Source: Saprospira grandis str. Lewin (GTDB lineage Bacteria > Bacteroidota > Bacteroidia > Chitinophagales > Saprospiraceae). Taken from it: DNA of 64,000 nucleotides. The translations under genes and the position numbers were made by a program. The DNA is taken from NCBI RefSeq assembly GCF_000250635.1, contig NC_016940.1, positions 3,472,501 to 3,536,500 of the forward strand. The letters are read 5' to 3'. A model generated the notes under the pieces. That model did no database searches, had not been told where the DNA came from, and saw nothing but the letters and a program-made list of their open reading frames with translations. Positions 1 through 64,000 of this stretch are shown piece by piece; positions within the stretch are counted from its first letter, which is position 1, and every line of letters starts with the position of its first letter.

Positions 1-1303
1 CAAAAACCTCAGTTTTGTAGAGGTCGCCAATAATGGAGAGGCCGCCAGCCATATCGCCATAGAGCGTGCCGTAGCCCACCGCTGCCTCACTCTTATTAGA
101 GGTATTGAGCAGGATATTACCAAACTTATTCGAGACCGCCATCAAGAGCATACCACGAGCTCGGGCCTGTAGGTTTTCCTCGGCCAAATCGAAATTGGTA
201 CCTGCAAAAATAGGGGCCAACTCCTTTTGATAAGCCTTGTAAATATCCTCAATAAAAATGGTATCGTACTGAATATTGAGATTTTGGGCCAATTGCCGTG
301 CATCCTGAATAGAATGCTGAGAAGAAAACTGAGAGGGCATGAGCAGGCAGCGCACATTTTGTGGGCCCAAGGCCTTGGCCGCCAAAACCGCCACCACAGC
401 AGAGTCAATGCCGCCAGAAAGGCCAAAAATGGCTTTCTTTAGGCCCAATTTGCCAAAATAATCGCGGATACCGAGAATCAAAGCATCTTCAATCAGTTGC
501 ATCTTTTCTTTGGTTTGGGCCTTGGGCGTTTGGCCTAGGCGCACCGACTTAAGGTCAAAGGTTTTGATGCACTCCTCAAAATAAGGCAGCTCTTCAAAAA
601 GCTCTGCATTGGGGGAGAAAACCGCCGAGCCCCCATCAAAAATGATTTCCGTTTGGGCGCCCACATGATTCACATAGAAAAAAGGCAACTTATAGCGCTG
701 CACATTCTCCTTGATAATAGCTAGGCGCTCTTGGGCCTGAGAGAAACTAAAAGGCGAAGCCGATAGATTGAGAATAAAATCAGGGCTCTGTTTAAACTGC
801 TCATCGAGGGGGCAGATCGTATAAAGTGGATTTTCATTGCCTACATTCCAGATGTCCTCACAAATAGAAAGCGCAATTTTATAGCCCTTATACTCTACCA
901 ATTTAAATTCAGTGGCGGGCTCAAAGTAACGATACTCATCAAAAATATCGTAAGTGGGCAAAAGGGCCTTATGCTGCCGATGCAAAATTTTGCCATCCGC
1001 CAAAAAGTAAGCAGAATTATAGAGGTCCTTGCCTTCTGGAACGGGATTGCGAGAGGGGGCGCCGAGCACAATGGCAATACCCTGAGCCGCTTCGGCTAAC
1101 TCTTGGACCAAAGCATCGCTTTTGGCAATAAAATCATCAAATTCTAAGAAATCTCTAGCGGGGTAACCCGTGCTAGCCAATTCTCCAAAAACAACAATAT
1201 CAGCCCCTTGGGCCTTGGCTTCTTCTGTAGCTCGAAGCATTTTGGCCAAGTTTTGTTCAAAGTGGCCAATATGGTAGTTGAGTTGAGCGATTGCAATTTT
1301 CAT
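1..1303 (-). CDS. nadE: Glutamine-dependent NAD+ synthetase, 3'-truncated by the window edge
   Basis: Catalyses the last step of NAD+ synthesis, amidating nicotinic acid adenine dinucleotide with ammonia released from glutamine. The reading frame starts at the ATG complementary to 1301-1303 and stays open to base 1, giving 434 codons. The N-terminal part is a nitrilase-type amidase (MKIAIAQLNYHIG start, FGE with Glu41, a Lys region KALLPTYD and LSICED with the expected Cys). The C-terminal part is the ATP pyrophosphatase-like synthetase with the P-loop SGGIDS at about residues 296-301, followed by SNKSE. Family members run to roughly 540-550 residues, so about 100 residues lie outside the window. 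No start competitor is apparent. It is separated from dapA by a terminator and is probably its own transcription unit. Confidence 0.95.
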   Translation of the reverse strand, partial: MKIAIAQLNYHIGHFEQNLAKMLRATEEAKAQGADIVVFGELASTGYPARDFLEFDDFIAKSDALVQELAEAAQGIAIVLGAPSRNPVPEGKDLYNSAYFLADGKILHRQHKALLPTYDIFDEYRYFEPATEFKLVEYKGYKIALSICEDIWNVGNENPLYTICPLDEQFKQSPDFILNLSASPFSFSQAQERLAIIKENVQRYKLPFFYVNHVGAQTEIIFDGGSAVFSPNAELFEELPYFEECIKTFDLKSVRLGQTPKAQTKEKMQLIEDALILGIRDYFGKLGLKKAIFGLSGGIDSAVVAVLAAKALGPQNVRCLLMPSQFSSQHSIQDARQLAQNLNIQYDTIFIEDIYKAYQKELAPIFAGTNFDLAEENLQARARGMLLMAVSNKFGNILLNTSNKSEAAVGYGTLYGDMAGGLSIIGDLYKTEVF

Positions 1304-1516
1304 AGCTTTGTTTATTATGTAAACTAAGTAGGTGTTGGGGATTCAAACGACAATCTAGAAAAAAAGTTGCTGATTTCACGCACTTTGTTTAAAAAATAAG
1401 CAAAGCCCCTTTTTTCTTTTGCTAGAATGGGTGTTGGTCTATTATGAGGCAGTGGAGTAGAATCCAGCCTTAGGCTTATTATGAGAACGACTAGCGCATA
1501 GCGGGCCAAAAACCCA

Positions 1517-1548
1517 CAAAAAAGCCCAGTCCTAAAACAGAACTGGGC
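1517..1548 (-). terminator. Rho-independent terminator after dapA
   Basis: On the minus strand GCCCAGT and ACTGGGC form a stem with an 11-base loop, followed directly by TTTTTTGTGG. It lies 25 bases downstream of the dapA stop and ends the accA-dapA operon. Confidence 0.75.
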
Positions 1549-1572
1549 CATATAATTTTAAGTCATTTTTGC

Positions 1573-2466
1573 TTATTGAAGCGCATCTACCTCGGCTTTT
1601 AGGGCCTTGATATACTGCTCGTTTTGCATGGGGACCAAAGGCAAACGCAACTCATTTTCCATAATGCCAATGGCGTTGAGCACCCATTTGATGCCAGCGG
1701 GATTGCCCTCTACAAAGAGCAAATCTACCAATTGGCTGAGGGTGTAATGCAGGGCCCGGGCCTCCCGAAATTCATCTTCTAGACCGTGACGGACCATTTC
1801 TGAAAAGCGAAGTGGGTAGGCATTGGCTACAACCGAAATTACGCCATCGCCACCCAAGGCGATCAGGGCCAAAGTGAGGTTGTCATCGCCAGACCAAAGG
1901 GCAAACTCTCTGGGCGCTCCCTGGATAATCTCCATGGCTTGGCCCAAATTGCCAGAGGCTTCCTTCACGCCAATAAACTGCTTGCTGGCCTTGGCCAAGC
2001 GGATACAGGTGGCGGCAGAAATATTACTGCTGGTTCGGCCAGGCACATTATAGAGAATAATGGGCAAGGGACAATTGGCCGCAAACTCCATATAATGCTG
2101 ATAAATCCCCTCTTGGCTGGGTTTGTTATAGGCTGGAGAAGCCGACAAAATAGCGTCAACACCCTCCAAATCAATAGCTTGTAGCTCTTCAATTAGGGCG
2201 GCGGTATTGTTGCCTCCATGGCCCAAAACCAAGGGTACACGGCCGGCAATCGCCTTTTTGGTAAAGGCCAACAAAGCTTTTTTCTCTTCCTTAGAGAGCG
2301 TTACCGACTCGCCAGTAGTGCCCATGCTCACCAAAAACTCTACGCCCCCCTCAATACAGTGGTCAATGAGTTTTTGCAGTGCGGGATAATCAATTTGGCC
2401 AGCTTTGAAGGGGGTAACTAGGGCGACCCCAGTACCACGCAATTGCCGAATAAGAGAAGCGTACAT
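1573..2466 (-). CDS. dapA: 4-hydroxy-tetrahydrodipicolinate synthase
   Basis: Condenses pyruvate with aspartate semialdehyde in the diaminopimelate/lysine pathway; a cytosolic class I aldolase, usually a tetramer. The 297 residues match the usual family length of about 290-300. Visible signatures are GTTGES (residues 49-54), the SPAYNKPSQEG segment, Tyr139 in YNVPGRT, and the Schiff-base lysine Lys168 in GVKEASGN. It is the last gene of the minus-strand operon and starts one base after the stop of the upstream DUF6913-like gene, which implies translational coupling. The aspartate kinase at 36889-38163 supplies the same pathway from a distant locus. Confidence 0.97.
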   Translation of the reverse strand: MYASLIRQLRGTGVALVTPFKAGQIDYPALQKLIDHCIEGGVEFLVSMGTTGESVTLSKEEKKALLAFTKKAIAGRVPLVLGHGGNNTAALIEELQAIDLEGVDAILSASPAYNKPSQEGIYQHYMEFAANCPLPIILYNVPGRTSSNISAATCIRLAKASKQFIGVKEASGNLGQAMEIIQGAPREFALWSGDDNLTLALIALGGDGVISVVANAYPLRFSEMVRHGLEDEFREARALHYTLSQLVDLLFVEGNPAGIKWVLNAIGIMENELRLPLVPMQNEQYIKALKAEVDALQ

Positions 2467-2467
2467 G

Positions 2468-2998
2468 CTATTTTTTGTTTATGCGTTCTAAATACTGATG
2501 AATTTCTTTGAGGAGGGCGGGCATGGGTTTTTTAGCGGCATGCACCATCAAATCAAATTGATCGGTACGGCCTTCTTCAAAGAAACCCAGCCGCATTTTG
2601 CTAGGGGCGGCCTGCAGCAGAAAGTCGAGCGGTAACTGTTCGCCAACATAAAGGGCAATGAGCAAATCATATTTATGGGCCAAAAAAGCATCAATTTGTT
2701 CTCCTTTAGGGACCCCCGCCCAATTGAGTGCCTTGGTAGAAAAGGCCTCATAGGGCAGCCCTTCGGGCAGTTCTTTTTCGGGCCAATAGGCCAAAAGCTG
2801 TACCTCCTTTTTCATTTTTTGCAAACTCTTCGCATAGGCCAAAATTGCTTCTGTATTTGAGGCCGAGCTGGCATCAAAGAGAATGGCAATCTTTTGCAAT
2901 TGCAAAAAATTGAGGGCCTGCGGAGCGGGTTGCTGCGCCAAATGTGGTTTTAATGCTTGCTTATAGGCCATTTGCTGAAGGCCAGACTTTAATCCCAT
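2468..2998 (-). CDS. DUF6913-like protein of unknown function
   Basis: A 176-residue protein without signal peptide or membrane segment. Alternation of short hydrophobic strands (IAILFDA, VQLLAYW, YDLLIALY, MRLGFFEEG) with helices suggests a small alpha/beta fold. The pattern KALNWAGVPKGEQIDAFL followed by YDLLIALY matches my memory of the Bacteroidota family DUF6913, which is often found beside dapA, as here. The start is five bases after the accA stop and the stop is one base before dapA, so it is a core member of this operon. No catalytic motif is obvious and its role is unknown; the context hints at lysine or cell-wall precursor metabolism. Confidence 0.75.
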   Translation of the reverse strand: MGLKSGLQQMAYKQALKPHLAQQPAPQALNFLQLQKIAILFDASSASNTEAILAYAKSLQKMKKEVQLLAYWPEKELPEGLPYEAFSTKALNWAGVPKGEQIDAFLAHKYDLLIALYVGEQLPLDFLLQAAPSKMRLGFFEEGRTDQFDLMVHAAKKPMPALLKEIHQYLERINKK

Positions 2999-3003
2999 CC
3001 CTA

Positions 3004-3963
3004 CTATTTTTTGATCGTTTCTGTGGGGCCCATGGCGCTAAACTTCTCAATTCTTTGGGCCACCAATTCTTCGGGGCTCAATTTCTTAAGCTCGTTGATT
3101 TCTTTCTTCAAATGCTTTTTGAGGGCTTTGGCCATGGCTTCGGGCTGAATATGCGCACCGCCCAAAGGCTCTTTCACTACACCATCAATGATCCCTAGTT
3201 CTAGGGCATCGGGAGCCGTCAATTTTAGGGCCTCGGCAGCTTCTTTCTTATAATCGATGGTTTTCCAAAGAATATTAGAGCAAGATTCTGGCGAAATAAC
3301 GGTATACCAAGTGTTTTCTAACATAAAGATGCGGTTGCCCACACCAATACCCAAGGCGCCACCAGATGCCCCTTCTCCAATGATGACACAGATAACGGGA
3401 ACGGTCAAACGGGCCATTTCAAAAAGGTTGCGGGCAATGGCCTCGGCCTGTCCGCGGTCTTCAGCCTCAATGCCAGGAAAAGCACCGGGGGTGTCAATCA
3501 AGCAAACGATAGGCATATTAAAGCGCTCTGCCGTTTTGAAAAGGCGCAAAGCCTTGCGGTAGCCCTCTGGGTTGGGCATACCAAAATTGCGGTACTGACG
3601 AGCTTTGGTGTCGGCCCCTTTTTGGTGGCCCACAAACATCACCGTCATATTGTCCAAACGGCCCACACCGCCAACAATCGCCTTATCATCGCGGAAACAG
3701 CGGTCGCCCTGCATTTCTACAAAGCGGCTACACATCATCTCAATATAAGAAAGGGTATAAGGGCGTTTGGGGTGGCGAGAAAGCTGCACCCTTTGCCAGC
3801 CCGTTAGGTTGTTATAAATTTTACGGCGCAAAGAAGACTGCAATTTCTCCAATTTGCCTACCTGCTCCTCAATTTCCTCTTCGGTCAGGTCTTGGCGTTC
3901 GCGGAGCGCCTCCATTTTATTATGTAGTTCTTCTAGGGGTTGTTCAAAATCTAGAAATACCAT
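3004..3963 (-). CDS. accA: Acetyl-CoA carboxylase carboxyltransferase, alpha subunit
   Basis: One half of the carboxyltransferase that moves CO2 from carboxybiotin to acetyl-CoA, giving malonyl-CoA for fatty acid synthesis; its partner is AccD, which is not in this window. The length of 319 residues is typical. An N-terminal helical region (about residues 5-60) precedes a crotonase-like fold with DTPGAFPG (157-164) and [12 protein letters not shown] (197-208), the glycine-rich stretch that forms the oxyanion-hole region. It lies in an operon with a 39-bp gap from the upstream unknown gene and a 5-bp gap to the DUF6913-like gene. Confidence 0.97.
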
Positions 3964-4002
3964 AAGCTCTGGTTTTATTACGCTATTGAATGGCCCGAAG
4001 GC

Positions 4003-4470
4003 TTATAAGATAGAAGAAGGAGGCAAAATTAGCTCCTCCACCAATACAGTACCCGTACAAATGGCCTCTAGGCTCATTGATTCGGGCTGTTGTTTTTGCT
4101 GCCAGTAGGCATGCGCTCGTTCCAAAATATCGGGATAGGGGAGTCCGTCTGTGCGCAAAAGCTCCATTTCGGCCACAAAGGGCTGGGCATCTTCTGCCAA
4201 ACGAACACTATAAATATAAGACTGATAATGGTCCTGATTGGCCCAAAAAGCCTTGGCCGTCGTCAAATCTGTAAACAAAAAAACGGCCTTAAAGCGAGAT
4301 GGCGCATCAGGATAATACCGCTGCCGAATGTCTTCAAATATCTCTTCTTTGAGGTAGCTGGCATAGGCCGCCTGTACAAAATCATCGCGGCGAATCCGCT
4401 CCCCATACACTCCCCGGGTCAATTGACTACCGGCTCGTATTTCTCTTTTGGATAAATGATACATCAACAT
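4003..4470 (-). CDS. Hypothetical protein, possibly DUF2441-like
   Basis: A 155-residue soluble protein of unknown function and first gene of the accA-dapA operon. It opens with MYHLSKREIRAGS and has a pattern (PSRFKAVFLF, then a helix AKAFWANQ, then a strand SYIYSV) that reminds me of DUF2441 proteins; this is a weak resemblance. No catalytic motif is evident. The start could also be Met3 (MYHLSK). A TAGCTTTG box on the minus strand (complement of 4493-4500), 22 bases before the start, fits the Bacteroidota -7 consensus TAnnTTTG, but no clear -33 element is seen. Confidence 0.7.
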   Translation of the reverse strand: MLMYHLSKREIRAGSQLTRGVYGERIRRDDFVQAAYASYLKEEIFEDIRQRYYPDAPSRFKAVFLFTDLTTAKAFWANQDHYQSYIYSVRLAEDAQPFVAEMELLRTDGLPYPDILERAHAYWQQKQQPESMSLEAICTGTVLVEELILPPSSIL

Positions 4471-4551
4471 AATTGGGCATTTTTGGCTCGCACAAAGCTA
4501 AGAAGAATATTTATTTTTTTCCAGATTCCCTTTGCTTCTTCTGCTTTTTTA

Positions 4552-4665
4552 GGGGCCTCCGCAGCAAAGCTGCGGCGCTACGTTCCGCAGCTCGCTGCTC
4601 GCTCGGCCCTGCGGCCTGACGGCCTTGGTCTGCGGCTTCGCCGCACTGCTGCACATCGCTAGGCC
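4552..4665 (+). repeat. GC-rich intergenic element, GCE copy 1
   Basis: Starts right after TTTTTTA. It carries the fixed blocks GGGGCCTCCGC, GCGCTACG, CTCGCTGCTCGC, TCGGCCCTGCGG, GGTCTGCGG and CATCGCTAGGCC. Variable palindromic inserts are GCAGCAAAGCTGC and GGCTTCGCC. Confidence 0.85.
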
Positions 4666-4895
4666 TGCGGCCCTAGGGGCCTGCTATATGGGCCTGTAGG
4701 TTGAAACCTACAGCCAATTAACGAATGTATTTTTGTGTTCAATGGAGGGTTGAAACCCTCCATAAATAAACATTTTTCAGTCCGTGCTTTCTTCTTTGGC
4801 GGTTGGGTAGTTTTGGCCCCATGGGCTGAAGCCCATGCTTGTGGGGCTATGCAAACTAGCGGGCTAAAGTCCTTGTTTGTTGTTTATTACAACTT
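4666..4895 (+). repeat. Hairpin module, direct-repeat copy A flanking the Rhs cassette
   Basis: Contains the perfect palindromes at 4694-4713 (CTGTAGGTTGAAACCTACAG) and 4743-4762 (TGGAGGGTTGAAACCCTCCA), then CATGGGCTGAAGCCCATG and a CGGGCTAAAGTCC arm. The whole block recurs almost base for base at 6944-7175 and partly at 57246-57330. Short open frames across it are repeat artefacts. Confidence 0.85.
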
Positions 4896-4900
4896 ATTAT

Positions 4901-4926
4901 GGGCCGATGGTTTCAACCATCGGCCC
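4901..4926 (+). repeat. 12-bp-stem hairpin of the GGTTTCAACC type
   Basis: GGGCCGATGGTT pairs perfectly with AACCATCGGCCC around a two-base centre, followed by ATTTTATT. It could act as a terminator or be another member of the palindrome family seen at 4694 and 57246. Confidence 0.7.
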
Positions 4927-4998
4927 ATTTTATTGTGCTTAGTATGGCCGCTTTTGTTGCTGTGGGTTTCAACCTACAGGTATATATATCCATACTAC

Positions 4999-5132
4999 AG
5001 GCGGCGAAGCCGCCGCAGGCCTAGGGGCCTGCAAGGGTGCCGCGTAGCGGCAGACCCAGCCAGCTTGCTGGCGCAGGGCCGAGCAGCCCTGCGAGCCCTG
5101 CAAGGGCCCGGCCGCCTTTGGCGGCAGGCCCC
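4999..5132 (-). repeat. GC-rich intergenic element, GCE copy 2
   Basis: Reverse orientation, ending GGCAGGCCCC followed by seven A. Inserts include GGCGGCGAAGCCGCC and GCCGCCTTTGGCGGC. It sits between the hairpin module and the Rhs fragment. Confidence 0.8.
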
Positions 5133-5166
5133 AAAAAAATAGTATCTTTAGACCTCGTTCTTTGGA

Positions 5167-6252
5167 ATGCGCAAAAGTCCAGAAATTGGCTCAGGGCATC
5201 ATACTACTTACTTTAGAGAGCTAGATGGGCGGATGGGCCGCTGGTGGTCTGCGGACCCCATTACCTTCCCACATCAATCGCCCTATAATACCTTTGATGG
5301 AAATCCGATTTATTATACGGATGCTTCTGGGGCAAGTGTAGTTAGTCCAGAATGTCCCACTTGGAGTGAATCTAGTATAACGGAATCTGAATATAAAGTT
5401 GCTGTATCAACGGAAATTAGCTCTACCTCCTTTGCAAGGAGTTATGTGGTAGAAGTGGCTGCTGGAGATCCAGGAGTTGATGATGACCGTTATTATGATA
5501 GAGCTGGAAACTTAGTCAAAATTGTTCGAAATAACTTGCCTGATAGAAATTTTATGGAGTATGATGAGGGGGACTATTCCTATCAAGGACAAAATTATAT
5601 TCAAATTAACTCTGTAGAAACAATTATTGGAGATATAAAAAGTGGAATTCGGCATAATAAATGGAACGGTAGCATTGAGTCATTGGATCTTAAAGATGCA
5701 CGAGAAATTGCTTTGAAAGGTGCTAGTGCCGTTACTTTTGGGCTAGGTGTTGCAATTGAATCAGGAAGAGGTGGAGCAATGGATTATGTTGATTATTTCA
5801 AAGATGGAACGATTGTAGAAATTCAAGGGATTTATTATAACTCTCATGAAGCTTTGAATCTGCTTTGGGGAGCGTCAATGTCAGAATTAGGTTATCCGAT
5901 GTCAGGTGTAATGGCCCCTTTAACTGCTACCTCAGGGGCTAGATTGTACCATTTTTATGCCTATTTTGCACACAGTGATAGATATGCGGATGCAGGACCA
6001 ATTAATGAACCTAATCATACTCTTGCAATCTATATGGGGTACAATCTTTTTGGACTTACTGAAGATATATTTGGAAATGTTGTAACTGCTCATAAGAGTG
6101 GAAGATTTAAAATGCCCAAAGAATATAATATACAATTAAAAACTGCTAAAGGTATACGTGAAAGAGTTACCATAATATGGTATAAGTATTCTAATATATT
6201 TGATTGGTGGAGTGAGCCAACAGTAATAAAAAAACTTTTTGAAGAATGGTAA
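5167..6252 (+). CDS. Orphan Rhs C-terminal tip with unknown toxin-like domain
   Basis: The first 55 residues are the end of an Rhs repeat-associated core: TTYFRELDGRMGRWWSADP, then SPYNTFDGNPIYYTDASGA. In complete Rhs/YD-repeat proteins this motif closes the cage and is followed by a variable C-terminal toxin. Here about 300 residues of unrecognised sequence follow, and the 1,500 or more residues of Rhs core are absent: an in-frame stop lies at 5149-5151 and repeats lie upstream. It therefore looks like a displaced toxin cassette or a recombination donor. The DNA is AT-rich compared with neighbouring genes. The toxin part has a hydrophobic middle (about residues 240-270) but no catalytic motif I can name. 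The next gene, 10 bp downstream, is a candidate immunity protein. Expression from this start is doubtful. Confidence 0.7.
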   Translation: MRKSPEIGSGHHTTYFRELDGRMGRWWSADPITFPHQSPYNTFDGNPIYYTDASGASVVSPECPTWSESSITESEYKVAVSTEISSTSFARSYVVEVAAGDPGVDDDRYYDRAGNLVKIVRNNLPDRNFMEYDEGDYSYQGQNYIQINSVETIIGDIKSGIRHNKWNGSIESLDLKDAREIALKGASAVTFGLGVAIESGRGGAMDYVDYFKDGTIVEIQGIYYNSHEALNLLWGASMSELGYPMSGVMAPLTATSGARLYHFYAYFAHSDRYADAGPINEPNHTLAIYMGYNLFGLTEDIFGNVVTAHKSGRFKMPKEYNIQLKTAKGIRERVTIIWYKYSNIFDWWSEPTVIKKLFEEW

Positions 6253-6262
6253 AAGTAATTAG

Positions 6263-6787
6263 ATGGATAAGTTGATATCATGGAGTGTAATACTTTTGTT
6301 TGCGTATTTGTTTATCAGGGTTTTATCTGAAACAATACTGACTTTTATCCCCTCGCCTTTGGTTTTGGTTAATGTTTTTGGGGCCAATCTGTTGATAATA
6401 ATAACTTCAATTATAAGTTTAAGGGCTTACTTATATAAAAATACCACTATAGTTACCTCTGTCTTAGCTATTTTAATCAGCCTATCTGGATACGGATTTG
6501 ACTTTTTATACAGGTTAAATAATCCTCCTGCAGAGCTAGTAATCTATCGTGATAGTGTAATGGGAAGTGTCGCCATAGAGTTCTATAAGAAGAGCTATTT
6601 CAGAATTGTCAAATCTAGTCTGTTTGGCGAAGAACTTTATAAGGGAACTTATAAAATGAAAAACGATGCAATTACATTAGAGGGCGATGTTGATTCTTTT
6701 GGGCTTTGTAATGAGTTAGTTTTGTCAAAGGAGAATGCTTATTGTGTAGAAAATGAAGTTTTAATTTTTTACCGTTTAAGTAATTAG
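6263..6787 (+). CDS. Membrane protein, putative immunity partner
   Basis: A 174-residue protein with three hydrophobic segments in its first half (about residues 5-30, 36-55 and 63-85), then a soluble C-terminal half of about 85 residues rich in beta-type alternation (GTYKMKNDAITLEGD). It starts 10 bp after the Rhs tip and shares its AT-rich composition. That position and size are usual for immunity genes of polymorphic toxins, and this is the only ground for the assignment. No family was recognised. Confidence 0.6.
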   Translation: MDKLISWSVILLFAYLFIRVLSETILTFIPSPLVLVNVFGANLLIIITSIISLRAYLYKNTTIVTSVLAILISLSGYGFDFLYRLNNPPAELVIYRDSVMGSVAIEFYKKSYFRIVKSSLFGEELYKGTYKMKNDAITLEGDVDSFGLCNELVLSKENAYCVENEVLIFYRLSN

Positions 6788-6831
6788 TTGTCTTTCGTTA
6801 TAAGCTGAATTAGCTCTGTATTAGTGTTTTT

Positions 6832-6943
6832 AGGCCTCCCGCCTTCAGCGGGCGCTACGTTTCGGGGCTCGCTGCTCGCTCGGCCCTGCGCGGGCTGCAC
6901 CCGCTGGGTCTGGCCTTCGGCCACCCCTGCACATCGCTAGGCC
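6832..6943 (+). repeat. GC-rich intergenic element, GCE copy 3
   Basis: Follows TTTTA. It has the GCE block order with inserts CCCGCCTTCAGCGGG and CGGGCTGCACCCG. It differs from copy 1 mainly at the insert positions, although both introduce the same hairpin module. Confidence 0.85.
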
Positions 6944-7175
6944 TGCGGCCCTAGGGGCCTGTTATATGGGCCTGTAGGTTGAAACCTACAGCCAATTAAC
7001 GAATGCATTTTTGTGTTCAGGGGAGGGTTAAAACCCTCCATAAATAAACATTTTTCAGTCCGTGCTTTCTTCTTCGGCGGTTGGGCAGTTTTAGGCCCAT
7101 GGGCTGAAGCCCATGCTTGTGGGGCTGAGCAAACGGGCGGACTAAAGCCCTTCTTTGCTGTTTATTACACCTCAT
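6944..7175 (+). repeat. Hairpin module, direct-repeat copy B flanking the Rhs cassette
   Basis: Near-identical to 4666-4895: CTGTAGGTTGAAACCTACAG, then GGAGGGTTAAAACCCTCC, then CATGGGCTGAAGCCCATG, with the same unpaired linkers (CCAATTAACGAATG, ATAAATAAACATTTTTCAG). Together with GCE copies 1 and 3 it gives a direct repeat of about 340 bp on both sides of the Rhs tip and its partner. Confidence 0.85.
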
Positions 7176-7250
7176 TAGCTGCACTAGAGCAAAAGAAATA
7201 GGGGAAACCAAATAAATGAGCATCTTGAGATATAAAATAGATGCTTTTTT

Positions 7251-7823
7251 ATGAAAAAGAAGAACTACCGCTCATATCAACTGGCCCTAGTTGGTTTGCT
7301 GCTTTTGCTGCAATATTCTTGTGTTATTTGTCCTGCAACGACTACAGCTAAAAGAAATCAAATTCCCCGAAAGCTTAAGGATTCGTATGTGACCAAAGCA
7401 GAGGACCTTTGCCCCAAAGATTTGATAGATACAAATGCGATTTATTATGAATGTGATGATCCAGCTATTTATGATTCACCAAAATGTTATTTTATGCGTT
7501 TTTTTGCAGACGGTAAGTTGTATGCTAGTACAGGATTAGACAGTCTAAATAATGAGGTGGCCAATAATATGGTTAATGGTTTTGCTGGTTATTATTTAAT
7601 TAAGGATGGGGAGTTAATTATCAAAACTTATACCTATGCGTATTGTGGATATTATATCATAGAATGGGCAAAAGTATTTGAGGATAGAATAGTGGTATAC
7701 AAAGCAAAAACTTATTTTTCATCAAGACCTGACTACTACCCTGATATAAGCAATTCTGAAGAGGTAAATAGGGTATATTACAAACTAGATGTTGGTGAAT
7801 TATACAGCCAGCCAGATTGGTAG
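7251..7823 (+). CDS. Putative lipoprotein of unknown function
   Basis: 190 residues. A basic start (MKKKNYRSYQ) and a hydrophobic core LALVGLLLLLQYSC give a lipobox-like end at Cys24, so the protein is probably lipid-anchored after signal peptidase II cleavage. The mature part is rich in aromatic residues and cysteines (ICPATT, YECDDP, SPKCYF, YCGYYI) and predicted mostly beta. It belongs to the same AT-rich stretch as the Rhs tip and could be a second immunity or cargo gene; nothing confirms this. Confidence 0.65.
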   Translation: MKKKNYRSYQLALVGLLLLLQYSCVICPATTTAKRNQIPRKLKDSYVTKAEDLCPKDLIDTNAIYYECDDPAIYDSPKCYFMRFFADGKLYASTGLDSLNNEVANNMVNGFAGYYLIKDGELIIKTYTYAYCGYYIIEWAKVFEDRIVVYKAKTYFSSRPDYYPDISNSEEVNRVYYKLDVGELYSQPDW

Positions 7824-7839
7824 TTGGTTTTAAGCAGGG

Positions 7840-8090
7840 TCTCCCGCCTTCGGCGGGCGGTTACTCCCGTTGGTCGTCGAACTGCGAACTAAAGTTCTTG
7901 TTGTCGTTCGGCAGCTCGCTGCTCGCTCGGCCCTGCGCAAAAAACAAGTTTTTGCTTGGTCTGCGGCTTTGCCGCACTGCCTACCATCGGTTACTCCCGT
8001 TGGTCGTCGAACTGCGCCCTAAAGGGCTTGTTGTGGCCGTTTGGCCTTCGGCCATGGCGGCTTTGCCGCTATCTGCAGCCTAAAGGCCGC
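7840..8090 (+). repeat. GC-rich intergenic element, GCE copy 4 (expanded variant)
   Basis: GCE blocks (CAGCTCGCTGCTCGC, TCGGCCCTGCGC, GGTCTGCGG) are interspersed with two copies of GGTTACTCCCGTTGGTCGTCGA and several small palindromes (CCCGCCTTCGGCGGG, GAACTAAAGTTC, CCCTAAAGGG). The same GGTTACTCCC...TCGTCGAACTGCG insert recurs in GCE copy 15. From 8091 to 8275 further GGCTTTTAAGC-type hairpins follow; no gene is seen. Confidence 0.7.
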
Positions 8091-8275
8091 AGCCATTTTT
8101 GTTGGGCCTTGGCCTTTCTCGTCGCAGCGGCTTAAAAGCCCCTGCTTTGTTTGTGGGAAGGATATATTGGGTTTTCAGGTCCTGCGGCTTTTAAGCTGCA
8201 GGCCAATTGTTGCTGAGGAGCGGGCTCTGCTGTTCCTAAATTGGCTGCTGGTTTCAACCTGCAGCCACGGCTAGC

Positions 8276-8426
8276 AGGCGGCGAAGCCGCCGCAAAGGAG
8301 CGAAGCGACTTGGCCTAGGGGCCTGAAAGGGGGCCGCGCAGCGGCAGACCCAGCCAGCTTGCTGGCGCAGGGCCGAGCAGCCCTGCGAGCCCTGTAAGGG
8401 CCCGGCCGCCGCAGGCGGCAGGCCCC
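8276..8426 (-). repeat. GC-rich intergenic element, GCE copy 5
   Basis: Reverse orientation, ending GGCAGGCCCC followed by AAAAAACAAAAAAAAA. The interior is almost identical to copy 2 (CCGCGCAGCGG, CCAGCCAGCTTGCTGG, GGCCGCCGCAGGCGGC). Confidence 0.85.
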
Positions 8427-8433
8427 AAAAAAC

Positions 8434-8465
8434 AAAAAAAAAGAGCCACCGAAAAACGGCAGCTC
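8434..8465 (-). terminator. Terminator after the M3 oligopeptidase gene
   Basis: On the minus strand GAGCTGCCG and CGGTGGCTC pair, with one wobble and one mismatch, around TTTTT, followed by nine T. It lies just downstream of the stop at 8481. Confidence 0.65.
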
Positions 8466-8480
8466 TAGTTCAGGAATTAT

Positions 8481-10169
8481 TTATTCTTGGGCCAAAAAGG
8501 CTCTAACGGGGCGCAGGGCTTTTTCTACGGTATCGGGCAAAAATGGCGATTGTAAATTGGCGATTTCCAATAACTTAAGGAAAGAATGGCGGCCACCAGT
8601 TTTGCAAAGTTTGATGTAATCGCTCCAAGCTTTTTCGGGCGCCTGAAGTTGGCGATCCCAGAACTGAAAGGCGCAAATTTGGGCCAAAACATAATCAATA
8701 TAATAGAAAGGGCTGGCAAAAATATGCGTTTGGCGCTGCCAGTAGCCGCCTCTTTGCAAGAAGGGCTGTCCCGATTCGCTTGATTTGAGATGGGGCAGAT
8801 AGCGCTCTTCTAGCTCCAGCCAAGCGGCATTGCGTTGGGCGGGCGTCCATTCTGGATGTTCATAGACCAAGTGCTGAAACTCGTCGACAGCAGCGCCATA
8901 GGGCAAAAAGGTGACGGCTCCGCTAAGATGGGCCAATTTGAATTTCTCGCTATCCTCTTTGAAGAACTGCTCGACCCAAGGCCAGCTAAAGAACTCCATA
9001 CTCATCGAGTGGATTTCGCAGGCCTCATAAGTGGGCCAAATATAGTCGGGATCGGCTCCAGAGCGGCCCGTTAGGTAGCATTGGAAAGCGTGGCCCGCCT
9101 CATGGGTAAGGACCGTGAAATCATGGGCGCTACCATTAAAATTGGAGAAAATAAAGGGGGCCTGATATTCGCGGAGATAAGTGCAATAGCCCCCATTTCG
9201 CTTGCCATCTTTAGAGGCTAGTTCGAGCAGGCCTTTATCCTGCATAAAGCGGAAAAACTCCTTTGTTTCTGCAGACAGCTCGCTATACATCTGATCGGCC
9301 TGTTGGACCATCCAGTCTACATCGCCTTTGGGCGTAGGATTACCATCCAAAAACTCTAGGGCAAAATCGTAGAACTCCATCTTATTGATACCGATGCGTT
9401 CCGCTTGTTTTTTGTAGAGGGTTTGGGCCAGGGGCACCAGCTGCTCCTCAATCTGCTTGCGGAATTTAGCCACCTCTTGGGGACCATAATCGCTGCGGGC
9501 CATGCGGGCATAACCCAGTTCGATATAATTCTCATAGCCCAGCTTTTGGGCCATTTTGTGGCGTAGCTTGACGAGCTGGTCAAAAATATCTTCCACCTCT
9601 TCCGAGATACTATCATAGTACTCCCATTTGGCCGTTTGAGCGCCTTTGCGCTGGCCTCTATCGGTAGAGAGCTCTAGGGGACTGAGGGTAGAAAGATTAT
9701 AGGTTTCGCCTTCAAATTCGATTTGCGCCTGCGCCTTAATCTCTTGATAGCGAGTAGAAAGGCGGTTTTGCTCTTTGAGGTCCTCAATGATTTCGGGCTG
9801 AAAGGTTTTGAGGGCCATCTCCTCCAAGTTGAAGAGATGTTGGCCCAACTGCTCGGCCATTTCGGCCTTATGCGGAGAGGCCAAAAGCGCCTTGCTAAAG
9901 GCATTGGATAGGGCCGAAATCTCTGGAGCCGCCTGATCGAAAAAGCTCTTTTCTTCTTGATAAAAAGCATCGCGAGTATCAATAGAATGGCGGACCGAAG
10001 CCAGATTGTAAGGGCCACTAAAGCGCAAACTCAAATCTGAAATCTGCTGCCGAATGGCTATGGCATCTTGGGCCGTGGGGGCCGCTTCAAAGGCCTTGAG
10101 GAGGGCCTGGTATTCGCTTTTGATCTGCTCCAGCGCCGGGCGCTGATAGGGAAAGTCTTTAAATTGCAT
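8481..10169 (-). CDS. M3 family oligoendopeptidase (zinc metallopeptidase)
   Basis: Cytosolic endopeptidase of the thimet/PepF type that cleaves short peptides. The start chosen is Met (MQFKDFPYQRPALEQ) at 10167-10169, giving 562 residues, the usual length for this Bacteroidota clade. The longer frame to 10253 adds 28 residues of low-complexity hydrophobic sequence and is less likely. The zinc site HEAGH is at residues 356-360, with the third ligand probably in the YEACEIHSMSMEFF segment about 25 residues later (EIHSM carries the Glu). A helical N-terminal lobe precedes the catalytic lobe. It is transcribed alone, with its own terminator. Confidence 0.92.
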   Translation of the reverse strand: MQFKDFPYQRPALEQIKSEYQALLKAFEAAPTAQDAIAIRQQISDLSLRFSGPYNLASVRHSIDTRDAFYQEEKSFFDQAAPEISALSNAFSKALLASPHKAEMAEQLGQHLFNLEEMALKTFQPEIIEDLKEQNRLSTRYQEIKAQAQIEFEGETYNLSTLSPLELSTDRGQRKGAQTAKWEYYDSISEEVEDIFDQLVKLRHKMAQKLGYENYIELGYARMARSDYGPQEVAKFRKQIEEQLVPLAQTLYKKQAERIGINKMEFYDFALEFLDGNPTPKGDVDWMVQQADQMYSELSAETKEFFRFMQDKGLLELASKDGKRNGGYCTYLREYQAPFIFSNFNGSAHDFTVLTHEAGHAFQCYLTGRSGADPDYIWPTYEACEIHSMSMEFFSWPWVEQFFKEDSEKFKLAHLSGAVTFLPYGAAVDEFQHLVYEHPEWTPAQRNAAWLELEERYLPHLKSSESGQPFLQRGGYWQRQTHIFASPFYYIDYVLAQICAFQFWDRQLQAPEKAWSDYIKLCKTGGRHSFLKLLEIANLQSPFLPDTVEKALRPVRAFLAQE

Positions 10170-10279
10170 ATTTATGGTTGTGTGTGGAATAAGGAAGAAT
10201 ACTAAGATACAACCATCTTTTTGGAAATGGGGGAGGAATTTAGAGAAAAGCAAAGATCTTGAGCGGCCTACCGCATCAG

Positions 10280-10783
10280 CTATTTTTGCAAAATTATTGT
10301 TGTCAACTTCTTATGATAGCTCTCCATTCTCGAGTAAGCTGTTCCGTCAATTAACAAAATAACAGTTAGCATAGCAATGCTGCTTATACTAATAGCCCTC
10401 CAACTTGCCGAATTAGTCAGCAGCATTAGAGCAGCAGCCAGCATAATAAGAATTGGAATGACCTTAAATACAATAGTATATTCCTTAAGTGTACCTTCTG
10501 TACGTTTTATCTCAGATTGTTGAAAATCCTGTGGATCTGTATTGAAATGCGTTTCAAATTGTTTCACTCTTTGAATATTGGTATAGTTGAGGCCACCACC
10601 AATAATGAGAAGTAAGATACCCGCAACTAGGGTTGGGAGAATATAGGCCCTGGCTAAATCGGTTTTTCCCAATTGCCAAAAACCAATACTGCTGATTAAA
10701 AACCCCAGGGCAAAAAAGATGAAGAAACGGGTTGAAAATACTTCGGACTTTGCCCAGTCCAAGGCCAGTTTTAATAGGTCCAT
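10280..10783 (-). CDS. Small membrane protein of unknown function
   Basis: 167 residues with four hydrophobic segments (about residues 20-38, 46-63, 106-122 and 129-146) separated by a polar stretch (QFETHFNTDPQDFQQSEIKRTEG). It starts one base after the AraC-type regulator stop, so the two genes are likely co-transcribed. I recall similar four-helix proteins beside AraC regulators in Bacteroidota, but no function. It has a cytoplasmic N-terminus by the positive-inside rule only weakly. Confidence 0.65.
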   Translation of the reverse strand: MDLLKLALDWAKSEVFSTRFFIFFALGFLISSIGFWQLGKTDLARAYILPTLVAGILLLIIGGGLNYTNIQRVKQFETHFNTDPQDFQQSEIKRTEGTLKEYTIVFKVIPILIMLAAALMLLTNSASWRAISISSIAMLTVILLIDGTAYSRMESYHKKLTTIILQK

Positions 10784-10784
10784 T

Positions 10785-11696
10785 TTAGTTTAGTTTGTAT
10801 TTTTTTCTGTATTCGCTAGGGCTTATGCCTTCTTTATTTTTAAACAACCTTGAAAAATAGGGGGGATATTCAAACCCTAATTCATAGGCCACCTCGGCAA
10901 TTGTTTTATTGGGTTGTAGTAAAATGTTTTTAGCTTCATCCACTATATGCAAGTGTATATGCTCAATAGTGCTTTTACCCGTTACCTTTTTTAGGGTATC
11001 ACTTAAATAGCGTTGAGAAACAGACATTTCATCTGCAATTTCCCTAATACTAGGGAGCCCCTTCTCCCGCAACTGTCCAGATTCAAAATAGCTAGCTAAA
11101 TGCTCCTGAAATTGCTCCAATAGGGAGCTAGAAATTTCTTTACGGTTTATAAACTGCCTTTCGTAATAGCGGTTAGCGTATTTTAGTAGACTGTCTAGCA
11201 GAGAAATGATAATATCTTTACTGAAGATATCTTGGTTGTTTAGGTATTCTAGCTCAATATTTTCGACAATTGACTCTATCTGTTTTTCTTCTTTTGGAGA
11301 AAGGTGCAAGGCTTCATTGATAGAGTAGGAGAAGAAGCTATATTTTTTTATTTGATGAGCTAATGAGCTCCCTTTCAAAAAGTCTTCATGAAAATTTATT
11401 GAAAATCCTTTTTGCTCAAATACAATACTGTTGTCCCATTGCAATACTTGTCTTGGAGCAATAAAGACTAAAGCACCATTTGTAAAATCATATTTGGTGC
11501 GTCCGTAGTTTAGCTCGCCTTTGACAAACTTCTTTAAGCTAATCGAATAGCAATCGTTAGTAATAGGCGGAGAGGACTCTCTTGGGCAAGGCAAATAGCC
11601 CTCGCCTTTTGCCTGGAATACACTCAACATAGGGTGCTCTGCTTGTGGCAATCCTAAGTAATCTAAATAGGCTGATAAGGTTTTAAAGTGTAGCAT
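10785..11696 (-). CDS. AraC family transcriptional regulator
   Basis: 303 residues. The C-terminal 100 residues hold the double helix-turn-helix of the AraC/XylS family: IREIADEMSVSQRYLSDTLK, then IAEVAYELGFEYPPYFSRLFK and the closing GISPSEYRKKY. The N-terminal 170 residues are a variable ligand-sensing cupin-like region. It is adjacent to, and on the same strand as, a short-chain dehydrogenase 55 bp upstream, a pairing common in Bacteroidota, so the dehydrogenase is a likely target. The ligand is unknown. Confidence 0.93.
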   Translation of the reverse strand: MLHFKTLSAYLDYLGLPQAEHPMLSVFQAKGEGYLPCPRESSPPITNDCYSISLKKFVKGELNYGRTKYDFTNGALVFIAPRQVLQWDNSIVFEQKGFSINFHEDFLKGSSLAHQIKKYSFFSYSINEALHLSPKEEKQIESIVENIELEYLNNQDIFSKDIIISLLDSLLKYANRYYERQFINRKEISSSLLEQFQEHLASYFESGQLREKGLPSIREIADEMSVSQRYLSDTLKKVTGKSTIEHIHLHIVDEAKNILLQPNKTIAEVAYELGFEYPPYFSRLFKNKEGISPSEYRKKYKLN

Positions 11697-11751
11697 AGCT
11701 TTCTATTGGTTGTCAACTTATTTGTTCCCTTTTGCGCATTTTACTAAACGC

Positions 11752-12705
11752 TTATATTTTCCAACTTAGGCCCGTTTCTTTTTCAGATAAATCCCATAGT
11801 CGTTGCATAACAGCCTTGTCTTTTGCATGCACCTTAATTTCATGGGGACCAACTGGACCTACCCAATTGCTTCTTCCCGTAGGGCCGTAAAATCCGTTCT
11901 CATCTAGGTCTTCTTCTGTAGCACACATTAGCTCTGGATAAGCACCATTTTCGGCAGCTTGTGTCAGTGGCGTTAATTTCATCATGTTAAAAATCATTTT
12001 CATGAGAAAACTACCGTTGGTTGTAATCAGTGAAGTTCTAGATGAACCCGGATGACAAGCATAGGCTTTTACCTCAGATTTTCCAGCAGCTTTTAATCGG
12101 TCATTCAACTCGTAGACGGACATGATTTGCGCTAGCTTACTTTGACTATAGGCATTGTTGGGGGTATAGTCTTTTTCCCAATTCAAATCATCAAACTTAA
12201 TGGTTTTTAACCCCATATCATAACCCATACTACCAACAGTTACAATGCGCCCTTTCGACTGCTCAATCAATGGGAACAATAATGCCTGTAGTGTGAAATG
12301 CCCAAAGTAGTTTACCCCCATTTGTAACTCCCAGCCTTCTTGGGTTAATTTTCTTTTTGGCGTTTGCGCAATCGCAGCATTACACATTAAAGCATCAATA
12401 CGGTCTGCCTGTTCTAAAACTTCAGCCGCTGCTTTTTTTACACTATCTTGAATGCCCAAGTCCATGATAATGTTAATTACATCAATTTTATTCCCAACTA
12501 CTTCCTTTAACTTGGCAATAGTCTCAGCGGCTTTTTGAGGGTTCCTGTTCAACATAACTACTTTAGCCCCCTTCGATAAAAGAATTCGAGCTGCTTCAAA
12601 ACCCGTTCCGCTGGTAGTCCCAGTGATTACAAATGTTTTCCCACTCAAGTCTTTTATTCTCTCAGGCGTCCAGCCTTTTTTTCCAAATGGATTTTTCATA
12701 CTCAT
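11752..12705 (-). CDS. Short-chain dehydrogenase/reductase
   Basis: NAD(P)-dependent oxidoreductase with a Rossmann fold. The cofactor loop TGTTSGTG (residues 28-35) replaces the usual TGxxxGIG. CNAAI (about 108-112) is the NAG-type motif. The catalytic pair is Tyr186 and Lys190 in YSQSK, with Ser159 probably the third member. The length of 317 residues and the C-terminal extension suit the retinol-dehydrogenase/protochlorophyllide-reductase-like subgroup. A second start at Met3 is possible. The substrate cannot be told from sequence. It heads a minus-strand group with the AraC regulator and a membrane protein. Confidence 0.92.
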   Translation of the reverse strand: MSMKNPFGKKGWTPERIKDLSGKTFVITGTTSGTGFEAARILLSKGAKVVMLNRNPQKAAETIAKLKEVVGNKIDVINIIMDLGIQDSVKKAAAEVLEQADRIDALMCNAAIAQTPKRKLTQEGWELQMGVNYFGHFTLQALLFPLIEQSKGRIVTVGSMGYDMGLKTIKFDDLNWEKDYTPNNAYSQSKLAQIMSVYELNDRLKAAGKSEVKAYACHPGSSRTSLITTNGSFLMKMIFNMMKLTPLTQAAENGAYPELMCATEEDLDENGFYGPTGRSNWVGPVGPHEIKVHAKDKAVMQRLWDLSEKETGLSWKI

Positions 12706-12726
12706 CGTTTTTAATTTTGTTCGCTA

Positions 12727-12734
12727 CAAAAATA
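12727..12734 (-). promoter_or_regulatory. Candidate -7 promoter box of the SDR gene
   Basis: The minus strand reads TATTTTTG, matching TAnnTTTG of Bacteroidota promoters, 22 bases before the start codon. No convincing TTTG -33 element is seen, so this stays tentative. Confidence 0.35.
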
Positions 12735-12788
12735 AGACGAATAAGATCTATTTACCTTATACAGGATTTCGCAATTGCTATACTTTTT

Positions 12789-12910
12789 GGGGCCTCCGCT
12801 GCGGCTTCGCCTTGCGGCGCTACGTTCCGCAGCTCGCTATTCGCTCGGCCCTTCGCCGCCTGCGGCGGCTCGGTCTGGCCCTGCGGGCCACTGCTGCACA
12901 TCGCTAGGCC
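12789..12910 (+). repeat. GC-rich intergenic element, GCE copy 6
   Basis: Follows TTTTT. Inserts are GCTGCGGCTTCGCC, GCCGCCTGCGGCGGC and GGCCCTGCGGGCC. The stretch 12911-13119 holds further hairpins (AGCTTAAAAGCCGCAG, GCAGGGGCTTTTAAGCTCCTGC) and no gene. Confidence 0.85.
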
Positions 12911-13218
12911 GTTTGGCCTTCGGCCATAGCTGCAGCTTAAAAGCCGCAGCCAGATTAGGATCCAATCAGCTAGCTCTTTATTGCCCCTTGGCCTGCAGCT
13001 TAAAAGCCGCAGGACCTGAAAACCTAAGCCCCTGCCTTCTATCTTGGAAGCAGGGGCTTTTAAGCTCCTGCGGCGAGCAAGATTATGGCCCAAGCAAATT
13101 GGCTGCGGCCTTTAGGCTGCAGATAGGAGACTGTTTAAAATTTTGTGTATGGGCTAAAAAAGGGGTAAAGATTAGGAGGTTTAATATCAATTTAATTACT
13201 TAGAAAAAAAGTACCGCT

Positions 13219-14698
13219 ATGGACAAGAAACAAGAAGAGTTATTAAACCGCCTACTAGGAGATGTGAAGAACATTGAGGAGCTAGACAAGCTAACAGATG
13301 ACCTCAAAAAACGAGGAATTCAAAGTTTGTTAGAAGGAGAAATGTCAGCGCATTTAGGGTATGCTCGTGGCGAAGAAGTCCAAGGAGAAAATCGCAGAAA
13401 TGGCCATTCTTCAAAGAAGATCAAGACGGAAAGTGGCAAATTACAAATAGAAATACCAAGAGATCGAGAGGGTAAATTTGACCCTGTAACGGTCCCCAAA
13501 CACAAGTCGATGACGGCTAAGCTAGAGAGTGTGATTACACTATTGTATGCTAAAGGTATGAGCCTGTCTGATATAGTAGAGTATATGGATGAAATTTATG
13601 GGCAGCAGTACTCTAAGAGTCAAATTACAACCATTACCAATAGCCTCTTAGATAGCATTCGAGAGTGGCAAAATCGGGTTCTTGATGAGAAGTATGCGAT
13701 TCTTTGGATTGATGGGATTCACTATAAAATTAGAGAGGATGGGCAGATTAAAAGAGACTGTTTAAAATTTTGTGTCTGCCCTTTTTGCTGCCTAGGGACA
13801 AGCCCCTAGGCTAGCTTTTTCAGACAGCCCTCTAAAGAGGGCCTTTGGATGAGGTCCTTCTCTGCGACAACAACTGAACAAGAGCTTGTATATCAACAGT
13901 TGAGGCCCTCGCAGAGGGTTGAACCCATTAGATTAGCCTAGGGGCTTGTCGCCTAGGCGATGATTGGCCAAATCCTAAGCAGCTAAGGCCCAAATTTTAT
14001 TCTAATACACAAAATCCCGAACAGTCCCGATTAAAAGCAAGGTTTGCATGATTGTACTTGGGGTTAATTTAGCAGGCTATCAAGACATTATTGGCATGTA
14101 TCTCTTTGAAAAAGAGACTGCTGCAAATTGGGCCACAACTTTGAATGACATTAAAACAAGAGGGGTAAAGGATATTTTATTTATCTGCTCAGACAATCTA
14201 GCTGGCTTGGACCAAAGCGTTGAGGCCGTCTTTCCTCAGGCAGCTCATCAAATTTGTGTGGTCCATCAAATTCGCAATTCTATGAAGGTTGTTGAAGCCT
14301 CTAATAGAAGAAAAGTGGCCAAAGATATTAAGCTCATTTATACAGCTCCTAATGAAGCTGAGGCCAGAAATCGGCTTCAAGATTTTGAAGAAAAATGGGG
14401 TGATCGCTATCCTTACATCATTAAATCTTGGGAGAAAAACTGGGACAATCTCACTGTCTTTTTATACTATCCTCAAGAAATCAGAAAGCTTATTTATACC
14501 ACAAATATTATTGAAGGCTTTAATGCTGGCCTGAGAAAATATACCAATAACAAACGCTCATTTCCAAATGATGCTGCGGCCATAAAATCTATCTATTTAG
14601 CCGCTATGCAAATTCAAAAACGATGGAAGGTCAAACGAGCTGGTTGGACCAAAGTTTTCAGCCAGCTTTGTGTCTGTTTCCCTGACCGGGTCATCTAA
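13219..14698 (+). pseudogene. IS256-family (mutator-type) transposase interrupted by MITE insertion
   Basis: The first 178 codons (to 13752) and the last 220 (from 14036) join in frame if the MITE and one copy of its 8-bp target duplication are removed, giving a 398-residue transposase. Across the junction the sequence becomes EDGQIK-SKVCMIVLGVN, as expected for the family. The DDE residues are visible: Asp in LWIDGIHYK, Asp in FICSDN, and Glu in TNIIEGFNA. As it stands the frame reads 18 residues into the MITE and stops at 13809, before the second Asp and the Glu, so it should be inactive. The intact reading frame elsewhere suggests a recent event. Confidence 0.93.
13754..14028 (+). mobile_element. 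275-bp MITE inserted in the IS256 transposase gene
   Basis: Flanked by an exact 8-bp duplication GATTAAAA at 13746-13753 and 14029-14036. Its ends (GAGACTGTTTAAAATTTTGTG and, reversed, GGGACTGTTCGGGATTTTGTG) match those of the host IS256 element, so the latter or a relative is the likely source of transposase. Inside are subterminal inverted repeats CCTAGGGACAAGCCCCTAGG / CCTAGGGGCTTGTCGCCTAGG and the palindrome GCCCTCTAAAGAGGGC. It has no coding capacity. Confidence 0.93.
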
Positions 14699-14865
14699 AT
14701 TTTACCACTCGCCTCCTAGTCTCTATTGACCAAATTTTATTCTGATACACAAAATCCTGAACAGTCCCCAGATAGCGGCGCAGCCGCCATGGCCGAAGGA
14801 CAAATAGCCCAACAAAACCTTTACGCCCTATTCTGCAGCTGCAAAACGGCATCCTACAGTTGCGC

Positions 14866-15580
14866 TAAGCTATTCGCAATTTGTGAAACGGCAATTGTAA
14901 AACGGGTTATGCTATTCGCAATTTGTGAAACGGCAATTGTAAAACGGGCTATGCTATTCGCAATTTGTGAAACGGCAATTGTAAAACGGGCTATGCTATT
15001 CGCAATTTGTGAAATGGCAATTGTAAAGCGGGGGATGCTATTCGCAATTTGTGAAATGGCAATTGTAAAGCGGGGGATGCTATTCGCAATTTGTGAAACG
15101 GCAATTGTAAAGCGGGGGATGCTATTCGCAATTTGTGAAATGGCAATTGTAAAGTGGGGGATGCTATTCGCAATTTGTGAAATGGCAATTGTAAAGCGGG
15201 GGATGCTATTCGCAATTTGTGAAATGGCAATTGTAAAGTGGGTTATGCTATTCGCAATTTGTGAAATGGCAATTGTAAAGCGGGGGATGCTATTCGCAAT
15301 TTGTGAAACGGCAATTGTAAAGTGGGGGATGCTATTCGCAATTTGTGAAATGGCAATTGTAAAGTGGGTTATGCTATTCGCAATTTGTGAAATGGCAATT
15401 GTAAAGTGGGGGATGCTATTCGCAATTTGTGAAACGGCAATTGTAAAGTGGGGGATGCTATTCGCAATTTGTGAAATGGCAATTGTAAAGTGGGGGATGC
15501 TATTCGCAATTTGTGAAATGGCAATTGTAAAGCGGGGGATGCTATTCGCAATTTGTGAAACGGCAATTGTAAAGCGGGGG
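14866..15580 (+). repeat. Tandem array, 17 copies of a 42-bp unit
   Basis: The unit reads ATGCTATTCGCAATTTGTG then AAACGGCAATTGTAAAACGGG plus two bases. The period is exactly 42, so frames stay open on both strands and give false ORFs (14-residue repeats such as MLFAICETAIVKRG). Variation is confined to a few positions (AAACGG/AAATGG, AAACGG/AAGCGG/AAGTGG, GCT/GGG/GTT). A degenerate half-unit precedes the array. No start signal or protein character supports translation. It ends exactly where an IS256-type terminus begins. Confidence 0.9.
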
Positions 15581-15581
15581 A

Positions 15582-15746
15582 GGGACTGTTCAGAATTTTG
15601 TGTATCCGAATAAAATTTTGAGAGGGACTGTTCAGGATTTTGTGTATTAGAATAAAATTTGGGCCTTTAGCTAGTTAGGATTTGGCCGATAGTCGCCTAG
15701 GGGCTTGTCCCTAGGCAGCAAAAAGGGCATACACAAAATTTTCTAC
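15582..15746 (-). mobile_element. Tandem IS256-type termini and a degenerate MITE
   Basis: Two termini sit head to tail. GGGACTGTTCAGAATTTTGTG at 15582 runs for about 40 bp, and GGGACTGTTCAGGATTTTGTG at 15624 starts a reverse-oriented MITE. This MITE is shortened to about 120 bp: it keeps GCCTAGGGGCTTGTCCCTAGGC, but its other end is degraded (ACACAAAATTTTCTACAG). No target duplication was found. Confidence 0.75.
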
Positions 15747-15770
15747 AGGCCCATATAGCAGGCGGCGCAG

Positions 15771-15904
15771 CCGCCATGGCCGAAGGCCAAACGGCCTAGC
15801 GATGTGCAGCAGTGCGGCGCAGCCGCAGACCAAGGCCGTCAGGCCGCAGGGCCGAGCGAATAGCGAGCTGCAGAACGTAGCGCCTGCCGCAGGCAGGAGG
15901 CCCC
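15771..15904 (-). repeat. GC-rich intergenic element, GCE copy 7
   Basis: Reverse orientation with GGCCTAGCGATG near its start and GGAGGCCCC followed by AAAA at its end. Inserts are GGCGGCGCAGCCGCC, GGCCGTCAGGCC and GCCTGCCGCAGGC. Confidence 0.85.
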
Positions 15905-15980
15905 AAAACAAGAAGAAGATAGATGTTAATAAAAAACCCTATATTTAGAGACACACTATAACAGACAAGCCAAAATACCT

Positions 15981-18716
15981 ATGGAATCTATCAACTTTGA
16001 TCAAATACAGATCTCTTCGGGCTGGACGCCCAGTAGCAAGGAGGAGCTAGAAAACCAATTGGACAACCTATTTAGTAGTAGTTTGGATGCTTTGCGAGGG
16101 ACCTGGGACCTGAGCAACTCGGCCAATGTCTTGCTGAGCCTTATCTTTTATAAGCGCCTGATTTGTCTACAAGAAGAAGGCGAATTGGCCTTCATTAAGA
16201 TTTCGGAAAAACAACGGCAGATCCTACACAATTTTAGGCAGCAGTTGGCCCAAAACAAACAGCAGGCCTTTGGCGATTTGCGAGATGCCCTGGTGGCGAT
16301 TTCTAGGGCCAACCCCTCTTTAGAAAATATTTTTGCCCCCCTAATGGTGGCCCTACAAGACAAGGCCGATGCCCAGCATCTGGCCCGAGTATTTGGCCTA
16401 TTGGAACAGGTCGATTTTTCGCTCAAGCAGTTTTCTATTGCGCAGTTTGGGGCCTTCTTTAATAAGAGCCTGAGCCGAGCGGCCCAAAGAAGGGGCAAGG
16501 CGGGCGGTAGCGCCACTACGCCGCTTTTTCTCAATAAACTCATGGCCCTTTTGCTCTCTCCCAAATCGGGAGAATCGGTCTATGAGCCTGCGGCGGGACA
16601 GGCCGCTAGCCTAGTGGCCCTTTTGCAAGAAGCCAGCTCCCTAAATATTTTGGCCCAAGAGGTCGATCAAATTACCTGGGCCTTTTGCAAAATGAATTTG
16701 CTCATGAATGGGGCCTATGAGGCCGTGGTGGAGCAAAATAATAGCCTGCTTCACCCGCCCCAACCCCCTCAGCAATTTGATCTGGCCCTGGCCAATTTCC
16801 CCTTTGGCGAAGAAATCGATCTGCGAGCCGTTAAGCATCGATCTTATGTCAAACTGCCCCTAGATGTGGGCCAAGAAGAGACCGATTGCAACAGCCTTTT
16901 TGTACAATTGATGTTGGAGCAACTCAATGAGAATGGGCGAATGATTGCCGTTTTGCCCATGCGGGCCCTCTTCAAAGAGCGGCAAGAGCGCCGTTTGCGA
17001 GAGTACTTGCTTCGCCGCGATGTGGTGGATGCCGTGATTACCCTGCCGCCTGGCCTGCTCTATGCCAGCCAAGCGCCCATTTGCCTGCTCTATTTGCACA
17101 AAAATAAGCCCGCCAAACGCAAGGGGAAAGTCCTTTTTATCAATGCTTCACAACTGCAACCCACCTCCAAGAGTCGGGTGCGCCATCGTTTGGAGAGTCA
17201 GCAAATTGCGGCCATCGTTTCGGCTTATCATAGCTGTGGAGAGAAAGTGCCGCAGGAGCTAGCCGGCTATGTGGTGAGCAAAACGGTAGAGCAACTGCTC
17301 GAGCAGCGGGCCAATCTGAATGCCAAGCGCTATGCGGCCCCCTTTATTCAGGAACTAGAGGCCTTGGCCGATCAAAATGCCTTGGTCAAGGTACAAGAAG
17401 TGATGGCGGGAGAGTTGCCAGCGCTTTGGGTGCATAAAAAAGAGCAGCAGTTTCATGAATACCCCTTTGTGAGTAGTCGAGATTTGGCCCTGCAGTTTGC
17501 CGATTATCAGTTGGCCCTGCCCAAACTTTGTCCCTTTGGCGAACAGGAGGAGGAAGAAGGGCGGATCTTGCAGCATTCGGCCTTTTTGGTCAATCGGAAA
17601 GGCAAGCGCTTGCGAGCCAGCTATTTTGAGTATACTGGCCAAGCCATTATTGTCAGCAAATCGGTGCTGGTTTTTGATTTGCAGCAAAAGAAGATCAACA
17701 AAGAATACTTTTTGGTCCAATTGCATCAAAAGCTGTTTTTGGCCCAGTTCAATATGTTTAGAACCGATCATGAAGCCTTGCAGATATCGGAGCGGGAATT
17801 TGGCCAATTGCAAATGCCTTTGCTCAGCCTAGAGGAGCAAATCAAATTGGTCCAAGAAACCAAATGGTCTTTGCTCAAAGAAGAAGAGCATAAGGTGGAA
17901 ACCCTGCGCAGCCGCCTCAATCTGGATAAGCAAACGGCCCAAAACCGACAAATGCGCATTATTTCCTCTTTGCAGCATGAACTAGGCAATCGTTTGCCCG
18001 CTATTTTGACCGAGCTCAAAAATATTAAGGACTTTCTAGGCGATAAAATTGAGGAGCAAACGCCCCTGAGCTGGAGCGATTCTATTTATCCCCTTTTTGA
18101 GGGCGAAGAAGCCGAAGAAGAGGACCAATTGGGTAAGGTGGTGCGCAAAATTGAGAAACAACTCATTTATACCATCAATAGCATTGATGCGGCTAGCAAC
18201 ATCATCTCGGCCGATAAGGAGCGCATGCAATTGGAACATCTATTGTTGCGCGACTTTTTAGAGGATTGGGCCCAACTTTATGCCCAAGAAAAACAGTTCT
18301 CTATCCAAATTGAGGTAGAAGACGATGAAAGAGGCCGAGAATTGCCCATTGCCACCCTCATCGACCGAGCACAACTGGCCACGGCCCTGAGCAATTTTGT
18401 AGAAAATGCCCGCCGCCATGGCTTTTCTAAGGATAAAAAACATCTGATCCGCTTTTCTGTTTCTTTGCTAGAGGAACAAGAAGAAGTATTGATAGAATAT
18501 AAAAATGATGGAAAAGCTTTCCCAAATTCTTTTACCTTTGAGGATTTTGTCTCCTACGGCAATTATGCCGGCGATACTGGACATTCGGGTATCGGGGGCT
18601 ACCTCATCCACCAAATTATTGAGAATCATGAGGGCAGCCTATACTATAAGGAGCAAATAGATAAACGCGACCCCTTTAAGGTGCAATTTGATATTATTTT
18701 GCCCTACAGAAAATAA
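15981..18716 (+). CDS. N6-adenine-methyltransferase-like domain fused to a histidine kinase
   Basis: A 911-residue soluble protein. Residues about 20-420 resemble HsdM of type I restriction systems: a helical N-terminal part, a SAM-site region YEPAAGQ (201-207, versus DPxxGTG) and a catalytic-loop region ANFPF (271-275, versus NPPF). Both key motifs deviate, so methylation is doubtful while DNA or SAM binding may remain. Residues about 420-620 are a linker of unclear fold. From about 640 comes a two-component kinase: H-box SLQHELGNRL with His666, N-box NFVENARRHG with Asn809, and G-box GDTGHSGIGG (864-873). No transmembrane segment or PAS domain is seen, so the methylase-like part is the probable sensor. 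A receiver-domain gene follows four bases after the stop. Nothing like a restriction subunit is adjacent. The domain calls are good; the biological role is inference. Confidence 0.85.
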   Translation: MESINFDQIQISSGWTPSSKEELENQLDNLFSSSLDALRGTWDLSNSANVLLSLIFYKRLICLQEEGELAFIKISEKQRQILHNFRQQLAQNKQQAFGDLRDALVAISRANPSLENIFAPLMVALQDKADAQHLARVFGLLEQVDFSLKQFSIAQFGAFFNKSLSRAAQRRGKAGGSATTPLFLNKLMALLLSPKSGESVYEPAAGQAASLVALLQEASSLNILAQEVDQITWAFCKMNLLMNGAYEAVVEQNNSLLHPPQPPQQFDLALANFPFGEEIDLRAVKHRSYVKLPLDVGQEETDCNSLFVQLMLEQLNENGRMIAVLPMRALFKERQERRLREYLLRRDVVDAVITLPPGLLYASQAPICLLYLHKNKPAKRKGKVLFINASQLQPTSKSRVRHRLESQQIAAIVSAYHSCGEKVPQELAGYVVSKTVEQLLEQRANLNAKRYAAPFIQELEALADQNALVKVQEVMAGELPALWVHKKEQQFHEYPFVSSRDLALQFADYQLALPKLCPFGEQEEEEGRILQHSAFLVNRKGKRLRASYFEYTGQAIIVSKSVLVFDLQQKKINKEYFLVQLHQKLFLAQFNMFRTDHEALQISEREFGQLQMPLLSLEEQIKLVQETKWSLLKEEEHKVETLRSRLNLDKQTAQNRQMRIISSLQHELGNRLPAILTELKNIKDFLGDKIEEQTPLSWSDSIYPLFEGEEAEEEDQLGKVVRKIEKQLIYTINSIDAASNIISADKERMQLEHLLLRDFLEDWAQLYAQEKQFSIQIEVEDDERGRELPIATLIDRAQLATALSNFVENARRHGFSKDKKHLIRFSVSLLEEQEEVLIEYKNDGKAFPNSFTFEDFVSYGNYAGDTGHSGIGGYLIHQIIENHEGSLYYKEQIDKRDPFKVQFDIILPYRK

Positions 18717-18720
18717 GAAT

Positions 18721-19665
18721 ATGAGTAAAAAACGCCGCCGACCAATACAGGTTTTAATGATTGATGACGATCAACAATTTGCTAGCCCCTTTATTAAGCG
18801 GGCCCGCAAGTATCAGGTCCTCATTACCAACAAAACAAACTTGCAAGAGGGCCTACACGAGCTACAAAATAACAGTAAATATCAGGCTGTTATTCTAGAT
18901 GGCAAGGCGCCTATTCATCCACAACAAGCCAAAGGAACCGAGGCTGAAAACTTTGTGCATGAGGCCATTATGCGCCTCCGAGAGATGGAGCTGCGCCAAG
19001 AACGCCCCCTGCCTTTTTGCGTGCATACGGCCTGGAAAGTGCAGCTAGAGCCTAGCCTGCGCCAAAGGGCCGCCCTATTCGACAAAAAGAAAACGGCCGT
19101 AGATGAAGACGAAATGCAAGCCCTTTTTGAGTTTCTGCATCAGGAGGTGGGCCAACTAGAAAATAGCAAAATCAAACAGCAGTATCCCGAGGTCTTTGAC
19201 TTTGCCGACCGCTATCTGGACCAAGAAGATGTTTCGCTCTTGCTCAGCATCTTAGCCGATAAATCAATGGCTAAAAGAGAGCAAATGCTGGAGCGACTGG
19301 CCTTTGTCCGCCGCCTAGAAGAGTCTATTCTCAACGTCTTTTGCCGAGAGGCCCTCAAGGTCGATCCGCTGCTATATGGAATGGATGGACAAAGCCGAAC
19401 CAAAGACCTGATCGAGCTCATTAAGGTCCGAAAACTGGCCCCTATGCACGTCTCTTTTCTGACCTATATCATTTATGCCACCCTCAGCAGTATTGTGCAG
19501 CATAAAGCCCCAGAATCTAGTGAGTATTACAATTATCCGATCACGCCTTATACCGTCAAAACCTTTATCAATGGGCTTTTAGACATTATTCTCTGGGTAA
19601 AGGATAGTATCGAAAATGGCTTGAGAGAAGGCAGTATTATGCACGATTTTCAACCCCCTCGATAA
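18721..19665 (+). CDS. Response-regulator-like protein with unknown C-terminal domain
   Basis: The start chosen is MSKKRRRPIQ, four bases after the upstream kinase stop; an ATG at 18688 lies inside that gene and adds residues atypical of the family. The N-terminal receiver domain shows the acidic cluster Asp15-Asp16-Asp17 after VLMI, the probable phospho-acceptor Asp60 in AVILDGK, a Thr in FCVHTAWK and a Lys in ALFDKKKT. The remaining 190 or so residues are helical and match no output domain I know: no helix-turn-helix, GGDEF or HD motif is visible. The output may be protein-protein interaction or an unrecognised effector. It probably receives phosphate from His666 of the methylase-kinase. 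An IS copy begins 51 bp downstream. Confidence 0.8.
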   Translation: MSKKRRRPIQVLMIDDDQQFASPFIKRARKYQVLITNKTNLQEGLHELQNNSKYQAVILDGKAPIHPQQAKGTEAENFVHEAIMRLREMELRQERPLPFCVHTAWKVQLEPSLRQRAALFDKKKTAVDEDEMQALFEFLHQEVGQLENSKIKQQYPEVFDFADRYLDQEDVSLLLSILADKSMAKREQMLERLAFVRRLEESILNVFCREALKVDPLLYGMDGQSRTKDLIELIKVRKLAPMHVSFLTYIIYATLSSIVQHKAPESSEYYNYPITPYTVKTFINGLLDIILWVKDSIENGLREGSIMHDFQPPR

Positions 19666-19715
19666 GGATTTGGGGCCTCCGCTGCGGCTTCGCCTTGCGG
19701 CGCTATGTTGCAGGG

Positions 19716-21273
19716 CTTGGGTTGACCCACTTTTAAAAATAAGCTTAAATTAGCTCTAAATCAAGATTTATATGGACAGTACAAATGTATCTTCATTTAT
19801 GTTAAATAAGCAATCAGTAAGAGTATGTTATAGATTAGTAGAGAGTCTAAAAAATAATCCTAACCCACATTTAACAAATGTAGCAAAAACTGATGCAGAC
19901 CGTAAGGCTTTCATGAGGTTGTTATCAAACAAAAATCTTACTGAGGAATACATTCAATTTGAGTTTATTGGCAAAAGTAGGGAGTCTATGAAGGTGGTTG
20001 AAGAAAAGCTTCTGGCCTTTCACGACACCTCTGAAGTTGTACTGAACAAGCAAAGAAATAGACTAACCGACAAAGAGGGTTTAGGCCCTGGAGGTCGGGA
20101 AACAAATTTGTCTGTATTTCTTCACATGGCTCTACTATATGGTCGAGAAAGCTTTCATTATCATGGCTTAGGAGGTATTCAGCTTTATAATCGATATAAA
20201 AATAGAGTAACTTGTAAGGAGGCTGAAAATAGAAATACGGGTCATTTTAGAGGTGAAATTACGAGGTGGAAAATAAATGTAGAAGAGACAGAATCTGCGT
20301 TAAAAATAATTAACGACCTAATTGATATTTTACATGTTTGTGATCGAGAAGGAGATGTTTATCCTATGATGGAAAGTTTTTTCAGACAGCATATTAAGTT
20401 CTTGATTCGGTCTCGAACAGATAGACGAGCAACGATTTGGGAGGATGGCAAAAAGATTCCATTATGTGATGTCTTTGAACATTATCCAGCAGACTTTGAG
20501 ACGACAGAAACGGTCAAGAGTAGCCGTAAAAAACTTAACGGGAAGAAGCTAGTTATTCGATCTAAAAAAGTGACTTTTGCCGTTCCCAAATCTTGTAAGT
20601 ATGTTCTTGGCGAACCAAAGCCTAAGTCAATGACAATCAATGTTATTGAGGTTTTTGAAAAGGGCAAAGGTTTTTCAAAATCTGCCGCTAGAAAAAGAAG
20701 CCGAACAAAAAAAGATCATGATGATAAAACCATCAGTTGGCGCTTACTCACAAATGAAGAAATCAACAGCGAAGAAGAGCTCTTAGAGCTTGTTCTTTGC
20801 TACCGCAAGAGGTGGTTAATTGAAACATACTTTAAATATTTAAAATCAGATGGCTTTGATATTGAAAATATATGTTTGAAAACAGGTAAAGCTATCCGCA
20901 AAATGATACTTATGGCAATCAGTGCATCTGACAAGGTCCTTAAGCTTAAAGAAGCTGGACTTAACCAAGATAATGAGACTCCAGCAACCTCTATTTTCAC
21001 AGAAGATGAAGTAGAAGTCTTAGATCTTATATTTAAACAATATCTAAAAGGCGAAAGCCAAAGCCCTTCTTTGCGCAATCCATTCACCTCTAAATCAATA
21101 GCTTGGGCCTATTGGATCATAGCGAGGTTGGGCGGATTTAATGGCGCAGTGAAGAAAACTAGGCATGCCGTATCCGTCAAAAAAATAGGACTAGGATTAG
21201 AGAGATTCATATTTATGTATGATGGATATCGATCCCTAAATTGACACCGCTATAAAAAGTGGGTCAACCCAAG
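19716..21273 (+). mobile_element. IS4-family, Tn5/IS50-like insertion sequence (1,558 bp)
   Basis: Perfect terminal inverted repeats CTTGGGTTGACCCACTTTT at both ends and an exact 9-bp target duplication GTTGCAGGG (19707-19715 and 21274-21282). Nine bases is the duplication length known for IS50/Tn5. Intact ends and duplication suggest a recent, probably functional copy. Confidence 0.93.
19772..21244 (+). CDS. IS4-family transposase, Tn5-like
   Basis: 490 residues, the only gene of the IS. The DDE core is visible: the region around HVCDREGDVYPM holds the second Asp, and the YREK signature appears as CYRKRWLIETYFKYLK with the catalytic Glu. The C-terminal GGFNGAVKK...GLGLERF resembles the end of Tn5 transposase (GGF...GLQRL). 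The first Asp is probably in the NTGHFRGEITRW region or nearby and could not be fixed by eye. The AT-rich codon use contrasts with the flanking GC-rich repeat. The frame is intact. Confidence 0.92.
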   Translation: MDSTNVSSFMLNKQSVRVCYRLVESLKNNPNPHLTNVAKTDADRKAFMRLLSNKNLTEEYIQFEFIGKSRESMKVVEEKLLAFHDTSEVVLNKQRNRLTDKEGLGPGGRETNLSVFLHMALLYGRESFHYHGLGGIQLYNRYKNRVTCKEAENRNTGHFRGEITRWKINVEETESALKIINDLIDILHVCDREGDVYPMMESFFRQHIKFLIRSRTDRRATIWEDGKKIPLCDVFEHYPADFETTETVKSSRKKLNGKKLVIRSKKVTFAVPKSCKYVLGEPKPKSMTINVIEVFEKGKGFSKSAARKRSRTKKDHDDKTISWRLLTNEEINSEEELLELVLCYRKRWLIETYFKYLKSDGFDIENICLKTGKAIRKMILMAISASDKVLKLKEAGLNQDNETPATSIFTEDEVEVLDLIFKQYLKGESQSPSLRNPFTSKSIAWAYWIIARLGGFNGAVKKTRHAVSVKKIGLGLERFIFMYDGYRSLN

Positions 21274-21492
21274 GTTGCAGGGCTCGCAGGTCTGCTCGGC
21301 CCTTCAGGCTTCACTTCGTTTCGCCTTCGGTCTGGCCTTCGGCCACCCCTTCACAGCGCTAGGCCGCTCCACCGTTTTTTTTGCTTTGGGCGCTTTTCTT
21401 CGGCGGTTAATAGAAAGAGCTGGTTATATGTGTATTTTAAGTAAAAATAAAGGTTGTTCTTTTTGAGTCTACCCCCGATTAAAATAAATCCT

Positions 21493-21978
21493 ATGAAAAC
21501 TATAGTTGGATTAACACATCTCTTGATTGGATTTTCTCTTCTACTAACTGCCTGTACCAATGAAAAGAGGACTCCTGTAGAGAAAGAGGATTGGCATTGT
21601 TGTACGTTTATAACTGATATGCCTTCATACAGTTCTGAGGAGGGGGAGTCATTTAGTCATCTTTTAGAAATAGAGAATTATTCTCCAGAAATGTTCGATC
21701 AGATTCCATTTATAGAAATTGCAAAAAAATATGTAGATAGCTGCACTCATCATTTACCCATTAAGGGGATCACCTTTTTGATTGATTTGTCGGAAATGAG
21801 GGCTATGGGGCAACATCCAGCCAATTATGACTATTTGATTCCTTATTTAGTTGAAAATGATGGCTATATACTAAACCTTTTTTTTGATCTTGATTCTGAC
21901 ACATTTAAGATAAAAAGTGCATTTTTATACGAAAATAGAGACTTTATACCTTATGAAATACCAGGAAATATTAAATAG
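21493..21978 (+). CDS. Putative lipoprotein of unknown function
   Basis: The start MKTIVGLTHLL at 21493 is preferred over the upstream ATG at 21454, because it puts a proper signal peptide at the N-terminus: hydrophobic core LIGFSLLLTAC with the lipobox cysteine at residue 21. The mature part of about 140 residues is acidic and unrecognised (DWHCCTFITDMP, IKGITFLIDLSEM, DGYILNLFFDLDSD). It is AT-rich like the accessory genes at 5167-7823. No partner gene is evident. Confidence 0.6.
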   Translation: MKTIVGLTHLLIGFSLLLTACTNEKRTPVEKEDWHCCTFITDMPSYSSEEGESFSHLLEIENYSPEMFDQIPFIEIAKKYVDSCTHHLPIKGITFLIDLSEMRAMGQHPANYDYLIPYLVENDGYILNLFFDLDSDTFKIKSAFLYENRDFIPYEIPGNIK

Positions 21979-22095
21979 GGCTGCTAGCCGTTACTTAGTT
22001 TTTGCATGAAGCTGCTGGCCAGAAAAATTTGGACAAATGGAACCATCTTTTTAGTTTCCCTTGTTAGAGCTGCTGAAAAAAAGTAAAATTAAATC

Positions 22096-22515
22096 ATGGA
22101 TAAGGTAAGAGTAGATAAGTGGTTATGGTCGGTCCGTATTTTTAAAAGCCGAACTTTGGCCAGTAATGCCTGCAAAAAGGGGCATGTACGTGTAGATGGG
22201 CAAATTCTAAAGCCCTCTTCTTTTGTGAAAAGAGGCGATTTGTTGGAGGTCCGAAAAAACAACTTCAATATGCGCTTTAAGGTGGTCGATCTGATCGAAA
22301 AGCGGGTATCGGCCAAATTGGCAGAGCCTTGTTATGAGGACCATACGCCAGAAGAAGAGCTCAATAAATTTAAGGCTTGGTTCATGAATGGCCGAGCGGC
22401 AGAATTTAGAGAAAAAGGCGCTGGCCGTCCCACCAAAAGAGATCGCCGCCAAATTGATGGCTTTAAAGAAGGCGATAGCATGCTAGAACAATTGGACTGG
22501 GAAGAGGAGGAATAA
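22096..22515 (+). CDS. hslR: S4-domain RNA-binding protein, Hsp15-like
   Basis: A 139-residue protein of the Hsp15 family, which binds free 50S subunits carrying nascent peptidyl-tRNA and helps rescue them. The S4 fold fills residues 3-60: VRVDKWLWSVRIFKSRTLAS followed by GHVRVDGQ and GDLLEVRK. The basic C-terminal tail (GRPTKRDRRQIDGF) is also typical. It is a single-gene unit with a strong terminator 18 bp after the stop. Confidence 0.9.
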   Translation: MDKVRVDKWLWSVRIFKSRTLASNACKKGHVRVDGQILKPSSFVKRGDLLEVRKNNFNMRFKVVDLIEKRVSAKLAEPCYEDHTPEEELNKFKAWFMNGRAAEFREKGAGRPTKRDRRQIDGFKEGDSMLEQLDWEEEE

Positions 22516-22532
22516 GCTTTCTCTTGGACCAT

Positions 22533-22570
22533 AAAAAGCCCGATCTACCTTTGTAGATCGGGCTTTTTTA
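22533..22570. terminator. Bidirectional terminator downstream of hslR
   Basis: AAAAAGCCCGATCTAC and GTAGATCGGGCTTTTTT form a 16-bp stem with a 4-base loop. T-runs on both strands mean it can also serve the minus-strand gene beyond GCE copy 9. Confidence 0.9.
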
Positions 22571-22620
22571 TCTTGGCCCCAAGGGCAGCGCTTGGGCTGT
22601 GGGGCTGTCCCCACAGCATC

Positions 22621-22731
22621 GGCCTAGGGATGGTAACTAGTGGCCGCAGGCCAGACCGAAGCGCGCAGCGCTGAAGGGCCGAGCGAGCAGCGAGCTAGTG
22701 CACAGCCCGGCCGCCGCAGGCGGCAGGCCCC
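22621..22731 (-). repeat. GC-rich intergenic element, GCE copy 9
   Basis: Reverse orientation, from GGCCTAGGGATGG to GGCAGGCCCC followed by AAAAAA. The inserts GGCCGCAGGCC and GCGCGCAGCGC differ from copies 2 and 5. Confidence 0.8.
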
Positions 22732-22741
22732 AAAAAATAAA

Positions 22742-23383
22742 CTACTTATCCTTCTTCTTAAACTGCTTGAAGAATTGGGCCCAAGCCATGGGGTTGAGGA
22801 CGGGCATAGCCTGCTGTTGTCCCTGATAAGAATAGCTGCTGGCTTGTTGGCGGAGGTAAAGCGAGGCATTTTCTCGGCCATCCATATCCATTTCTTCCTG
22901 CATGGCAAGTAGTTGTTGGCGGCTGAGCTTGCCCTCGGCCAAAGCCTGAAGATTTTGGGCTTGGGTGGGTTGCATGGCTAAAAACTCTGCTCTAAAGTTG
23001 TTGCGATCGGGCCAAGGGAAAACCAAAACCTCCGCCATATTGATATCCTCGGTTTCTAGTTGGACCACAATAGAGCGATAGAGGCCCTCAAAATCTTCGG
23101 GGATCGTAATTTCTTGGGTCGCAAAGCCTACAGCCGAAAACTGCATCGTTTCGCCCTTTTTGACCACAATAGAAAACATACCGTCCATATTGGCATAGGT
23201 ACCGCGCAGGCCATTTTCTACGGCCACCGTGGCAAAGGGAATCGGGGCCACCTTTCCGTTGGGGCCAGGCGTAATCACAATACCCGTCACCTCAACAATA
23301 TCATCGACCGAAAGCGGCTGGGCTTGGCTCAACTGAGGCAGGGCGAAAAGAAGAAGGGGGAGAAAAGAAAGCAAGTATTTCAT
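22742..23383 (-). CDS. Secreted protein with carboxypeptidase-like regulatory domain
   Basis: 213 residues. Signal peptide MKYLLSFLPLLLFALPQLSQAQ with likely cleavage after AQA. The mature N-terminus is a carboxypeptidase-D regulatory-like beta sandwich: VTGIVITPGP...IPFATVAVENGLRGTYANMDGMFSIVV, then MQFSAVGFATQEI, the pattern seen at the start of SusC-type receptors and in stand-alone Bacteroidota envelope proteins. No TonB-dependent barrel follows. The C-terminal third is Gln-rich (MQPTQAQNLQALAEG). It is probably periplasmic or envelope-bound; no function is assigned. Confidence 0.8.
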   Translation of the reverse strand: MKYLLSFLPLLLFALPQLSQAQPLSVDDIVEVTGIVITPGPNGKVAPIPFATVAVENGLRGTYANMDGMFSIVVKKGETMQFSAVGFATQEITIPEDFEGLYRSIVVQLETEDINMAEVLVFPWPDRNNFRAEFLAMQPTQAQNLQALAEGKLSRQQLLAMQEEMDMDGRENASLYLRQQASSYSYQGQQQAMPVLNPMAWAQFFKQFKKKDK

Positions 23384-23468
23384 GCGTTTTATATTTAGTA
23401 AGTCTTAATGATCAAATTGGAGAAGCTGCTTAAAGGTCCTCTGCCAAAGCAACGCTAATTTGCACTTT

Positions 23469-23843
23469 TTAGTTGGTCTTTCCATCCCAGATAGGGAAAA
23501 AAGCGTCTTCAAAATGTTTGATGGCTTCATGGGCCGAAAGCTGAATGGCAATCACATCAAAACGGATTTCCTCCTCATAGTTTTGAGCATGCATATAGGC
23601 TGCAGCTGCCTCAAAAAGAAGCTGTTGCTTTTTGGGGGTAACGGCTAATTCGGGTGGACCAAAAGCGGCGTTTTTTCGGGTTTTGACCTCTACAAAAACA
23701 AGGATATTCTCCTTAAAAACAATCAGGTCTATTTCGGCCCGCCCATAGCGCCAGTTTTTTGCCTTTAACTGATAACCTTGCTTCAAAAGGTATTCTAGAG
23801 CCATCTTTTCGCCCAAGATGCCTATCTTGTGATGTTTTGCCAT
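23469..23843 (-). CDS. YraN/UPF0102 family endonuclease-like protein
   Basis: Start MAKHHKIGILGEKMA at 23841-23843, giving 124 residues as usual for the family; the frame extends 12 codons further without support. The fold is of the PD-(D/E)XK type: GEKMALEYL, then AEIDLIVFKENILVFVEVKTR, where Asp in EIDLI and Glu/Lys in VEVK are the expected metal-site residues. Family members are often annotated as UPF0102 and proposed to act on Holliday junctions; the true role is unsettled. It is a single gene facing the divergent isomerase gene. Confidence 0.9.
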   Translation of the reverse strand: MAKHHKIGILGEKMALEYLLKQGYQLKAKNWRYGRAEIDLIVFKENILVFVEVKTRKNAAFGPPELAVTPKKQQLLFEAAAAYMHAQNYEEEIRFDVIAIQLSAHEAIKHFEDAFFPIWDGKTN

Positions 23844-23956
23844 AATTTTTTTATCTTTCGCAGCTTTGACAAGCTGCACCGCAATAGAAGTAGTATACTA
23901 AAACATACGATATATACATAGCTTGAAAGGGCTATTAACAAAATCTTGAAATTATC

Positions 23957-24949
23957 ATGATGAATGAACTAATCAAAAACTTTGGCGCTCAGTTGACGGA
24001 GGCCATTGCAATCGGCGAGAATATAACATTAACTGCTCCTAAGCAGGAATTGCGCAATATTGTGGTTGTGGGAATGGGCGGCTCTGGTATTGGGGCCAAC
24101 TTTGCCAAGGAATTCACGGCAGAGGAGCGTCCTTTGCCCATGGAAGTGGTTAAGGGCTATGATTTGCCCAATTATGTCAATCCCCATAGCTTGGTCATTT
24201 GCTCTTCTTTTTCGGGCAATACCGAAGAGACCCTAATTGGCCTAGAGGCAGCGATTGCAAAAGGGGCCAAAATTGTTTGTGTCAGCTCTGGGGGTAAAAT
24301 GAAAGCCTTGGCCGAAGAGCATGGATTAGATTTCGTTCAATTGCCACATGCGGGTAGTCCTCCCCGCGCTTGTTTGGGCCTTTCTTTGGTGCAGCAGCTA
24401 TTTATCCTAAAGTTCTTTGGTTGTGCCAAGGCCGAGCGCATCGAGCAGCTCAAGCAAAGTATCCTTTTGCTAGAAAAAGAGCAGGCCGACATCATGGAGA
24501 AGGCCAAGAAAATGGCGCAGTTCATGAGCGGCAAGTTTCCCGTTCTCTATACCCATGATCGTATGGGATCTGTTGTTTTGCGCCTGCGTCAGCAGCTCAA
24601 TGAAAATGCAAAAATCCTTTGCGGCCATCATCTAATTCCCGAAATGAACCATAACGAATTGGTAGGCTGGCGTAAACAAGAGGGCGATTTTGCTGTCTTG
24701 ATTTTTAGAAGCAAGTTTGAGCATGAGCGCAATCAAGCCCGTATTAAAATCAATAAGGAAATCATTAACCACTATACCCAAACCTTGATCGAGATCAAAC
24801 TTAAGGGCGATAGCTTGATTGAAGAGGCTATGTATGCGGTACATTTGGGCGACTGGATCTCTTGGGAGCTTTCTGTTTTGCGCCAAGTAGATGCCACCGA
24901 AGTAAAAGTGATTGATTTCCTAAAAGGAGAATTGGCCGGCCAAGCCTAA
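23957..24949 (+). CDS. Bifunctional phosphoglucose/phosphomannose isomerase
   Basis: 330 residues with two SIS domains. The first is clear from IVVVGMGGSGIGANF (about residues 34-48) and SSFSGNTEETL (about 87-97); the second carries the C-terminal active-site part around GHHLIPEMNHNE. This is the PGI/PMI family that interconverts glucose-6-P or mannose-6-P with fructose-6-P in archaea and Bacteroidota. Either of two adjacent ATGs (23957, 23960) may be used. Downstream lipB starts 29 bp later, perhaps in the same transcript. Confidence 0.9.
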   Translation: MMNELIKNFGAQLTEAIAIGENITLTAPKQELRNIVVVGMGGSGIGANFAKEFTAEERPLPMEVVKGYDLPNYVNPHSLVICSSFSGNTEETLIGLEAAIAKGAKIVCVSSGGKMKALAEEHGLDFVQLPHAGSPPRACLGLSLVQQLFILKFFGCAKAERIEQLKQSILLLEKEQADIMEKAKKMAQFMSGKFPVLYTHDRMGSVVLRLRQQLNENAKILCGHHLIPEMNHNELVGWRKQEGDFAVLIFRSKFEHERNQARIKINKEIINHYTQTLIEIKLKGDSLIEEAMYAVHLGDWISWELSVLRQVDATEVKVIDFLKGELAGQA

Positions 24950-24978
24950 ATAATAAGCTGGTCCAAAAAACAAGCAAG

Positions 24979-25707
24979 ATGAGCAAGAACGTAAAAGTAG
25001 AAGAACTCGGCCGCATCAATTATGAGGAGGCCTGGGCCTACCAAACCGAACTTTTCAATGCCTGCATTGATCGTAAAAAGCGACAAAGAGCAGGGGAGGA
25101 GCTAGAGCAGTTTGGCCATTTTCTATTTTGTGAACACCCCCATGTCTATACCCTAGGCCGAAATGGCAAAGAAGCCCATTTACTACTCGATGAGGCGGGC
25201 TTGCAAGCCCATGAGGCCAGTTTTGTGAAAATTAACCGGGGGGGAGATATTACTTATCATGGCTTGGGCCAAATTGTGGGCTACCCCATTTTGGACCTCG
25301 ATTGCTTTTTTACCGATATTGGCCGATATATCCGCAGTATCGAAGAAATGGTGATCCGTACACTGAAAGATTATGGCATTACCGCCGGCCGCATCAAAGG
25401 TGAGTCTGGCGTCTGGCTAGATGAAGATGGCCCCAATGCCCGCAAAATCTGCGCAATTGGGGTGCATCTGAGCCGCTGGGTGACGATGCACGGCTTTGCC
25501 TTTAATATCAATACCGATATGAGCTACTTCGGTCATATCATTCCCTGTGGTATCCAAGATAAGGGCGTGACCTCCCTGGCCCAAGAATTGGGACGGCCCG
25601 TAGCAGAAGAGGAGGTCAAAAGTTTGCTTTCTCGGCATTTTGCAGATATCTTTGCAGCCGAATTAGATTTTAGCCTAGCGCCAAATTTACTACAGCATGA
25701 AAAATGA
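24979..25707 (+). CDS. lipB: Octanoyltransferase
   Basis: Transfers octanoate from acyl-carrier protein to lipoate-dependent enzymes, the first step of lipoate synthesis. 242 residues. The signature RGGDITYHG (87-95), followed by GQIVGYPI, is diagnostic. The catalytic pair is Lys156 in ARKICAIG and Cys190 in HIIPCGI. Its last 11 bases overlap the next gene, so translation is likely coupled. LipA is not in the window. Confidence 0.96.
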   Translation: MSKNVKVEELGRINYEEAWAYQTELFNACIDRKKRQRAGEELEQFGHFLFCEHPHVYTLGRNGKEAHLLLDEAGLQAHEASFVKINRGGDITYHGLGQIVGYPILDLDCFFTDIGRYIRSIEEMVIRTLKDYGITAGRIKGESGVWLDEDGPNARKICAIGVHLSRWVTMHGFAFNINTDMSYFGHIIPCGIQDKGVTSLAQELGRPVAEEEVKSLLSRHFADIFAAELDFSLAPNLLQHEK

Positions 25708-26089
25708 TATTCCCATTAAAAAAGTAGAAGGGGTGGGCCTCGCTATTGTTCCCGCTGCCGACGGCTTTTGGGATGTCTACCTACTTAACCTCAAAAAAGA
25801 ACCCATCAAGCAGTTGATCGTCTCGGCTAGAGGCTATGGCCGCCTAAATGATAAGGAGGTGGAAACCGCCAATATCCGATACTATTTTGAGGAGGTACCC
25901 CCAGGCTCGTTCCAAAAAATTGAACCCCTGCACAAAGATCTCGTGCAAATGGCCAATGAATATTGGATCAGCTTTTTATGGAAGGATTATATGTACGACC
26001 GAAAGTACGTCTTTGTGGCCGGTAGTATTCAGGCCGCTTACTTTACACATATTCCCATTCTTGACGAATTGGGCGTTTTAATCAAGTAA
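25697..26089 (+). CDS. Conserved hypothetical protein
   Basis: 130 residues, soluble, acidic to neutral and predicted alpha/beta (GVGLAIVPAADGFWDVYLLNL, YVFVAGSIQ). I recall Bacteroidota proteins of this kind sometimes mislabelled as phenylalanyl-tRNA synthetase subunits; there is no synthetase motif here. It overlaps lipB by 11 bp and is 6 bp before the pseudouridine synthase gene, so it belongs to a lipB operon. Function unknown. Confidence 0.75.
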   Translation: MKNDIPIKKVEGVGLAIVPAADGFWDVYLLNLKKEPIKQLIVSARGYGRLNDKEVETANIRYYFEEVPPGSFQKIEPLHKDLVQMANEYWISFLWKDYMYDRKYVFVAGSIQAAYFTHIPILDELGVLIK

Positions 26090-26095
26090 AAATTT

Positions 26096-27133
26096 ATGGA
26101 CCCTAAAGAGGAAAAGGAATTCGAGGATGAACCCTTGTTCGATTGGTATGAGTATAAAGCCGATCCCGGACAGGAACCCATGCGATTAGATAAGTTTCTG
26201 ATGCAACGCATGGAGCGCATGACCCGATCTAAGGTGCAACGTGGTATCGAGGCCGGCTATGTGACGGTAAACGATAAGGAAGCCAAAAGCAACCAAAAGA
26301 TTAAGCCACATGACTTAATTAAGGTGCGCTGGCGCCGCGCTCGCCCAAAAGGAGAGGTGATCGCCCAAGATATTCCCTTAGATATTCGCTATGAAGATGA
26401 GGAGGTCCTCATGGTCTACAAACCCGCTGGCATGGTGGTCCACCCCGGTGTGGGCAATTATACCGGCACCCTCGTCAATGCCCTCGCCTGGCACTTTAAA
26501 GATTTGCCCCAAGGCAATGGTAGCTACCCCGGCCTGGTGCACCGTATCGATAAATTTACTACGGGAATTCTGGTGGTGGCCAAAACCGAAGAGGCGATCC
26601 AACATCTCTCCAAGCAGTTTTTTAATCACACTATTAAACGGAAATATCGCGCCCTAGTCTGGGGCGATGTAGAGGCCGAAGAGGGAACAATCACTGGCCA
26701 TATTGGCCGCGATCCCAAAAATCGCAAACGCTTCTGTGTGCATGAAGATGAGGAATACGGTAAACATGCCGTGACGCATTATAAGGTCCTCAAACGCTTT
26801 GGCTATGTGACTTTGGTCGAATGCCAACTGGAAACAGGACGGACCCACCAAATTCGCGTGCACATGAAGCATATTGGCCACCCGCTCTTCAATGATGAGC
26901 TCTATAATGGTAACCGCATCGTCAAAGGAACGATCTTCAGTAAGTACCGACAGTTTGTCGAGAATTGCTTCAAAATCCTTCCTCACCAAGCCCTACACGC
27001 TTATTCTCTGGGCTTTGAACATCCCAAAACAGGAGAGGAAATCTATCTGGAAGCCCCGCTGCCCGATTATTTCCAACAAGCCCTAGATAAATGGGAAAAA
27101 TATACCGAGGGCCGTTTTAAGATTTATGACTAG
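26096..27133 (+). CDS. RluA/RluD-family 23S rRNA pseudouridine synthase
   Basis: Converts uridines to pseudouridine, most likely in 23S rRNA. 345 residues: an N-terminal S4 RNA-binding domain (about 30-80, LDKFLMQRM...VTVNDKEAKSNQKIK) and the catalytic domain with HRIDKFTTG (149-157), where Asp152 is the nucleophile. LETGRTHQIRVHM is the second family hallmark. The exact target uridines cannot be read from sequence. It is last in the lipB operon, followed by a terminator. Confidence 0.94.
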   Translation: MDPKEEKEFEDEPLFDWYEYKADPGQEPMRLDKFLMQRMERMTRSKVQRGIEAGYVTVNDKEAKSNQKIKPHDLIKVRWRRARPKGEVIAQDIPLDIRYEDEEVLMVYKPAGMVVHPGVGNYTGTLVNALAWHFKDLPQGNGSYPGLVHRIDKFTTGILVVAKTEEAIQHLSKQFFNHTIKRKYRALVWGDVEAEEGTITGHIGRDPKNRKRFCVHEDEEYGKHAVTHYKVLKRFGYVTLVECQLETGRTHQIRVHMKHIGHPLFNDELYNGNRIVKGTIFSKYRQFVENCFKILPHQALHAYSLGFEHPKTGEEIYLEAPLPDYFQQALDKWEKYTEGRFKIYD

Positions 27134-27150
27134 ATCTTTTCTCCCTCACT

Positions 27151-27189
27151 AATCGCAGTAGAATTTCTATTCTGCTGCGATTTTTTTTT
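27151..27189 (+). terminator. Terminator after the RluD-type gene
   Basis: AATCGCAGTAGAA pairs with TTCTGCTGCGATT, with one mismatch, followed by nine T. The T-run directly abuts GCE copy 10. Confidence 0.88.
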
Positions 27190-27309
27190 GGGGCCTCCTG
27201 CCTGCGGCAGGCGCTACGCTGCGGGGCTCGCAGGTCTGCTCGGCCCTTCAGGCTTCACTTCGTTTCGCCTTCGGTCTGGCCTTCGGCCACCCCTCCGCAT
27301 CGCTAGGCC
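27190..27309 (+). repeat. GC-rich intergenic element, GCE copy 10
   Basis: Begins at the last base of the terminator T-run. Inserts are GCCTGCGGCAGGC and a TTCAGGCTTCACTTCG...CGCCTTCGG segment that is shared with copies 8 and 19. Confidence 0.88.
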
Positions 27310-27329
27310 AAATGGAAGTCCTTCGCTTC

Positions 27330-28037
27330 CTATTTCCACCAAAGTATTTTGTGCCTAAAGGCCCAAGCCCAAGCCAAACGATAGTTCCGATAGCCCAAGC
27401 GCCCTAGCCGCTCCCGCCACTCTCGACCCAAAAAAGATTTCTGAATGGAAAGCAGTCCATCATAACGGACCATCGGACTAGCGCCCAACAGTTTTGTCAC
27501 TAAACGAAAGAGAAAATGGGCCAATTTCGAGCGCTCTAAATCATTGACAATGCCGCCCCATTGGGCCTGCGCCTTTAGCTGTAGGAGCAGACGGTCCAAG
27601 GCTTCTTCCTCAAAATGATGCAGAAAGAGGGCGCAATGGGCCACATCAAATTCTAAGGTCGCAAATTCTTCCCCAAAAACATCAAGTTGGGCATAACGGA
27701 TTTCTGGAAAATCACTGGACCACAAACGGGCTTGCTCCAAACAGTAGGCATTGGCATCTATCCCCAGCAAATCTAAGCGGTAGCCTTTTTTTCGGCCCCA
27801 AAGGGCAAAGGCGCGCAGGGCATCACCGCCCCCGCAACCCAGATCCACCAAGCGCAAAGGCTTTTCTTTGGGCCAAGTTTGCAGCAGTTGGGCCAAGGCG
27901 GCCTGACTAATCGCCAATCCCCCCAATAGTTTATTCACCCAGGCAATTTGCTCCAAAGTGGCCTTGAGCTCTGGCCCCTCCATCTCCAAATCATCCATGA
28001 TTTCTTCTTTCTCCGACCGCTGTTTAAAGTAGAGCAT
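27330..28037 (-). CDS. Class I SAM-dependent methyltransferase
   Basis: 235 residues. Motif I LVDLGCGGGDALR (SAM binding) is followed by the acidic loop LLGIDANAYCLEQA and the post-I strand AQLDVFGEEF; FDVAHCALFLHHFEEE is motif IV-like. The first ATG overlaps the upstream FAD-reductase stop by 14 bp. An internal ATG at 27998 would give 222 residues and is equally plausible. The pair with a geranylgeranyl-reductase-like enzyme resembles operons making type III polyketides (methyltransferase plus FAD oxidoreductase), but no polyketide synthase is present in the window. Substrate unknown. Confidence 0.9.
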   Translation of the reverse strand: MLYFKQRSEKEEIMDDLEMEGPELKATLEQIAWVNKLLGGLAISQAALAQLLQTWPKEKPLRLVDLGCGGGDALRAFALWGRKKGYRLDLLGIDANAYCLEQARLWSSDFPEIRYAQLDVFGEEFATLEFDVAHCALFLHHFEEEALDRLLLQLKAQAQWGGIVNDLERSKLAHFLFRLVTKLLGASPMVRYDGLLSIQKSFLGREWRERLGRLGYRNYRLAWAWAFRHKILWWK

Positions 28038-29190
28038 TCCAAGGCGTTAATGGACGGCCATGCGTCCAGCGAATAATTGTCTTTTGCATAAAGGGCAAGC
28101 CAGCAAATAGCTGCACGCCCAAATTGGACCAAAAGGGGCGGCCAAAGAAATGTTGCAGCTTTCGCCCCGCCTGCAACCTCAAGCTATAGTTTTTCTGCCA
28201 AGCCGCCGCATATTGGGCCAAAAATTCAGCTTGACTCAGTTGGCCCTCCAAATATTGGGGCACTAAGGCTTGCATAATGGCCGCAGAACCTATGGCCATG
28301 GCCATCCCATTGCCCGAAAGCGGATAGATCAGGCCCGCAGCATCGCCCAACATGGGCAGCCCTTGCTCTACCAAAGGTTTGGGCCTAAAATAAATATTGC
28401 TAATGCTCAAGGGCCGAGAAAAAATGGGCCTAAACTCCCGAAACGCTTGCTCTAAATAAGGGTTTTGCCCCAAAATAGTACGCTCCAACTCCTTGATGCT
28501 ACCCGCCCGCTTGAGCTGGACTTGCTCCACCAAATAACAAAGGTTGATTCGGCCATCTTCTACTCTAGATAAGCCGCAATAGCCCCCCTCAAAGTTGTGC
28601 AGGGCCACCAAATCTTCCGGGAAATCGCCCTCATAATGGCATTTGACGGCCATAAAGCCCGCCCGCTCTTGCATGAACCCCCGCTCAAGCTGCCGATCAA
28701 CTAAAGAGCGCTTGCCTTGTGCGCCCAGGACCATTGCGCCTCGGTATTGCTGCCCTTGCTGGCTGTGGAGCAGCCAGTTTTTTGGTCCAATTTCTTGCAG
28801 TTGATTGACTTTTTGCCCCAGCGCAAATTCTACCCCCGCCGCCAAGGCCAACTCATAGAGCTTTTGGTCCATCCGATGACGAGACAAACCAAAACCTCCT
28901 AAAGGCAAAGTAGTTTGGACCTGCTTCCCCTTTAAGGAGCTTAGGGCAAAACGCCGAATATCAACGGCTCCATGAGCAAAAGGATCAAAGCCCAAGCTGT
29001 TGAGGTAGGGCAGTACCTCCTTAGAGATGTATTCCCCACAAACTTTGTGAAAGGGATACTCCTTTTGCTCAATGAGCAGGACCTTTAGCCCTCTTTTGGC
29101 CAAAGGAAGGGCGCAGCAGAGGCCAGCAAGACCTCCACCAATGAGGATGACATCATAAAAAGGAGTGGGGGATGGGGAAGATAGGGCCAC
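28024..29190 (-). CDS. FAD-dependent oxidoreductase, geranylgeranyl-reductase-like
   Basis: 388 residues. The N-terminal dinucleotide-binding motif is GGGLAGLCCALPLAKRG, followed by the strand VLLIEQ. KVCGEYIS is the conserved segment of the geranylgeranyl reductase/halogenase-like group, and MLGDAAGLIYPLSGNGMA is the second FAD contact (GD motif). It likely reduces an isoprenoid or polyketide-derived double bond, or oxidises an aromatic substrate. It is translationally coupled to the methyltransferase. A short gap (10 bp) separates it from the CoA-binding protein gene upstream on the same strand. Confidence 0.9.
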   Translation of the reverse strand: MALSSPSPTPFYDVILIGGGLAGLCCALPLAKRGLKVLLIEQKEYPFHKVCGEYISKEVLPYLNSLGFDPFAHGAVDIRRFALSSLKGKQVQTTLPLGGFGLSRHRMDQKLYELALAAGVEFALGQKVNQLQEIGPKNWLLHSQQGQQYRGAMVLGAQGKRSLVDRQLERGFMQERAGFMAVKCHYEGDFPEDLVALHNFEGGYCGLSRVEDGRINLCYLVEQVQLKRAGSIKELERTILGQNPYLEQAFREFRPIFSRPLSISNIYFRPKPLVEQGLPMLGDAAGLIYPLSGNGMAMAIGSAAIMQALVPQYLEGQLSQAEFLAQYAAAWQKNYSLRLQAGRKLQHFFGRPFWSNLGVQLFAGLPFMQKTIIRWTHGRPLTPWNALL

Positions 29191-29200
29191 AGCTTAGGGG

Positions 29201-29566
29201 TTAGTATTGGTCCAAGTTAATTAAGACAAGGGTACAGGCCGCCATGATTTCCGCTTGGGGCAGAGCCGCTTGCAGACGTTGTTGGAAGGCGGGGTTTTCT
29301 GTTCCTGGATTAAAGATAATGCGCTTAGGGGCCAAGGCAACAATCTGCTCAAAGTATTCTTCTTGCAGCTCTGGGCGGAGATAAAGCGTAATGCTATCTA
29401 CAGCCAAATCGGCTGGAATGCTAGTTAAAATATCTAGCTCTCCAGCGGTTTTTCCCGCTCTGTAGCCCAAGGGATAAACGGTTTCTCCAATGGCTAAAAG
29501 GCGGCGGGCGGCCTCATAAGCGTAGCGGTCGGGCTTGCTAGAGGCCCCAATAATTAAGGTACTCAT
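29201..29566 (-). CDS. CoA-binding domain protein
   Basis: The start MSTLIIGASSKPDRYA (29564-29566) gives 121 residues, the normal size of the small CoA_binding_2/YccU-type Rossmann proteins. The open frame continues upstream to 29848 but only through GCE copy 11, which is not coding. Motifs are GASSKPDRYAYEAARRL and, later, IIFNPGTENPAF, where the conserved NPG contacts the cofactor. Function in cells is unknown; related domains occur in succinyl-CoA synthetase alpha subunits. Confidence 0.88.
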   Translation of the reverse strand: MSTLIIGASSKPDRYAYEAARRLLAIGETVYPLGYRAGKTAGELDILTSIPADLAVDSITLYLRPELQEEYFEQIVALAPKRIIFNPGTENPAFQQRLQAALPQAEIMAACTLVLINLDQY

Positions 29567-29654
29567 TCTATTTTGGTTTAATGATAGTAATGAAAGGAAA
29601 TAGCGCCCTAAAAGTTTTGAACCGCCGCCCTTTTTGGTCCTATTGCAGGGGACA

Positions 29655-29793
29655 GGCGGCGAAGCCGCCGCAGGCTGAGGGGCTGTAGCAGGGCCGCCGA
29701 AGGCGGCAGACCCAGGCGGCAAAGCCGCCGCAGGGCCGAGCAGACCTGCGAGCTGCGCAATGGCCCGACCCGCCCGCAGGGCGGGGCAGCCCC
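29655..29793 (-). repeat. GC-rich intergenic element, GCE copy 11
   Basis: Reverse orientation, ending GGGGCAGCCCC followed by eight A. Inserts are GGCGGCGAAGCCGCC, GCCGCCGAAGGCGGC and CCGCCCGCAGGGCGG. Its A-tract belongs to the hemE terminator. Confidence 0.85.
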
Positions 29794-29823
29794 AAAAAAA
29801 AGAAGTTGTAAACCTACAACTTC
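29794..29823 (-). terminator. Terminator after hemE
   Basis: On the minus strand GAAGTTGTA and TACAACTTC pair around GGTT, followed by eight T that abut GCE copy 11. It lies 32 bp past the hemE stop. Confidence 0.85.
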
Positions 29824-29854
29824 TTCTTCTTCGCTTCCATAAAGGCAAAATGGC

Positions 29855-30883
29855 CTAGTAGCGGAAATTTTTCACGGTATCGACAAAGACCTTGACATTG
29901 TCTAGGGGCGTATCGGGATAAACGCCATGGCCAAGGTTGGCAATATGGTGCGGACCAAAATCCTTGAGCATTTGAGTGGCTTGGGCCTCAATGGTTTTGG
30001 GGTCGGCATAAAGGGCGCAGGGGTCCAAAAGCCCTTGCAAAACCTGATGCTGACCAAGTTCTTCCCGCAATTGCTTGGGGTTTTGGGTCCAGGTACAGCC
30101 CAAGACCGAAGCCGAAGTGGCCGCCATTTGTGACATAGAGTGCCAGGCGCCTTTGGCAAAAATCGTTACGGGAACGCTGCTGCTCAAGCCCTCGGCGATG
30201 CGGGCCATATAGGGCAAAGAAAAGGCGCGGAAATCGGCTGGGCGAAGCACGCCGGCCCAAGAATCAAAGAGTTGGATGAGGTCGGCTCCAGCGGCTACCT
30301 TTTTCTTGAGGTAGGCCAAAGTCGTATCGGTAATCTTTTGCAAAAGCAGATGGGCTAGCTCTGGCTCTTGGTACATGAGCTTTTTGGCCTTAGAAAAGGT
30401 CTTGCTACCTTGGCCTTCAATCATATAGCAAAAAATGGTAAAGGGCGCACCGGCAAAACCGATCAAGGGGACCCGACCATCTAGCTCTTTCTTGGTGATT
30501 TTTAGGGCCTCATAGACATATTGTAGCTCCTCGGCAGCGGCATCGCCAACCAACAATTGCTCAATATCTTTGGCGCTTTCAATTGTTTTAGGAAAGCGAG
30601 GTCCTTTCTTTTCGACCATCTCATAAGGGAGGCCCATGGCTTCGGGAATAACGAGAATATCGGAGAAAATAATGGCGGCATCTACCCCTAGTTCATCTAC
30701 GGGTTGGATGGTGACCTCTGCGGCCAATTCGGGCCGTTCGACCAACTCCTTAAAGCCAGAAAGACTATTGCGGATGGCGCGGTATTGAGGCAAAATGCGT
30801 CCAGCTTGACGCATCAGCCAAACGGGCGGACGTTCTGTGGCTTCGCCTTTGGCCACCCGGAGAAACAAATCATTTTTTAGCAT
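29855..30883 (-). CDS. hemE: Uroporphyrinogen decarboxylase
   Basis: Removes the four acetate carboxyls of uroporphyrinogen III to give coproporphyrinogen III in haem synthesis; cytosolic. The 342 residues match the family. The N-terminal signature [11 protein letters not shown] (about 19-29) holds the Arg residues that bind substrate carboxylates. [14 protein letters not shown] contains the essential Asp, and [16 protein letters not shown] is the second PROSITE signature. The start overlaps the end of ppk1 by 14 bp, so both are likely one operon. Confidence 0.97.
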
Positions 30884-32957
30884 GCTGAGAAGCTTCTAGT
30901 TGTTTTTTATAATAGGCATAGACCTCTAACTGCGAGCGAAAGGGCCTTTGACCTTCATCAATTTTGTAATGGTTGGACAGCTTGGGGTCCAAGATTCGGG
31001 CTTTGACATTGTCTTTGAGCTGCAAATTTAGAAAATCTTTAATTTCTTCTTGCAAGCCCTTGTCATAAATCGGAAAAGCGCACTCAATTCGGTAATATAA
31101 ATTGCGCGTCATCCAGTCGGCAGAAGATAAATAGATCTTGTCCTCTCCCGCATTATGAAAATGATAGATCCGAGAGTGCTCTAAAAAGCGATCAACAATA
31201 GAGATGGCCCGAATGTTTTTGGAGTAGCCCTCGATGCCCGTCTGCAAACCGAAAATCCCCCGAACAATAAGGTCGATCTTTACCCCCGCCTCGCTGGCCT
31301 CATAGAGTCGGCGAATCATGCGGTGGTCTTGCAGACTATTTAGCTTTACGGTAATTCGGGCTTCTTGGCCTGCCTGGGCCAGCTCTATTTCTCGGTCAAT
31401 CATGGCATAGATGTTTTTCCGCATCCGAAATTGCCCCACCAAGAGGTGTTTAAAGGGCTTTTTGGGCAGCTCGCCATGTTCTAAATAGTTGAGGACTTTA
31501 TCGACCTCTTTCGTAAGTCGTTTATCTTTGGTAAAAAAGCCATAATCTTCATAGAGGCGGGCGGTGCCCTCATGAAAATTGCCCGTACTGAGGTAGCAGT
31601 AGTCTTGTAGTTTACCTTTTTCTTCTCTAGAAATAGATAGAATTTTGGAGTGCACCTTGAGTTCGGGCAGACTATATTTTACGATAGCGCCCCATTTCTC
31701 TAGTTTTTCGGCCCAATCCAGATTGGCTTCTTCATCAAAGCGGGCTTTGACCTCCACAAAGACCATTACCTCTTTCCCTTCTGCAATGGCCGAGCGCAAA
31801 GCCGCAATGATTTGCGAATCTTTGGCCACCCGATACTGCAAAATCCGAATGCGTTTGACATCGGGATCATAGGCGGCCTGCTCTAATAACTTAATGACGT
31901 AATTGTAGCGCTGATAGGGGTAATGCACCAAATGGTCCCCTTCACTAATGCAATCAAAAAGGACCTGCGCCTTAGATAAGGTAGGATGTTTTAGCGGGGG
32001 CAAGGGCTCATCTTGCAGATGCTGTAGCCCAAAGTTGGGAAACTGAAAAAGGTCAAAGTTGTTGTGATAACGGCCCTCGGGTTGGAGGTCGCTGCTCTTC
32101 ACGCTAAAGGCTTGCATCAGAAAGCGCAACAAATTGGCGGGCATATTTCGGTCATAGACAAAGCGGGTGCTGGCCCCAATATTTCGCTTGTTCAGCCCCT
32201 TGCGGATCTTCTCAATCAGATCGCCCGAATATTCATCTTCGAGGTACATTTCTGCATCTCGGGTCATCTTGAAAGAGTAGCTGTTTTCTATACTATAGCC
32301 CGGAAAAATCCGAGGCAGGGCATAGCGCACAATATCATCCAACATGATGATCAAGCGCTCGTTTTCTTGCTCGGAGGGCAAGACCAAAAAGCGAGGGAAA
32401 CGATGAGAGGGGATGCGCACCACGGCATAACGAGGGGTCCGCCCTTTGGTCCCCAATTCTACCCCCAAATAAAGGGCATTATTGATCAGGAAGGTCCGAA
32501 TCTTATGCTTGACAATCAGCATGGGCTGCAGATAGGGGATCAGCTTTTCTTCAATGTATTTATCCAGAAAATCGGTCTGGGTTTTCTTCAAATCGGCCTC
32601 CTTGACCAAATGAATATTGATGGCGGCCAAAAGGGGCAAGATGTGTTTCTGATAAATTTCGGTAAACTCTAGTTGTTGTTGCCGCACGGTTTCATTGATG
32701 CGGTCCAAAACTTCTTCTGGCGGAAAGTCAATGGCCTTTTTGGTCCGCTTGCCCAAGCGAATTAGGCTCTTGATCGAGGCCACCCGCACCCTAAAAAACT
32801 CATCCAAATTAGAGGAGTAAATCGCTAAGAATTTAATGCGTTCAAAAAGAGGAACCGAAGGGTCTTTGGCCTCTTGTAACACCCGATAATTAAAGGCCAA
32901 CCAGCTCAAATCGCGGTTGCTGTACGGAAAGTTTTCATCTGTTCTGATCGTTGCCAT
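30870..32957 (-). CDS. ppk1: Polyphosphate kinase 1
   Basis: Makes long-chain polyphosphate from ATP, reversibly. 695 residues, typical of PPK1. The N-terminal domain ([19 protein letters not shown]) and middle 'head' region precede two phospholipase-D-like C-terminal domains. VHSKILSI carries the autophosphorylated His, and [21 protein letters not shown] is a strong PPK1 signature. It is upstream of hemE with a 14-bp overlap; this pairing is probably only transcriptional economy. A -7 promoter box lies 43 bases before the start. Confidence 0.97.
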
Positions 32958-33000
32958 AACCCAAGTTGTCTGTCTGTTGTTTGTAAAATCGCTTTGCCTA

Positions 33001-33008
33001 CAAATATA
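33001..33008 (-). promoter_or_regulatory. Candidate -7 box for ppk1-hemE
   Basis: The minus strand reads TATATTTG, identical to the -7 box ahead of the tRNA cluster and matching TAnnTTTG. The -33 region has no clear TTTG, so only the -7 element is supported. Confidence 0.5.
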
Positions 33009-33069
33009 GAAACTTGAGGGATAGATTCTGGAATCTGCTTTTTTTTCTTCTCGATTCTATCCTTTTTTT

Positions 33070-33202
33070 GGGGCCCGCGGCCGGCTAGGCCTTTGGCCTA
33101 GGTCGGCCGCCGCTATGCTGCGCCGCTCGCAGGTCTGCTCGGCCCTGCAGCCCTGCGGGCTTTGGTCTGGCCCTTCGGGCCACGGCTGCGCAGCGCTGGG
33201 CC
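33070..33202 (+). repeat. GC-rich intergenic element, GCE copy 12
   Basis: Follows seven T. It belongs to the GGGGCCCGCGGCC variant with the insert CCGGCTAGGCCTTTGGCCTAGGTCGG and a CAGCGCTGGGCC end. The stretch 33203-33340 up to the tandem array shows no gene. Confidence 0.85.
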
Positions 33203-33340
33203 AATTGACTCTTGGCCTTTAAGCAGAAAGTCAGCGCATTTTAGCCGCTCAAAATAGAAGCGTCTTCATAATTTAAGCGCTAAGCGCCTCTGGCTAAACA
33301 GTAGTAGGGGAGTCCCCGAAAAAAGCAATAGGACAATTTA

Positions 33341-34005
33341 GATGCCCCCACAGTTAAATGTAACGATCCAGACGGCTGTGGGGAATCCCCACAGTTAAAT
33401 GTAACGATCCAGACGGCTGTGGGGAATCCCCACAGTTAAATGTAACGATCCAGACGGCTGTGGGGAATCCCCACAGTTAAATGTAAGGATCCAGATGGCT
33501 GTGGGGAATCCCCACAGTTAAATGTAACGATCCAGATGGCTGTGGGGAATCCCCACAGTTAAATGTAACGATCCAGATGGCTGTGGGGAATCCCCACAGT
33601 TAAATGTAAGGATCCAGATGGCTGTGGGGAATCCCCACAGTTAAATGTAAGGATCCAGATGGCTAGGGGGAATCCCCACGGCTAAATGTAACGATCCAGA
33701 TGGCTAGGGGGAATCCCCCAGCTTAAATGTAACGATCCAGATGGCCAGGGGGAATCCCCCAGCTTAAATGTAACGATCCAGATGGCCAGGGGGAATCCCC
33801 CAGCTTAAATGTAACGATCCAGATGGCTAGGGGGAATCCCCCAGCTTAAATGTAAGGATCCAGATGGCCAGGGGGAATCCCCCAGCTTAAATGTAAGGAT
33901 CCAGATGGCTAGGGGGAATCCCCCAGCTTAAATGTAAGGATCCAGATGGCTAGGGGGAATCCCCCAGCTTAAATGTAACGATCCAGATGGCTAGGGGGAA
34001 TCCCC
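33341..34005 (+). repeat. Tandem array, 16 copies of a 41-bp palindrome-bearing unit
   Basis: The box TAA(C/G)GATCCAGA recurs at exactly 41-bp intervals from 33361 to 33976. Each unit also holds a hairpin. The first seven have CTGTGGGGAATCCCCACAG (8-bp stem), the eighth is a hybrid (left arm CTAGGGGG, right arm CCCCACGG), and the rest carry CTAGGGGG or CCAGGGGG with CCCCCAG. There is no spacer diversity, so it is not a CRISPR array. No reading frame of note covers it. Confidence 0.93.
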
Positions 34006-34012
34006 TAAAGCC

Positions 34013-34052
34013 AAAAAAAGTCCGCAATACAAATTGTACTGCGGACTTTTGT
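34013..34052. terminator. Bidirectional terminator at the end of the 41-bp array
   Basis: AAAGTCCGCAATAC and GTACTGCGGACTTTT form a strong stem with one wobble around a 5-base loop. It lies 47 bp past the stop of the 5'-nucleotidase gene and ends that minus-strand operon. Confidence 0.85.
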
Positions 34053-34098
34053 TTCTTGCGATTATCTTTCGCCATAAAAAGAAGTCATTTAGAGCTCT

Positions 34099-34548
34099 CT
34101 AGACCTTTGTTCTCAGATAGGCCACTACTTTTTCCCAATCTTCAAAGGGTGTTTGGCCAAAATGGATATGTTCTCCGCCAAAGCGATCGGCACCATTCTT
34201 TAGGCGGTCATCAATAAGGAAGTGGCCCTGATTGAGCTGCTTATTATGAGAGAGAATAAGGCGTTTGTGGGCATTTTGGCCCAGATGTTTTTTCACCCAG
34301 AGCAGCTTGTCTGACCAAGCCGAGGGGTTTTCCCAAGGAGCGGTAGACAATAAATAGGCATCAAATAATTGGCTGAGCTCTTCAAAGGCGGCCAAAGCTC
34401 CTGATAGGGGCTGCATGAGGGAAAAAATACCGGGTACCTCATCTAGGCGGCCCTCATATTGGGCCAAGGTATCGGCAGAAAGCTGGGCAAAGGCCGAGGG
34501 AAAATCCACCAGCACATTGTCCATATCAAAATAAAGGATCTTTTTCAT
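34099..34548 (-). CDS. 5'(3')-deoxyribonucleotidase-like HAD hydrolase
   Basis: 149 residues of the NT5C type, a HAD phosphatase that dephosphorylates deoxynucleoside monophosphates. Motif I is YFDMDNVLVDF (residues 6-16), with the two Asp spaced DxD. The motif II region is YLLSTAP, and motif IV is FLIDDRLKNGADRF. The length is at the short end for the family but all motifs are present. The gene begins one base after the ABC exporter stop and is co-transcribed with it; no functional link is obvious. Confidence 0.85.
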   Translation of the reverse strand: MKKILYFDMDNVLVDFPSAFAQLSADTLAQYEGRLDEVPGIFSLMQPLSGALAAFEELSQLFDAYLLSTAPWENPSAWSDKLLWVKKHLGQNAHKRLILSHNKQLNQGHFLIDDRLKNGADRFGGEHIHFGQTPFEDWEKVVAYLRTKV

Positions 34549-34549
34549 C

Positions 34550-36343
34550 TTAATCGGTTTGATTGACGCTATAGGCCGTTTCCACTAGGTCACGGTAAAA
34601 GCCATCGGTTTTCTGCATTAGGGTTTGGTGATCGCCCATCTCCATTTTTCGTCCTTTATCGAGGACCAGAATTTGGTCGGCATGTTGAATAGTCGACAGG
34701 CGGTGGGCAATAATAATAGAGGTTCGTTTGGCAATCAATTTCTCAATAGCATACTGTATGATGCCTTCTGTTTCGGGATCAATAGCCGAGGTGGCCTCAT
34801 CTAAGATCAAAATATCGGGATCAAAAACAAGGGCCCGAACAAAAGAGATCAGTTGCCGTTGGCCCATAGACAAGGTGGCGCCTCTTTCCATCACCTGATA
34901 GTCATAGCCACCGGGCAGGCGCTCAATAAACTCATGGGCCCCAATCATTTTGGCGGCGGCAATCACCTCTTCCTTACTAATACTTTCCTCTCGCAGGCAG
35001 ATATTTTCATAGACCGAGCCTGAAAAGAGAAATACATCTTGTAGCACAATAGCGATGCGGCTACGCAGGCTACTGAGCTCATAATTCCGAATTTCGGTAT
35101 CATCAATAAAGATTTGGCCCTTATGGATATCGTAAAATCGGTTAATGATATTGATAATCGTGGTCTTTCCGGCGCCCGTACTCCCTACAATAGCCATCGT
35201 TTGGCCTGCGGGCAGCTCAAAGCTGAGTCCTTTCAGAATCCATTTCTCTACTTCTTCGGCTTTTTTATCTTGTTCATAAGAAAAGTGGACCTCATCAAAG
35301 CGGATGCTACCAGCCAACTTCTCTACCTTTTGCTCGCCATTATTCTGGATCTGTTTGTTGCTATCAATGAGGTTAAAAACTCGATTGGCGGCCACCAGTC
35401 CCATTTGCAGGGAGTTGAATTTATCGGCCAGCATCCGAACGGGGCGGAAAAGCATGCCCAGATAGAGCGGAAAAGCCACTAGCACCCCAATACTTACCTC
35501 TTCACTAAGGACCGATTGGGCCCCATACCAGACCATGAGGCCCAAAGAAGCTGCCGAGAGAATCTCGACCATAGGGAAGAAGATCGCATAATAAAAAATA
35601 GAGCGAATGTTGGCCTCCGTATAGCGTTTATTGATTGCATCAAACTTTTTGAGCTCTTGCTGTTCGGCATTAAAGATCTGAACGATGCGCATGCCCGTGA
35701 TGCGTTCCTGCAAAAAGGCATTCATCTTAGACACCTCCGTTCGTACGCTTTCGTAGGCCTTTTTCACGGCCTCCTTAAACCAATAAGAGCCCCAGATGAG
35801 CAGGGGCAGGGTAGTTAGGCAGACCAAAGTGAGGCTCCAGCTAGAATAAAGCATAATGCCCAGCACAAAAATGAGGGTCAAAACATCGGCAACAATTGTA
35901 ATGGCACCTTGAGAAAAGACCGTATTGATCGTTTCAATATCATTGATAGTGCGGGTGGTAGAGTTACCGATTGGCGTGCGGTCAAAGTAGCTTAGCCGCA
36001 GGCTATTGATATGTTTAAAAACCCGCAATCGCAGGTCCTTAATTACGGATTGGCCCAAAAGGCCAGTAATATAAGTAAAGAAATATTGCAGGGCGCCTTC
36101 AAAGAGTAAGACTCCAAACAAAAGGCCTACTATCCAGAGTAGACCTTGATAATTGCCGGCAAGAATATATTGATCCACACTCAATTGGACCAAATAGGGC
36201 CTGAGGATGGCCAGAGGGGCCAAGACAATAGAGAGGGTTGCGGCGGTAATAAAAATAAATCTGTAGGGGCGGACCAACTTGAGCAGCCGAAAGAACAGCT
36301 GACGGTCGGCATAATTGCCCCTTTCTTGATTAGCGTTAGACAT
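34550..36343 (-). CDS. ABC exporter, fused permease and ATPase (MsbA-like)
   Basis: 597 residues, the half-transporter layout of lipid and drug exporters. The N-terminal six-helix transmembrane domain (about 20-330) is followed by the nucleotide-binding domain: Walker A GSTGAGKTT, signature LSMGQRQ, Walker B DILILDEATSAID and the H-loop IIIAHRLSTI. It probably works as a homodimer in the inner membrane. The substrate cannot be deduced. The 103-residue unknown gene lies nine bases upstream on the same strand. Confidence 0.93.
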   Translation of the reverse strand: MSNANQERGNYADRQLFFRLLKLVRPYRFIFITAATLSIVLAPLAILRPYLVQLSVDQYILAGNYQGLLWIVGLLFGVLLFEGALQYFFTYITGLLGQSVIKDLRLRVFKHINSLRLSYFDRTPIGNSTTRTINDIETINTVFSQGAITIVADVLTLIFVLGIMLYSSWSLTLVCLTTLPLLIWGSYWFKEAVKKAYESVRTEVSKMNAFLQERITGMRIVQIFNAEQQELKKFDAINKRYTEANIRSIFYYAIFFPMVEILSAASLGLMVWYGAQSVLSEEVSIGVLVAFPLYLGMLFRPVRMLADKFNSLQMGLVAANRVFNLIDSNKQIQNNGEQKVEKLAGSIRFDEVHFSYEQDKKAEEVEKWILKGLSFELPAGQTMAIVGSTGAGKTTIINIINRFYDIHKGQIFIDDTEIRNYELSSLRSRIAIVLQDVFLFSGSVYENICLREESISKEEVIAAAKMIGAHEFIERLPGGYDYQVMERGATLSMGQRQLISFVRALVFDPDILILDEATSAIDPETEGIIQYAIEKLIAKRTSIIIAHRLSTIQHADQILVLDKGRKMEMGDHQTLMQKTDGFYRDLVETAYSVNQTD

Positions 36344-36352
36344 GCAGTTGGT

Positions 36353-36664
36353 TTAGCGAATATGCACAATTTCATCATAAACACGGAGAGACTTCAAAAG
36401 GTTGAAGTCCTGTTCGCTTTTACAAATGAGCTGCAAACCGATAAATTTCTGATTTTCGTGTTGGTTAATAAAGTCCATTTTCAGGACCTCTTCAATTTCC
36501 CAGCTGCCCAGCTCTTTGCCCAGCTTGGTCACTAGTTGCATACCGGCCTGAACCTGGCCTTCTTCTACATCGCCCAGAATGACGATGCGAAGTTTTTTTA
36601 GAAATCCGTAGACCACACGAACGCGGAAGCGGTTTGCTGTGGGTTTAGCTTGTTTTTTAGACAT
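36353..36664 (-). CDS. Small hypothetical protein
   Basis: 103 residues with a basic N-terminal tail (MSKKQAKPTANRFRVR) then an alternating beta pattern. The stretch VILGDVEEGQVQAGMQL loosely recalls the beta-barrel domain 2 of translation GTPases (GxVExGxIxxG), but the match is too short to claim. It is first in the minus-strand operon with the ABC exporter and nucleotidase. Function unknown. Confidence 0.65.
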   Translation of the reverse strand: MSKKQAKPTANRFRVRVVYGFLKKLRIVILGDVEEGQVQAGMQLVTKLGKELGSWEIEEVLKMDFINQHENQKFIGLQLICKSEQDFNLLKSLRVYDEIVHIR

Positions 36665-36693
36665 AAGGTTGTTGTTTAGTAGTTGTTTTTTTT

Positions 36694-36813
36694 GGGGCTG
36701 CCCCAGCGCGGAGCGCTGGGTCGGGCTGTGTCAGGGCTCGCAGGTCTGCTCGGCCCTGCGGCGGCTTTGCCGCCTGGGTCTGGCCTTCGGCCCCCCTTAT
36801 CCATCCCTCAGCC
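36694..36813 (+). repeat. GC-rich intergenic element, GCE copy 13
   Basis: Follows eight T. It is a divergent copy with GGGGCTGCCCC at the left, insert AGCGCGGAGCGCT, and a decayed right end (CCATCCCTCAGCC). Further small palindromes (GAGGGGCCGAGCCCCTC, GGGCGCAAAGCGCCC) fill 36814-36880. Confidence 0.75.
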
Positions 36814-36888
36814 GATAGGGCAAGGTGGGCACTGAGGGGCCGAGCCCCTCAGGAGAGCGGGCGCAAAGCGCCCGTCCTGCCTAAGTCA

Positions 36889-38163
36889 TTAGGACCAGTT
36901 GGTCTCTGCGGCAATGAGTAGTTGGCTGGTGCAGCCAATATGCTCTTCGAGTAAAATTTCTTTATTTTCTCTAAGCATATTGAGGGCTTCATCGGTTTGG
37001 TGGCGCAGGCTAATCAGTTGGAGATCGCTGCGCAGTTCGGTCATATAGGCTTGGGCCAGTTCCTCGAGCAGGCCGCCTAGCTTTTGGGGTTCATAATTGA
37101 TACAGACCGAAAAAGCCAGGGCGGTATTTTGGGTCATATTGACCTTAATACGGTGTTTTGCAAAGCTAGCAAAGAGGGCCGAGAAGCGGGCTTCATCTAC
37201 AAAATGAAAATCTTTGGCCTTAATTTTTAGTAGGGCTTGATTTTTTTTGACCACAAAAATCGGCGGGTATTGTTCGACCTCTTCGGCAGAGACCAGGCTT
37301 CCTCTTTCTTGGGGTTGGACAAAGGACTTTACCCAGAGGGGAATATTTTTATTTTGGAGGGGGCGTAATGTTTTGGGGTGGATCACTTGTGCCCCATAAT
37401 AAGTCATTTCTATGGCCTCGGCATAAGAGATATTATCGAGTTGGATGGTATTATTAAAGATGCGGGGGTCTGCATTGAGCAGGCCGGGCACATCCTTCCA
37501 GATGGTTAGTTCTTGGCTATTGAGGCAAGAGGCAAAAATAGCGGCGGTATAATCGGAGCCTTCACGGCCCAGGGTGGTGGTGAAATTCTCGCTACTACTG
37601 CCGAGAAAGCCTTGCGTAAGGACCAATTGATTTTGGAGTAGGGGGGGGACGATCTTTTGGATGCGGTTTTGGGTTTCGCTCCAATCCACTTGAGCGTCGC
37701 GATAATTGTTATCGGTGAGGATACAATCGCGGACATCCAGCCAATGTGTTTTTAGTCCTTCTTCATTGAGGTAGGCGGCAAGGATGCTAGTAGAGAGTAG
37801 TTCGCCTAGAGAGACAATCTGGTCATATAGGTAATCATAGCCATCTTGGGGTTCTTCTTCAAGGATCCATTCTACATCGACAAAAAGGTCATTGACCTCA
37901 TCATAGATAGGGTGTTGGGGGTTATTGAAAAGGCCTTGGAGTAGTTCTAAATGTTGTTGGCGGACGGCTTGGAGCAGAACCTCTGCTTGGCCTGTTTGTT
38001 GCACATAAGCCAGCACTACTTTCTCTAGGGCGTTGGTTGTTTTTCCGGAGGCGGAGACGACGACCAATAGATTTTCTTGTTGATATTGGCGAAGGATTTG
38101 GACCACATTTTTGATTGCGGGCACATCTTTAATAGAAGCGCCACCAAACTTGAAAACAGGCAT
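36889..38163 (-). CDS. Aspartate kinase, monofunctional
   Basis: Phosphorylates aspartate, the entry to lysine, threonine and methionine synthesis. 424 residues. The N-terminal kinase signature is VFKFGGASIKD (residues 3-13), with the amino acid kinase fold to about 275 (GFLGSS...TTLGREGSDYTAA, the ATP/aspartate site). Two ACT-like regulatory segments follow (LLKIKAKDFHFV and LQLISLRHQ), implying end-product control. It stands alone between two GC-rich elements. It provides aspartyl phosphate for the pathway that includes dapA at 1573-2466. Confidence 0.93.
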   Translation of the reverse strand: MPVFKFGGASIKDVPAIKNVVQILRQYQQENLLVVVSASGKTTNALEKVVLAYVQQTGQAEVLLQAVRQQHLELLQGLFNNPQHPIYDEVNDLFVDVEWILEEEPQDGYDYLYDQIVSLGELLSTSILAAYLNEEGLKTHWLDVRDCILTDNNYRDAQVDWSETQNRIQKIVPPLLQNQLVLTQGFLGSSSENFTTTLGREGSDYTAAIFASCLNSQELTIWKDVPGLLNADPRIFNNTIQLDNISYAEAIEMTYYGAQVIHPKTLRPLQNKNIPLWVKSFVQPQERGSLVSAEEVEQYPPIFVVKKNQALLKIKAKDFHFVDEARFSALFASFAKHRIKVNMTQNTALAFSVCINYEPQKLGGLLEELAQAYMTELRSDLQLISLRHQTDEALNMLRENKEILLEEHIGCTSQLLIAAETNWS

Positions 38164-38420
38164 AAGGGCAATTTATTAAATAAGGTAAAACTTGTACTTA
38201 TCTACTTTAGGTAAAGTGTATAAGGCAAAGACTGCTTGATCTGTTTGCAAAAGTACAATGAACTAGGCTAAAAACTAGGCATCTTCTAGTTGAAATGCTA
38301 ATTTTACGCAGCTGGGCCTTAAAAACGGCTATCTATGCGGAGGAAAGGGCCTAATATTATTATGCCTTAAGTTGCTTTCAGCTTTCATCTGAGGAGTGTA
38401 AAAGCGGAGGAGGAGCATTT

Positions 38421-38540
38421 GGCCTAGCGATGCGAAAGGGGGCGGCGAAGCCGCAGACCAAGGCCGTTAGGCCGCAGGGCCGAGCAGGCTTGCGAGCCCT
38501 GAAGCGTAGCGCCGCAAGGCGAAGCCGCAGCGGAGGCCCC
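38421..38540 (-). repeat. GC-rich intergenic element, GCE copy 14
   Basis: Reverse orientation, from GGCCTAGCGATGCG to GGAGGCCCCT followed by eight A. It shares GCCGCAAGGCGAAGCCGCAGCGG with copies 6, 8 and 18. The AT-rich stretch 38164-38420 shows no gene. Confidence 0.85.
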
Positions 38541-38574
38541 TAAAAAAAAGAAAAAATAGACCAAAAAATAATAT

Positions 38575-39741
38575 ATGAATCGATCGACATTAGTGGCTTT
38601 AGCATTAGTTGCATTTTGCGGCATGTTAGGGGCTCAGACAGAAATCATTTATTTGGAGAACCCTTCATTTGAGGACGAGCCACGGCCGGGTTGGCAGCCT
38701 AGGGGCTGGATAGACTGTGGATTTGCGGGAGAGTCGCCGCCCGATGTGCAGCCCTTTGGGGGATTTGGCGTGACGCAGGCGGCGCATGATGACAACACCT
38801 ATTTGGGGTTGGTGGTGCGAGACAACAAGACCTGGGAAGCGGTGAGTCAGCGATTGGCACGGCCGATACGGGAGGGGCAATGTTATCGTTTTAGCATATA
38901 CTTGGCACGGTCGGCGCAGTATGTGAGTCCGACCAAGCGCAAGCCCAATGAGTTGACCAACTTTAACAAGGGGGCGATATTGCGGATATATGGGGGGAAC
39001 TCTCCGCGGGAGAAGGCGGAATTATTGGCCAGTAGTGATATGGTGAGTCATACGGATTGGCGGCCCTATAAATTTGAGTTTACGCCTAAGAAAAGCTATC
39101 GATACTTTGTGTTGGAGGCCTATTATAAGACGCCGACTATGTTTTACTACAATGGGAACTTGTTGTTGGACAATGCCTCGGAGATTTACAGTTGTGAGAT
39201 TCCGGAAGAAAAGCCGGACAACCCCATATTGGCCCAGGTAGATCCGGAGGAAAAGAAGACCAATGTCAAGCCCTCGCCCAAGGAAGAGCCGGTATTGCCG
39301 GAGGCGAAAGAGGAGCCTAAAGAGGAGGTAAAAGAAGTGGATCGTGGGGACTTCAAGGGAGATTTGAAGGCGGAGGATTTGGCCTTGGGGGATAAATTCC
39401 GTTTGGACAACCTTTATTTTCAGGCGGATTCATCGAGCATTACGCCTGCGGCGGCATTGGAATTGAATGAATTGGTAGCCTTTATGAAAAAGAACAAAGG
39501 CGTATCGATAGAAGTGGGGGGGCATACTAATGGCTTGCCCACGCATGACTACTGCGACAAACTATCGCGGGCTCGGGCCAAGAGCATTTCGGCTTATTTG
39601 ACGGCCAAGGGTGTAGATCGTCGACGGATCAGTTATCGGGGATATGGTAAGCGCAAGCCCATAGCGGATAATGAGACTCGGGAGGGGCGGAAGCGCAACC
39701 AGCGGGTAGAAATAAAAATTACAAAATTGGAGAGGAACTGA
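38575..39741 (+). CDS. OmpA-family peptidoglycan-binding outer-membrane protein
   Basis: 388 residues. Signal peptide MNRSTLVALALVAFCGMLGAQ. Residues about 25-200 form a beta-rich domain (LENPSFEDEPRPGWQPRGW, FSIYLARSAQY, FVLEAYYK) resembling carbohydrate-binding-type sandwiches common in Saprospiraceae. A Glu/Lys/Pro-rich linker (205-260) leads to the C-terminal OmpA domain: LYFQADSSSITP, then VEVGGHTNG-like IEVGGHTNG, LSRARAKSISAYL and GKRKPIADN...RKRNQRVEI. That domain holds the Asp/Arg pair that binds diaminopimelate in peptidoglycan. It probably anchors the envelope. A terminator follows. Confidence 0.92.
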   Translation: MNRSTLVALALVAFCGMLGAQTEIIYLENPSFEDEPRPGWQPRGWIDCGFAGESPPDVQPFGGFGVTQAAHDDNTYLGLVVRDNKTWEAVSQRLARPIREGQCYRFSIYLARSAQYVSPTKRKPNELTNFNKGAILRIYGGNSPREKAELLASSDMVSHTDWRPYKFEFTPKKSYRYFVLEAYYKTPTMFYYNGNLLLDNASEIYSCEIPEEKPDNPILAQVDPEEKKTNVKPSPKEEPVLPEAKEEPKEEVKEVDRGDFKGDLKAEDLALGDKFRLDNLYFQADSSSITPAAALELNELVAFMKKNKGVSIEVGGHTNGLPTHDYCDKLSRARAKSISAYLTAKGVDRRRISYRGYGKRKPIADNETREGRKRNQRVEIKITKLERN

Positions 39742-39766
39742 CTCTTTGATTAACAATATATTAGCG

Positions 39767-39796
39767 AGCCTCCTTAAAAAAGGGGGCATTTTTTTT
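39767..39796 (+). terminator. Terminator after the OmpA-like gene
   Basis: GCCTCCTT pairs with AAGGGGGC, with one wobble, around AAAA, followed by ATTTTTTTT. It lies 26 bp after the stop codon. Confidence 0.75.
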
Positions 39797-39805
39797 GCAA
39801 AAAGG

Positions 39806-39837
39806 TTTGGACAAATCAGAAAGCCGTCTTATATTTG
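39806..39837 (+). promoter_or_regulatory. Bacteroidota-type promoter of the tRNA cluster
   Basis: TTTG at 39806-39809, a 20-base spacer, and TATATTTG at 39830-39837. This is a textbook -33/-7 pair for the Bacteroidota primary sigma factor, ending 10 bases before the first tRNA. Confidence 0.8.
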
Positions 39838-39847
39838 CAACGCACTC

Positions 39848-39936
39848 GGAGGAATGGGTGAGTGGCTGAAACCACCAGTTTGCTAAACTGACGTACTTCG
39901 AAAGGGGTACCGCGGGTTCGAATCCCGCTTCCTCCG
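39848..39936 (+). tRNA. tRNA-Ser (anticodon GCT), copy 1
   Basis: 89 nt. Acceptor arms GGAGGAA and TTCCTCC, anticodon loop TTGCTAA, long variable arm GTACTTCGAAAGGGGTAC typical of serine tRNAs, and T-loop GGGTTCGAATCCC. Discriminator G, and the CCA end is encoded (39937-39939). Its anticodon stem closes with a C-A mismatch (CCAGT/ACTGA). Confidence 0.96.
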
Positions 39937-39959
39937 CCAGATTTTGGCTTTGGCCAATT

Positions 39960-40034
39960 CGGGGTTTGGCGCAGTTCGGTTAGCGCGCCTGCTTTGGGAG
40001 CAGGAGGTCACAGGTTCGAATCCTGTAACCCCGA
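39960..40034 (+). tRNA. tRNA-Pro (anticodon TGG)
   Basis: 75 nt. Acceptor CGGGGTT pairs with AACCCCG; the anticodon stem CCTGC/GCAGG encloses TTTGGGA with TGG at the anticodon position; the T-arm is ACAGGTTCGAATCCTGT. C1 start and A discriminator are usual for bacterial tRNA-Pro. CCA is not encoded. Confidence 0.96.
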
Positions 40035-40036
40035 CA

Positions 40037-40075
40037 AAAAGGTCCTAATTATCGTAGAGATGATTGGGGCCTTTT
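40037..40075 (+). terminator. Terminator-like hairpin between tRNA-Pro and the second tRNA-Ser
   Basis: AAAAGGTCCTAATTATC pairs with GATGATTGGGGCCTTTT through a 16-bp stem using several G-U pairs, ending in a short T-run. It probably ends the first tRNA transcript, leaving the last tRNA-Ser to its own promoter or to read-through. Confidence 0.7.
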
Positions 40076-40095
40076 ATACTAAGTTTATGATATAT

Positions 40096-40184
40096 GGAGG
40101 AATGGGTGAGTGGCTGAAACCACCAGTTTGCTAAACTGGCGTACTTCGAAAGGGGTACCGCGGGTTCGAATCCCGCTTCCTCCG
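40096..40184 (+). tRNA. tRNA-Ser (anticodon GCT), copy 2
   Basis: 89 nt, differing from copy 1 by one base: the anticodon stem is fully paired (CCAGT/ACTGG). Discriminator G is followed by CTG, so CCA must be added enzymatically. About 11 bases upstream of the gene are shared only loosely with copy 1, so the duplication covers essentially the tRNA itself. Confidence 0.96.
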
Positions 40185-40190
40185 CTGCGA

Positions 40191-40228
40191 AAAAAACCCG
40201 ACTACTGGGAAGTAGTTGGGTTTTTTTG
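40191..40228. terminator. Bidirectional terminator after the tRNA cluster
   Basis: AAAAAACCCGACTACT and AGTAGTTGGGTTTTTTT pair with one G-U around GGGA. T-runs on both strands also allow it to end the minus-strand ATPase/DUF4276 transcript. Confidence 0.88.
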
Positions 40229-40233
40229 TGGGT

Positions 40234-40772
40234 TTAGCTATTTTCGATAGCTGCTATCCAGTGATTAAATCGAGTACATTTTTGTCTAATTTGATTTAGC
40301 GTAATATGTTCGGCGATCATTGGACCATAAAGTGTCTTTTGGTATCCTTTAATATAGTAAAGAGGTCGTCAAAAGTTTCTATATTATTAAACAGGAGTCC
40401 TTCAAATTCATGAAGTTGGTAGTAGGGGATAAAATTTTGATTTAATGGATCAGGGATATCATTTTTCATTTCCTGTTCTAAGAAATCCATTCGTTGATAT
40501 TTATCATTGATTTCTTTTGCTTCTATTCAGGCGGGGTAATTATAGCTATCTGGAATTCCGTAGTAGTCTATGAGGGTAGTGACAATTGCGTTTTGGTGTA
40601 GATAGTTTTGAATTTCTTTTTTTAGGGTTCCCCATTTAACGATACCTCCTTTAGAAGCTTTGATTAAGGGGGAGTCGATGTAGATATTTTTGGGCAAAAA
40701 ATAGGGTTGTAGAATTTCTCTACAAAATTCAAGTTCTGTTGGTCCTTCGCAAATAATAATAACTCGTTTCAT
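40234..40772 (-). pseudogene. DUF4276 (Toprim-like) protein, inactivated by a stop codon and a deletion
   Basis: The start MKRVIIICEGPTE is at 40770-40772, 8 bp after the ATPase stop. The CEGPTE segment is the Toprim-type acidic motif. The frame stops at TGA (40527-40529) after NYPA, where I expect Trp (TGG). Reading through gives a typical DUF4276 middle (IEAKEINDKYQRM, then YYQLHEFEGLLFNNIETFDDLF). A second break occurs near 40320, and the family's C-terminus (IAEHITLNQIRQKC, FNHWIAAIENS) continues in another frame to 40234. About 30 residues or more seem lost at that junction. The gene is recently decayed, because both halves remain well conserved. Its product would have been the partner of the adjacent ATPase. 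Confidence 0.8.
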
Positions 40773-40779
40773 AGAAAGT

Positions 40780-41850
40780 TTACTTATTGGGTTGTCCACT
40801 AGAGAGGATATTTCTTTGCCATAATTCGCCTAGGCCATAATCTTCCAGCCATCTTTCTAGTTCTTGGGAGTCAAGTCGATTAAATTGGCTTTCGCCATTT
40901 ACTAAATCGACAGTGATAATATCTTCAGGTAGAAAGTGATTTACTAAATCGCTAGATTGTGTGGCAAGAATAACTTGAATATCTCTAGCTGCAGCGCTTT
41001 TAATCATTCCTGCAAGTTTTGCTATAGCGAAGGGGTGTAATCCTAGCTCAGGTTCGTCAATAATGATCGAAGAAGGTGGTTCGGGCTGAAGGAATAGGGT
41101 AGTGAGAGCAATAAAGCGAATGGTGCCATCAGATAAGTCGTTGGGGCCATAAATGGTATCTGAAAATTTACTTATCCATTGGAGGCGGATATAATTGTTA
41201 GGATTAGGATTAAAATAGAAGTCGGCAAAAAAGGGGGCAATACTTTGGATTGTTTTTACAATTCTGTTGTATACTTTTTTGTGATTCTCATGGATGTGGT
41301 ATAGAAAAGCAGAAATATTTTCCCCTTCCGAGTAGAGGAAATAGCTGTCATTTTCAGTATGAGCCATTTGTGTAAAAGGGGAGCTTTTAGCTGTGTCATG
41401 GAAATGATATTTCCTATATGAATTGAGGTAGTTGATAACATGCTTTGCTCTGAAATTATCGGTAGTTTTTATAGCGGCTTCTGTAGCATGATTGGCAATG
41501 TTCCAACTTTTTTTGCCTTGATATAGCAAATATTCATCTTGAAACACAAAGTTTTCCCCGCCGTTTTTTATTCGAACGGAGTAACCATTTTGTTCTTGAT
41601 CGAAACTGATTTCAAATCTTATCTCATCTGTATTTTTTGCGCCATTAAAAAGGAGTTTATTGGCTCCTCCTTTTAGGTTTACATATTGTGTTAGCTTTCT
41701 TTGGTATAAATTGCTTAGAAACTCAAAGAATGTAAGAAAGTTACTCTTTCCTGCACCATTGGCTCCGATGAAAATATTGATAGGGGCCAGGTCAAGCTGT
41801 ATGTTTTTTATAGACTTATACCCTTTTATTTTTATGAAATCCATTGCCAT
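40780..41850 (-). CDS. AAA-family ATPase (OLD/PARIS-like partner of DUF4276)
   Basis: 356 residues. Walker A is IFIGANGAGKSN (about residues 27-38), preceded by the typical IKGYKSIKNIQLDL start of SMC-like/AAA_21 ATPases. The signature region LSDGTIRFIAL is followed by Walker B SSIIIDEPELGLHP and the D/H-loop ILATQSSDLV. Such ATPases paired with DUF4276 or Toprim proteins occur in defence loci and resemble, in layout only, the AriA-AriB (PARIS) and OLD systems. Here the partner gene is broken, so the ATPase may be a remnant. Met3 is an alternative start. Confidence 0.87.
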   Translation of the reverse strand: MAMDFIKIKGYKSIKNIQLDLAPINIFIGANGAGKSNFLTFFEFLSNLYQRKLTQYVNLKGGANKLLFNGAKNTDEIRFEISFDQEQNGYSVRIKNGGENFVFQDEYLLYQGKKSWNIANHATEAAIKTTDNFRAKHVINYLNSYRKYHFHDTAKSSPFTQMAHTENDSYFLYSEGENISAFLYHIHENHKKVYNRIVKTIQSIAPFFADFYFNPNPNNYIRLQWISKFSDTIYGPNDLSDGTIRFIALTTLFLQPEPPSSIIIDEPELGLHPFAIAKLAGMIKSAAARDIQVILATQSSDLVNHFLPEDIITVDLVNGESQFNRLDSQELERWLEDYGLGELWQRNILSSGQPNK

Positions 41851-42051
41851 GGCAGTTGCATATAGTTTTTTGAGAAAAAAGAATGTTATGCAATGTAGAT
41901 TTTTTAGGCGGGGATCAAGCTATGTTTGCTTAAAATAGTATTGGGCCTAATGTTAAAGGAGAAACAGAAAAAACAGTTGAGTACTACATTTTGCAAGGAA
42001 TACTAATGTAGGGATTTAATGGCTATTTTCATACTGAAAATTCATTTGGGG

Positions 42052-42267
42052 TTAACGTATGCTTTCCCAGTCGGCCAGTATTTTTATAAACTTCAGGCGG
42101 AGTTCTTCTAGCTCTGGATCATATCTTTTGCGAGAATCTAATTGATACAATCCTAGATCAACATCTATTGCTGTGGCAAACTCATCAATTTCCGTTTCAT
42201 CGTAATAGTCTTCTCCCCAAATCATATCGGCGAGGCGGTTGATGTCTGTGGCAATTTTTTTTAGCAT
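42052..42267 (-). CDS. Small acidic hypothetical protein
   Basis: The start MLKKIATDINRLAD (42265-42267) gives 71 residues. The frame is open to 42396, but those extra codons overlap the start of the divergent gene at 42367 and lack protein character. The product is helical and acidic (GEDYYDETEIDEFATAIDVDLG). No family was recognised. The two divergent genes share a 99-bp intergenic region. Codon pattern and composition look coding, but the case rests on that alone. Confidence 0.5.
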   Translation of the reverse strand: MLKKIATDINRLADMIWGEDYYDETEIDEFATAIDVDLGLYQLDSRKRYDPELEELRLKFIKILADWESIR

Positions 42268-42366
42268 GGGCTTGTTGTTTTTTGGGCTAAGCCTTGGTAG
42301 AATAATTGTATTTTGTTGAATCAATGGCTGAGCAAGGAGCTTTTGTGGCCAATAAAACAATTGACT

Positions 42367-42699
42367 ATGGAATTTGTGAATTTGCAGCCCCTTCAAACTA
42401 ATTATAAGGTAAAAGAGGGGCAGGAACTAAGGTATAGTTTCACTCAACATAGCTCTGTAGGCAATACTGGCGAGTTTGAAATTGTGGATCCCTGCATCAT
42501 TGAATTTAAAGAGAAAATTGTAGACTATAAACTGAAAATTGATGAAAGCGCCGGGGAGATCCGGCCTACTGGTGGCGATGAGGCCAGGGCTACTTTTATT
42601 TTTGTGGCCAAAAAGAAGGGAAAGACGAAGTTGAAGATTAAGCAGCTTTTTCGGGGGGCAGTGATAGAGGAGTATGTGATGAAAGTGGTGGTGGAGTGA
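42367..42699 (+). CDS. Hypothetical protein, chagasin/I42-inhibitor-like pattern
   Basis: The start MEFVNLQPLQTNYKVKEG gives 110 residues. It is predicted as an all-beta domain with the spacing of I42 cysteine-protease inhibitors: an SSVGNTGEFEIV strand where inhibitors have NPTTGY, a PTGGDEARATFIFVAKKKGKTKLKI segment where they have GxxG...FxAxxxGxxxL, and a closing EEYVMKVVVE strand. No signal peptide is visible, and the key NPTTG loop is absent, so the assignment is tentative. Confidence 0.5.
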   Translation: MEFVNLQPLQTNYKVKEGQELRYSFTQHSSVGNTGEFEIVDPCIIEFKEKIVDYKLKIDESAGEIRPTGGDEARATFIFVAKKKGKTKLKIKQLFRGAVIEEYVMKVVVE

Positions 42700-42758
42700 T
42701 GGGATTTTGTGTTTGTACAGACTTAAATCTATTGGGCTCCTTCTTTTTTAATGCCTAG

Positions 42759-43928
42759 CTAATCTACCAAATCCTCTTTTATCTTATCTAAAAAAGCCTC
42801 TGTCGCTCTTTTCTCCTGAGCAATCAATTCTTGAACAAAGGAGTCGAGCAAATCTACATCACTACCAAGTTCCAAAATTTTCTTGATATCTAGATTTTCA
42901 TATTTTTCTCCCGATTTGAAACCCTTCGGGGTAAACCAACCTATATGATGTTCATTTGGATTGAATTTAATTTCTGATTCCTTCATGATGTCTTGATAAC
43001 GCAGACCTAAGGCTGAATTACTGACATTTCTATCCCCTTCATACAAGCTATACCCAATATATAAACCATCTTCATCTTCATCCCAATAAACCTTAATATG
43101 ACAGCCATTCTTCAATTGATATTTGTTGTTTTTACGATTAAATTGTTCCGTAAATCGTGTTTTAAAACTAGTCTCTGATTCCTTAATTAAAGTTTGAAGC
43201 GTATGATAACTTAGATCAATAGCTTCTGCATATTCTGGATTCTTGATAATTAGTTCTTTAATGTCATCTTTCATTGTTGTTATTGAGGTTTGGTTAGTTA
43301 GTCGTTTTAAAAGATTGATATATTGAGCTATTGTTTCACGAATAATGGGTAGAGCTACAGCTTCTTTCCTACAGCTTTCTAGCCATAAAATAATATCATG
43401 TTTATAGGATATTATCTTGTAATTCTCAGAATCGAGGGACCTATCTGTCGGATCTTCTCCAAATAGATTTAAGTAATACAAACGAGCTGTAGGGTCGAAA
43501 TTATGATAACGCAGAAGCTGATTTTTCTGATCTTCAGCATAGATTTTGTTCTCAATAATAATTCTCTTGTTATCTGCATCTGTGATGACAATATCAATTC
43601 GCCCCCCTTCTGTTTTATCATCATTCAGAAACCCAGCAAACTTCTCAACTTCAACAATAGCTGACTTAGAATCAAAATTTTGAATGCTCTCTTGTTCCAA
43701 AAAAAGTCTAAGGAATTTATCTTCCTGTCCATGAGTTCCAGATGGATTAAGGAATTCGGCTAGTATTGAAGAATGTAGACGAACTTCTTTCTTATGTAAT
43801 TTAAGTGTCTCAAAGATATTGAAGTTTTCCCCCAATAACCTAGACATTTTTTTATAATGTCTAGACAAATGACTGACTTGACTAAAGAACAATTCTACTT
43901 TTGCAATATTCATATAAAATGAGTCCAA
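42759..43928 (-). CDS. PD-(D/E)XK nuclease-superfamily protein
   Basis: 389 residues. The N-terminal part has HSSILAEFLNPSGTHGQEDKFL, followed by the nuclease core GGRIDIVITDADNKRIIIENKIYAEDQKNQL. Asp in RIDIV and Glu/Lys in IENK form the metal site (about residues 110-135). This is the PDDEXK_4/9 type found in many accessory and defence regions. The C-terminal 200 residues are helical, then beta, possibly for substrate recognition. The DNA is AT-rich and matches the neighbouring accessory genes. The target is unknown. Confidence 0.85.
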   Translation of the reverse strand: MDSFYMNIAKVELFFSQVSHLSRHYKKMSRLLGENFNIFETLKLHKKEVRLHSSILAEFLNPSGTHGQEDKFLRLFLEQESIQNFDSKSAIVEVEKFAGFLNDDKTEGGRIDIVITDADNKRIIIENKIYAEDQKNQLLRYHNFDPTARLYYLNLFGEDPTDRSLDSENYKIISYKHDIILWLESCRKEAVALPIIRETIAQYINLLKRLTNQTSITTMKDDIKELIIKNPEYAEAIDLSYHTLQTLIKESETSFKTRFTEQFNRKNNKYQLKNGCHIKVYWDEDEDGLYIGYSLYEGDRNVSNSALGLRYQDIMKESEIKFNPNEHHIGWFTPKGFKSGEKYENLDIKKILELGSDVDLLDSFVQELIAQEKRATEAFLDKIKEDLVD

Positions 43929-43996
43929 TAATTAAAGATGTAATGTATCTAAAAATTCAATAACAACTTTTAAAAAAGCCGCTAAGCTTGGCAGAA

Positions 43997-44623
43997 TTAG
44001 CGATAAAATAAGACTACCCCCCCCACAACCGCCTCAAAGCGAGCTTTCAAATCACTATATTTTACAGCCTTCAGCCCCAGTTTTTTGAGGCGAGCCAGCG
44101 ACAAACTCTTTTGAGGACCTAGTTCTTTATCCAAAAGGGAAGTTGGAGCCAGATAAAAACACCATTGGTCCATATCCAGCGGGTTGATTGTTGCTTGATC
44201 CTTATGATCCAACAGGCAGAAAATATAAATATCTGCCTGCCTTTTGTATGTTTCCGAGTAATTTCCATCCTGCAGCAGCCCTTTAGTAGGTGCAATTCCA
44301 AAGCTAATACTAGATAGCTTTTTCTGCGCCCATGCTTGGATATAAGCAGCAGATTTCACCTCAATTTTGACCTTCCCTTTTTCTGTTTGGGTTTCAAAAT
44401 CATAGGCATCCCACTCTAAACGGCTAGGGGAATTTATGTCTAGCGCCATTTTTACAATGAATTCCGCCAGAATGCCTCTAGTTCGGTTCTCTATTAAGTT
44501 CGATTGATTCCATTTCCAGAAATCAAGCAGCTTAAATGCTAAGGATTTGGAGTTGGCTAGAAAAGCGGTATCCTCTTCTAAGTTAGGGGGAGTATAGTCT
44601 GTTTGGTAGGTTTTTTTGTTCAT
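43997..44623 (-). CDS. Probable restriction-endonuclease-like protein
   Basis: 208 residues. The segment NRTRGILAEFIVKMAL, then SRLEWDAYDFETQTEKGKVKIEVKSAAYIQAW, fits a PD-(D/E)XK core (Asp in WDAYDF, Glu-Val-Lys in IEVKS). The context between a second nuclease-like gene and the ATPase/DUF4276 pair supports a nucleic-acid-processing or defence role. No methyltransferase lies next to it, so it is not a standard restriction-modification pair. Family name not recognised. Confidence 0.7.
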   Translation of the reverse strand: MNKKTYQTDYTPPNLEEDTAFLANSKSLAFKLLDFWKWNQSNLIENRTRGILAEFIVKMALDINSPSRLEWDAYDFETQTEKGKVKIEVKSAAYIQAWAQKKLSSISFGIAPTKGLLQDGNYSETYKRQADIYIFCLLDHKDQATINPLDMDQWCFYLAPTSLLDKELGPQKSLSLARLKKLGLKAVKYSDLKARFEAVVGGVVLFYR

Positions 44624-44730
44624 TTGAGTGGGGGATATAGTTAAGGGATAAGGCGCTTTTCTATTTATTATGGAATAGAGTATAAGATAGTCATCCTTCC
44701 TATAAAAACAAAGTCCAGCGGTTAGAGCAA

Positions 44731-44763
44731 AAAAAAACGCCTAGCTCTCACTAGGCGTTTTTT
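44731..44763. terminator. Bidirectional terminator upstream of the nuclease gene
   Basis: AAAAAACGCCTAG and CTAGGCGTTTTTT form a perfect 13-bp stem with a 6-base loop. For the minus strand it ends the esterase gene 20 bp after its stop. Confidence 0.92.
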
Positions 44764-44782
44764 ATACTTTTCACTAAGCAAT

Positions 44783-46042
44783 CTATCTAAAAATTACTTT
44801 CCGTTCCAAACGCTGCCCATTTTCTAGTTGCAGACGCAGAACATACAAACCTGCAGGCAATTGCTGACGCTGAATCTCAATTTGCTGAGCGGGCGTTTCG
44901 GCCCACTGACGCAACTGACGTCCCTGAAGATCATAGAGCGAGAGCTGTAGCTGCCCCGCTGGCCAGTTGTTGAGGCGAAGGAATACCCGCTCTTGAGCAG
45001 GATTAGGAAAAACTTGGCCTTCTACCAAAGGCACCGAAAGTTCGTCTACTCCAGCCGCCAAACCACAAACCTCATTGTGCAAAAACAAAAAGCTGTTGTC
45101 AAAAACAGAGTCTTGCCATGTAGGCACATTAGGCCCACCAGACATATAACTAACGTGGTCGTTGCTATTCGGAATGGTAATCAACCCATTGGTCAAGCCC
45201 AAATCATTGGCCTTTTGCGTAATCGTTTCGCTGCCCTCTACATAGACAATGTCCACGCTGAATCCCCCTGCACTAATAGAGGCATAACCAGGACCATAAG
45301 GCACTACATCATCGCCATCATCATGCACCGAAAACACGGGCGGGTCGTTGGCATCCATCCAACTCGTACGAGCCAAAGCACCAGAATAGTTAATTACAGC
45401 ATGAATCTCAGAAGAATACTGATAGTTAGAAGAACTGTTGCCTTCTAAGCCACCATTATTCTGAATAATCGTGTCAATATGAGCCGGAATGGGATCCGTA
45501 GCATCTACAAAACCCGCTTGCATGGCCGTAATTGCCCCCGCAGAAACACCTCCCGCAAAAATATAGTTGGTGTCAATCTGATAAGGGTTGCCATTGGCCG
45601 CATCTTCCCGCAATTTACGGACAGAGGCTTTCATGTCGCCCATTGCCTTGATGGCCACATCCAAAAAGTCAAAAGAGTCCGGAAGTGAAGTAAATGGCCC
45701 ATCATACAAACGATAATCAATGGCTACAGCCACATAGCCCTGCTGCGCCGAGTAATGGCAAAGACTAGCCAATTGCTCCCGATCGCCAGAAATAAAGCTG
45801 CCCCCAAAGGCCCAAATAATAGCCGGCCGATTGCTGATTTGATCATTCGCCGGATAATAAATATCCATATACAATTGCTGTGTATCGCCATTAAAGGTAA
45901 TATTCTCCCCAAATTGTACCGCCAAAGCCGTGTCAATATCAGTGAAGATCAATTCCCGATAACGCTGCCCATCACAGCCGTTTTGAGCCATCAGGCTCGA
46001 CCCAAAAAACAGGGCCATAAAGAAGTAAATTAGCTTTTTCAT
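44783..46042 (-). CDS. Secreted carboxylesterase-like alpha/beta hydrolase with type IX sorting domain
   Basis: 419 residues. Signal peptide MKKLIYFFMALFFGSSLMAQ. The hydrolase core has the oxyanion-hole segment WAFGGSFISGDR and the nucleophile elbow GGVSAGA (GxSxG), with Asp and His probably in VHDDGDDVVPYGPG and NSNDHVSYM, like BD-FAE/lipase-type esterases. The last 75 residues are a Por/type IX sorting domain: VFPNPAQERVFLRL, LYDLQGRQLRQW, LPAGLYVLRLQ, ending RKVIFR. It is therefore exported across the outer membrane and likely cell-attached or released. Substrate unknown. Confidence 0.92.
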   Translation of the reverse strand: MKKLIYFFMALFFGSSLMAQNGCDGQRYRELIFTDIDTALAVQFGENITFNGDTQQLYMDIYYPANDQISNRPAIIWAFGGSFISGDREQLASLCHYSAQQGYVAVAIDYRLYDGPFTSLPDSFDFLDVAIKAMGDMKASVRKLREDAANGNPYQIDTNYIFAGGVSAGAITAMQAGFVDATDPIPAHIDTIIQNNGGLEGNSSSNYQYSSEIHAVINYSGALARTSWMDANDPPVFSVHDDGDDVVPYGPGYASISAGGFSVDIVYVEGSETITQKANDLGLTNGLITIPNSNDHVSYMSGGPNVPTWQDSVFDNSFLFLHNEVCGLAAGVDELSVPLVEGQVFPNPAQERVFLRLNNWPAGQLQLSLYDLQGRQLRQWAETPAQQIEIQRQQLPAGLYVLRLQLENGQRLERKVIFR

Positions 46043-46167
46043 AAAATATGATGTTGTTGGTTACTGCAATACAGCAATATTACAAAAAAAATTCTTTTGT
46101 AAAATTATTGTTAAGCCGCAAGCTCTCCTCAATATCACTTAGTTTGAAGAACTAATATTTATTTTTT

Positions 46168-46327
46168 GGGGCCTCCGCAGCAAAGCTGCGGCGGTTACTC
46201 CCTTCGGTCGTCGAACTGCGGCCTAAAGGCCTTGTTGTCGCTTTGGGGCTCGCAGGTTTGCTCGGCCCTGCGGCGCTTGCAGCGCCTGGGTCTGGCCCTT
46301 CGGGCCACCCCGCCGCATCGCTAGGCC
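46168..46327 (+). repeat. GC-rich intergenic element, GCE copy 15
   Basis: Follows six T. It is an expanded copy: GCAGCAAAGCTGC, then the GGTTACTCCCTTCGGTCGTCGA insert shared with copy 4, GGCCTAAAGGCC, GGCGCTTGCAGCGCC and GGCCCTTCGGGCC. Confidence 0.85.
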
Positions 46328-46354
46328 AAATGGAATTCCTAGACTTCAAGCAGC

Positions 46355-47206
46355 TTACCAACTCAAATAAGGCAATAAGCGTTCGTAGTTTCCACTCCCA
46401 TCATCAAACTCAAAAAAGGTTTGTAGTACATGCGGACCATCAAATGGTTCTTGCTCTTCTCGCCAACGAACAATCGCCTTGGCTTGCTTCCAATTTAAGT
46501 AGGGGTGGCTTTTTAGTTCTTCCTCTGTAGCTGTATTCAAGTTGATTTTCTTAATATTATGCGGCCGGCAATGTAGCTTCCCCTTGATTTTTTGGTAGGT
46601 AGAATCAGGTAAACCATAAAGCTCGGCTACTTGCTCTACCTTATAAAATCCCCCCAAGGCTTTTCTAAATTTTACAATTCTTCGGGCATAGCCTGGCCCA
46701 ATTCCACGCAGCTCTTGCCAGTCTTGCTCATTGGCCGAATTGATCTCTAAACGATCAAACTTAGGCCGCCTTTTCTGCCTTTTCTTTTTTCGCTTGTAGG
46801 GCACAAAATTAGCTGGCCGCTCTGGCAACTGAATATAGGGCCTTAGGCGAATATAATCTGTACTGTCTAAGGTGTAAATTTTGGCCAAATCTTCTTTGTA
46901 GCGATACTTTCCCCCCTTAGACCGATAGTTAATTATGGACCTAGCTGTCCTCGCCGATAAGCCCAGTTGCTCTAGCTCCTCTTGCTCTGCCAAATTAGGG
47001 TCAAATGGAGCCAATACAATTTCTTCTGGGGCCAGACTGTCTACTTTGTCTTGCTCCAAAAGTAAAACTTCCATCTTTAATGGTGGCTCTGAATTAGGCC
47101 GCCAATACAAATAACTATTGAGCCCAAAGAAAAATAAAATCAAGATAATTAAGGTCAGGGCCGCAACCCGCTCTGAACGACTGTAGTAAAAGTAATCTTG
47201 TAACAT
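46355..47206 (-). CDS. Membrane-anchored helix-hairpin-helix protein, ComEA-like
   Basis: 283 residues. One N-terminal membrane segment (about 14-33, VAALTLIILILFFFGLNSYLYW) and three helix-hairpin-helix units. The first has LEQLGLSARTARSIINYRSKGG. The second, LEINSANEQDWQELRGIGPGYARRIVKFRKALGGF, is a canonical DNA-binding HhH. The third is INLNTATEEELKSHPYLNWKQAKAIVRWR. Similar proteins are common in Bacteroidota and related to ComEA, the periplasmic DNA receptor, but a competence role is not shown here. Confidence 0.9.
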   Translation of the reverse strand: MLQDYFYYSRSERVAALTLIILILFFFGLNSYLYWRPNSEPPLKMEVLLLEQDKVDSLAPEEIVLAPFDPNLAEQEELEQLGLSARTARSIINYRSKGGKYRYKEDLAKIYTLDSTDYIRLRPYIQLPERPANFVPYKRKKKRQKRRPKFDRLEINSANEQDWQELRGIGPGYARRIVKFRKALGGFYKVEQVAELYGLPDSTYQKIKGKLHCRPHNIKKINLNTATEEELKSHPYLNWKQAKAIVRWREEQEPFDGPHVLQTFFEFDDGSGNYERLLPYLSW

Positions 47207-47304
47207 AGATGAGAGAAATTGAAGGTGACAAAATCGCTCATTTTGTTTTGGCCCTTAAAGATAAGATTTAAGGTTGTAAACGCAAATTTATTTTAGCGTA
47301 GTGG

Positions 47305-47341
47305 AAAAGAAAAAGCTTGAACCTCAGCAGATTCAAGCTTT
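47305..47341 (-). terminator. Terminator after the Rpn-type gene
   Basis: On the minus strand AAAGCTTGAA and TTCAAGCTTT pair around a 10-base loop, followed by TTCTTTTCC. It lies 14 bp past the stop. Confidence 0.7.
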
Positions 47342-47354
47342 CTATTGTTTAGGG

Positions 47355-48254
47355 CTAATCCTCTAGCCAGTTTTTGATTTGTTCTAGAGAGCAGCCCGTA
47401 ATTTGGGCAATTTGTTCTAGGGCTAAATTGGCCGCTTGCATTTGTTTAGCCATGGCTTTTTTGGCGGCTAATGCGCCTTTTTCCTCTCCTTTTTTTAGTC
47501 CTTCTTCCAGGCCCTCTGCTCTGCCTTGTTCTAGGCCCTCTTCTAGGGCGGTATCAATTGCATTTTTAATATCTCGATGCTTTTTGAGGGAGACCTCATA
47601 ATTTTGGCGCTCCTCAATAGAGTAGCTGGCAATTTCGGCGGCATGGAAAAGCCCAGTGAAAATGCGCTCTTGCAAGGCCGCTGGCCGATCTTCTAATTTG
47701 GCCAAATAACGGAAAAGATAAAGCCATTTATCCTGTAGATCTTCTAGCTCATCTAGGGTTTTAGTGAAATTAGGCAGCTCGATATAAATATAGGTAAGGT
47801 CTTCAAAGAAAAGCTCTTTATCTTGGTCCTTGAGCTGTACATAGCGAATCACTCGATTATGCGGGTTGGGCTGATTGATCTTAAAATCAAGAATACAGAT
47901 CGTATAAATGGGCCAAAGCTTAAAATTCCAATCGCCCCTTTCAGATTGTTCTTGAATGGCGAAGGTGCTATAAAAAATAGAGCGATCGATGAAGTGATTT
48001 TGCTTACTGCGTTGCAGCTCAATAATAAACTGCTCGCCTCGGCTGCTGGTGCAATAGATATCAAAAATAACTTTTCGGTCCAGAAAGCTGGAGGGTAGGC
48101 GTTCGCTAGGGAGATATTCGAGATCCTCCACCTGATGCTTTTCGGGCAGCAGCTGATTGAGAAAATGGATGAGTAGCTCCTTATTGGCGGCCTCGCCAAA
48201 AAGCTTCTTAAATCCAAAATCGGTGAGTGGATTGATATAGCGATCCTTGATCAT
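47355..48254 (-). CDS. Rpn-family PD-(D/E)XK nuclease/putative transposase
   Basis: The start MIKDRYINPLTDFGFKKLFG is the family's usual beginning; the ATG seven codons upstream is possible. About 299 residues. The Rpn (recombination-promoting nuclease, PDDEXK_2) core is seen in DFGFKKLF, then KVIFDIYCTSSRGEQFIIELQRS, with the Asp and Glu-x-Gln variant of the metal site. The C-terminal tail holds Glu/Gly/Lys heptads (EQGRAEGLEEGLKKGEEKG) and a short helix-turn-helix-like end. Many genomes carry numerous copies; cellular role unclear. Confidence 0.9.
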   Translation of the reverse strand: MIKDRYINPLTDFGFKKLFGEAANKELLIHFLNQLLPEKHQVEDLEYLPSERLPSSFLDRKVIFDIYCTSSRGEQFIIELQRSKQNHFIDRSIFYSTFAIQEQSERGDWNFKLWPIYTICILDFKINQPNPHNRVIRYVQLKDQDKELFFEDLTYIYIELPNFTKTLDELEDLQDKWLYLFRYLAKLEDRPAALQERIFTGLFHAAEIASYSIEERQNYEVSLKKHRDIKNAIDTALEEGLEQGRAEGLEEGLKKGEEKGALAAKKAMAKQMQAANLALEQIAQITGCSLEQIKNWLED

Positions 48255-48448
48255 CTTTTTTTCTTCTTTTCCCAAAATTAAGATATTTAAATGAGGTGGT
48301 AAAAAAATGCAGTGCTAAAAACTGCGTATACCACTAACTATAAAGACTAAAAACTAAATAGTCAACAGTTTAATACACTTAAATTGAAATTTGGGCCAAA
48401 TTTGCGGTTTGGGGGCGCGAAGCGCCTGGCCACTGTGCAGTAGGGGAC

Positions 48449-48563
48449 GGCCTAGCGATGTGCAGCAGTGGCCCGCAGGGCCAGACCAAAGCGGCGCAGC
48501 CGCTGCAGGGCCGAGCGAATAGCGAGCTGCGAAACGTAGCGCCCGCCGCAGGCGGGAGGCCCC
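48449..48563 (-). repeat. GC-rich intergenic element, GCE copy 16
   Basis: Reverse orientation, GGCCTAGCGATGTG to GGAGGCCCC followed by AAAA. Inserts are GGCCCGCAGGGCC, GCGGCGCAGCCGC and CCCGCCGCAGGCGGG. The 48255-48448 stretch is AT-rich with no gene. Confidence 0.85.
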
Positions 48564-48672
48564 AAAACATAAAAAAAAATATTAGATTCTAGATAGGCTG
48601 GACAAAAGTCAGTTTTATTTGTAGTTCTTGATACATTTTAATTATTTTCAGGGCAGAACAAAACAGACAAAC

Positions 48673-51600
48673 ATGAGTAATTTCCACTTCCTCAAAAAGG
48701 AATGGCCCCAGCTCTATACCCAAGCAAGAGAGGCCGAAAAACACCTATTAACCGCTCCTCGGACGGCTGCTTTTTATAGCCGATTGACTTTAGAATTAAC
48801 GGTTTATTGGCTTTATGACCATGATGAAGATTTGGGTCAGCGCTATGCCGATGAAACCCTTTTTGGTCTTTTGCAAAAGCCCAGTTTTAAGCAAATGCTG
48901 CGGCCTTCTATGCAGCGGGACCTCGATTATATTCGCAAAATTGGCAATGCGGCTGCCCATAGCGCCCAGGCGGTCAGTGGAGAAGAGGCCAAAGAAGCCC
49001 TAAAAAATGTTTTTCGCTTTATGAATTGGCTGGCCCGAAGTTATTCGGCCAATGAAGCTATGCCCATTCACAGCTGGTCCGATGAGCATTTGCCCCTAGG
49101 CGGAAGCGCCCAAAAGGAACTGAGCCGAAAGGAATTGGCCAAACTAGAAAAAAGCTTTGAGGAGAAACAAAAAACTATCCTCAAGGAGCTCGAGCGGCTC
49201 AAGAAAATTGAGGAGGAAAACCAGCGATTAAAAGAAGAAAACGCACAGTTTAAGGCGCAAAAAGAACGCAACCGCGCCAATATGCTGAAAAAAGGCGAGG
49301 AACCTGGTCTAGCTCCAGAAGTGCGGACCGAAAAAGAAAGTCGCGAACTCTATATTAACCAGATGCTGCGAGAAGCGGGCTGGAATCTCAAGGACCATCG
49401 ACAAGTTGTTGAAGAATATACCATTCATGAGATGTATCCTGGCCGTAAGGGCTATGCCGATTATGTATTCTTTGATGAAAAAGGATTGCCCCTAGCTATT
49501 CTCGAAGCCAAATCCATTACGAAAGACCCCGAAAAAGGGAAGGAGCAGGCCAAACTATATGCCGATGCCCTAGAACGAAATACAGGCCGTCGTCCCATTA
49601 TCTTTTTGAGTAATGGCCTCGAAACCACAATCATCGACGATCAATTTTATAAGGCCGAACGCCGAATTTTGGGCTTTTATAGCCGAGAAGAGCTAGAGAG
49701 TCTACACTATAAGCACAAAAACAGAAAAGCCATTGAAAGGGTAGGGCCCGACCCCCAGATTGCGGGCCGCCCCTACCAAATGCAGGCCGTGCTCAGTGTG
49801 AACCAAGCCCTAGAAAACCGAGAGCGGGCGGTGCTTTTATCTATGGCCACAGGTAGTGGAAAAACCCGTACGGCTGCCGCTTTAGCTAAGGTCCTTTTTG
49901 AAAATAACTGGGCCAAACGGATCCTCTTTTTAGCCGACCGCCGCACTTTAGTCAAACAAGCCCAGCATGCCTTTAAAGATCATCTAGAAAACTACAGCAG
50001 CATTAGCCTGCTCGATAAAAAGGAAGAAGGGGAGGAGCATGCCCGCTTGGTTTTTTCGACTTATCCCACTATGCTCAATTATCTGAATAGAACAGAGGAG
50101 CGAAAATTTGGCATTGCCCAATTTGATTTTATTGTGGTGGATGAGGCCCACCGTTCGGTCTATAAAAAGTACAAGGCCATCTTTGATTATTTTGATGCAA
50201 TTTTAATTGGTCTAACGGCTACGCCCCAAGATCAGGTAGATCGCGATACCTATCAACTCTTTCATTGTCCAAAGAATAATCCCACCTTTGAGTATCCGCT
50301 TCAAGAGGCCGTAGCGGCCAATTATCTGGTTCCGCCCATCATTATAGATGGTAGCACTCAAATTACTACAGAAGGGGTGCATTATAAGGACCTCAGTCCC
50401 GCCGAAAAAGAAGAGTATGAAGATAGTTTCATGAATGAAGAAGAGGAGGAAATGCCCGAATCTATCGCCAATAGCGAGCTAGATGTTCGACTCTTTAATG
50501 CCCCCACAGCCGATAAAATCCTCCATCTCTTGATGGAAAAGGGCCTCAAGGTAGAGCAAGGCGATAAACTGGGGAAAACTATCATCTTTGCCAAAAATAT
50601 TAAGCATGCTAAGTTTCTCAAAAAGCGCTTTGATTTGCTTTTTCCGGCTCAGGCCGACTTAGCCGAAACCATTTATGGCAGTAAGGACCATGTAGAATCG
50701 CTTTACGATCGTTTTAAAGACCCCAGACAGCTTCCCCAAATTGCCATTTCGGTAGATATGCTCGATACGGGGGTAGATGTGCCCGAAATTGTCAATCTGG
50801 TCTTCTACAAAAAGGTCCGTTCTCATGCCAAGTTTTGGCAGATGCTGGGGAGGGGAACTCGTTTATCTCCCGACCTCTTTGGTCCCGGCCAAGACAAAAC
50901 CTTCTTTTACATCTTTGATGTTTGCGATAATGTGAGCTTCTTCGAAGAGAGTTTTGAGAAGGGCCAAGGCAGCCGCAGCCCCTCTATGGAGGAGCGGGCC
51001 TATAAGCTTAAACTAGAAATTGCCCAAGCTCTCAATCATCTAGATTATCAGGATGATGAACGCTTTTTGGCCCATCAAAAGGCCCTAAGAGATGAGGCCT
51101 GGCAGGCCCTCATGGCCCTAGACCAACACCAAATTGAGGTCAAAGCCATTTATCCGCTCTACAAAAAGTATGAGCAGCGCAGCCGCTGGGATCAGCTCAA
51201 CAGAAAAGATCTGAAGGAGATTGTCGAAGAATTGGCCCCTATTGCCGCGCAGGTAGATCAGGATAGCGATCTAGGCGCTCGCCGCCTTGATCAAATGATT
51301 TGGCAACTGCAATTGCTTTTCCTGAAAAATAAAGACCGAAGCAAAAAGGCCAACCGCCTGCGCGAAAGCCTCGATCTGCTGGCCCAAAAAGGCAATATCA
51401 AACAGATTCGAGAAAAAGCGCCACTCATCAAACAGTTGCGCCAGCTCGGCGCTATTGAGGCCCTCGATTTTTGGGGCCTAGAGGAGGCCCGCCTAGAACT
51501 GCGGGAACTGCTCCGCTTGCTCGATAAAAAGCAAAAACAAGCCATTTATAGCCATTTTGCCGATGAGCTGACTGGAGCCGAAGATAGAGAAATGCAAGGC

Positions 51601-52071
51601 TATGGCGGCTACTCCGAGCCCTATAAACAACGACTCTACCGCCTACTGACCGAAAATAAGGAGCAGCTTTATCTACAAAAGCTGCATAGCAATCAGCCCC
51701 TAACCCTAGCCGAGGTAGAAGCCCTAGAACGCTTTATCCTCGAGCAAACCCAGGGCAAAAAAGAAGAGCTGCAAGCCGAACAAGGCGAGCTCTCTTTGGG
51801 CCGATTTATCCGCTCGATTATTGGGCTAGACCCCGCCGCCGTCCAAAGCACTTTTGCCGATTATCTGCAAGAACAAAAATGGAATGCCCAACAACTGGCC
51901 TTGGTCCAATTGATTGTGCAGCATTTTGTAACCAATGGCTATTTGCAACCCGAAGATATTACGGGCGAGCCCTTCAATCGCCATGGCAATTTGGTCGACC
52001 TCTTCGGTGGGCATGTTAAAGGCCTAGTAGAGCTGATTAAAGCCATAAATAAGAATACGGAGCCAGCTTAG
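48673..52071 (+). CDS. hsdR: Type I restriction enzyme, R subunit
   Basis: Motor and nuclease subunit of a type I restriction-modification complex. The start MSNFHFLKKEWPQL gives 1,132 residues; an ATG 15 codons upstream is less likely. Order: DUF4145-like helical domain (about 1-130), coiled coil (140-215, ERLKKIEEENQRLKEENAQ), HsdR-type PD-(D/E)XK nuclease (YADYVFFDE...ILEAKS with Glu278 and Lys280), SF2 helicase with Walker A ATGSGKT (Lys397) and DEAH (490-493), then LTATPQD and MLGRGTRLSP. The C-terminal part is the EcoEI-type assembly domain. hsdM starts 1.5 kb downstream, across repeat arrays and a transposase. The frame is intact. Confidence 0.95.
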   Translation: MSNFHFLKKEWPQLYTQAREAEKHLLTAPRTAAFYSRLTLELTVYWLYDHDEDLGQRYADETLFGLLQKPSFKQMLRPSMQRDLDYIRKIGNAAAHSAQAVSGEEAKEALKNVFRFMNWLARSYSANEAMPIHSWSDEHLPLGGSAQKELSRKELAKLEKSFEEKQKTILKELERLKKIEEENQRLKEENAQFKAQKERNRANMLKKGEEPGLAPEVRTEKESRELYINQMLREAGWNLKDHRQVVEEYTIHEMYPGRKGYADYVFFDEKGLPLAILEAKSITKDPEKGKEQAKLYADALERNTGRRPIIFLSNGLETTIIDDQFYKAERRILGFYSREELESLHYKHKNRKAIERVGPDPQIAGRPYQMQAVLSVNQALENRERAVLLSMATGSGKTRTAAALAKVLFENNWAKRILFLADRRTLVKQAQHAFKDHLENYSSISLLDKKEEGEEHARLVFSTYPTMLNYLNRTEERKFGIAQFDFIVVDEAHRSVYKKYKAIFDYFDAILIGLTATPQDQVDRDTYQLFHCPKNNPTFEYPLQEAVAANYLVPPIIIDGSTQITTEGVHYKDLSPAEKEEYEDSFMNEEEEEMPESIANSELDVRLFNAPTADKILHLLMEKGLKVEQGDKLGKTIIFAKNIKHAKFLKKRFDLLFPAQADLAETIYGSKDHVESLYDRFKDPRQLPQIAISVDMLDTGVDVPEIVNLVFYKKVRSHAKFWQMLGRGTRLSPDLFGPGQDKTFFYIFDVCDNVSFFEESFEKGQGSRSPSMEERAYKLKLEIAQALNHLDYQDDERFLAHQKALRDEAWQALMALDQHQIEVKAIYPLYKKYEQRSRWDQLNRKDLKEIVEELAPIAAQVDQDSDLGARRLDQMIWQLQLLFLKNKDRSKKANRLRESLDLLAQKGNIKQIREKAPLIKQLRQLGAIEALDFWGLEEARLELRELLRLLDKKQKQAIYSHFADELTGAEDREMQGYGGYSEPYKQRLYRLLTENKEQLYLQKLHSNQPLTLAEVEALERFILEQTQGKKEELQAEQGELSLGRFIRSIIGLDPAAVQSTFADYLQEQKWNAQQLALVQLIVQHFVTNGYLQPEDITGEPFNRHGNLVDLFGGHVKGLVELIKAINKNTEPA

Positions 52072-52088
52072 CGGGAAATCGTCCCCCT

Positions 52089-52643
52089 TTCGACGCCTAG
52101 GGACAAGCCCCCCTTTCTGCGCCTAGGGACAAGCCCCTAGGCTACCTTTTCAGACAGCCCTCTAAAGAGGGCCTTTGGATGCAGCTCTCTTCGCTACAAT
52201 GATTTAGCAAGGAAATACAAACAATTGAGGCCCTTTAGGGCTGACTCCATTGGATTAGCCTAGGGGCTTGTCCCTAGGCGACTAGCTGCGGCCTTTGGAT
52301 GCAGCTCTCTTCGCTACAATGATTTAGCAAGGAAATACAAACAATAGAGGCCCTTTAGGGCTGACTTCATTGGATTAGCCTAGGGGCTTGTCCCTAGGCG
52401 ACTAGCTGCGGCCTTTGGATGCAGCCCCTCTTCGCTATAATGACTTAGCAAGGAAATACAAACAATTGAGGCCCTTTAGGGCTGACTTCATTGGACTAGC
52501 CTAGGGGCTTGTCCCTAGGCGACTACCTACAGCCTTTGGATGCAGCTCTCTTCGCTACAATGATTTAGCAAGGAAATACAAACAATTGAGGCTCTTTAGG
52601 GCTGACTCCATTGGATTAGCCTAGGGGCTTGTCCCTAGATGAC
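52089..52643 (+). repeat. Array of four MITE-core units (120-bp period)
   Basis: GCCTTTGGATGCAGC(T/C) recurs at 52171, 52291, 52411 and 52532. Units carry TAGCCTAGGGGCTTGTCCCTAGG and a reverse-facing CCTAGGGACAAGCCCCTAGG at the left edge, plus GAGGCCCTTTAGGGCTGAC. These are the internal segment of the 275-bp MITE at 13754, but the IS256-type termini are missing, so the copies arose by tandem amplification rather than by transposition. Confidence 0.9.
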
Positions 52644-52653
52644 TATCGGCAGT

Positions 52654-53082
52654 TCATCTTACACCATATCGACTTTTTAAAAGCTTTAGTTCTAATTCAA
52701 AATCTCTTGTCTCATGATGTTTCTTTTGATTGAGAATGTAGTTTACCAATAGATTGATATTTTTGGGGTCTACAGAAAAAGCAGCATATCCTGCCTGCCA
52801 ATAAAAATTAGCTACAAATAAAGGCTCTCCTTTTATCCAATAACTAGACTTTGATTTTAATGTTTCTAGATATGCGCTAAGAGCTATTTGCTTAGATAAA
52901 TTACACAAAATATGAAGGTGGTCAACACTGCCTCCTATTGCTAAAATAGGAGAATCCATATCTTTACTTAACGCAATTATTTTTTGATGTAAAAAAAGCT
53001 CGATTTCTGGCAAAATCCATGGCTGCCTATATTTAGTTGTAAATATAATGTGGATGTAATTCTTCACTAATGATTGTCCCAT
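52654..53082 (-). CDS. IS200-like tyrosine (Y1) transposase, possibly RAYT type
   Basis: 142 residues. The HUH metal site appears as DHLHILCNL (about residues 54-62), and the probable catalytic Tyr is in LLVNYILNQKKHHE (about 113-126); WQAGYAAFSVDP is another family segment. It is a stand-alone transposase with no accessory tnpB and no clear IS ends. Such solitary copies are often RAYTs that mobilise palindromic REP elements. It is flanked on both sides by MITE-core arrays and lies within the hsd locus, opposite to it. The frame is intact. Confidence 0.9.
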   Translation of the reverse strand: MGQSLVKNYIHIIFTTKYRQPWILPEIELFLHQKIIALSKDMDSPILAIGGSVDHLHILCNLSKQIALSAYLETLKSKSSYWIKGEPLFVANFYWQAGYAAFSVDPKNINLLVNYILNQKKHHETRDFELELKLLKSRYGVR

Positions 53083-53220
53083 GAAATTGTTGTTTAAAGT
53101 ATAGCAACTAGCTAGTTAGCAAGTATTTACTTAGCCTCAATATAGGTAACTTACAGATAAAACTATTTTAATAAACAAATTTTTAACGAAAGATGTATTG
53201 GGAATGTCTCTAGGCGATTA

Positions 53221-53522
53221 TGGCCTCCCCCTTTCTGCGCCTAGGGACAAGCCCCTAGGCTACCTTTTCAGACAGCCCTCTAAAGAGGGCCTTTGGATGC
53301 AGCTCTCTTCGCTACAATGATTTAGCAAGGAAATACAAACAATAGAGGCCCTTTAGGGCTGACTCCATTGGATTAGCCTAGGGGCTTGTCCCTAGGCGAC
53401 TACCTACAGCCTTTGGATGCAGCTCTCTTCGCTACAATGATTTAGCAAGGAAATACAAACAATAGAGGCCCTTTAGGGCTGACTCCATTGGATTAGCCTA
53501 GGGGCTTGTCCCTAGGCGACTA
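53221..53522 (+). repeat. Array of two MITE-core units (120-bp period)
   Basis: Units at 53289 and 53409 are nearly identical to those at 52089-52643, with the same left edge CTGCGCCTAGGGACAAGCCCC. The similarity on both sides of the transposase makes a large direct repeat of about 300 bp. The T-less stretch CCCCCCCACAAAAACCCCCC follows before hsdM. Confidence 0.9.
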
Positions 53523-53605
53523 GCTGCCCCCCCACAAAAACCCCCCAACAAAAAAAACATCCCAACAAAAAACTTCCTATATTTCCCCCTCACAAAAATA
53601 GCTTT

Positions 53606-55111
53606 ATGATTACTGGAGAATTACGCAACGATATAGATAAAATTTGGAATTACTTCTGGTCGGGTGGGGTGACCAACCCCGTGACCGTGATCGAGCAACT
53701 GACTTACCTGATGTTTTTGCAGGAACTCGATAACCGCCAAAATGCACAAGACCAACTGGCCGCCCTCTTTGGCGAAGGCTATGAGAAAAAGGTCTTTTTT
53801 GAAGAGGATCAAGAAAGCCTCCGCTGGTCCAACCTCAAGGAGATGACCCCAGAAGCCCGCTTCGAAAAGATGCGCGATGAGGTTTTTCCCTTTATGCGAG
53901 AAGAACTCTCTCAAGGAAAGTCTAAGGAGAATGTCTCGATTTTTGCCCGATATATGCAAAATGCTAGCTTCATGATCCCCTCCGCTAAGTTGCTGGATCA
54001 GGTGGTGTTGGCCCTTTCTTCGGTCAATTATAAGGACTCAGATACCAAGGGTGACCTCTATGAATATCTCTTGTCTAAACTCTCTTCGGCTGGGAAAAAT
54101 GGGCAGTTCCGCACGCCCCGACATATCATCCGCCTGATGGTGGATATGATGCAACCCAATGTACAAGATACCATTTGCGACCCCTCGGCGGGTACTGCGG
54201 GCTTTTTGGTGGAGGCCGCCGATTATGTCCGCAAAAACCATCAAGAGGCCTTGGTCAAAAGCGAAAACCAGGCGCATTTCCGCAGCAAGATGTTCTCGGC
54301 CCTAGAGTTTGACCCCACTATGGTCCGTGTGGGCGCCATGAACCTTTTTGTGCACGGCATCGAGCAGCCTTTGTTGCGCGATATCAATGCGCTTTCGCCC
54401 CGAAATGCCGACCTAGAAGAGAGTTGCTCGCTCATCCTCGCCAATCCGCCTTTTAAGGGGACGGTGGACAAGGATGATTTGGATGAGGAACTGACGAAGG
54501 TAGTCAAAACAAAGAAGTCGGAGTTGCTCTTTTTGGCCCAAATTCTTCGCCTACTCAAAAATGGCGGTAGAGCGGCGGTCATTATCCCCGATGGCGTCCT
54601 CTTTGGCAGCAGCAAGGCCCATAAGGAAATCCGCAAGCAGTTGGTGGAAAATCAGGAGCTACAGGCCGTTATTTCTATGCCTTCGGGCGTTTTCAAACCC
54701 TATGCGGGGGTCAGCACGGCCATCCTAATTTTTACCAAAACCAATGCGGGCGGCACCGATAAGGTCTGGTTCTACGATATGCAGGCCGATGGCTTTTCGC
54801 TAGATGATAAGCGGCAGTTTTTGGGCAAAGAGGGCCAAGCCCAGAGCCATGAAGAGAATAACCTGCCCGATATTTTGCAACGCTGGGCCAAGCTGGAAGA
54901 GGAGGACAACCGCAGCCGTACCGATCAGTCCTTTATGGTGCCCCTTGCTGAGCTACAAGAAAATGATTATGATCTCTCGATCAACCGCTATAAGGAGATT
55001 CAGTATGAGGCGGTGGCCTATGATCCGCCCCAAGAGATTATCCAAAAGATTCAGCAGGATTTACAAAGCAGCCTAAAAGAACTTTCTGATTTGCAGCAGC
55101 TTTTAGATTAG
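53606..55111 (+). CDS. hsdM: Type I restriction-modification system, M subunit
   Basis: N6-adenine methyltransferase subunit; with HsdS it makes the host-protecting methylase. 501 residues. The N-terminal HsdM_N helices (about 1-130) precede the catalytic domain: motif I DPSAGTAGFL (192-201) binds SAM and NPPF (280-283) is the active-site loop. GRAAVIIPDGVLFGS is also typical. Unlike the methylase-like gene at 15981, all motifs are canonical, so this one should be active. hsdS begins 215 bp later, beyond GCE copy 17. Confidence 0.97.
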   Translation: MITGELRNDIDKIWNYFWSGGVTNPVTVIEQLTYLMFLQELDNRQNAQDQLAALFGEGYEKKVFFEEDQESLRWSNLKEMTPEARFEKMRDEVFPFMREELSQGKSKENVSIFARYMQNASFMIPSAKLLDQVVLALSSVNYKDSDTKGDLYEYLLSKLSSAGKNGQFRTPRHIIRLMVDMMQPNVQDTICDPSAGTAGFLVEAADYVRKNHQEALVKSENQAHFRSKMFSALEFDPTMVRVGAMNLFVHGIEQPLLRDINALSPRNADLEESCSLILANPPFKGTVDKDDLDEELTKVVKTKKSELLFLAQILRLLKNGGRAAVIIPDGVLFGSSKAHKEIRKQLVENQELQAVISMPSGVFKPYAGVSTAILIFTKTNAGGTDKVWFYDMQADGFSLDDKRQFLGKEGQAQSHEENNLPDILQRWAKLEEEDNRSRTDQSFMVPLAELQENDYDLSINRYKEIQYEAVAYDPPQEIIQKIQQDLQSSLKELSDLQQLLD

Positions 55112-55119
55112 TTTTTTTT

Positions 55120-55249
55120 GGGGCCCGCGGCCGCCCTTCAATTTGGGGCGGCCGCCGCTATGCTGCGGGGCTCGCAGGTCTGCTCGGCCCTGCGGCGGCT
55201 TCGCCGCCTGGGTCTGGCCTGACGGCCACCCGCTCCGCAGCGCTGGGCC
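55120..55249 (+). repeat. GC-rich intergenic element, GCE copy 17
   Basis: Sits between hsdM and hsdS, starting eight T after the hsdM stop. GGGGCCCGCGGCCG variant with insert GCGGCCGCCCTTCAATTTGGGGCGGCCGC and right end CAGCGCTGGGCC. Confidence 0.88.
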
Positions 55250-55326
55250 AACGGCCCTGTCGGGCCCAAGGGGGCTGCGCCCCCTTGCTGCTGAGGCCCA
55301 ATTGTTTAGCCAAATAAATCAAAGAA

Positions 55327-56421
55327 ATGAAGAAGAGAGATTGGAAAAAGGTAAAGCTGGGGGATTTAATGCTGAAGCGAAATAAGTCTGTAAATCCTGC
55401 AAAGTTTAAAGAGGAGTTTTTTGAGCTATATAGTATACCCGCTTATTCCACAGAACAAGCTGAAATAATCCAGGGCAGTAGCATAGGTTCGTCCAAAAAA
55501 ACTGTAGAGGAAGATGATGTATTACTGTCTCGTATTGTTCCACATATACAGCGTTGTTGGATTGTACCTGAGAAAAAAGAGTTAAGACAAATTGCTTCTG
55601 GAGAATGGATAGTTTTTAGATCAGAAAAGGTGCTTTCAAATTATTTGCGCTTCTTTCTACTATCAAAGCCATTTCATAAAAGGTTTATGGGAACTGTAAG
55701 AGGTGTAGGAGGCTCTTTAATGAGGGCAGACCCTAAACAAGTTGCAGATTTCCAAATCCCCCTTCCCCCCTTAGCAGAGCAAAAGGCCATAGCGGCCCAG
55801 CTCGATCGGGCGGATAAGCTACGGCAGGCCTTGGCCCAAAGCCTAGCGGATTATGATCGTTTGCTGGCGGCCAGCTTTCTGGATATGTTTGGGGATCCTG
55901 TGCTCAATCCTAAGGGCTGGGAGGTTGTGAAGTTTACAGATGTAGTTGTTTTAAAGAGGGGGTTTGATTTACCATTGAAGTCTCGTATAAAAGGTAAATA
56001 TCCTATTATAGCATCTAATGGTCCTTTAGATTACCATAATGAATACAAAGTTAAGGGGCCTGGTGTTGTTACTGGACGTTCTGGTACGATAGGAAATGTA
56101 TTTTATATTGAGGATGATTACTGGCCTCTTAACACTTCACTGTATGCAGAGGATTTAAGAGGGAATAATCCAATATACTTATACTTTTTATTACAGTTTT
56201 TTAGATTAGATCGCTTTAAAAGAGGGTCTGGAGTTCCAACACTTAATAGAAATCTTGTTCATCGAGAAAATTTATTTAATGTTCCACTCTCTTTACAGCA
56301 GCAATTTGCGCAATTGGTAGAGCGGATAGAGCGGCAAAAGGCGCTCATTCAGTCGGCCCAGCAATCGGCGGAGGATTTATTTGGGGCCTTATTGCAGGCC
56401 TACTTTTATGAGGGAAAATAG
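55327..56421 (+). CDS. hsdS: Type I restriction-modification system, specificity subunit
   Basis: 364 residues, near the lower end for the family. Two target-recognition domains (about 1-140 and 195-320), each followed by a conserved coiled-coil spacer: PLPPLAEQKAIAAQLDRADKLRQAL (about 138-165) and VPLSLQQQFAQLVERIERQKALIQ (about 315-340). Each domain would read half of the bipartite DNA site. The recognition domains are AT-rich while the spacers use GC-rich codons like hsdM, a mosaic expected if recognition domains were swapped in. Its target sequence cannot be predicted from sequence. Confidence 0.93.
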   Translation: MKKRDWKKVKLGDLMLKRNKSVNPAKFKEEFFELYSIPAYSTEQAEIIQGSSIGSSKKTVEEDDVLLSRIVPHIQRCWIVPEKKELRQIASGEWIVFRSEKVLSNYLRFFLLSKPFHKRFMGTVRGVGGSLMRADPKQVADFQIPLPPLAEQKAIAAQLDRADKLRQALAQSLADYDRLLAASFLDMFGDPVLNPKGWEVVKFTDVVVLKRGFDLPLKSRIKGKYPIIASNGPLDYHNEYKVKGPGVVTGRSGTIGNVFYIEDDYWPLNTSLYAEDLRGNNPIYLYFLLQFFRLDRFKRGSGVPTLNRNLVHRENLFNVPLSLQQQFAQLVERIERQKALIQSAQQSAEDLFGALLQAYFYEGK

Positions 56422-56436
56422 GATAGACATGCAGGA

Positions 56437-56466
56437 GGTCCAAACCGAGGGGTTTGGGCCTTTTTT
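56437..56466 (+). terminator. Terminator after hsdS
   Basis: GGTCCAAACC and GGTTTGGGCC pair around GAGG (one wobble), followed by six T. It lies 15 bp past the hsdS stop. Confidence 0.85.
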
Positions 56467-56477
56467 GTTGCCTGCGG

Positions 56478-56727
56478 CCCCTTCCTGCGCCTAGGGACAA
56501 GCCCCTAGGCTAGCTTTTTCAGACAGCCCTCTAAAGAGGGCCTTTGGATAAGGTTCTTCTCTGCTATAATCATTTATCAAGACCTTATACATCAATAGTT
56601 GAGGCCCTCGCAGAGGGCTGACTCCATTAGATTAGCCTAGGGGCTTGTCCCTAGGCGACTATTGGCCAAATCCTAACAAGCTAAAAGCCCAAATTTTATT
56701 CTAATACACAAAATCCTGAACAGTCCC
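56478..56727 (+). mobile_element. MITE lacking its left terminus
   Basis: Matches the MITE at 13754-14028 from GCCTAGGGACAAGCCCCTAGG onward, including GCCCTCTAAAGAGGGC and the right end ACACAAAATCCTGAACAGTCCC. The left 30 bases with the opposite terminus are replaced by unrelated sequence, so it should be immobile. Confidence 0.88.
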
Positions 56728-56737
56728 TACAGTCTCC

Positions 56738-57133
56738 CTGAACCAGTTCGGTCTGGGGGTGAACCAGTTCGGTCTAGAGGTGAACCAGTTCGGTCTGGAG
56801 GTGAACCAGTTCGGTCTAGAGGTGAACCAGTTCGGTCTGGAGGTGAACCAGTTCGGTCTGGAGGTGAACCAGTTCGGTCTGGAGGTGAACCAGTTCGGTC
56901 TGGAGGTGAACCAGTTCGGTCTGGAGGTGAACCAGTTCGGTCTGGAGGTGAACCAGTTCGGTCTGGAGGTGAACCAGTTCGGTCTGGGGGTGAACCAGTT
57001 CGGTCTGGAGGTGAACCAGTTCGGTCTGGGGGTGAACCAGTTCGGTCTGGAGGTGAACCAGTTCGGTCTGGGGGTGAACCAGTTCGGTCTGGAGGTGAAC
57101 CAGTTCGGTCTGGAGGTGAACCAGTTCGGTATT
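56738..57133 (+). repeat. Tandem array, about 19 copies of a 21-bp unit
   Basis: The unit is GTGAACCAGTTCGGTCTGGAG, with G/A changes near its end. The period of 21 keeps one frame open (VNQFGLE repeats), which gives a false 132-residue ORF; nothing else supports translation. It begins about ten bases after the MITE terminus. Confidence 0.92.
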
Positions 57134-57146
57134 TTACCGAACTTTT
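57123..57146 (+). terminator. Hairpin capping the 21-bp array
   Basis: The last repeat's AGTTCGGTA pairs with TACCGAACT around TTT, followed by TTT. It is a terminator-like structure built partly from the repeat. Confidence 0.55.
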
Positions 57147-57245
57147 GCCCTTTTTGATTTTGTTACATTATTTTCATTTTTAACAATTTCCTAACAATTG
57201 GGGCAAAAATCCCTATTTCTGCAGCCTAAAGGCCGCAGGGCCGAG

Positions 57246-57470
57246 CTGTAGGTTGAAACCTACAGCCAATTAACGAATGCATTTTAATATAGTATGGAGG
57301 GTTAAAACCCTCCATAAATAAACATCTTTTGGGCTGTTAAAAGCTGTGAAGATGATCAGGGCGTATAGACCAGAATGGGAATGAGTTAATTGTATGAGGG
57401 TTTCAACCCTCATACATATATCATTGCGTAGCAATACCAAAGGTTGTCTGGCTGTAGGTTTCAACCTACA
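57246..57470 (+). repeat. Hairpin modules of the GGTTGAAACC type
   Basis: CTGTAGGTTGAAACCTACAG with the linker CCAATTAACGAATG, GGAGGGTTAAAACCCTCC, TATGAGGGTTTCAACCCTCATA, and CTGTAGGTTTCAACCTACAG. The first two and their linkers match the modules at 4666 and 6944. No gene lies in 57158-57680. Confidence 0.85.
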
Positions 57471-57499
57471 GGCCCAGATAGCAGGCCCGAAGGGCCGCA

Positions 57500-57620
57500 G
57501 GCCTAGCGATGTGCAGCAGTGGCCGTCAGGCCAGACCCAGCGGGCTAAGCCCGCGCAGGGCCGAGCGAGCAGCGAGCTGCGGAACGTAGCGCCGCAAGGC
57601 AAAGCCGCAGCGGAGGCCCC
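57500..57620 (-). repeat. GC-rich intergenic element, GCE copy 18
   Basis: Reverse orientation, GGCCTAGCGATGTG to GGAGGCCCC, then CAAAAAAC. Inserts are GGCCGTCAGGCC and GCGGGCTAAGCCCGC. It directly abuts the dnaE terminator. Confidence 0.87.
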
Positions 57621-57629
57621 CAAAAAACA

Positions 57630-57663
57630 AAAACGCCTGAGCAAGTCGCCCAGGCGTTTTTTC
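57630..57663 (-). terminator. Terminator after dnaE
   Basis: AAAACGCCTG and CAGGCGTTTT pair around an 11-base loop; on the minus strand the stem is followed by TTTTGTTTTTTG. It lies 19 bp after the stop. Confidence 0.85.
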
Positions 57664-57681
57664 TTAAATCGTCTAGCTCTC

Positions 57682-60600
57682 CTAAGAACTCAACTTATAC
57701 TCTAGCCCCAATTTTTTCAGAGCATCCACAAAGGCGTCATCGGCACTAATGCGGCGATTTTTGGACAGTAGTGTAAGTTTTAGCCGTTCTTCTAGGTCCA
57801 GCAAATTGACCTCCAGCTCTTGTTCGCCGGGGTGTTTGCTACAGACATAATCCAGTTGTTCCATCAGTTGCTCATTGAGTTGTTGGATGGGCAAATTGAT
57901 GGTCACCCCACGGATTTTCTCCTCAGAAACGGCATCCATCAGGCGGATTTCATTGATGCGGAGCTCAAACTCATGCGGATTATTCCAGCGGGGTTGATAT
58001 TTCCCTTTGATATAAATGACGGCATCCAGATTGAGCAGATGGCGGAACTTCAGGTAGTTTTCGCCAAAAAGGCCCATGCGGTAGCGGCCCGTATAATCCT
58101 CTACGGTAACAAAGGCAAAGGATTTCCCTTTTTTAGAGACTCGATGCTCTACCTCATCTACGATTCCGCCAATGGCCATTTCTCGGTTTTTGTATTGGTC
58201 CATCTCATTGATGGGCTTACAGAGTCGCTGCACGGCTAGTTTGTAGTCATCTAGCGGATGGCCCGAAAGATAGAAACCGGCCACCTCTTTCTCCTTTTTC
58301 AGGCGGGTCAACAAGGGCCAAGGATCGGCCTCGGGGACCTTGGGTGGGGGCATGCTTTCCTCCATGGCGGTGGCGCCAAAAAGCGACTGACTAAAGTCGT
58401 TTTTCTGCTTCTGAAAGGCGTTACCATACTTAATCACGGCCTCCAAATAGCTTTGGCGCTCATCATAGGGGGCAAAATAAGCGGCTCGAGGCAGGCCAAA
58501 GGCATCCATGGCGCCGCCCAAGACCAAACTTTCAAAGCATCGGCGGTTGGCAGCCCGCAGATTGATGCGCTGGGTCATATCGACCAGATCCGTGAAAGCC
58601 GCTTCTTCTCTGGCTTCCAAAATAGCTTCTACGGGGCCTTGGCCCACCCCCTTTAGGGCCGAAAGCCCAAAGCGGATGCGCCCCTTGGGGGTGGCATAGA
58701 AGTCGAGCTTACTTTCATTGACATCTGGCCCCAGAACATCTACGCCCTGCGCCTTACATTCGGCAATGAAGAAACTCACACTCTCCATATTATCCTTGTT
58801 GTGGGAAAGGACCGAAGCCATAAATTCCGCAGGATAATGCGCTTTGAGGTAGGCCGTCTGAAAGGCCACAAAGGCATAGCAGGTAGAATGCGATTTATTA
58901 AAGGCATAAGAGGCAAAGGCCTCCCAGTCTTGCCAGATCTTTTTGAGGACATCCTTGGGGTGGCCCCGTTCTACTCCGCCTTTTTCAAACTTGGGAAACA
59001 TCTGATCAATGAGCTTTTTCTTCTTTTTTCCCATCGCTTTACGCAGGGTATCGGCTTCGCCCTTACTAAAGCCAGCCAATTTCTGCGAAAGCAACATCAC
59101 TTGCTCCTGATAGACGGTAATTCCATAGGTTTCGGCCAGATATTCTTCCATATCGGGCAAATCGTAAACAATGGGTTTGCGGCCATGCTTCCGATCAATA
59201 AATTCGGGGATATACTGCAAGGGCCCCGGACGATAAAGGGCGTTCATGGCAATAAGATCCGCAAAGGTGGTGGGCTCCAAGGCCCGCATATGCTTTTGCA
59301 TACCCGCGGATTCATACTGGAAAATCCCCACAGTTTCTCCTCGCTGAAAGAGCTCATAGGTTTTGGGGTCATCCAAGGGCAGTTCATCGGGCTCTATGTC
59401 TACGCCATGGTTTTCCTTAATCATGGCCACGGCATCTTTGATGATGCTCAGGGTTTTGAGGCCCAAAAAGTCCATCTTGAGCAAGCCGGCATCCTCGGCC
59501 ACGGAGTTGTCAAACTGCGAGACCAGGAGGTTAGAGTCCTTGGCTACGGTCACCGGGACGTAGTTGGTAATATCGTCGGGCGTAATCACCACCCCACAGG
59601 CGTGAATGCCCGTACTTCGGATAGAGCCCTCTAGCTTTTTTGCATTGCGGATCATCTCGCCAATAGTGTCTTGGCCTGCGGCCAATTGGCGGAACTCCTC
59701 GGCCTGGGCTTTTTCATCACTATTGAGCTTGCCCAATAGCTTGGGATCTACCCCATCTTTGCCCAATACCTTTTTGAGGGTGGCGCTCAGATGAGAAGGG
59801 AAGGTCTTGGCCACTCGATCCACCTCGGGCAGGGGCACATCCATTACTCGACCCACATCTCGCAAAGAAGAGCGGGCCGCCATAGAGCCATAAGTAATAA
59901 TTTGGGCCACTTGGTTTTGGCCATATTTATCAATGACGTACTGAATCACTTTCTCCCGACCCACATCATCAAAGTCAATATCAATATCGGGCATAGATAC
60001 CCGACTCGGATTGAGGAAACGCTCAAATAGGAGGTCGTACTTAATGGGGTCCACATTGGTAATCCCCACACAATAGGCCACGGCAGAACCCGCAGCAGAA
60101 CCCCGACCTGGCCCCACCGATACCTTTAATTCTCTGGCTACGGTGGTAAAATCTTGCACAATTAGGAAGTAGCCAGGATAACCCGACTGCCGAATCACCT
60201 CCAGCTCAAAGTCCAAACGTTCCTTAATGGCAGGCGTGATGCTTCCATAACGACGCTTGGCGCCCTCATAGGTCAAATGCCGCAGATAATCATCCTGCGT
60301 CTTAAACTCTTGGGGCAGGGGGAAGGCCGGCAAAAGGACATCTCGGGCCAGCTTGAGCTTGTCAATTTTGTCATAGATTTCCATGGTGTTCGCAATCGAA
60401 TCGGGCCGATCTAAGAACAAGTTGTTCATCTGCTGCCGACTCTTAAAATAGTAGTCAGAACTGGAAAACTTAAAGCGTTTTTCATCCTGTACCAAAGAGC
60501 CCGTATTGATACAAAGCAACATATCGTGGGCGGTCCAATCGTCTTCTTCTACATAATGAGAGTCGTTGGTAGCAATGACTTTTACATCGTATTTTTTGGC

Positions 60601-61212
60601 AAACTTCAAGAGCTGCTGATTGATGTCTTCCTGGCTAATGCCCAGACCATCAATATTTTCTAGCCCTCGGTGTCTTTGGATTTCAATGTAGAAATCCTCC
60701 CCAAAAAGGTCGAGCCACCACTTGAGTTTTTGCTCGGCCTCCTCCACTTTGCCGTGCATAATGGCTTGGGGAATCTCGGCCCCAATACAGCAGCTAGTGG
60801 CAATCAGGCCCTCATGATATTTTTCAATCAGCTCCTTATCAATTCTAGGGAATTTGGAGTAGAGCCCTTCAATAAAGCCCAGCGAACAAAGCTTGGATAG
60901 GTTTTGATAGCCCTGCTGGTTTTTGGCCAATAACAACTGATGAAAACGGCGGTCTCGCTCGCCTTTGGCCTTAGAAAAACTGCGGCGATGCCGGTCTTCT
61001 ACCAAATAAAATTCACAGCCGACAATGGGTTTTAGGTTTCGTTTTTCGGCCTCGGCCACAAACTTAAAGGCCCCAAACATATTTCCATGGTCGGTCAAAG
61101 CTACGGCTTTCATCCCATCTGCAGCCGCCTTATCCATCATCACCCCAATGTTCGAAGCCCCATCGAGCAAAGAAAATTGCGTATGACAATGTAGATGTAC
61201 AAAATCTTCCAT
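57682..61212 (-). CDS. dnaE: DNA polymerase III, alpha subunit
   Basis: Catalytic subunit of the replicative polymerase. 1,176 residues, typical of DnaE1. N-terminal PHP domain (HCHTQFSLLDG, ALTDHGNMFG), then the C-family polymerase core with SVGPGRGSAAGS and the metal-binding DIDIDFDD. Then come the tandem helix-hairpin-helix (KLDFYATPKGRIRFGLSALKGVGQGPVEAIL) and a C-terminal OB-fold (GIVDEVEHRVSKKGKSFAFVTVEDYTG). No intein or exonuclease domain is seen. Single-gene unit with its own terminator. Confidence 0.98.
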   Translation of the reverse strand: MEDFVHLHCHTQFSLLDGASNIGVMMDKAAADGMKAVALTDHGNMFGAFKFVAEAEKRNLKPIVGCEFYLVEDRHRRSFSKAKGERDRRFHQLLLAKNQQGYQNLSKLCSLGFIEGLYSKFPRIDKELIEKYHEGLIATSCCIGAEIPQAIMHGKVEEAEQKLKWWLDLFGEDFYIEIQRHRGLENIDGLGISQEDINQQLLKFAKKYDVKVIATNDSHYVEEDDWTAHDMLLCINTGSLVQDEKRFKFSSSDYYFKSRQQMNNLFLDRPDSIANTMEIYDKIDKLKLARDVLLPAFPLPQEFKTQDDYLRHLTYEGAKRRYGSITPAIKERLDFELEVIRQSGYPGYFLIVQDFTTVARELKVSVGPGRGSAAGSAVAYCVGITNVDPIKYDLLFERFLNPSRVSMPDIDIDFDDVGREKVIQYVIDKYGQNQVAQIITYGSMAARSSLRDVGRVMDVPLPEVDRVAKTFPSHLSATLKKVLGKDGVDPKLLGKLNSDEKAQAEEFRQLAAGQDTIGEMIRNAKKLEGSIRSTGIHACGVVITPDDITNYVPVTVAKDSNLLVSQFDNSVAEDAGLLKMDFLGLKTLSIIKDAVAMIKENHGVDIEPDELPLDDPKTYELFQRGETVGIFQYESAGMQKHMRALEPTTFADLIAMNALYRPGPLQYIPEFIDRKHGRKPIVYDLPDMEEYLAETYGITVYQEQVMLLSQKLAGFSKGEADTLRKAMGKKKKKLIDQMFPKFEKGGVERGHPKDVLKKIWQDWEAFASYAFNKSHSTCYAFVAFQTAYLKAHYPAEFMASVLSHNKDNMESVSFFIAECKAQGVDVLGPDVNESKLDFYATPKGRIRFGLSALKGVGQGPVEAILEAREEAAFTDLVDMTQRINLRAANRRCFESLVLGGAMDAFGLPRAAYFAPYDERQSYLEAVIKYGNAFQKQKNDFSQSLFGATAMEESMPPPKVPEADPWPLLTRLKKEKEVAGFYLSGHPLDDYKLAVQRLCKPINEMDQYKNREMAIGGIVDEVEHRVSKKGKSFAFVTVEDYTGRYRMGLFGENYLKFRHLLNLDAVIYIKGKYQPRWNNPHEFELRINEIRLMDAVSEEKIRGVTINLPIQQLNEQLMEQLDYVCSKHPGEQELEVNLLDLEERLKLTLLSKNRRISADDAFVDALKKLGLEYKLSS

Positions 61213-61348
61213 CCTTCCTATTTTTTTGAGTGCTACACAACATACAAAAGCACATTTGGATGGCCAAAGGCTTGCAACTTTTTGTTTTTTTTATGCCTTC
61301 AGACTTGATTTCTTCCTTTTTTTGGCTTTCTATTTTTCGGTTTTTTTT

Positions 61349-61472
61349 GGGGCCCGCGGCCAGCAAGCTGGCCGCCGCTATGCTGCGGGGCTCGCTCTTC
61401 GCTCGGCCCTTCAGGCTCCACTTCGTTTCGCCTTCGGTCTGGCCTTCGGCCACCCCTCCGCAGCGCTGGGCC
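61349..61472 (+). repeat. GC-rich intergenic element, GCE copy 19
   Basis: Follows eight T. GGGGCCCGCGGCC variant with insert GGCCAGCAAGCTGGCC and the TTCAGGCTCCACTTCG segment shared with copies 8 and 10; right end CAGCGCTGGGCC. Confidence 0.87.
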
Positions 61473-61550
61473 GCTCATCCTGAGTTCTTGCTTTTGGGCT
61501 GTTTTCTTCGGCGGCTGGGCCTTGCTCCAAGAAATGGCCGAAGGCCATTC

Positions 61551-61662
61551 GGCCTAGGGGCCTGAAAGGGTGGCCGCAGGCCAGACCGAAGCCCGAAGGG
61601 CTGAAGGGCCGAGCAGACTTGCGAGCCCTGCAAGGGCCCGGCCGCCAAAGGCGGCAGGCCCC
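61551..61662 (-). repeat. GC-rich intergenic element, GCE copy 20
   Basis: Reverse orientation and facing copy 19 across 78 bp, so the pair could fold into one long inverted repeat. Ends GGCAGGCCCC followed by seven A. Inserts are GGCCGCAGGCC and GCCCGAAGGGC. Confidence 0.85.
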
Positions 61663-61747
61663 AAAAAAATAAAAAGAGATGAACTAAAATGCAGAAGGTG
61701 TAGTTTTCGACCCTTTAAAACATGGCCAAAAGGCTAAAAAAGATCAG

Positions 61748-63328
61748 ATGAAAAAAATATTACTTATTAGTTATTGTCTTTCTTTGTCTATGTATTTGTT
61801 TGGACAGGAAAAGCCCGTTATTCTCTTTTTACTTGATGACCCAATGATTGAAAAAACGGAGGAGATTCAGGCAAAAATTGAGGCACAGTCTCTTTCTTTT
61901 GAGCTAGATACGATTCTGTATAGTACTGAGTTGTTTAAAGAACATTTTTTGGGCAAAAAAGGGGATCGCTTTTATCTAATGAATTTTGCTGGCCAACAAT
62001 ACCTATTTGCAGAAGATTTGGCCCAGGCAGATACGGCCACAGAAGCCCTTATTTTGCGGGAGCCAATGGATTTTCCCAAGGAAATTGGGCAGCTCAAAAA
62101 TTTGAAGTATTTGCAACTCAACCTCAATGGAGATATGGGGGCCGAAATTGGCCAATTGCAAGAATTGCAGACCCTTCAGCTTTGGCAAAACCAAGGCGGG
62201 CGCTTTTCTTCGGCCATCAGAAAGCTACCAAAACTCGAAAACTTGATACTTTCGGGCTGCTCTACTTTGCCTTGGCCGCTTTATCAGCTTAAATCTCTGA
62301 AAAAACTAAGCATTGAGCTCAATACAGAAATAACTTTGTCTAGAAGCATCAATCAATTGAGCCAATTGGAGGAGCTCTCTTGGACCTACAGCAGTTTGGA
62401 GCGTTTGGATGGAAATATGGCGATATTCAAAAGGCTTAAACGCCTTAATTTAGAGCGGAATAGTTTGAATAGTCTTCCCCCTACAATTGGAACTTGGAAG
62501 AATTTGAGGGAGCTGAGGCTCTCCGAAAATAATCTAGAAACTTTGCCCAAGGCCATCGGGCAATGCCAAGCCTTGGAGCAGCTGATTATTCAGGATAACG
62601 CTTTGGCGACTTTGCCCGAAAGTATGGGCCAACTTAAGCAGCTCAAAACCTTAGCATTGCAAGGAAACCAATTGGAGCGCCTGCCCGCTGGCCTTATGCA
62701 GGCAGAGGCTTTGCGCATTTTGCGTTTGGGGGATAATCAGCTTAGGCAATTGCCCGAAGAGATAGGAAATTTAAAGCAGTTGAAGGTCCTTAACTTGGGG
62801 GAAGATCCCCTTTCGGAGGGGAACCAATTAGTGAGTCTACCCAATAGTTTGGGGCAGCTGCAGCAGTTGGAAGAGTTGATCGTGAACAACAATAGACTAA
62901 GCAGCTTACCCAAGAGCCTGGGAAATTGTCAATCAATACGAAAAATAGAGTTAATCAATAATCAATTGAGGACTTTGCCTAGCAGTTTTGGACAGCTTGA
63001 AAAACTAGAGGTTTTGCTTTTAAGAGGAAATCGCCTCCAAGCCTTGCCCGATAGTTTGTCTGGGCTCCGCTCGCTAGAATGGTTAGATCTGTCTAACAAT
63101 AACCGCTTGAGGGCTCTACCTGAAGATATAGGAAGGCTAGATCAGTTAAAAAATCTCGATATTTCTGGAACGGGAATTAAGCATCTGCCCAAAAGTATAG
63201 AAAATTTATATTCACTGGAGTTTCTAGTTATCCATAAAGGACAAATTTCAGAAGAAGAGCTAAGGCGGATTCATAAGTCTCTGCCTTCCTTAACGACTTA
63301 TCTCGTTGAAAAAGAAAATCGACTTTAA
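61748..63328 (+). CDS. Exported leucine-rich-repeat protein
   Basis: 526 residues. Signal peptide MKKILLISYCLSLSMYLFGQ. Residues about 110-510 hold roughly 16 leucine-rich repeats of 23 residues with the consensus LPxxIGxLxxLxxLxLxxNxL, for example LPKAIGQCQALEQLIIQDNAL and LPEEIGNLKQLKVLNLG, forming a curved binding surface. There is no kinase, GTPase (Roc) or sorting domain after the repeats. Such proteins usually mediate protein binding; this one is probably periplasmic or surface-located. The partner is unknown. Confidence 0.92.
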   Translation: MKKILLISYCLSLSMYLFGQEKPVILFLLDDPMIEKTEEIQAKIEAQSLSFELDTILYSTELFKEHFLGKKGDRFYLMNFAGQQYLFAEDLAQADTATEALILREPMDFPKEIGQLKNLKYLQLNLNGDMGAEIGQLQELQTLQLWQNQGGRFSSAIRKLPKLENLILSGCSTLPWPLYQLKSLKKLSIELNTEITLSRSINQLSQLEELSWTYSSLERLDGNMAIFKRLKRLNLERNSLNSLPPTIGTWKNLRELRLSENNLETLPKAIGQCQALEQLIIQDNALATLPESMGQLKQLKTLALQGNQLERLPAGLMQAEALRILRLGDNQLRQLPEEIGNLKQLKVLNLGEDPLSEGNQLVSLPNSLGQLQQLEELIVNNNRLSSLPKSLGNCQSIRKIELINNQLRTLPSSFGQLEKLEVLLLRGNRLQALPDSLSGLRSLEWLDLSNNNRLRALPEDIGRLDQLKNLDISGTGIKHLPKSIENLYSLEFLVIHKGQISEEELRRIHKSLPSLTTYLVEKENRL

Positions 63329-63336
63329 TGTAGCCT

Positions 63337-63366
63337 AGGGCGGAGATTTTTCTCCGCCCTTTTTTT
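63337..63366. terminator. Terminator after the LRR protein gene
   Basis: AGGGCGGAGA and TCTCCGCCCT pair perfectly around TTTT, followed by seven T. Confidence 0.92.
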
Positions 63367-63442
63367 ATGCCCTTCCCAAAATTGGCACAAAATAAGGTAA
63401 GCTTATGGCCAAAATGGACCTACCCTCAAAATAGAGAACCGC

Positions 63443-64000
63443 ATGAAAGCAACAGAAAAAATAAAGCACCTTCATCTTCGGGCGGGCTTTGGCCTGCGGC
63501 CCGAAGAATGGGCCAAAAAAAGAAAGGAACCCCTAAACCAACAAATAGACGCCCTTTTCAAACAGACAGAGGCCCAGCCTTTTCGAGCCCTAGATTTCCC
63601 CTTTCCCAAAGATCCCAAAAGCCTGAGCAAGAAAAAACGCAGAGAACTGCGCAAAAAGTCGAGAAAACTCCGCAATCAGGTCAATAACCAATGGATAGAG
63701 CGGATGATTCGGCCCAAAAAGGAGAGTCCTTTACTCGATAAAATGGCCTTGTTCTGGCATGGGCATTTTGCCTGCGAGCCTAAATTGCATCATCATGCAG
63801 AGGAGTATTTGGCGGCCATTCGGCAGCATGCCTTGGGCAATTTTAAGGATTTGCTTCTGGCGGTCTCCAAATCTACCGCCATGATTTTGTACCTCAACAA
63901 TCAGCAAAATCGCAAGAAAAAACCCAATGAAAACTTTGCCCGAGAACTGATGGAGCTCTTCACTTTGGGGCGGGGCCATTATAGCGAGCAAGATATTAAG
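63443..64000 (+). CDS. DUF1800 family protein, 3'-truncated by the window edge
   Basis: The start MKATEKIKHLHLRAGFG, then 186 codons open to the last base. The opening HLHLRAGFGLRPEEW, then LLDKMALFWHGHFACE and ARELMELFTLGRGHYSEQDIK, are hallmarks of the DUF1800 family, which usually precedes a DUF1501 partner gene. The family is widespread in Bacteroidota and other phyla; function unknown. Full-length members are about 450-600 residues, so most of this protein lies outside the window. No export signal is seen. Confidence 0.93.
   Translation, partial: MKATEKIKHLHLRAGFGLRPEEWAKKRKEPLNQQIDALFKQTEAQPFRALDFPFPKDPKSLSKKKRRELRKKSRKLRNQVNNQWIERMIRPKKESPLLDKMALFWHGHFACEPKLHHHAEEYLAAIRQHALGNFKDLLLAVSKSTAMILYLNNQQNRKKKPNENFARELMELFTLGRGHYSEQDIK

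Follow-up and report, generated by a model that had tools for sequence, protein, structure and literature searches.

A two-gene unit lies on the plus strand of the 64,000-nucleotide stretch of Saprospira grandis str. Lewin DNA analysed here (the window), and all features described below share this strand. The first gene (15981..18716, ATG start, 911 aa) encodes a fusion of an HsdM-like region, an HsdS-like half and a histidine kinase, and a response regulator gene (18721..19665, ATG start, 314 aa) follows after four bases. The claim of the sequence-only reading that a methylase-like part and a histidine kinase are joined in one polypeptide was borne out by the open reading frame and by Pfam matches to N6_Mtase and HATPase_c; of the domains proposed for Pfam confirmation, only the receiver gave no significant match. 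The fusion starts with a putative HsdM_N-like helical domain (aa 35-141, 16083..16403), to which PF12161 matches weakly and below the cut-off (E 0.0016). The methyltransferase fold, which had been named as a point on which the earlier reading could fail, is covered by the N6_Mtase profile PF02384 over aa 155-454 (16443..17342, E 2.6e-50). Behind this pseudo-methyltransferase domain is an HsdS-type target-recognition half (approximately aa 487-625, 17439..17855), which was identified by PADLOC Specificity_I matches at aa 518-662 (5.2e-9) and aa 487-648 (5.1e-6) and by profile matches to S subunits; a profile of relatives matched the PDB chains 5ybb_D and 3okg_A at about 4e-13, and also 1yf2_A. 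The window fusion contains one HsdS half only, not two target-recognition domains (TRDs) per chain, and this half is the part that had been overlooked in the sequence-only reading. The methylase profile was found in 47 of 50 fusions and the TRD profile in 49 of 50.

In the AlphaFold2 model, the conserved helix of HsdS and the dimerization helix of the kinase form one unbroken predicted helix (aa 617-692, 17829..18056, local pLDDT of about 67-89), and the phospho-acceptor His666 (17976..17978), invariant in 50/50 fusions, is located within this DHp helix. The HATPase_c domain (aa 795-897, 18363..18671; PF02518, E 3.5e-9) possesses both an N box and a G2 box, with N809, N842, G844, G870 and G872 invariant. 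His666 and Asn809 thus occupy the positions originally assigned to them, and the G box that had been placed at residues 864-873 contains the two glycines G870 and G872, each conserved in 50/50 fusions, as is N809. The G1-box Asp is absent and is replaced by Asn842 in 50/50 fusions, and ATP binding is therefore assumed; Asn at this position also occurs in AgrC-type kinases. Apart from the G1-box Asp, the protein has the sequence characteristics of a histidine kinase, and autophosphorylation is predicted.

The methylase part shows a different state of conservation from that of genuine HsdM proteins. Motif I of the window fusion is EPAAGQA (DPxxGQG in the sister genomes), and motif IV is NFPF in place of NPPF. 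Motif IV, (N/D/S)PP(F/Y/W), is kept in 8/50 fusions versus 25/25 HsdM, and motifs I and IV are both standard in 2/50 fusions versus 21/25 HsdM, where the four HsdM proteins that fail the motif I pattern do so solely at its last position. Because the catalytic motif is so seldom kept in the fusions, their methylase part is probably a sensor and not a methylase.

The receiver gene is listed among the open reading frames with an upstream TTG start (18688), whereas its homologues align from the ATG at 18721. The product gave no significant Pfam match but folds as a receiver (AlphaFold2, pLDDT 85), and its top Foldseek matches were PorX, FixJ and other receivers. The receiver domain (aa 9-144, 18745..19152; AlphaFold2/Foldseek) carries D15, D16, D60, T103 and K122, which correspond in the alignment to 41 D and 4 E, 43 D and 2 N, D in 45/45, 36 T and 9 S, and K in 45/45, respectively; Asp60 (18898..18900) is the phospho-acceptor. 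The start codon, the fold and these residues uphold the assignment of a receiver protein four bases downstream of the fusion. The output domain (aa 147-300, 19159..19620), which had been called unrecognised, is indeed all-helical and without a significant family match: a profile search of the PDB returned nothing below E 0.45, and among 20 members no convincing Pfam match was found, apart from one variant receiver that bears a Schlafen/AlbA_2 domain in place of the helical output. Its conserved residues are R197, E201, H261 and W292. In some relatives, a C-terminal extension gives a weak match to cold-shock protein (E 0.043). A HEPN-like output domain was considered and was backed by no tool, and receiver matches to SduA (0.0015) and ProA (0.0092) were judged to be due to chance.

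A whole-genome search within Bacteroidota showed that the pair recurs across the phylum and that the fusion is not a one-off. In the order of the window, strong matches to the kinase and the receiver (E <= 1e-30 for both) fall in the identical 23 of 396 genomes. The counts of this analysis are not independent, since close relatives account for many of the rows and part of the genomes scored for co-occurrence had also contributed to the profiles. The two genes are unlinked in six of these 23 genomes, and two such pairs lie about 734 and 738 kb apart. Nine genomes (L012/L021 and eight others) first looked fusion-free, and the idea of orphan receivers was rejected when the kinase profile revealed a full-length fusion elsewhere in eight of the nine; in G458, which may be an incomplete genome, no fusion of comparable strength was found with the kinase profile (best 4.8e-15). 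Weak receiver-only matches (3e-11 to 1e-6) in eight plus two genomes and in G1138 were not counted, and G345 (receiver match 6.7e-8) was retained in the family because a fusion adjoins its receiver (L056). No relative of the window receiver was found in viral contigs and phages, and the plasmid matches comprised three records, all of one Myroides plasmid type. Across 22 loci, divergence of the kinase and the receiver was correlated (rho 0.50), as was that of the receiver and the sensor (rho 0.56); the values for HsdM were 0.04 with the sensor, 0.15 with the kinase (p 0.026) and 0.17 with the receiver (p 0.016), the last two being small and nominally significant. Between the window and two congeners, dN/dS was 0.02-0.06 for each domain, by which measure the fusion and receiver pair is under strong purifying selection in Saprospira. 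Judged from the low dN/dS in all domains and the recurrence across Bacteroidota, the gene pair is more than a chance arrangement.

The surroundings of the pair were compared over 42 linked loci, a set that excludes L150 (fusion in pieces), L146 and L155 (contig ends) and the unlinked loci. In 22 of the 42, the pair is followed by an hsdM gene of the same orientation, immediately so in 20, and such a gene is absent from this position in the other 20; these adjacencies are raw counts. Where hsdM follows, the operon behind the pair is usually type I restriction, with hsdM and hsdS labelled together in 19 of the 42 loci and hsdR in 14. Other linked loci adjoin McrBC, type III CRISPR or AAA/UvrD genes, one variant pair is located within a type III CRISPR operon, and in 19/42 loci a WYL gene, of either orientation, is among the two genes that precede the pair. 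The suggested link to defence therefore holds in part, as relatives carry immune genes beside the pair but the stretches examined around the 13 fusions of the window's own clade contain no hsdM-like gene. This clade is supported at 100/100 in the kinase tree, which warns of long branches (L054, L144, L154 and others), and includes five linked members (the window, L009, L010, L172 and L011) and eight unlinked ones; the view that nine linked loci from the same order as the window form a single lineage was rejected, since L013, L014, L015 and L031 fall elsewhere in the tree. The gene following the window pair encodes a transposase, no immune operon lies behind the pair, and a defence role of the window copy is thus inferred from its relatives.

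A possible mechanism, which we regard as moderately probable, is that of a cytoplasmic two-component immune switch whose sensor is a converted clamp of type I restriction-modification (R-M), made of M and half of S. This proposal is based on the domain make-up, the invariant phosphorelay residues, the co-occurrence of the two genes, the operon linkage in relatives and the lost methylase motif. Two fusion chains may dimerize by way of the HsdS-type coiled coil, and the dimerization helices of the kinase would be the continuation of this coil. Occupation of the clamp by DNA, a DNA-like protein or a cofactor could alter the coiled coil and thereby switch autophosphorylation of His666, from which the phosphate would move to Asp60 of the receiver. 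The all-helical output, together with an OB-like domain in some relatives, may then act on a protein or nucleic-acid partner and not as a classical HTH. In many relatives, the switch could control the immune operon behind the pair (type I R-M, GmrSD or McrBC), and the Saprospira pair would be a stand-alone copy retained at a single site.

The strongest alternative, a plausible one although we lean against it, is that the Saprospira/Aureispira clade including the window copy serves housekeeping (gene regulation or cell physiology) and that the link to defence belongs to other branches. The lack of hsdM-like neighbours in the stretches examined for the 13-fusion clade favours this reading, as do the strong purifying selection, the same site of the pair in four Saprospira loci (as judged from matching sizes and order among the ORFs behind it) and the persistence of both genes in the eight clade genomes in which kinase and receiver are separated. 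In contrast, a type I R-M system lies about 30 kb off in the window, with an HsdM 52% identical to one linked HsdM, and the sensor half still changes more quickly than its kinase counterpart (35-47% versus 54-60%). It is unlikely that the receiver is itself a killing effector, for example with an RNase-like helical domain, which would make the pair a self-sufficient unit of abortive infection. The conserved R197, E201, H261 and W292 of the all-helical output, the absence of an adjoining effector gene in some loci and the Schlafen/AlbA_2 replacement would fit such a role, but among known families of RNases and toxins the helical domain has no significant match, its conserved residues make no recognised catalytic motif and the receiver is retained even when unlinked from the fusion.

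Phage anti-restriction proteins include DNA mimics (Ocr and ArdA) and SAM-destroying enzymes, for which the fusion, as a catalytically dead restriction-methylase look-alike, might act as a bait, although this guard function is considered rather improbable. A phage disarming the real type I enzyme would also occupy or empty the clamp of the look-alike, the coiled coil would trip the kinase, and the receiver would launch back-up weapons, of which GmrSD, McrBC and PLD-like proteins are present in such operons. This would account for a dead methylase whose structure is kept, for a target domain that does not follow R-M specificity and for a pseudo-methylase domain that, in two of the three close locus pairs, changes faster than all other parts. 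The sequence-only reading had suggested that DNA or its methylation state may be sensed. A more specific form of this, in which the fusion monitors methylation at the recognition site of the linked R-M system and is on when the site is unmethylated, now appears very unlikely despite a sensor made of HsdM and HsdS parts and its frequent position upstream of hsdM-hsdS. In the three close locus pairs available for this swap test, the two HsdS halves are 41/31% (L048/L169), 37/33% (L051/L168) and 31/23% (L147/L148) identical, while the fusion TRDs are 79%, 86% and 96% identical, so the HsdS halves changed and the fusion TRD stayed in all three. Moreover, HsdM and sensor show no co-divergence (rho 0.04), and one TRD per chain would require a palindromic site bound by a dimer. 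Co-specificity was likewise rejected, as fusions and linked HsdS are only weakly and patchily similar and the outcome of the swap test spoke against it. A still-active methyltransferase whose turnover regulates the attached kinase is highly improbable, since the intact fold (Foldseek match to PacII M1M2S, E 7e-24) and the partly retained motif I are set against the loss of motif IV in 42/50 fusions, the window among them, and the rarity of fusions with both motifs standard.

The proposed two-component immune switch can be compared with several known systems. Type I HsdM2S enzymes (EcoKI, EcoR124I and PacII M1M2S) share with the fusion the HsdM fold, TRD and conserved coiled-coil helix, with M preceding S, whereas the fusion joins M and half of S in one chain, has mostly lost the catalytic motif and possesses a histidine kinase in place of the second S half. 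The HisKA/HATPase_c kinases ThkA, HK853 and VicK have the H, N and G2 boxes and the DHp helix in common with it, but the sensor of the fusion resembles an R-M enzyme, not a PAS, HAMP or periplasmic domain, and its G1 Asp is Asn throughout. Detocs applies phosphorelay logic in phage defence with three genes, an ATP-cleaving nucleosidase effector and no known R-M-derived sensor; such an effector is absent from both window proteins. With regard to MADS, the MAD2 methyltransferase profile scored 27.3 bits against a curated cut-off of 720, and the similarity seen was mad2- and mad5-like and lay in the fused domains. According to the accessible part of the source, CapK/CapS consists of an HTH-STAS-GHKL kinase that is activated by ssDNA and targets a serine residue in a STAS-wHTH repressor, and it is, like the fusion pair, a kinase-substrate pair ahead of diverse immune operons, but no methylase or receiver is mentioned there (PMC13373217); neither window protein matched STAS in Pfam at E <= 1. 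PpoS/PpoR, a histidine kinase and response regulator governing CRISPR-Cas expression, differs in the available text in being of BarA/UvrY type, with a LuxR-type DNA-binding output and a regulator located by uvrC outside an immune operon (PMC8523701). Cam2 and type I-B CoCoNuT resemble the pair in having receiver domains within immune loci, but in the portions consulted Cam2 is said to be without an associated histidine kinase and no kinase is named as a partner of the CoCoNuT REC domains (PMC11229360, PMC11090510). WYL genes near type I R-M, as in the 19/42 loci above, recall BrxR/CapW, which is a transcription regulator and for which no kinase term was found in the accessible text (PMC9122601). 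No characterised system with the layout of the pair was found in the open full-text literature, in agreement with the original claim, nor was a description there of an R-M enzyme as the signal input of a phosphorelay.

Some bacteria thus appear to reuse a DNA-modifying restriction enzyme as the sensing head of a kinase. If this is true, a phospho-switch can be part of R-M systems, which are commonly regarded as enzymes that work autonomously, and related kinase/receiver pairs are common to type I R-M, McrBC and type III CRISPR loci. The old question of how an encounter with the restriction barrier, or its breach, is registered by the cell would become testable. Current annotation conceals the pair, which on the Myroides plasmid pFM-G13 is labelled 'N-6 DNA methylase' and 'hypothetical protein'.

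The fusion protein and its receiver may well constitute a two-component immune switch with a sensor derived from a restriction enzyme, which is the explanation somewhat favoured here. The fusion gene (window 15981–18716, forward strand) is a single 911-aa frame, and the receiver gene, a 314-aa frame on the same strand, starts four bases past it with an ATG at 18721. In Pfam searches, the fusion matched N6_Mtase at residues 155–454 (E 2.6e-50), HATPase_c (E 3.5e-9) and, weakly, HsdM_N, and PADLOC recognized an HsdS-type stretch at residues 518–662 (5.2e-9) and 487–648 (5.1e-6); the order of its parts is therefore HsdM, then half an HsdS, then the kinase. A profile built from the C-terminal part of 18 relatives and searched against the PDB matched sensor kinases (3a0r_A, 1.7e-18, positions 139–334; HK853, approximately 4e-14, positions 75–324) as well as the S subunits of type I enzymes (5ybb_D, 3okg_A; each approximately 4e-13, positions 27–89), the two families meeting on one helix. 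In the AlphaFold2 model, which was built from nine sequences (pLDDT 77, pTM 0.59) and in which inter-domain placement is uncertain at that pTM, a single helix (617–692) runs from the HsdS "SLEEQ" motif past His666. Foldseek matched this model to PacII M1M2S (7e-24), other HsdM proteins, M.TaqI, CamA and HK853 (2e-11). No methylase/histidine-kinase fusion of this kind appeared among the matches listed in searches of open PMC papers.

Judged by its catalytic motifs, the fusion is probably a sensor rather than a methylase. Kinase residues His666, Asn809, Asn842, Gly844, Gly870 and Gly872 were each present in all 50 fusions, and His813 in 49. Methyltransferase motif IV was retained in 8 of the 50 fusions versus 25 of 25 HsdM proteins, and motifs I and IV together in two fusions (loci L033 and L143) versus 21 of the 25. 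The changes in the motifs are non-random: many R-M-linked fusions have NPFAG, and most members of the Saprospira/Aureispira clade combine DPxxGQG with (H/N)FPF, a pattern suggesting that a pocket is kept without catalysis. The methylase profile was detected in 47 of the 50 fusions and that of the target-recognition half (TRD) in 49; the fusion-family kinase at L054 matched neither, and the methylase profile gave no match at L153 or L144, the latter resembling HsdM by BLAST despite this. The sensor's ligand could be DNA at a fixed site, a DNA mimic with anti-restriction activity, such as Ocr or ArdA, or SAM/SAH. The fusion at L033, more methylase-like than any other (DPACGSG, NPPY), is followed at L033:11191–20416 by genes for a 1084-aa protein without a Pfam match and a 1994-aa protein.

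A Pfam search with the window receiver gave no significant match. Its model (pLDDT 85, pTM 0.69) comprises a receiver domain (9–144) and an all-helical domain (147–300), and the Foldseek matches listed, to PorX, FixJ, PmrA and similar receiver proteins, did not identify the output domain. Asp60 and Lys122 were invariant across 45 receivers. Among the receivers examined, 13 are longer than 370 aa, and the C-terminal extensions aligned from 12 of them weakly resembled cold-shock/OB proteins (E 0.043). The receiver at L056 (L056:2438–3385), placed between the fusion and McrBC, has a Schlafen AlbA_2 domain.

Receiver matches were found in 8 of 60 relatives, at 18 loci in genome contigs (six in the same genomes as among the 60 relatives) and in 12 of 395 genomes of the phylum, 31 of 396 of the order (23 at E ≤ 1e-30), 16 of 395 of the class (two weak) and 9 of 244 of another class (one weak); these samples overlap one another. 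At E ≤ 1e-30, the kinase profile selected exactly the 23 order genomes that hold the receiver at that threshold, a co-occurrence uncorrected for kinship and including some genomes that also supplied profiles. The two genes are adjacent in 17 of the 23 and apart in six, by approximately 17 kb in G025, approximately 734 kb in G706 and 738 kb in G778, and on different contigs in G757, G763 and G783. For eight of nine apparent orphan receivers in an earlier set, a full-length fusion occurs elsewhere in the genome.

Among 42 loci with adjacent fusion and receiver, an hsdM gene was observed downstream on the same strand in 22, directly after the receiver in 20 and beyond one gene in L170 and two in L171; hsdM and hsdS were labelled in 19 and hsdR in 14, with part of the labels annotated directly and the remainder assigned by BLAST similarity to those annotated genes. 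Pfam confirmed an hsdM–hsdS–hsdR operon at L047 and, at L048 and L050, operons of hsdM–hsdS, two GmrSD proteins and the start of hsdR. Three further linked loci (L049, L151 and L152) have R-M genes upstream, McrBC occurs at L056 and, by BLAST, after hsdM–hsdS at L169, L046 has AAA_15/PLD-like/radical-SAM/UvrD neighbours, and a 1674-aa TmtA-like protein (L139:871–5895; PADLOC 1166.9 bits) precedes the pair at L139. In 19 of the 42, a WYL gene in either orientation lies no more than two genes upstream, and the order on Myroides odoratimimus plasmid pFM-G13 is WYL, "N-6 DNA methylase", "hypothetical protein", HsdM, HsdS, hypothetical, PLD-like and HsdR. At L150:843–3997, the fusion is split into several frames beside a receiver that looks intact, and a WYL gene lies close by.

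Three close locus pairs with both HsdS proteins were compared, the boundaries of the HsdS halves being set by the analyst. Identities of the fusion TRD, HsdM and the HsdS halves were 96%, 94%, and 31 and 23% (L147/L148), 79%, 96%, and 41 and 31% (L048/L169), and 86%, 90%, and 37 and 33% (L051/L168); in each of the three, the TRD did not follow R-M specificity. In L048/L169 and L051/L168, the pseudo-methylase is the most diverged fusion part (55 and 67% identity versus 95 and 88% for the kinase; dS 1.35 and 1.48 versus 0.17 and 0.93); in L147/L148 it is 98% identical, with no divergence hotspot. Since HsdM is 91% identical between L053 and L147 and the fusions just 34%, and since dS in L147/L148 is 0.05–0.09 for the cassette versus 0.55 for HsdM, cassette and hsdM are exchanged separately. 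Distance correlations over 22 loci gave rho 0.50 for kinase–receiver, 0.56 for receiver–sensor and 0.37 for kinase–sensor, and, with HsdM, 0.15 for the kinase (p 0.026), 0.17 for the receiver (p 0.016) and 0.04 for the sensor (p 0.31).

In genome G123, a type III CRISPR operon (L054:605–12188) with Cas10/Csm1, RAMPs and Csm4 carries a 763-aa kinase, its sensor unrecognised, together with a family receiver, placed after the RAMP genes and before a Csx1-like CARF gene and Cas6. This kinase matches the family kinase profile at 4e-17, and the Pfam scores at the locus (HATPase_c 18.6 bits, Csx1 21.4) are both under the cut-offs. Cyclic oligoadenylate is a possible ligand of its sensor.

In the kinase tree, the window fusion falls in a clade of 13 fusions (100/100 support), five linked to a receiver and eight unlinked, and no hsdM-like gene was found in the stretches examined around any member. 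Nine linked loci of the window's order do not form a clade, which counts very slightly against the immune-switch explanation. The downstream ORFs match in size and order at four Saprospira loci, and dN/dS between the window and congeners was 0.02–0.06; the collection includes a genome of the window's genus, that of Saprospira grandis DSM 2844. A DDE transposase gene (19772–21244) lies directly behind the receiver gene, where an ORF of that size is absent from G735 (same species), G001 and G002. The 4.4-Mb genome that contains the window has seven N6_Mtase matches, the fusion included. A type I R-M system (48628–56421) comprises hsdR with DUF4145, hsdM and hsdS, with an IS200-type transposase splitting hsdR from hsdM; its HsdM shares 52 and 48% identity with the pair-linked HsdM of L051 and L052. 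Just upstream of the fusion, 14726–15613 holds an ORF of a repeated unit (FAICEMAIVKRGML-like), the repeats being open on both strands. A Mutator-family transposase at 13219–14698 is divided between two frames and appears to be broken. A 526-aa leucine-rich-repeat protein is encoded at 61748–63328.
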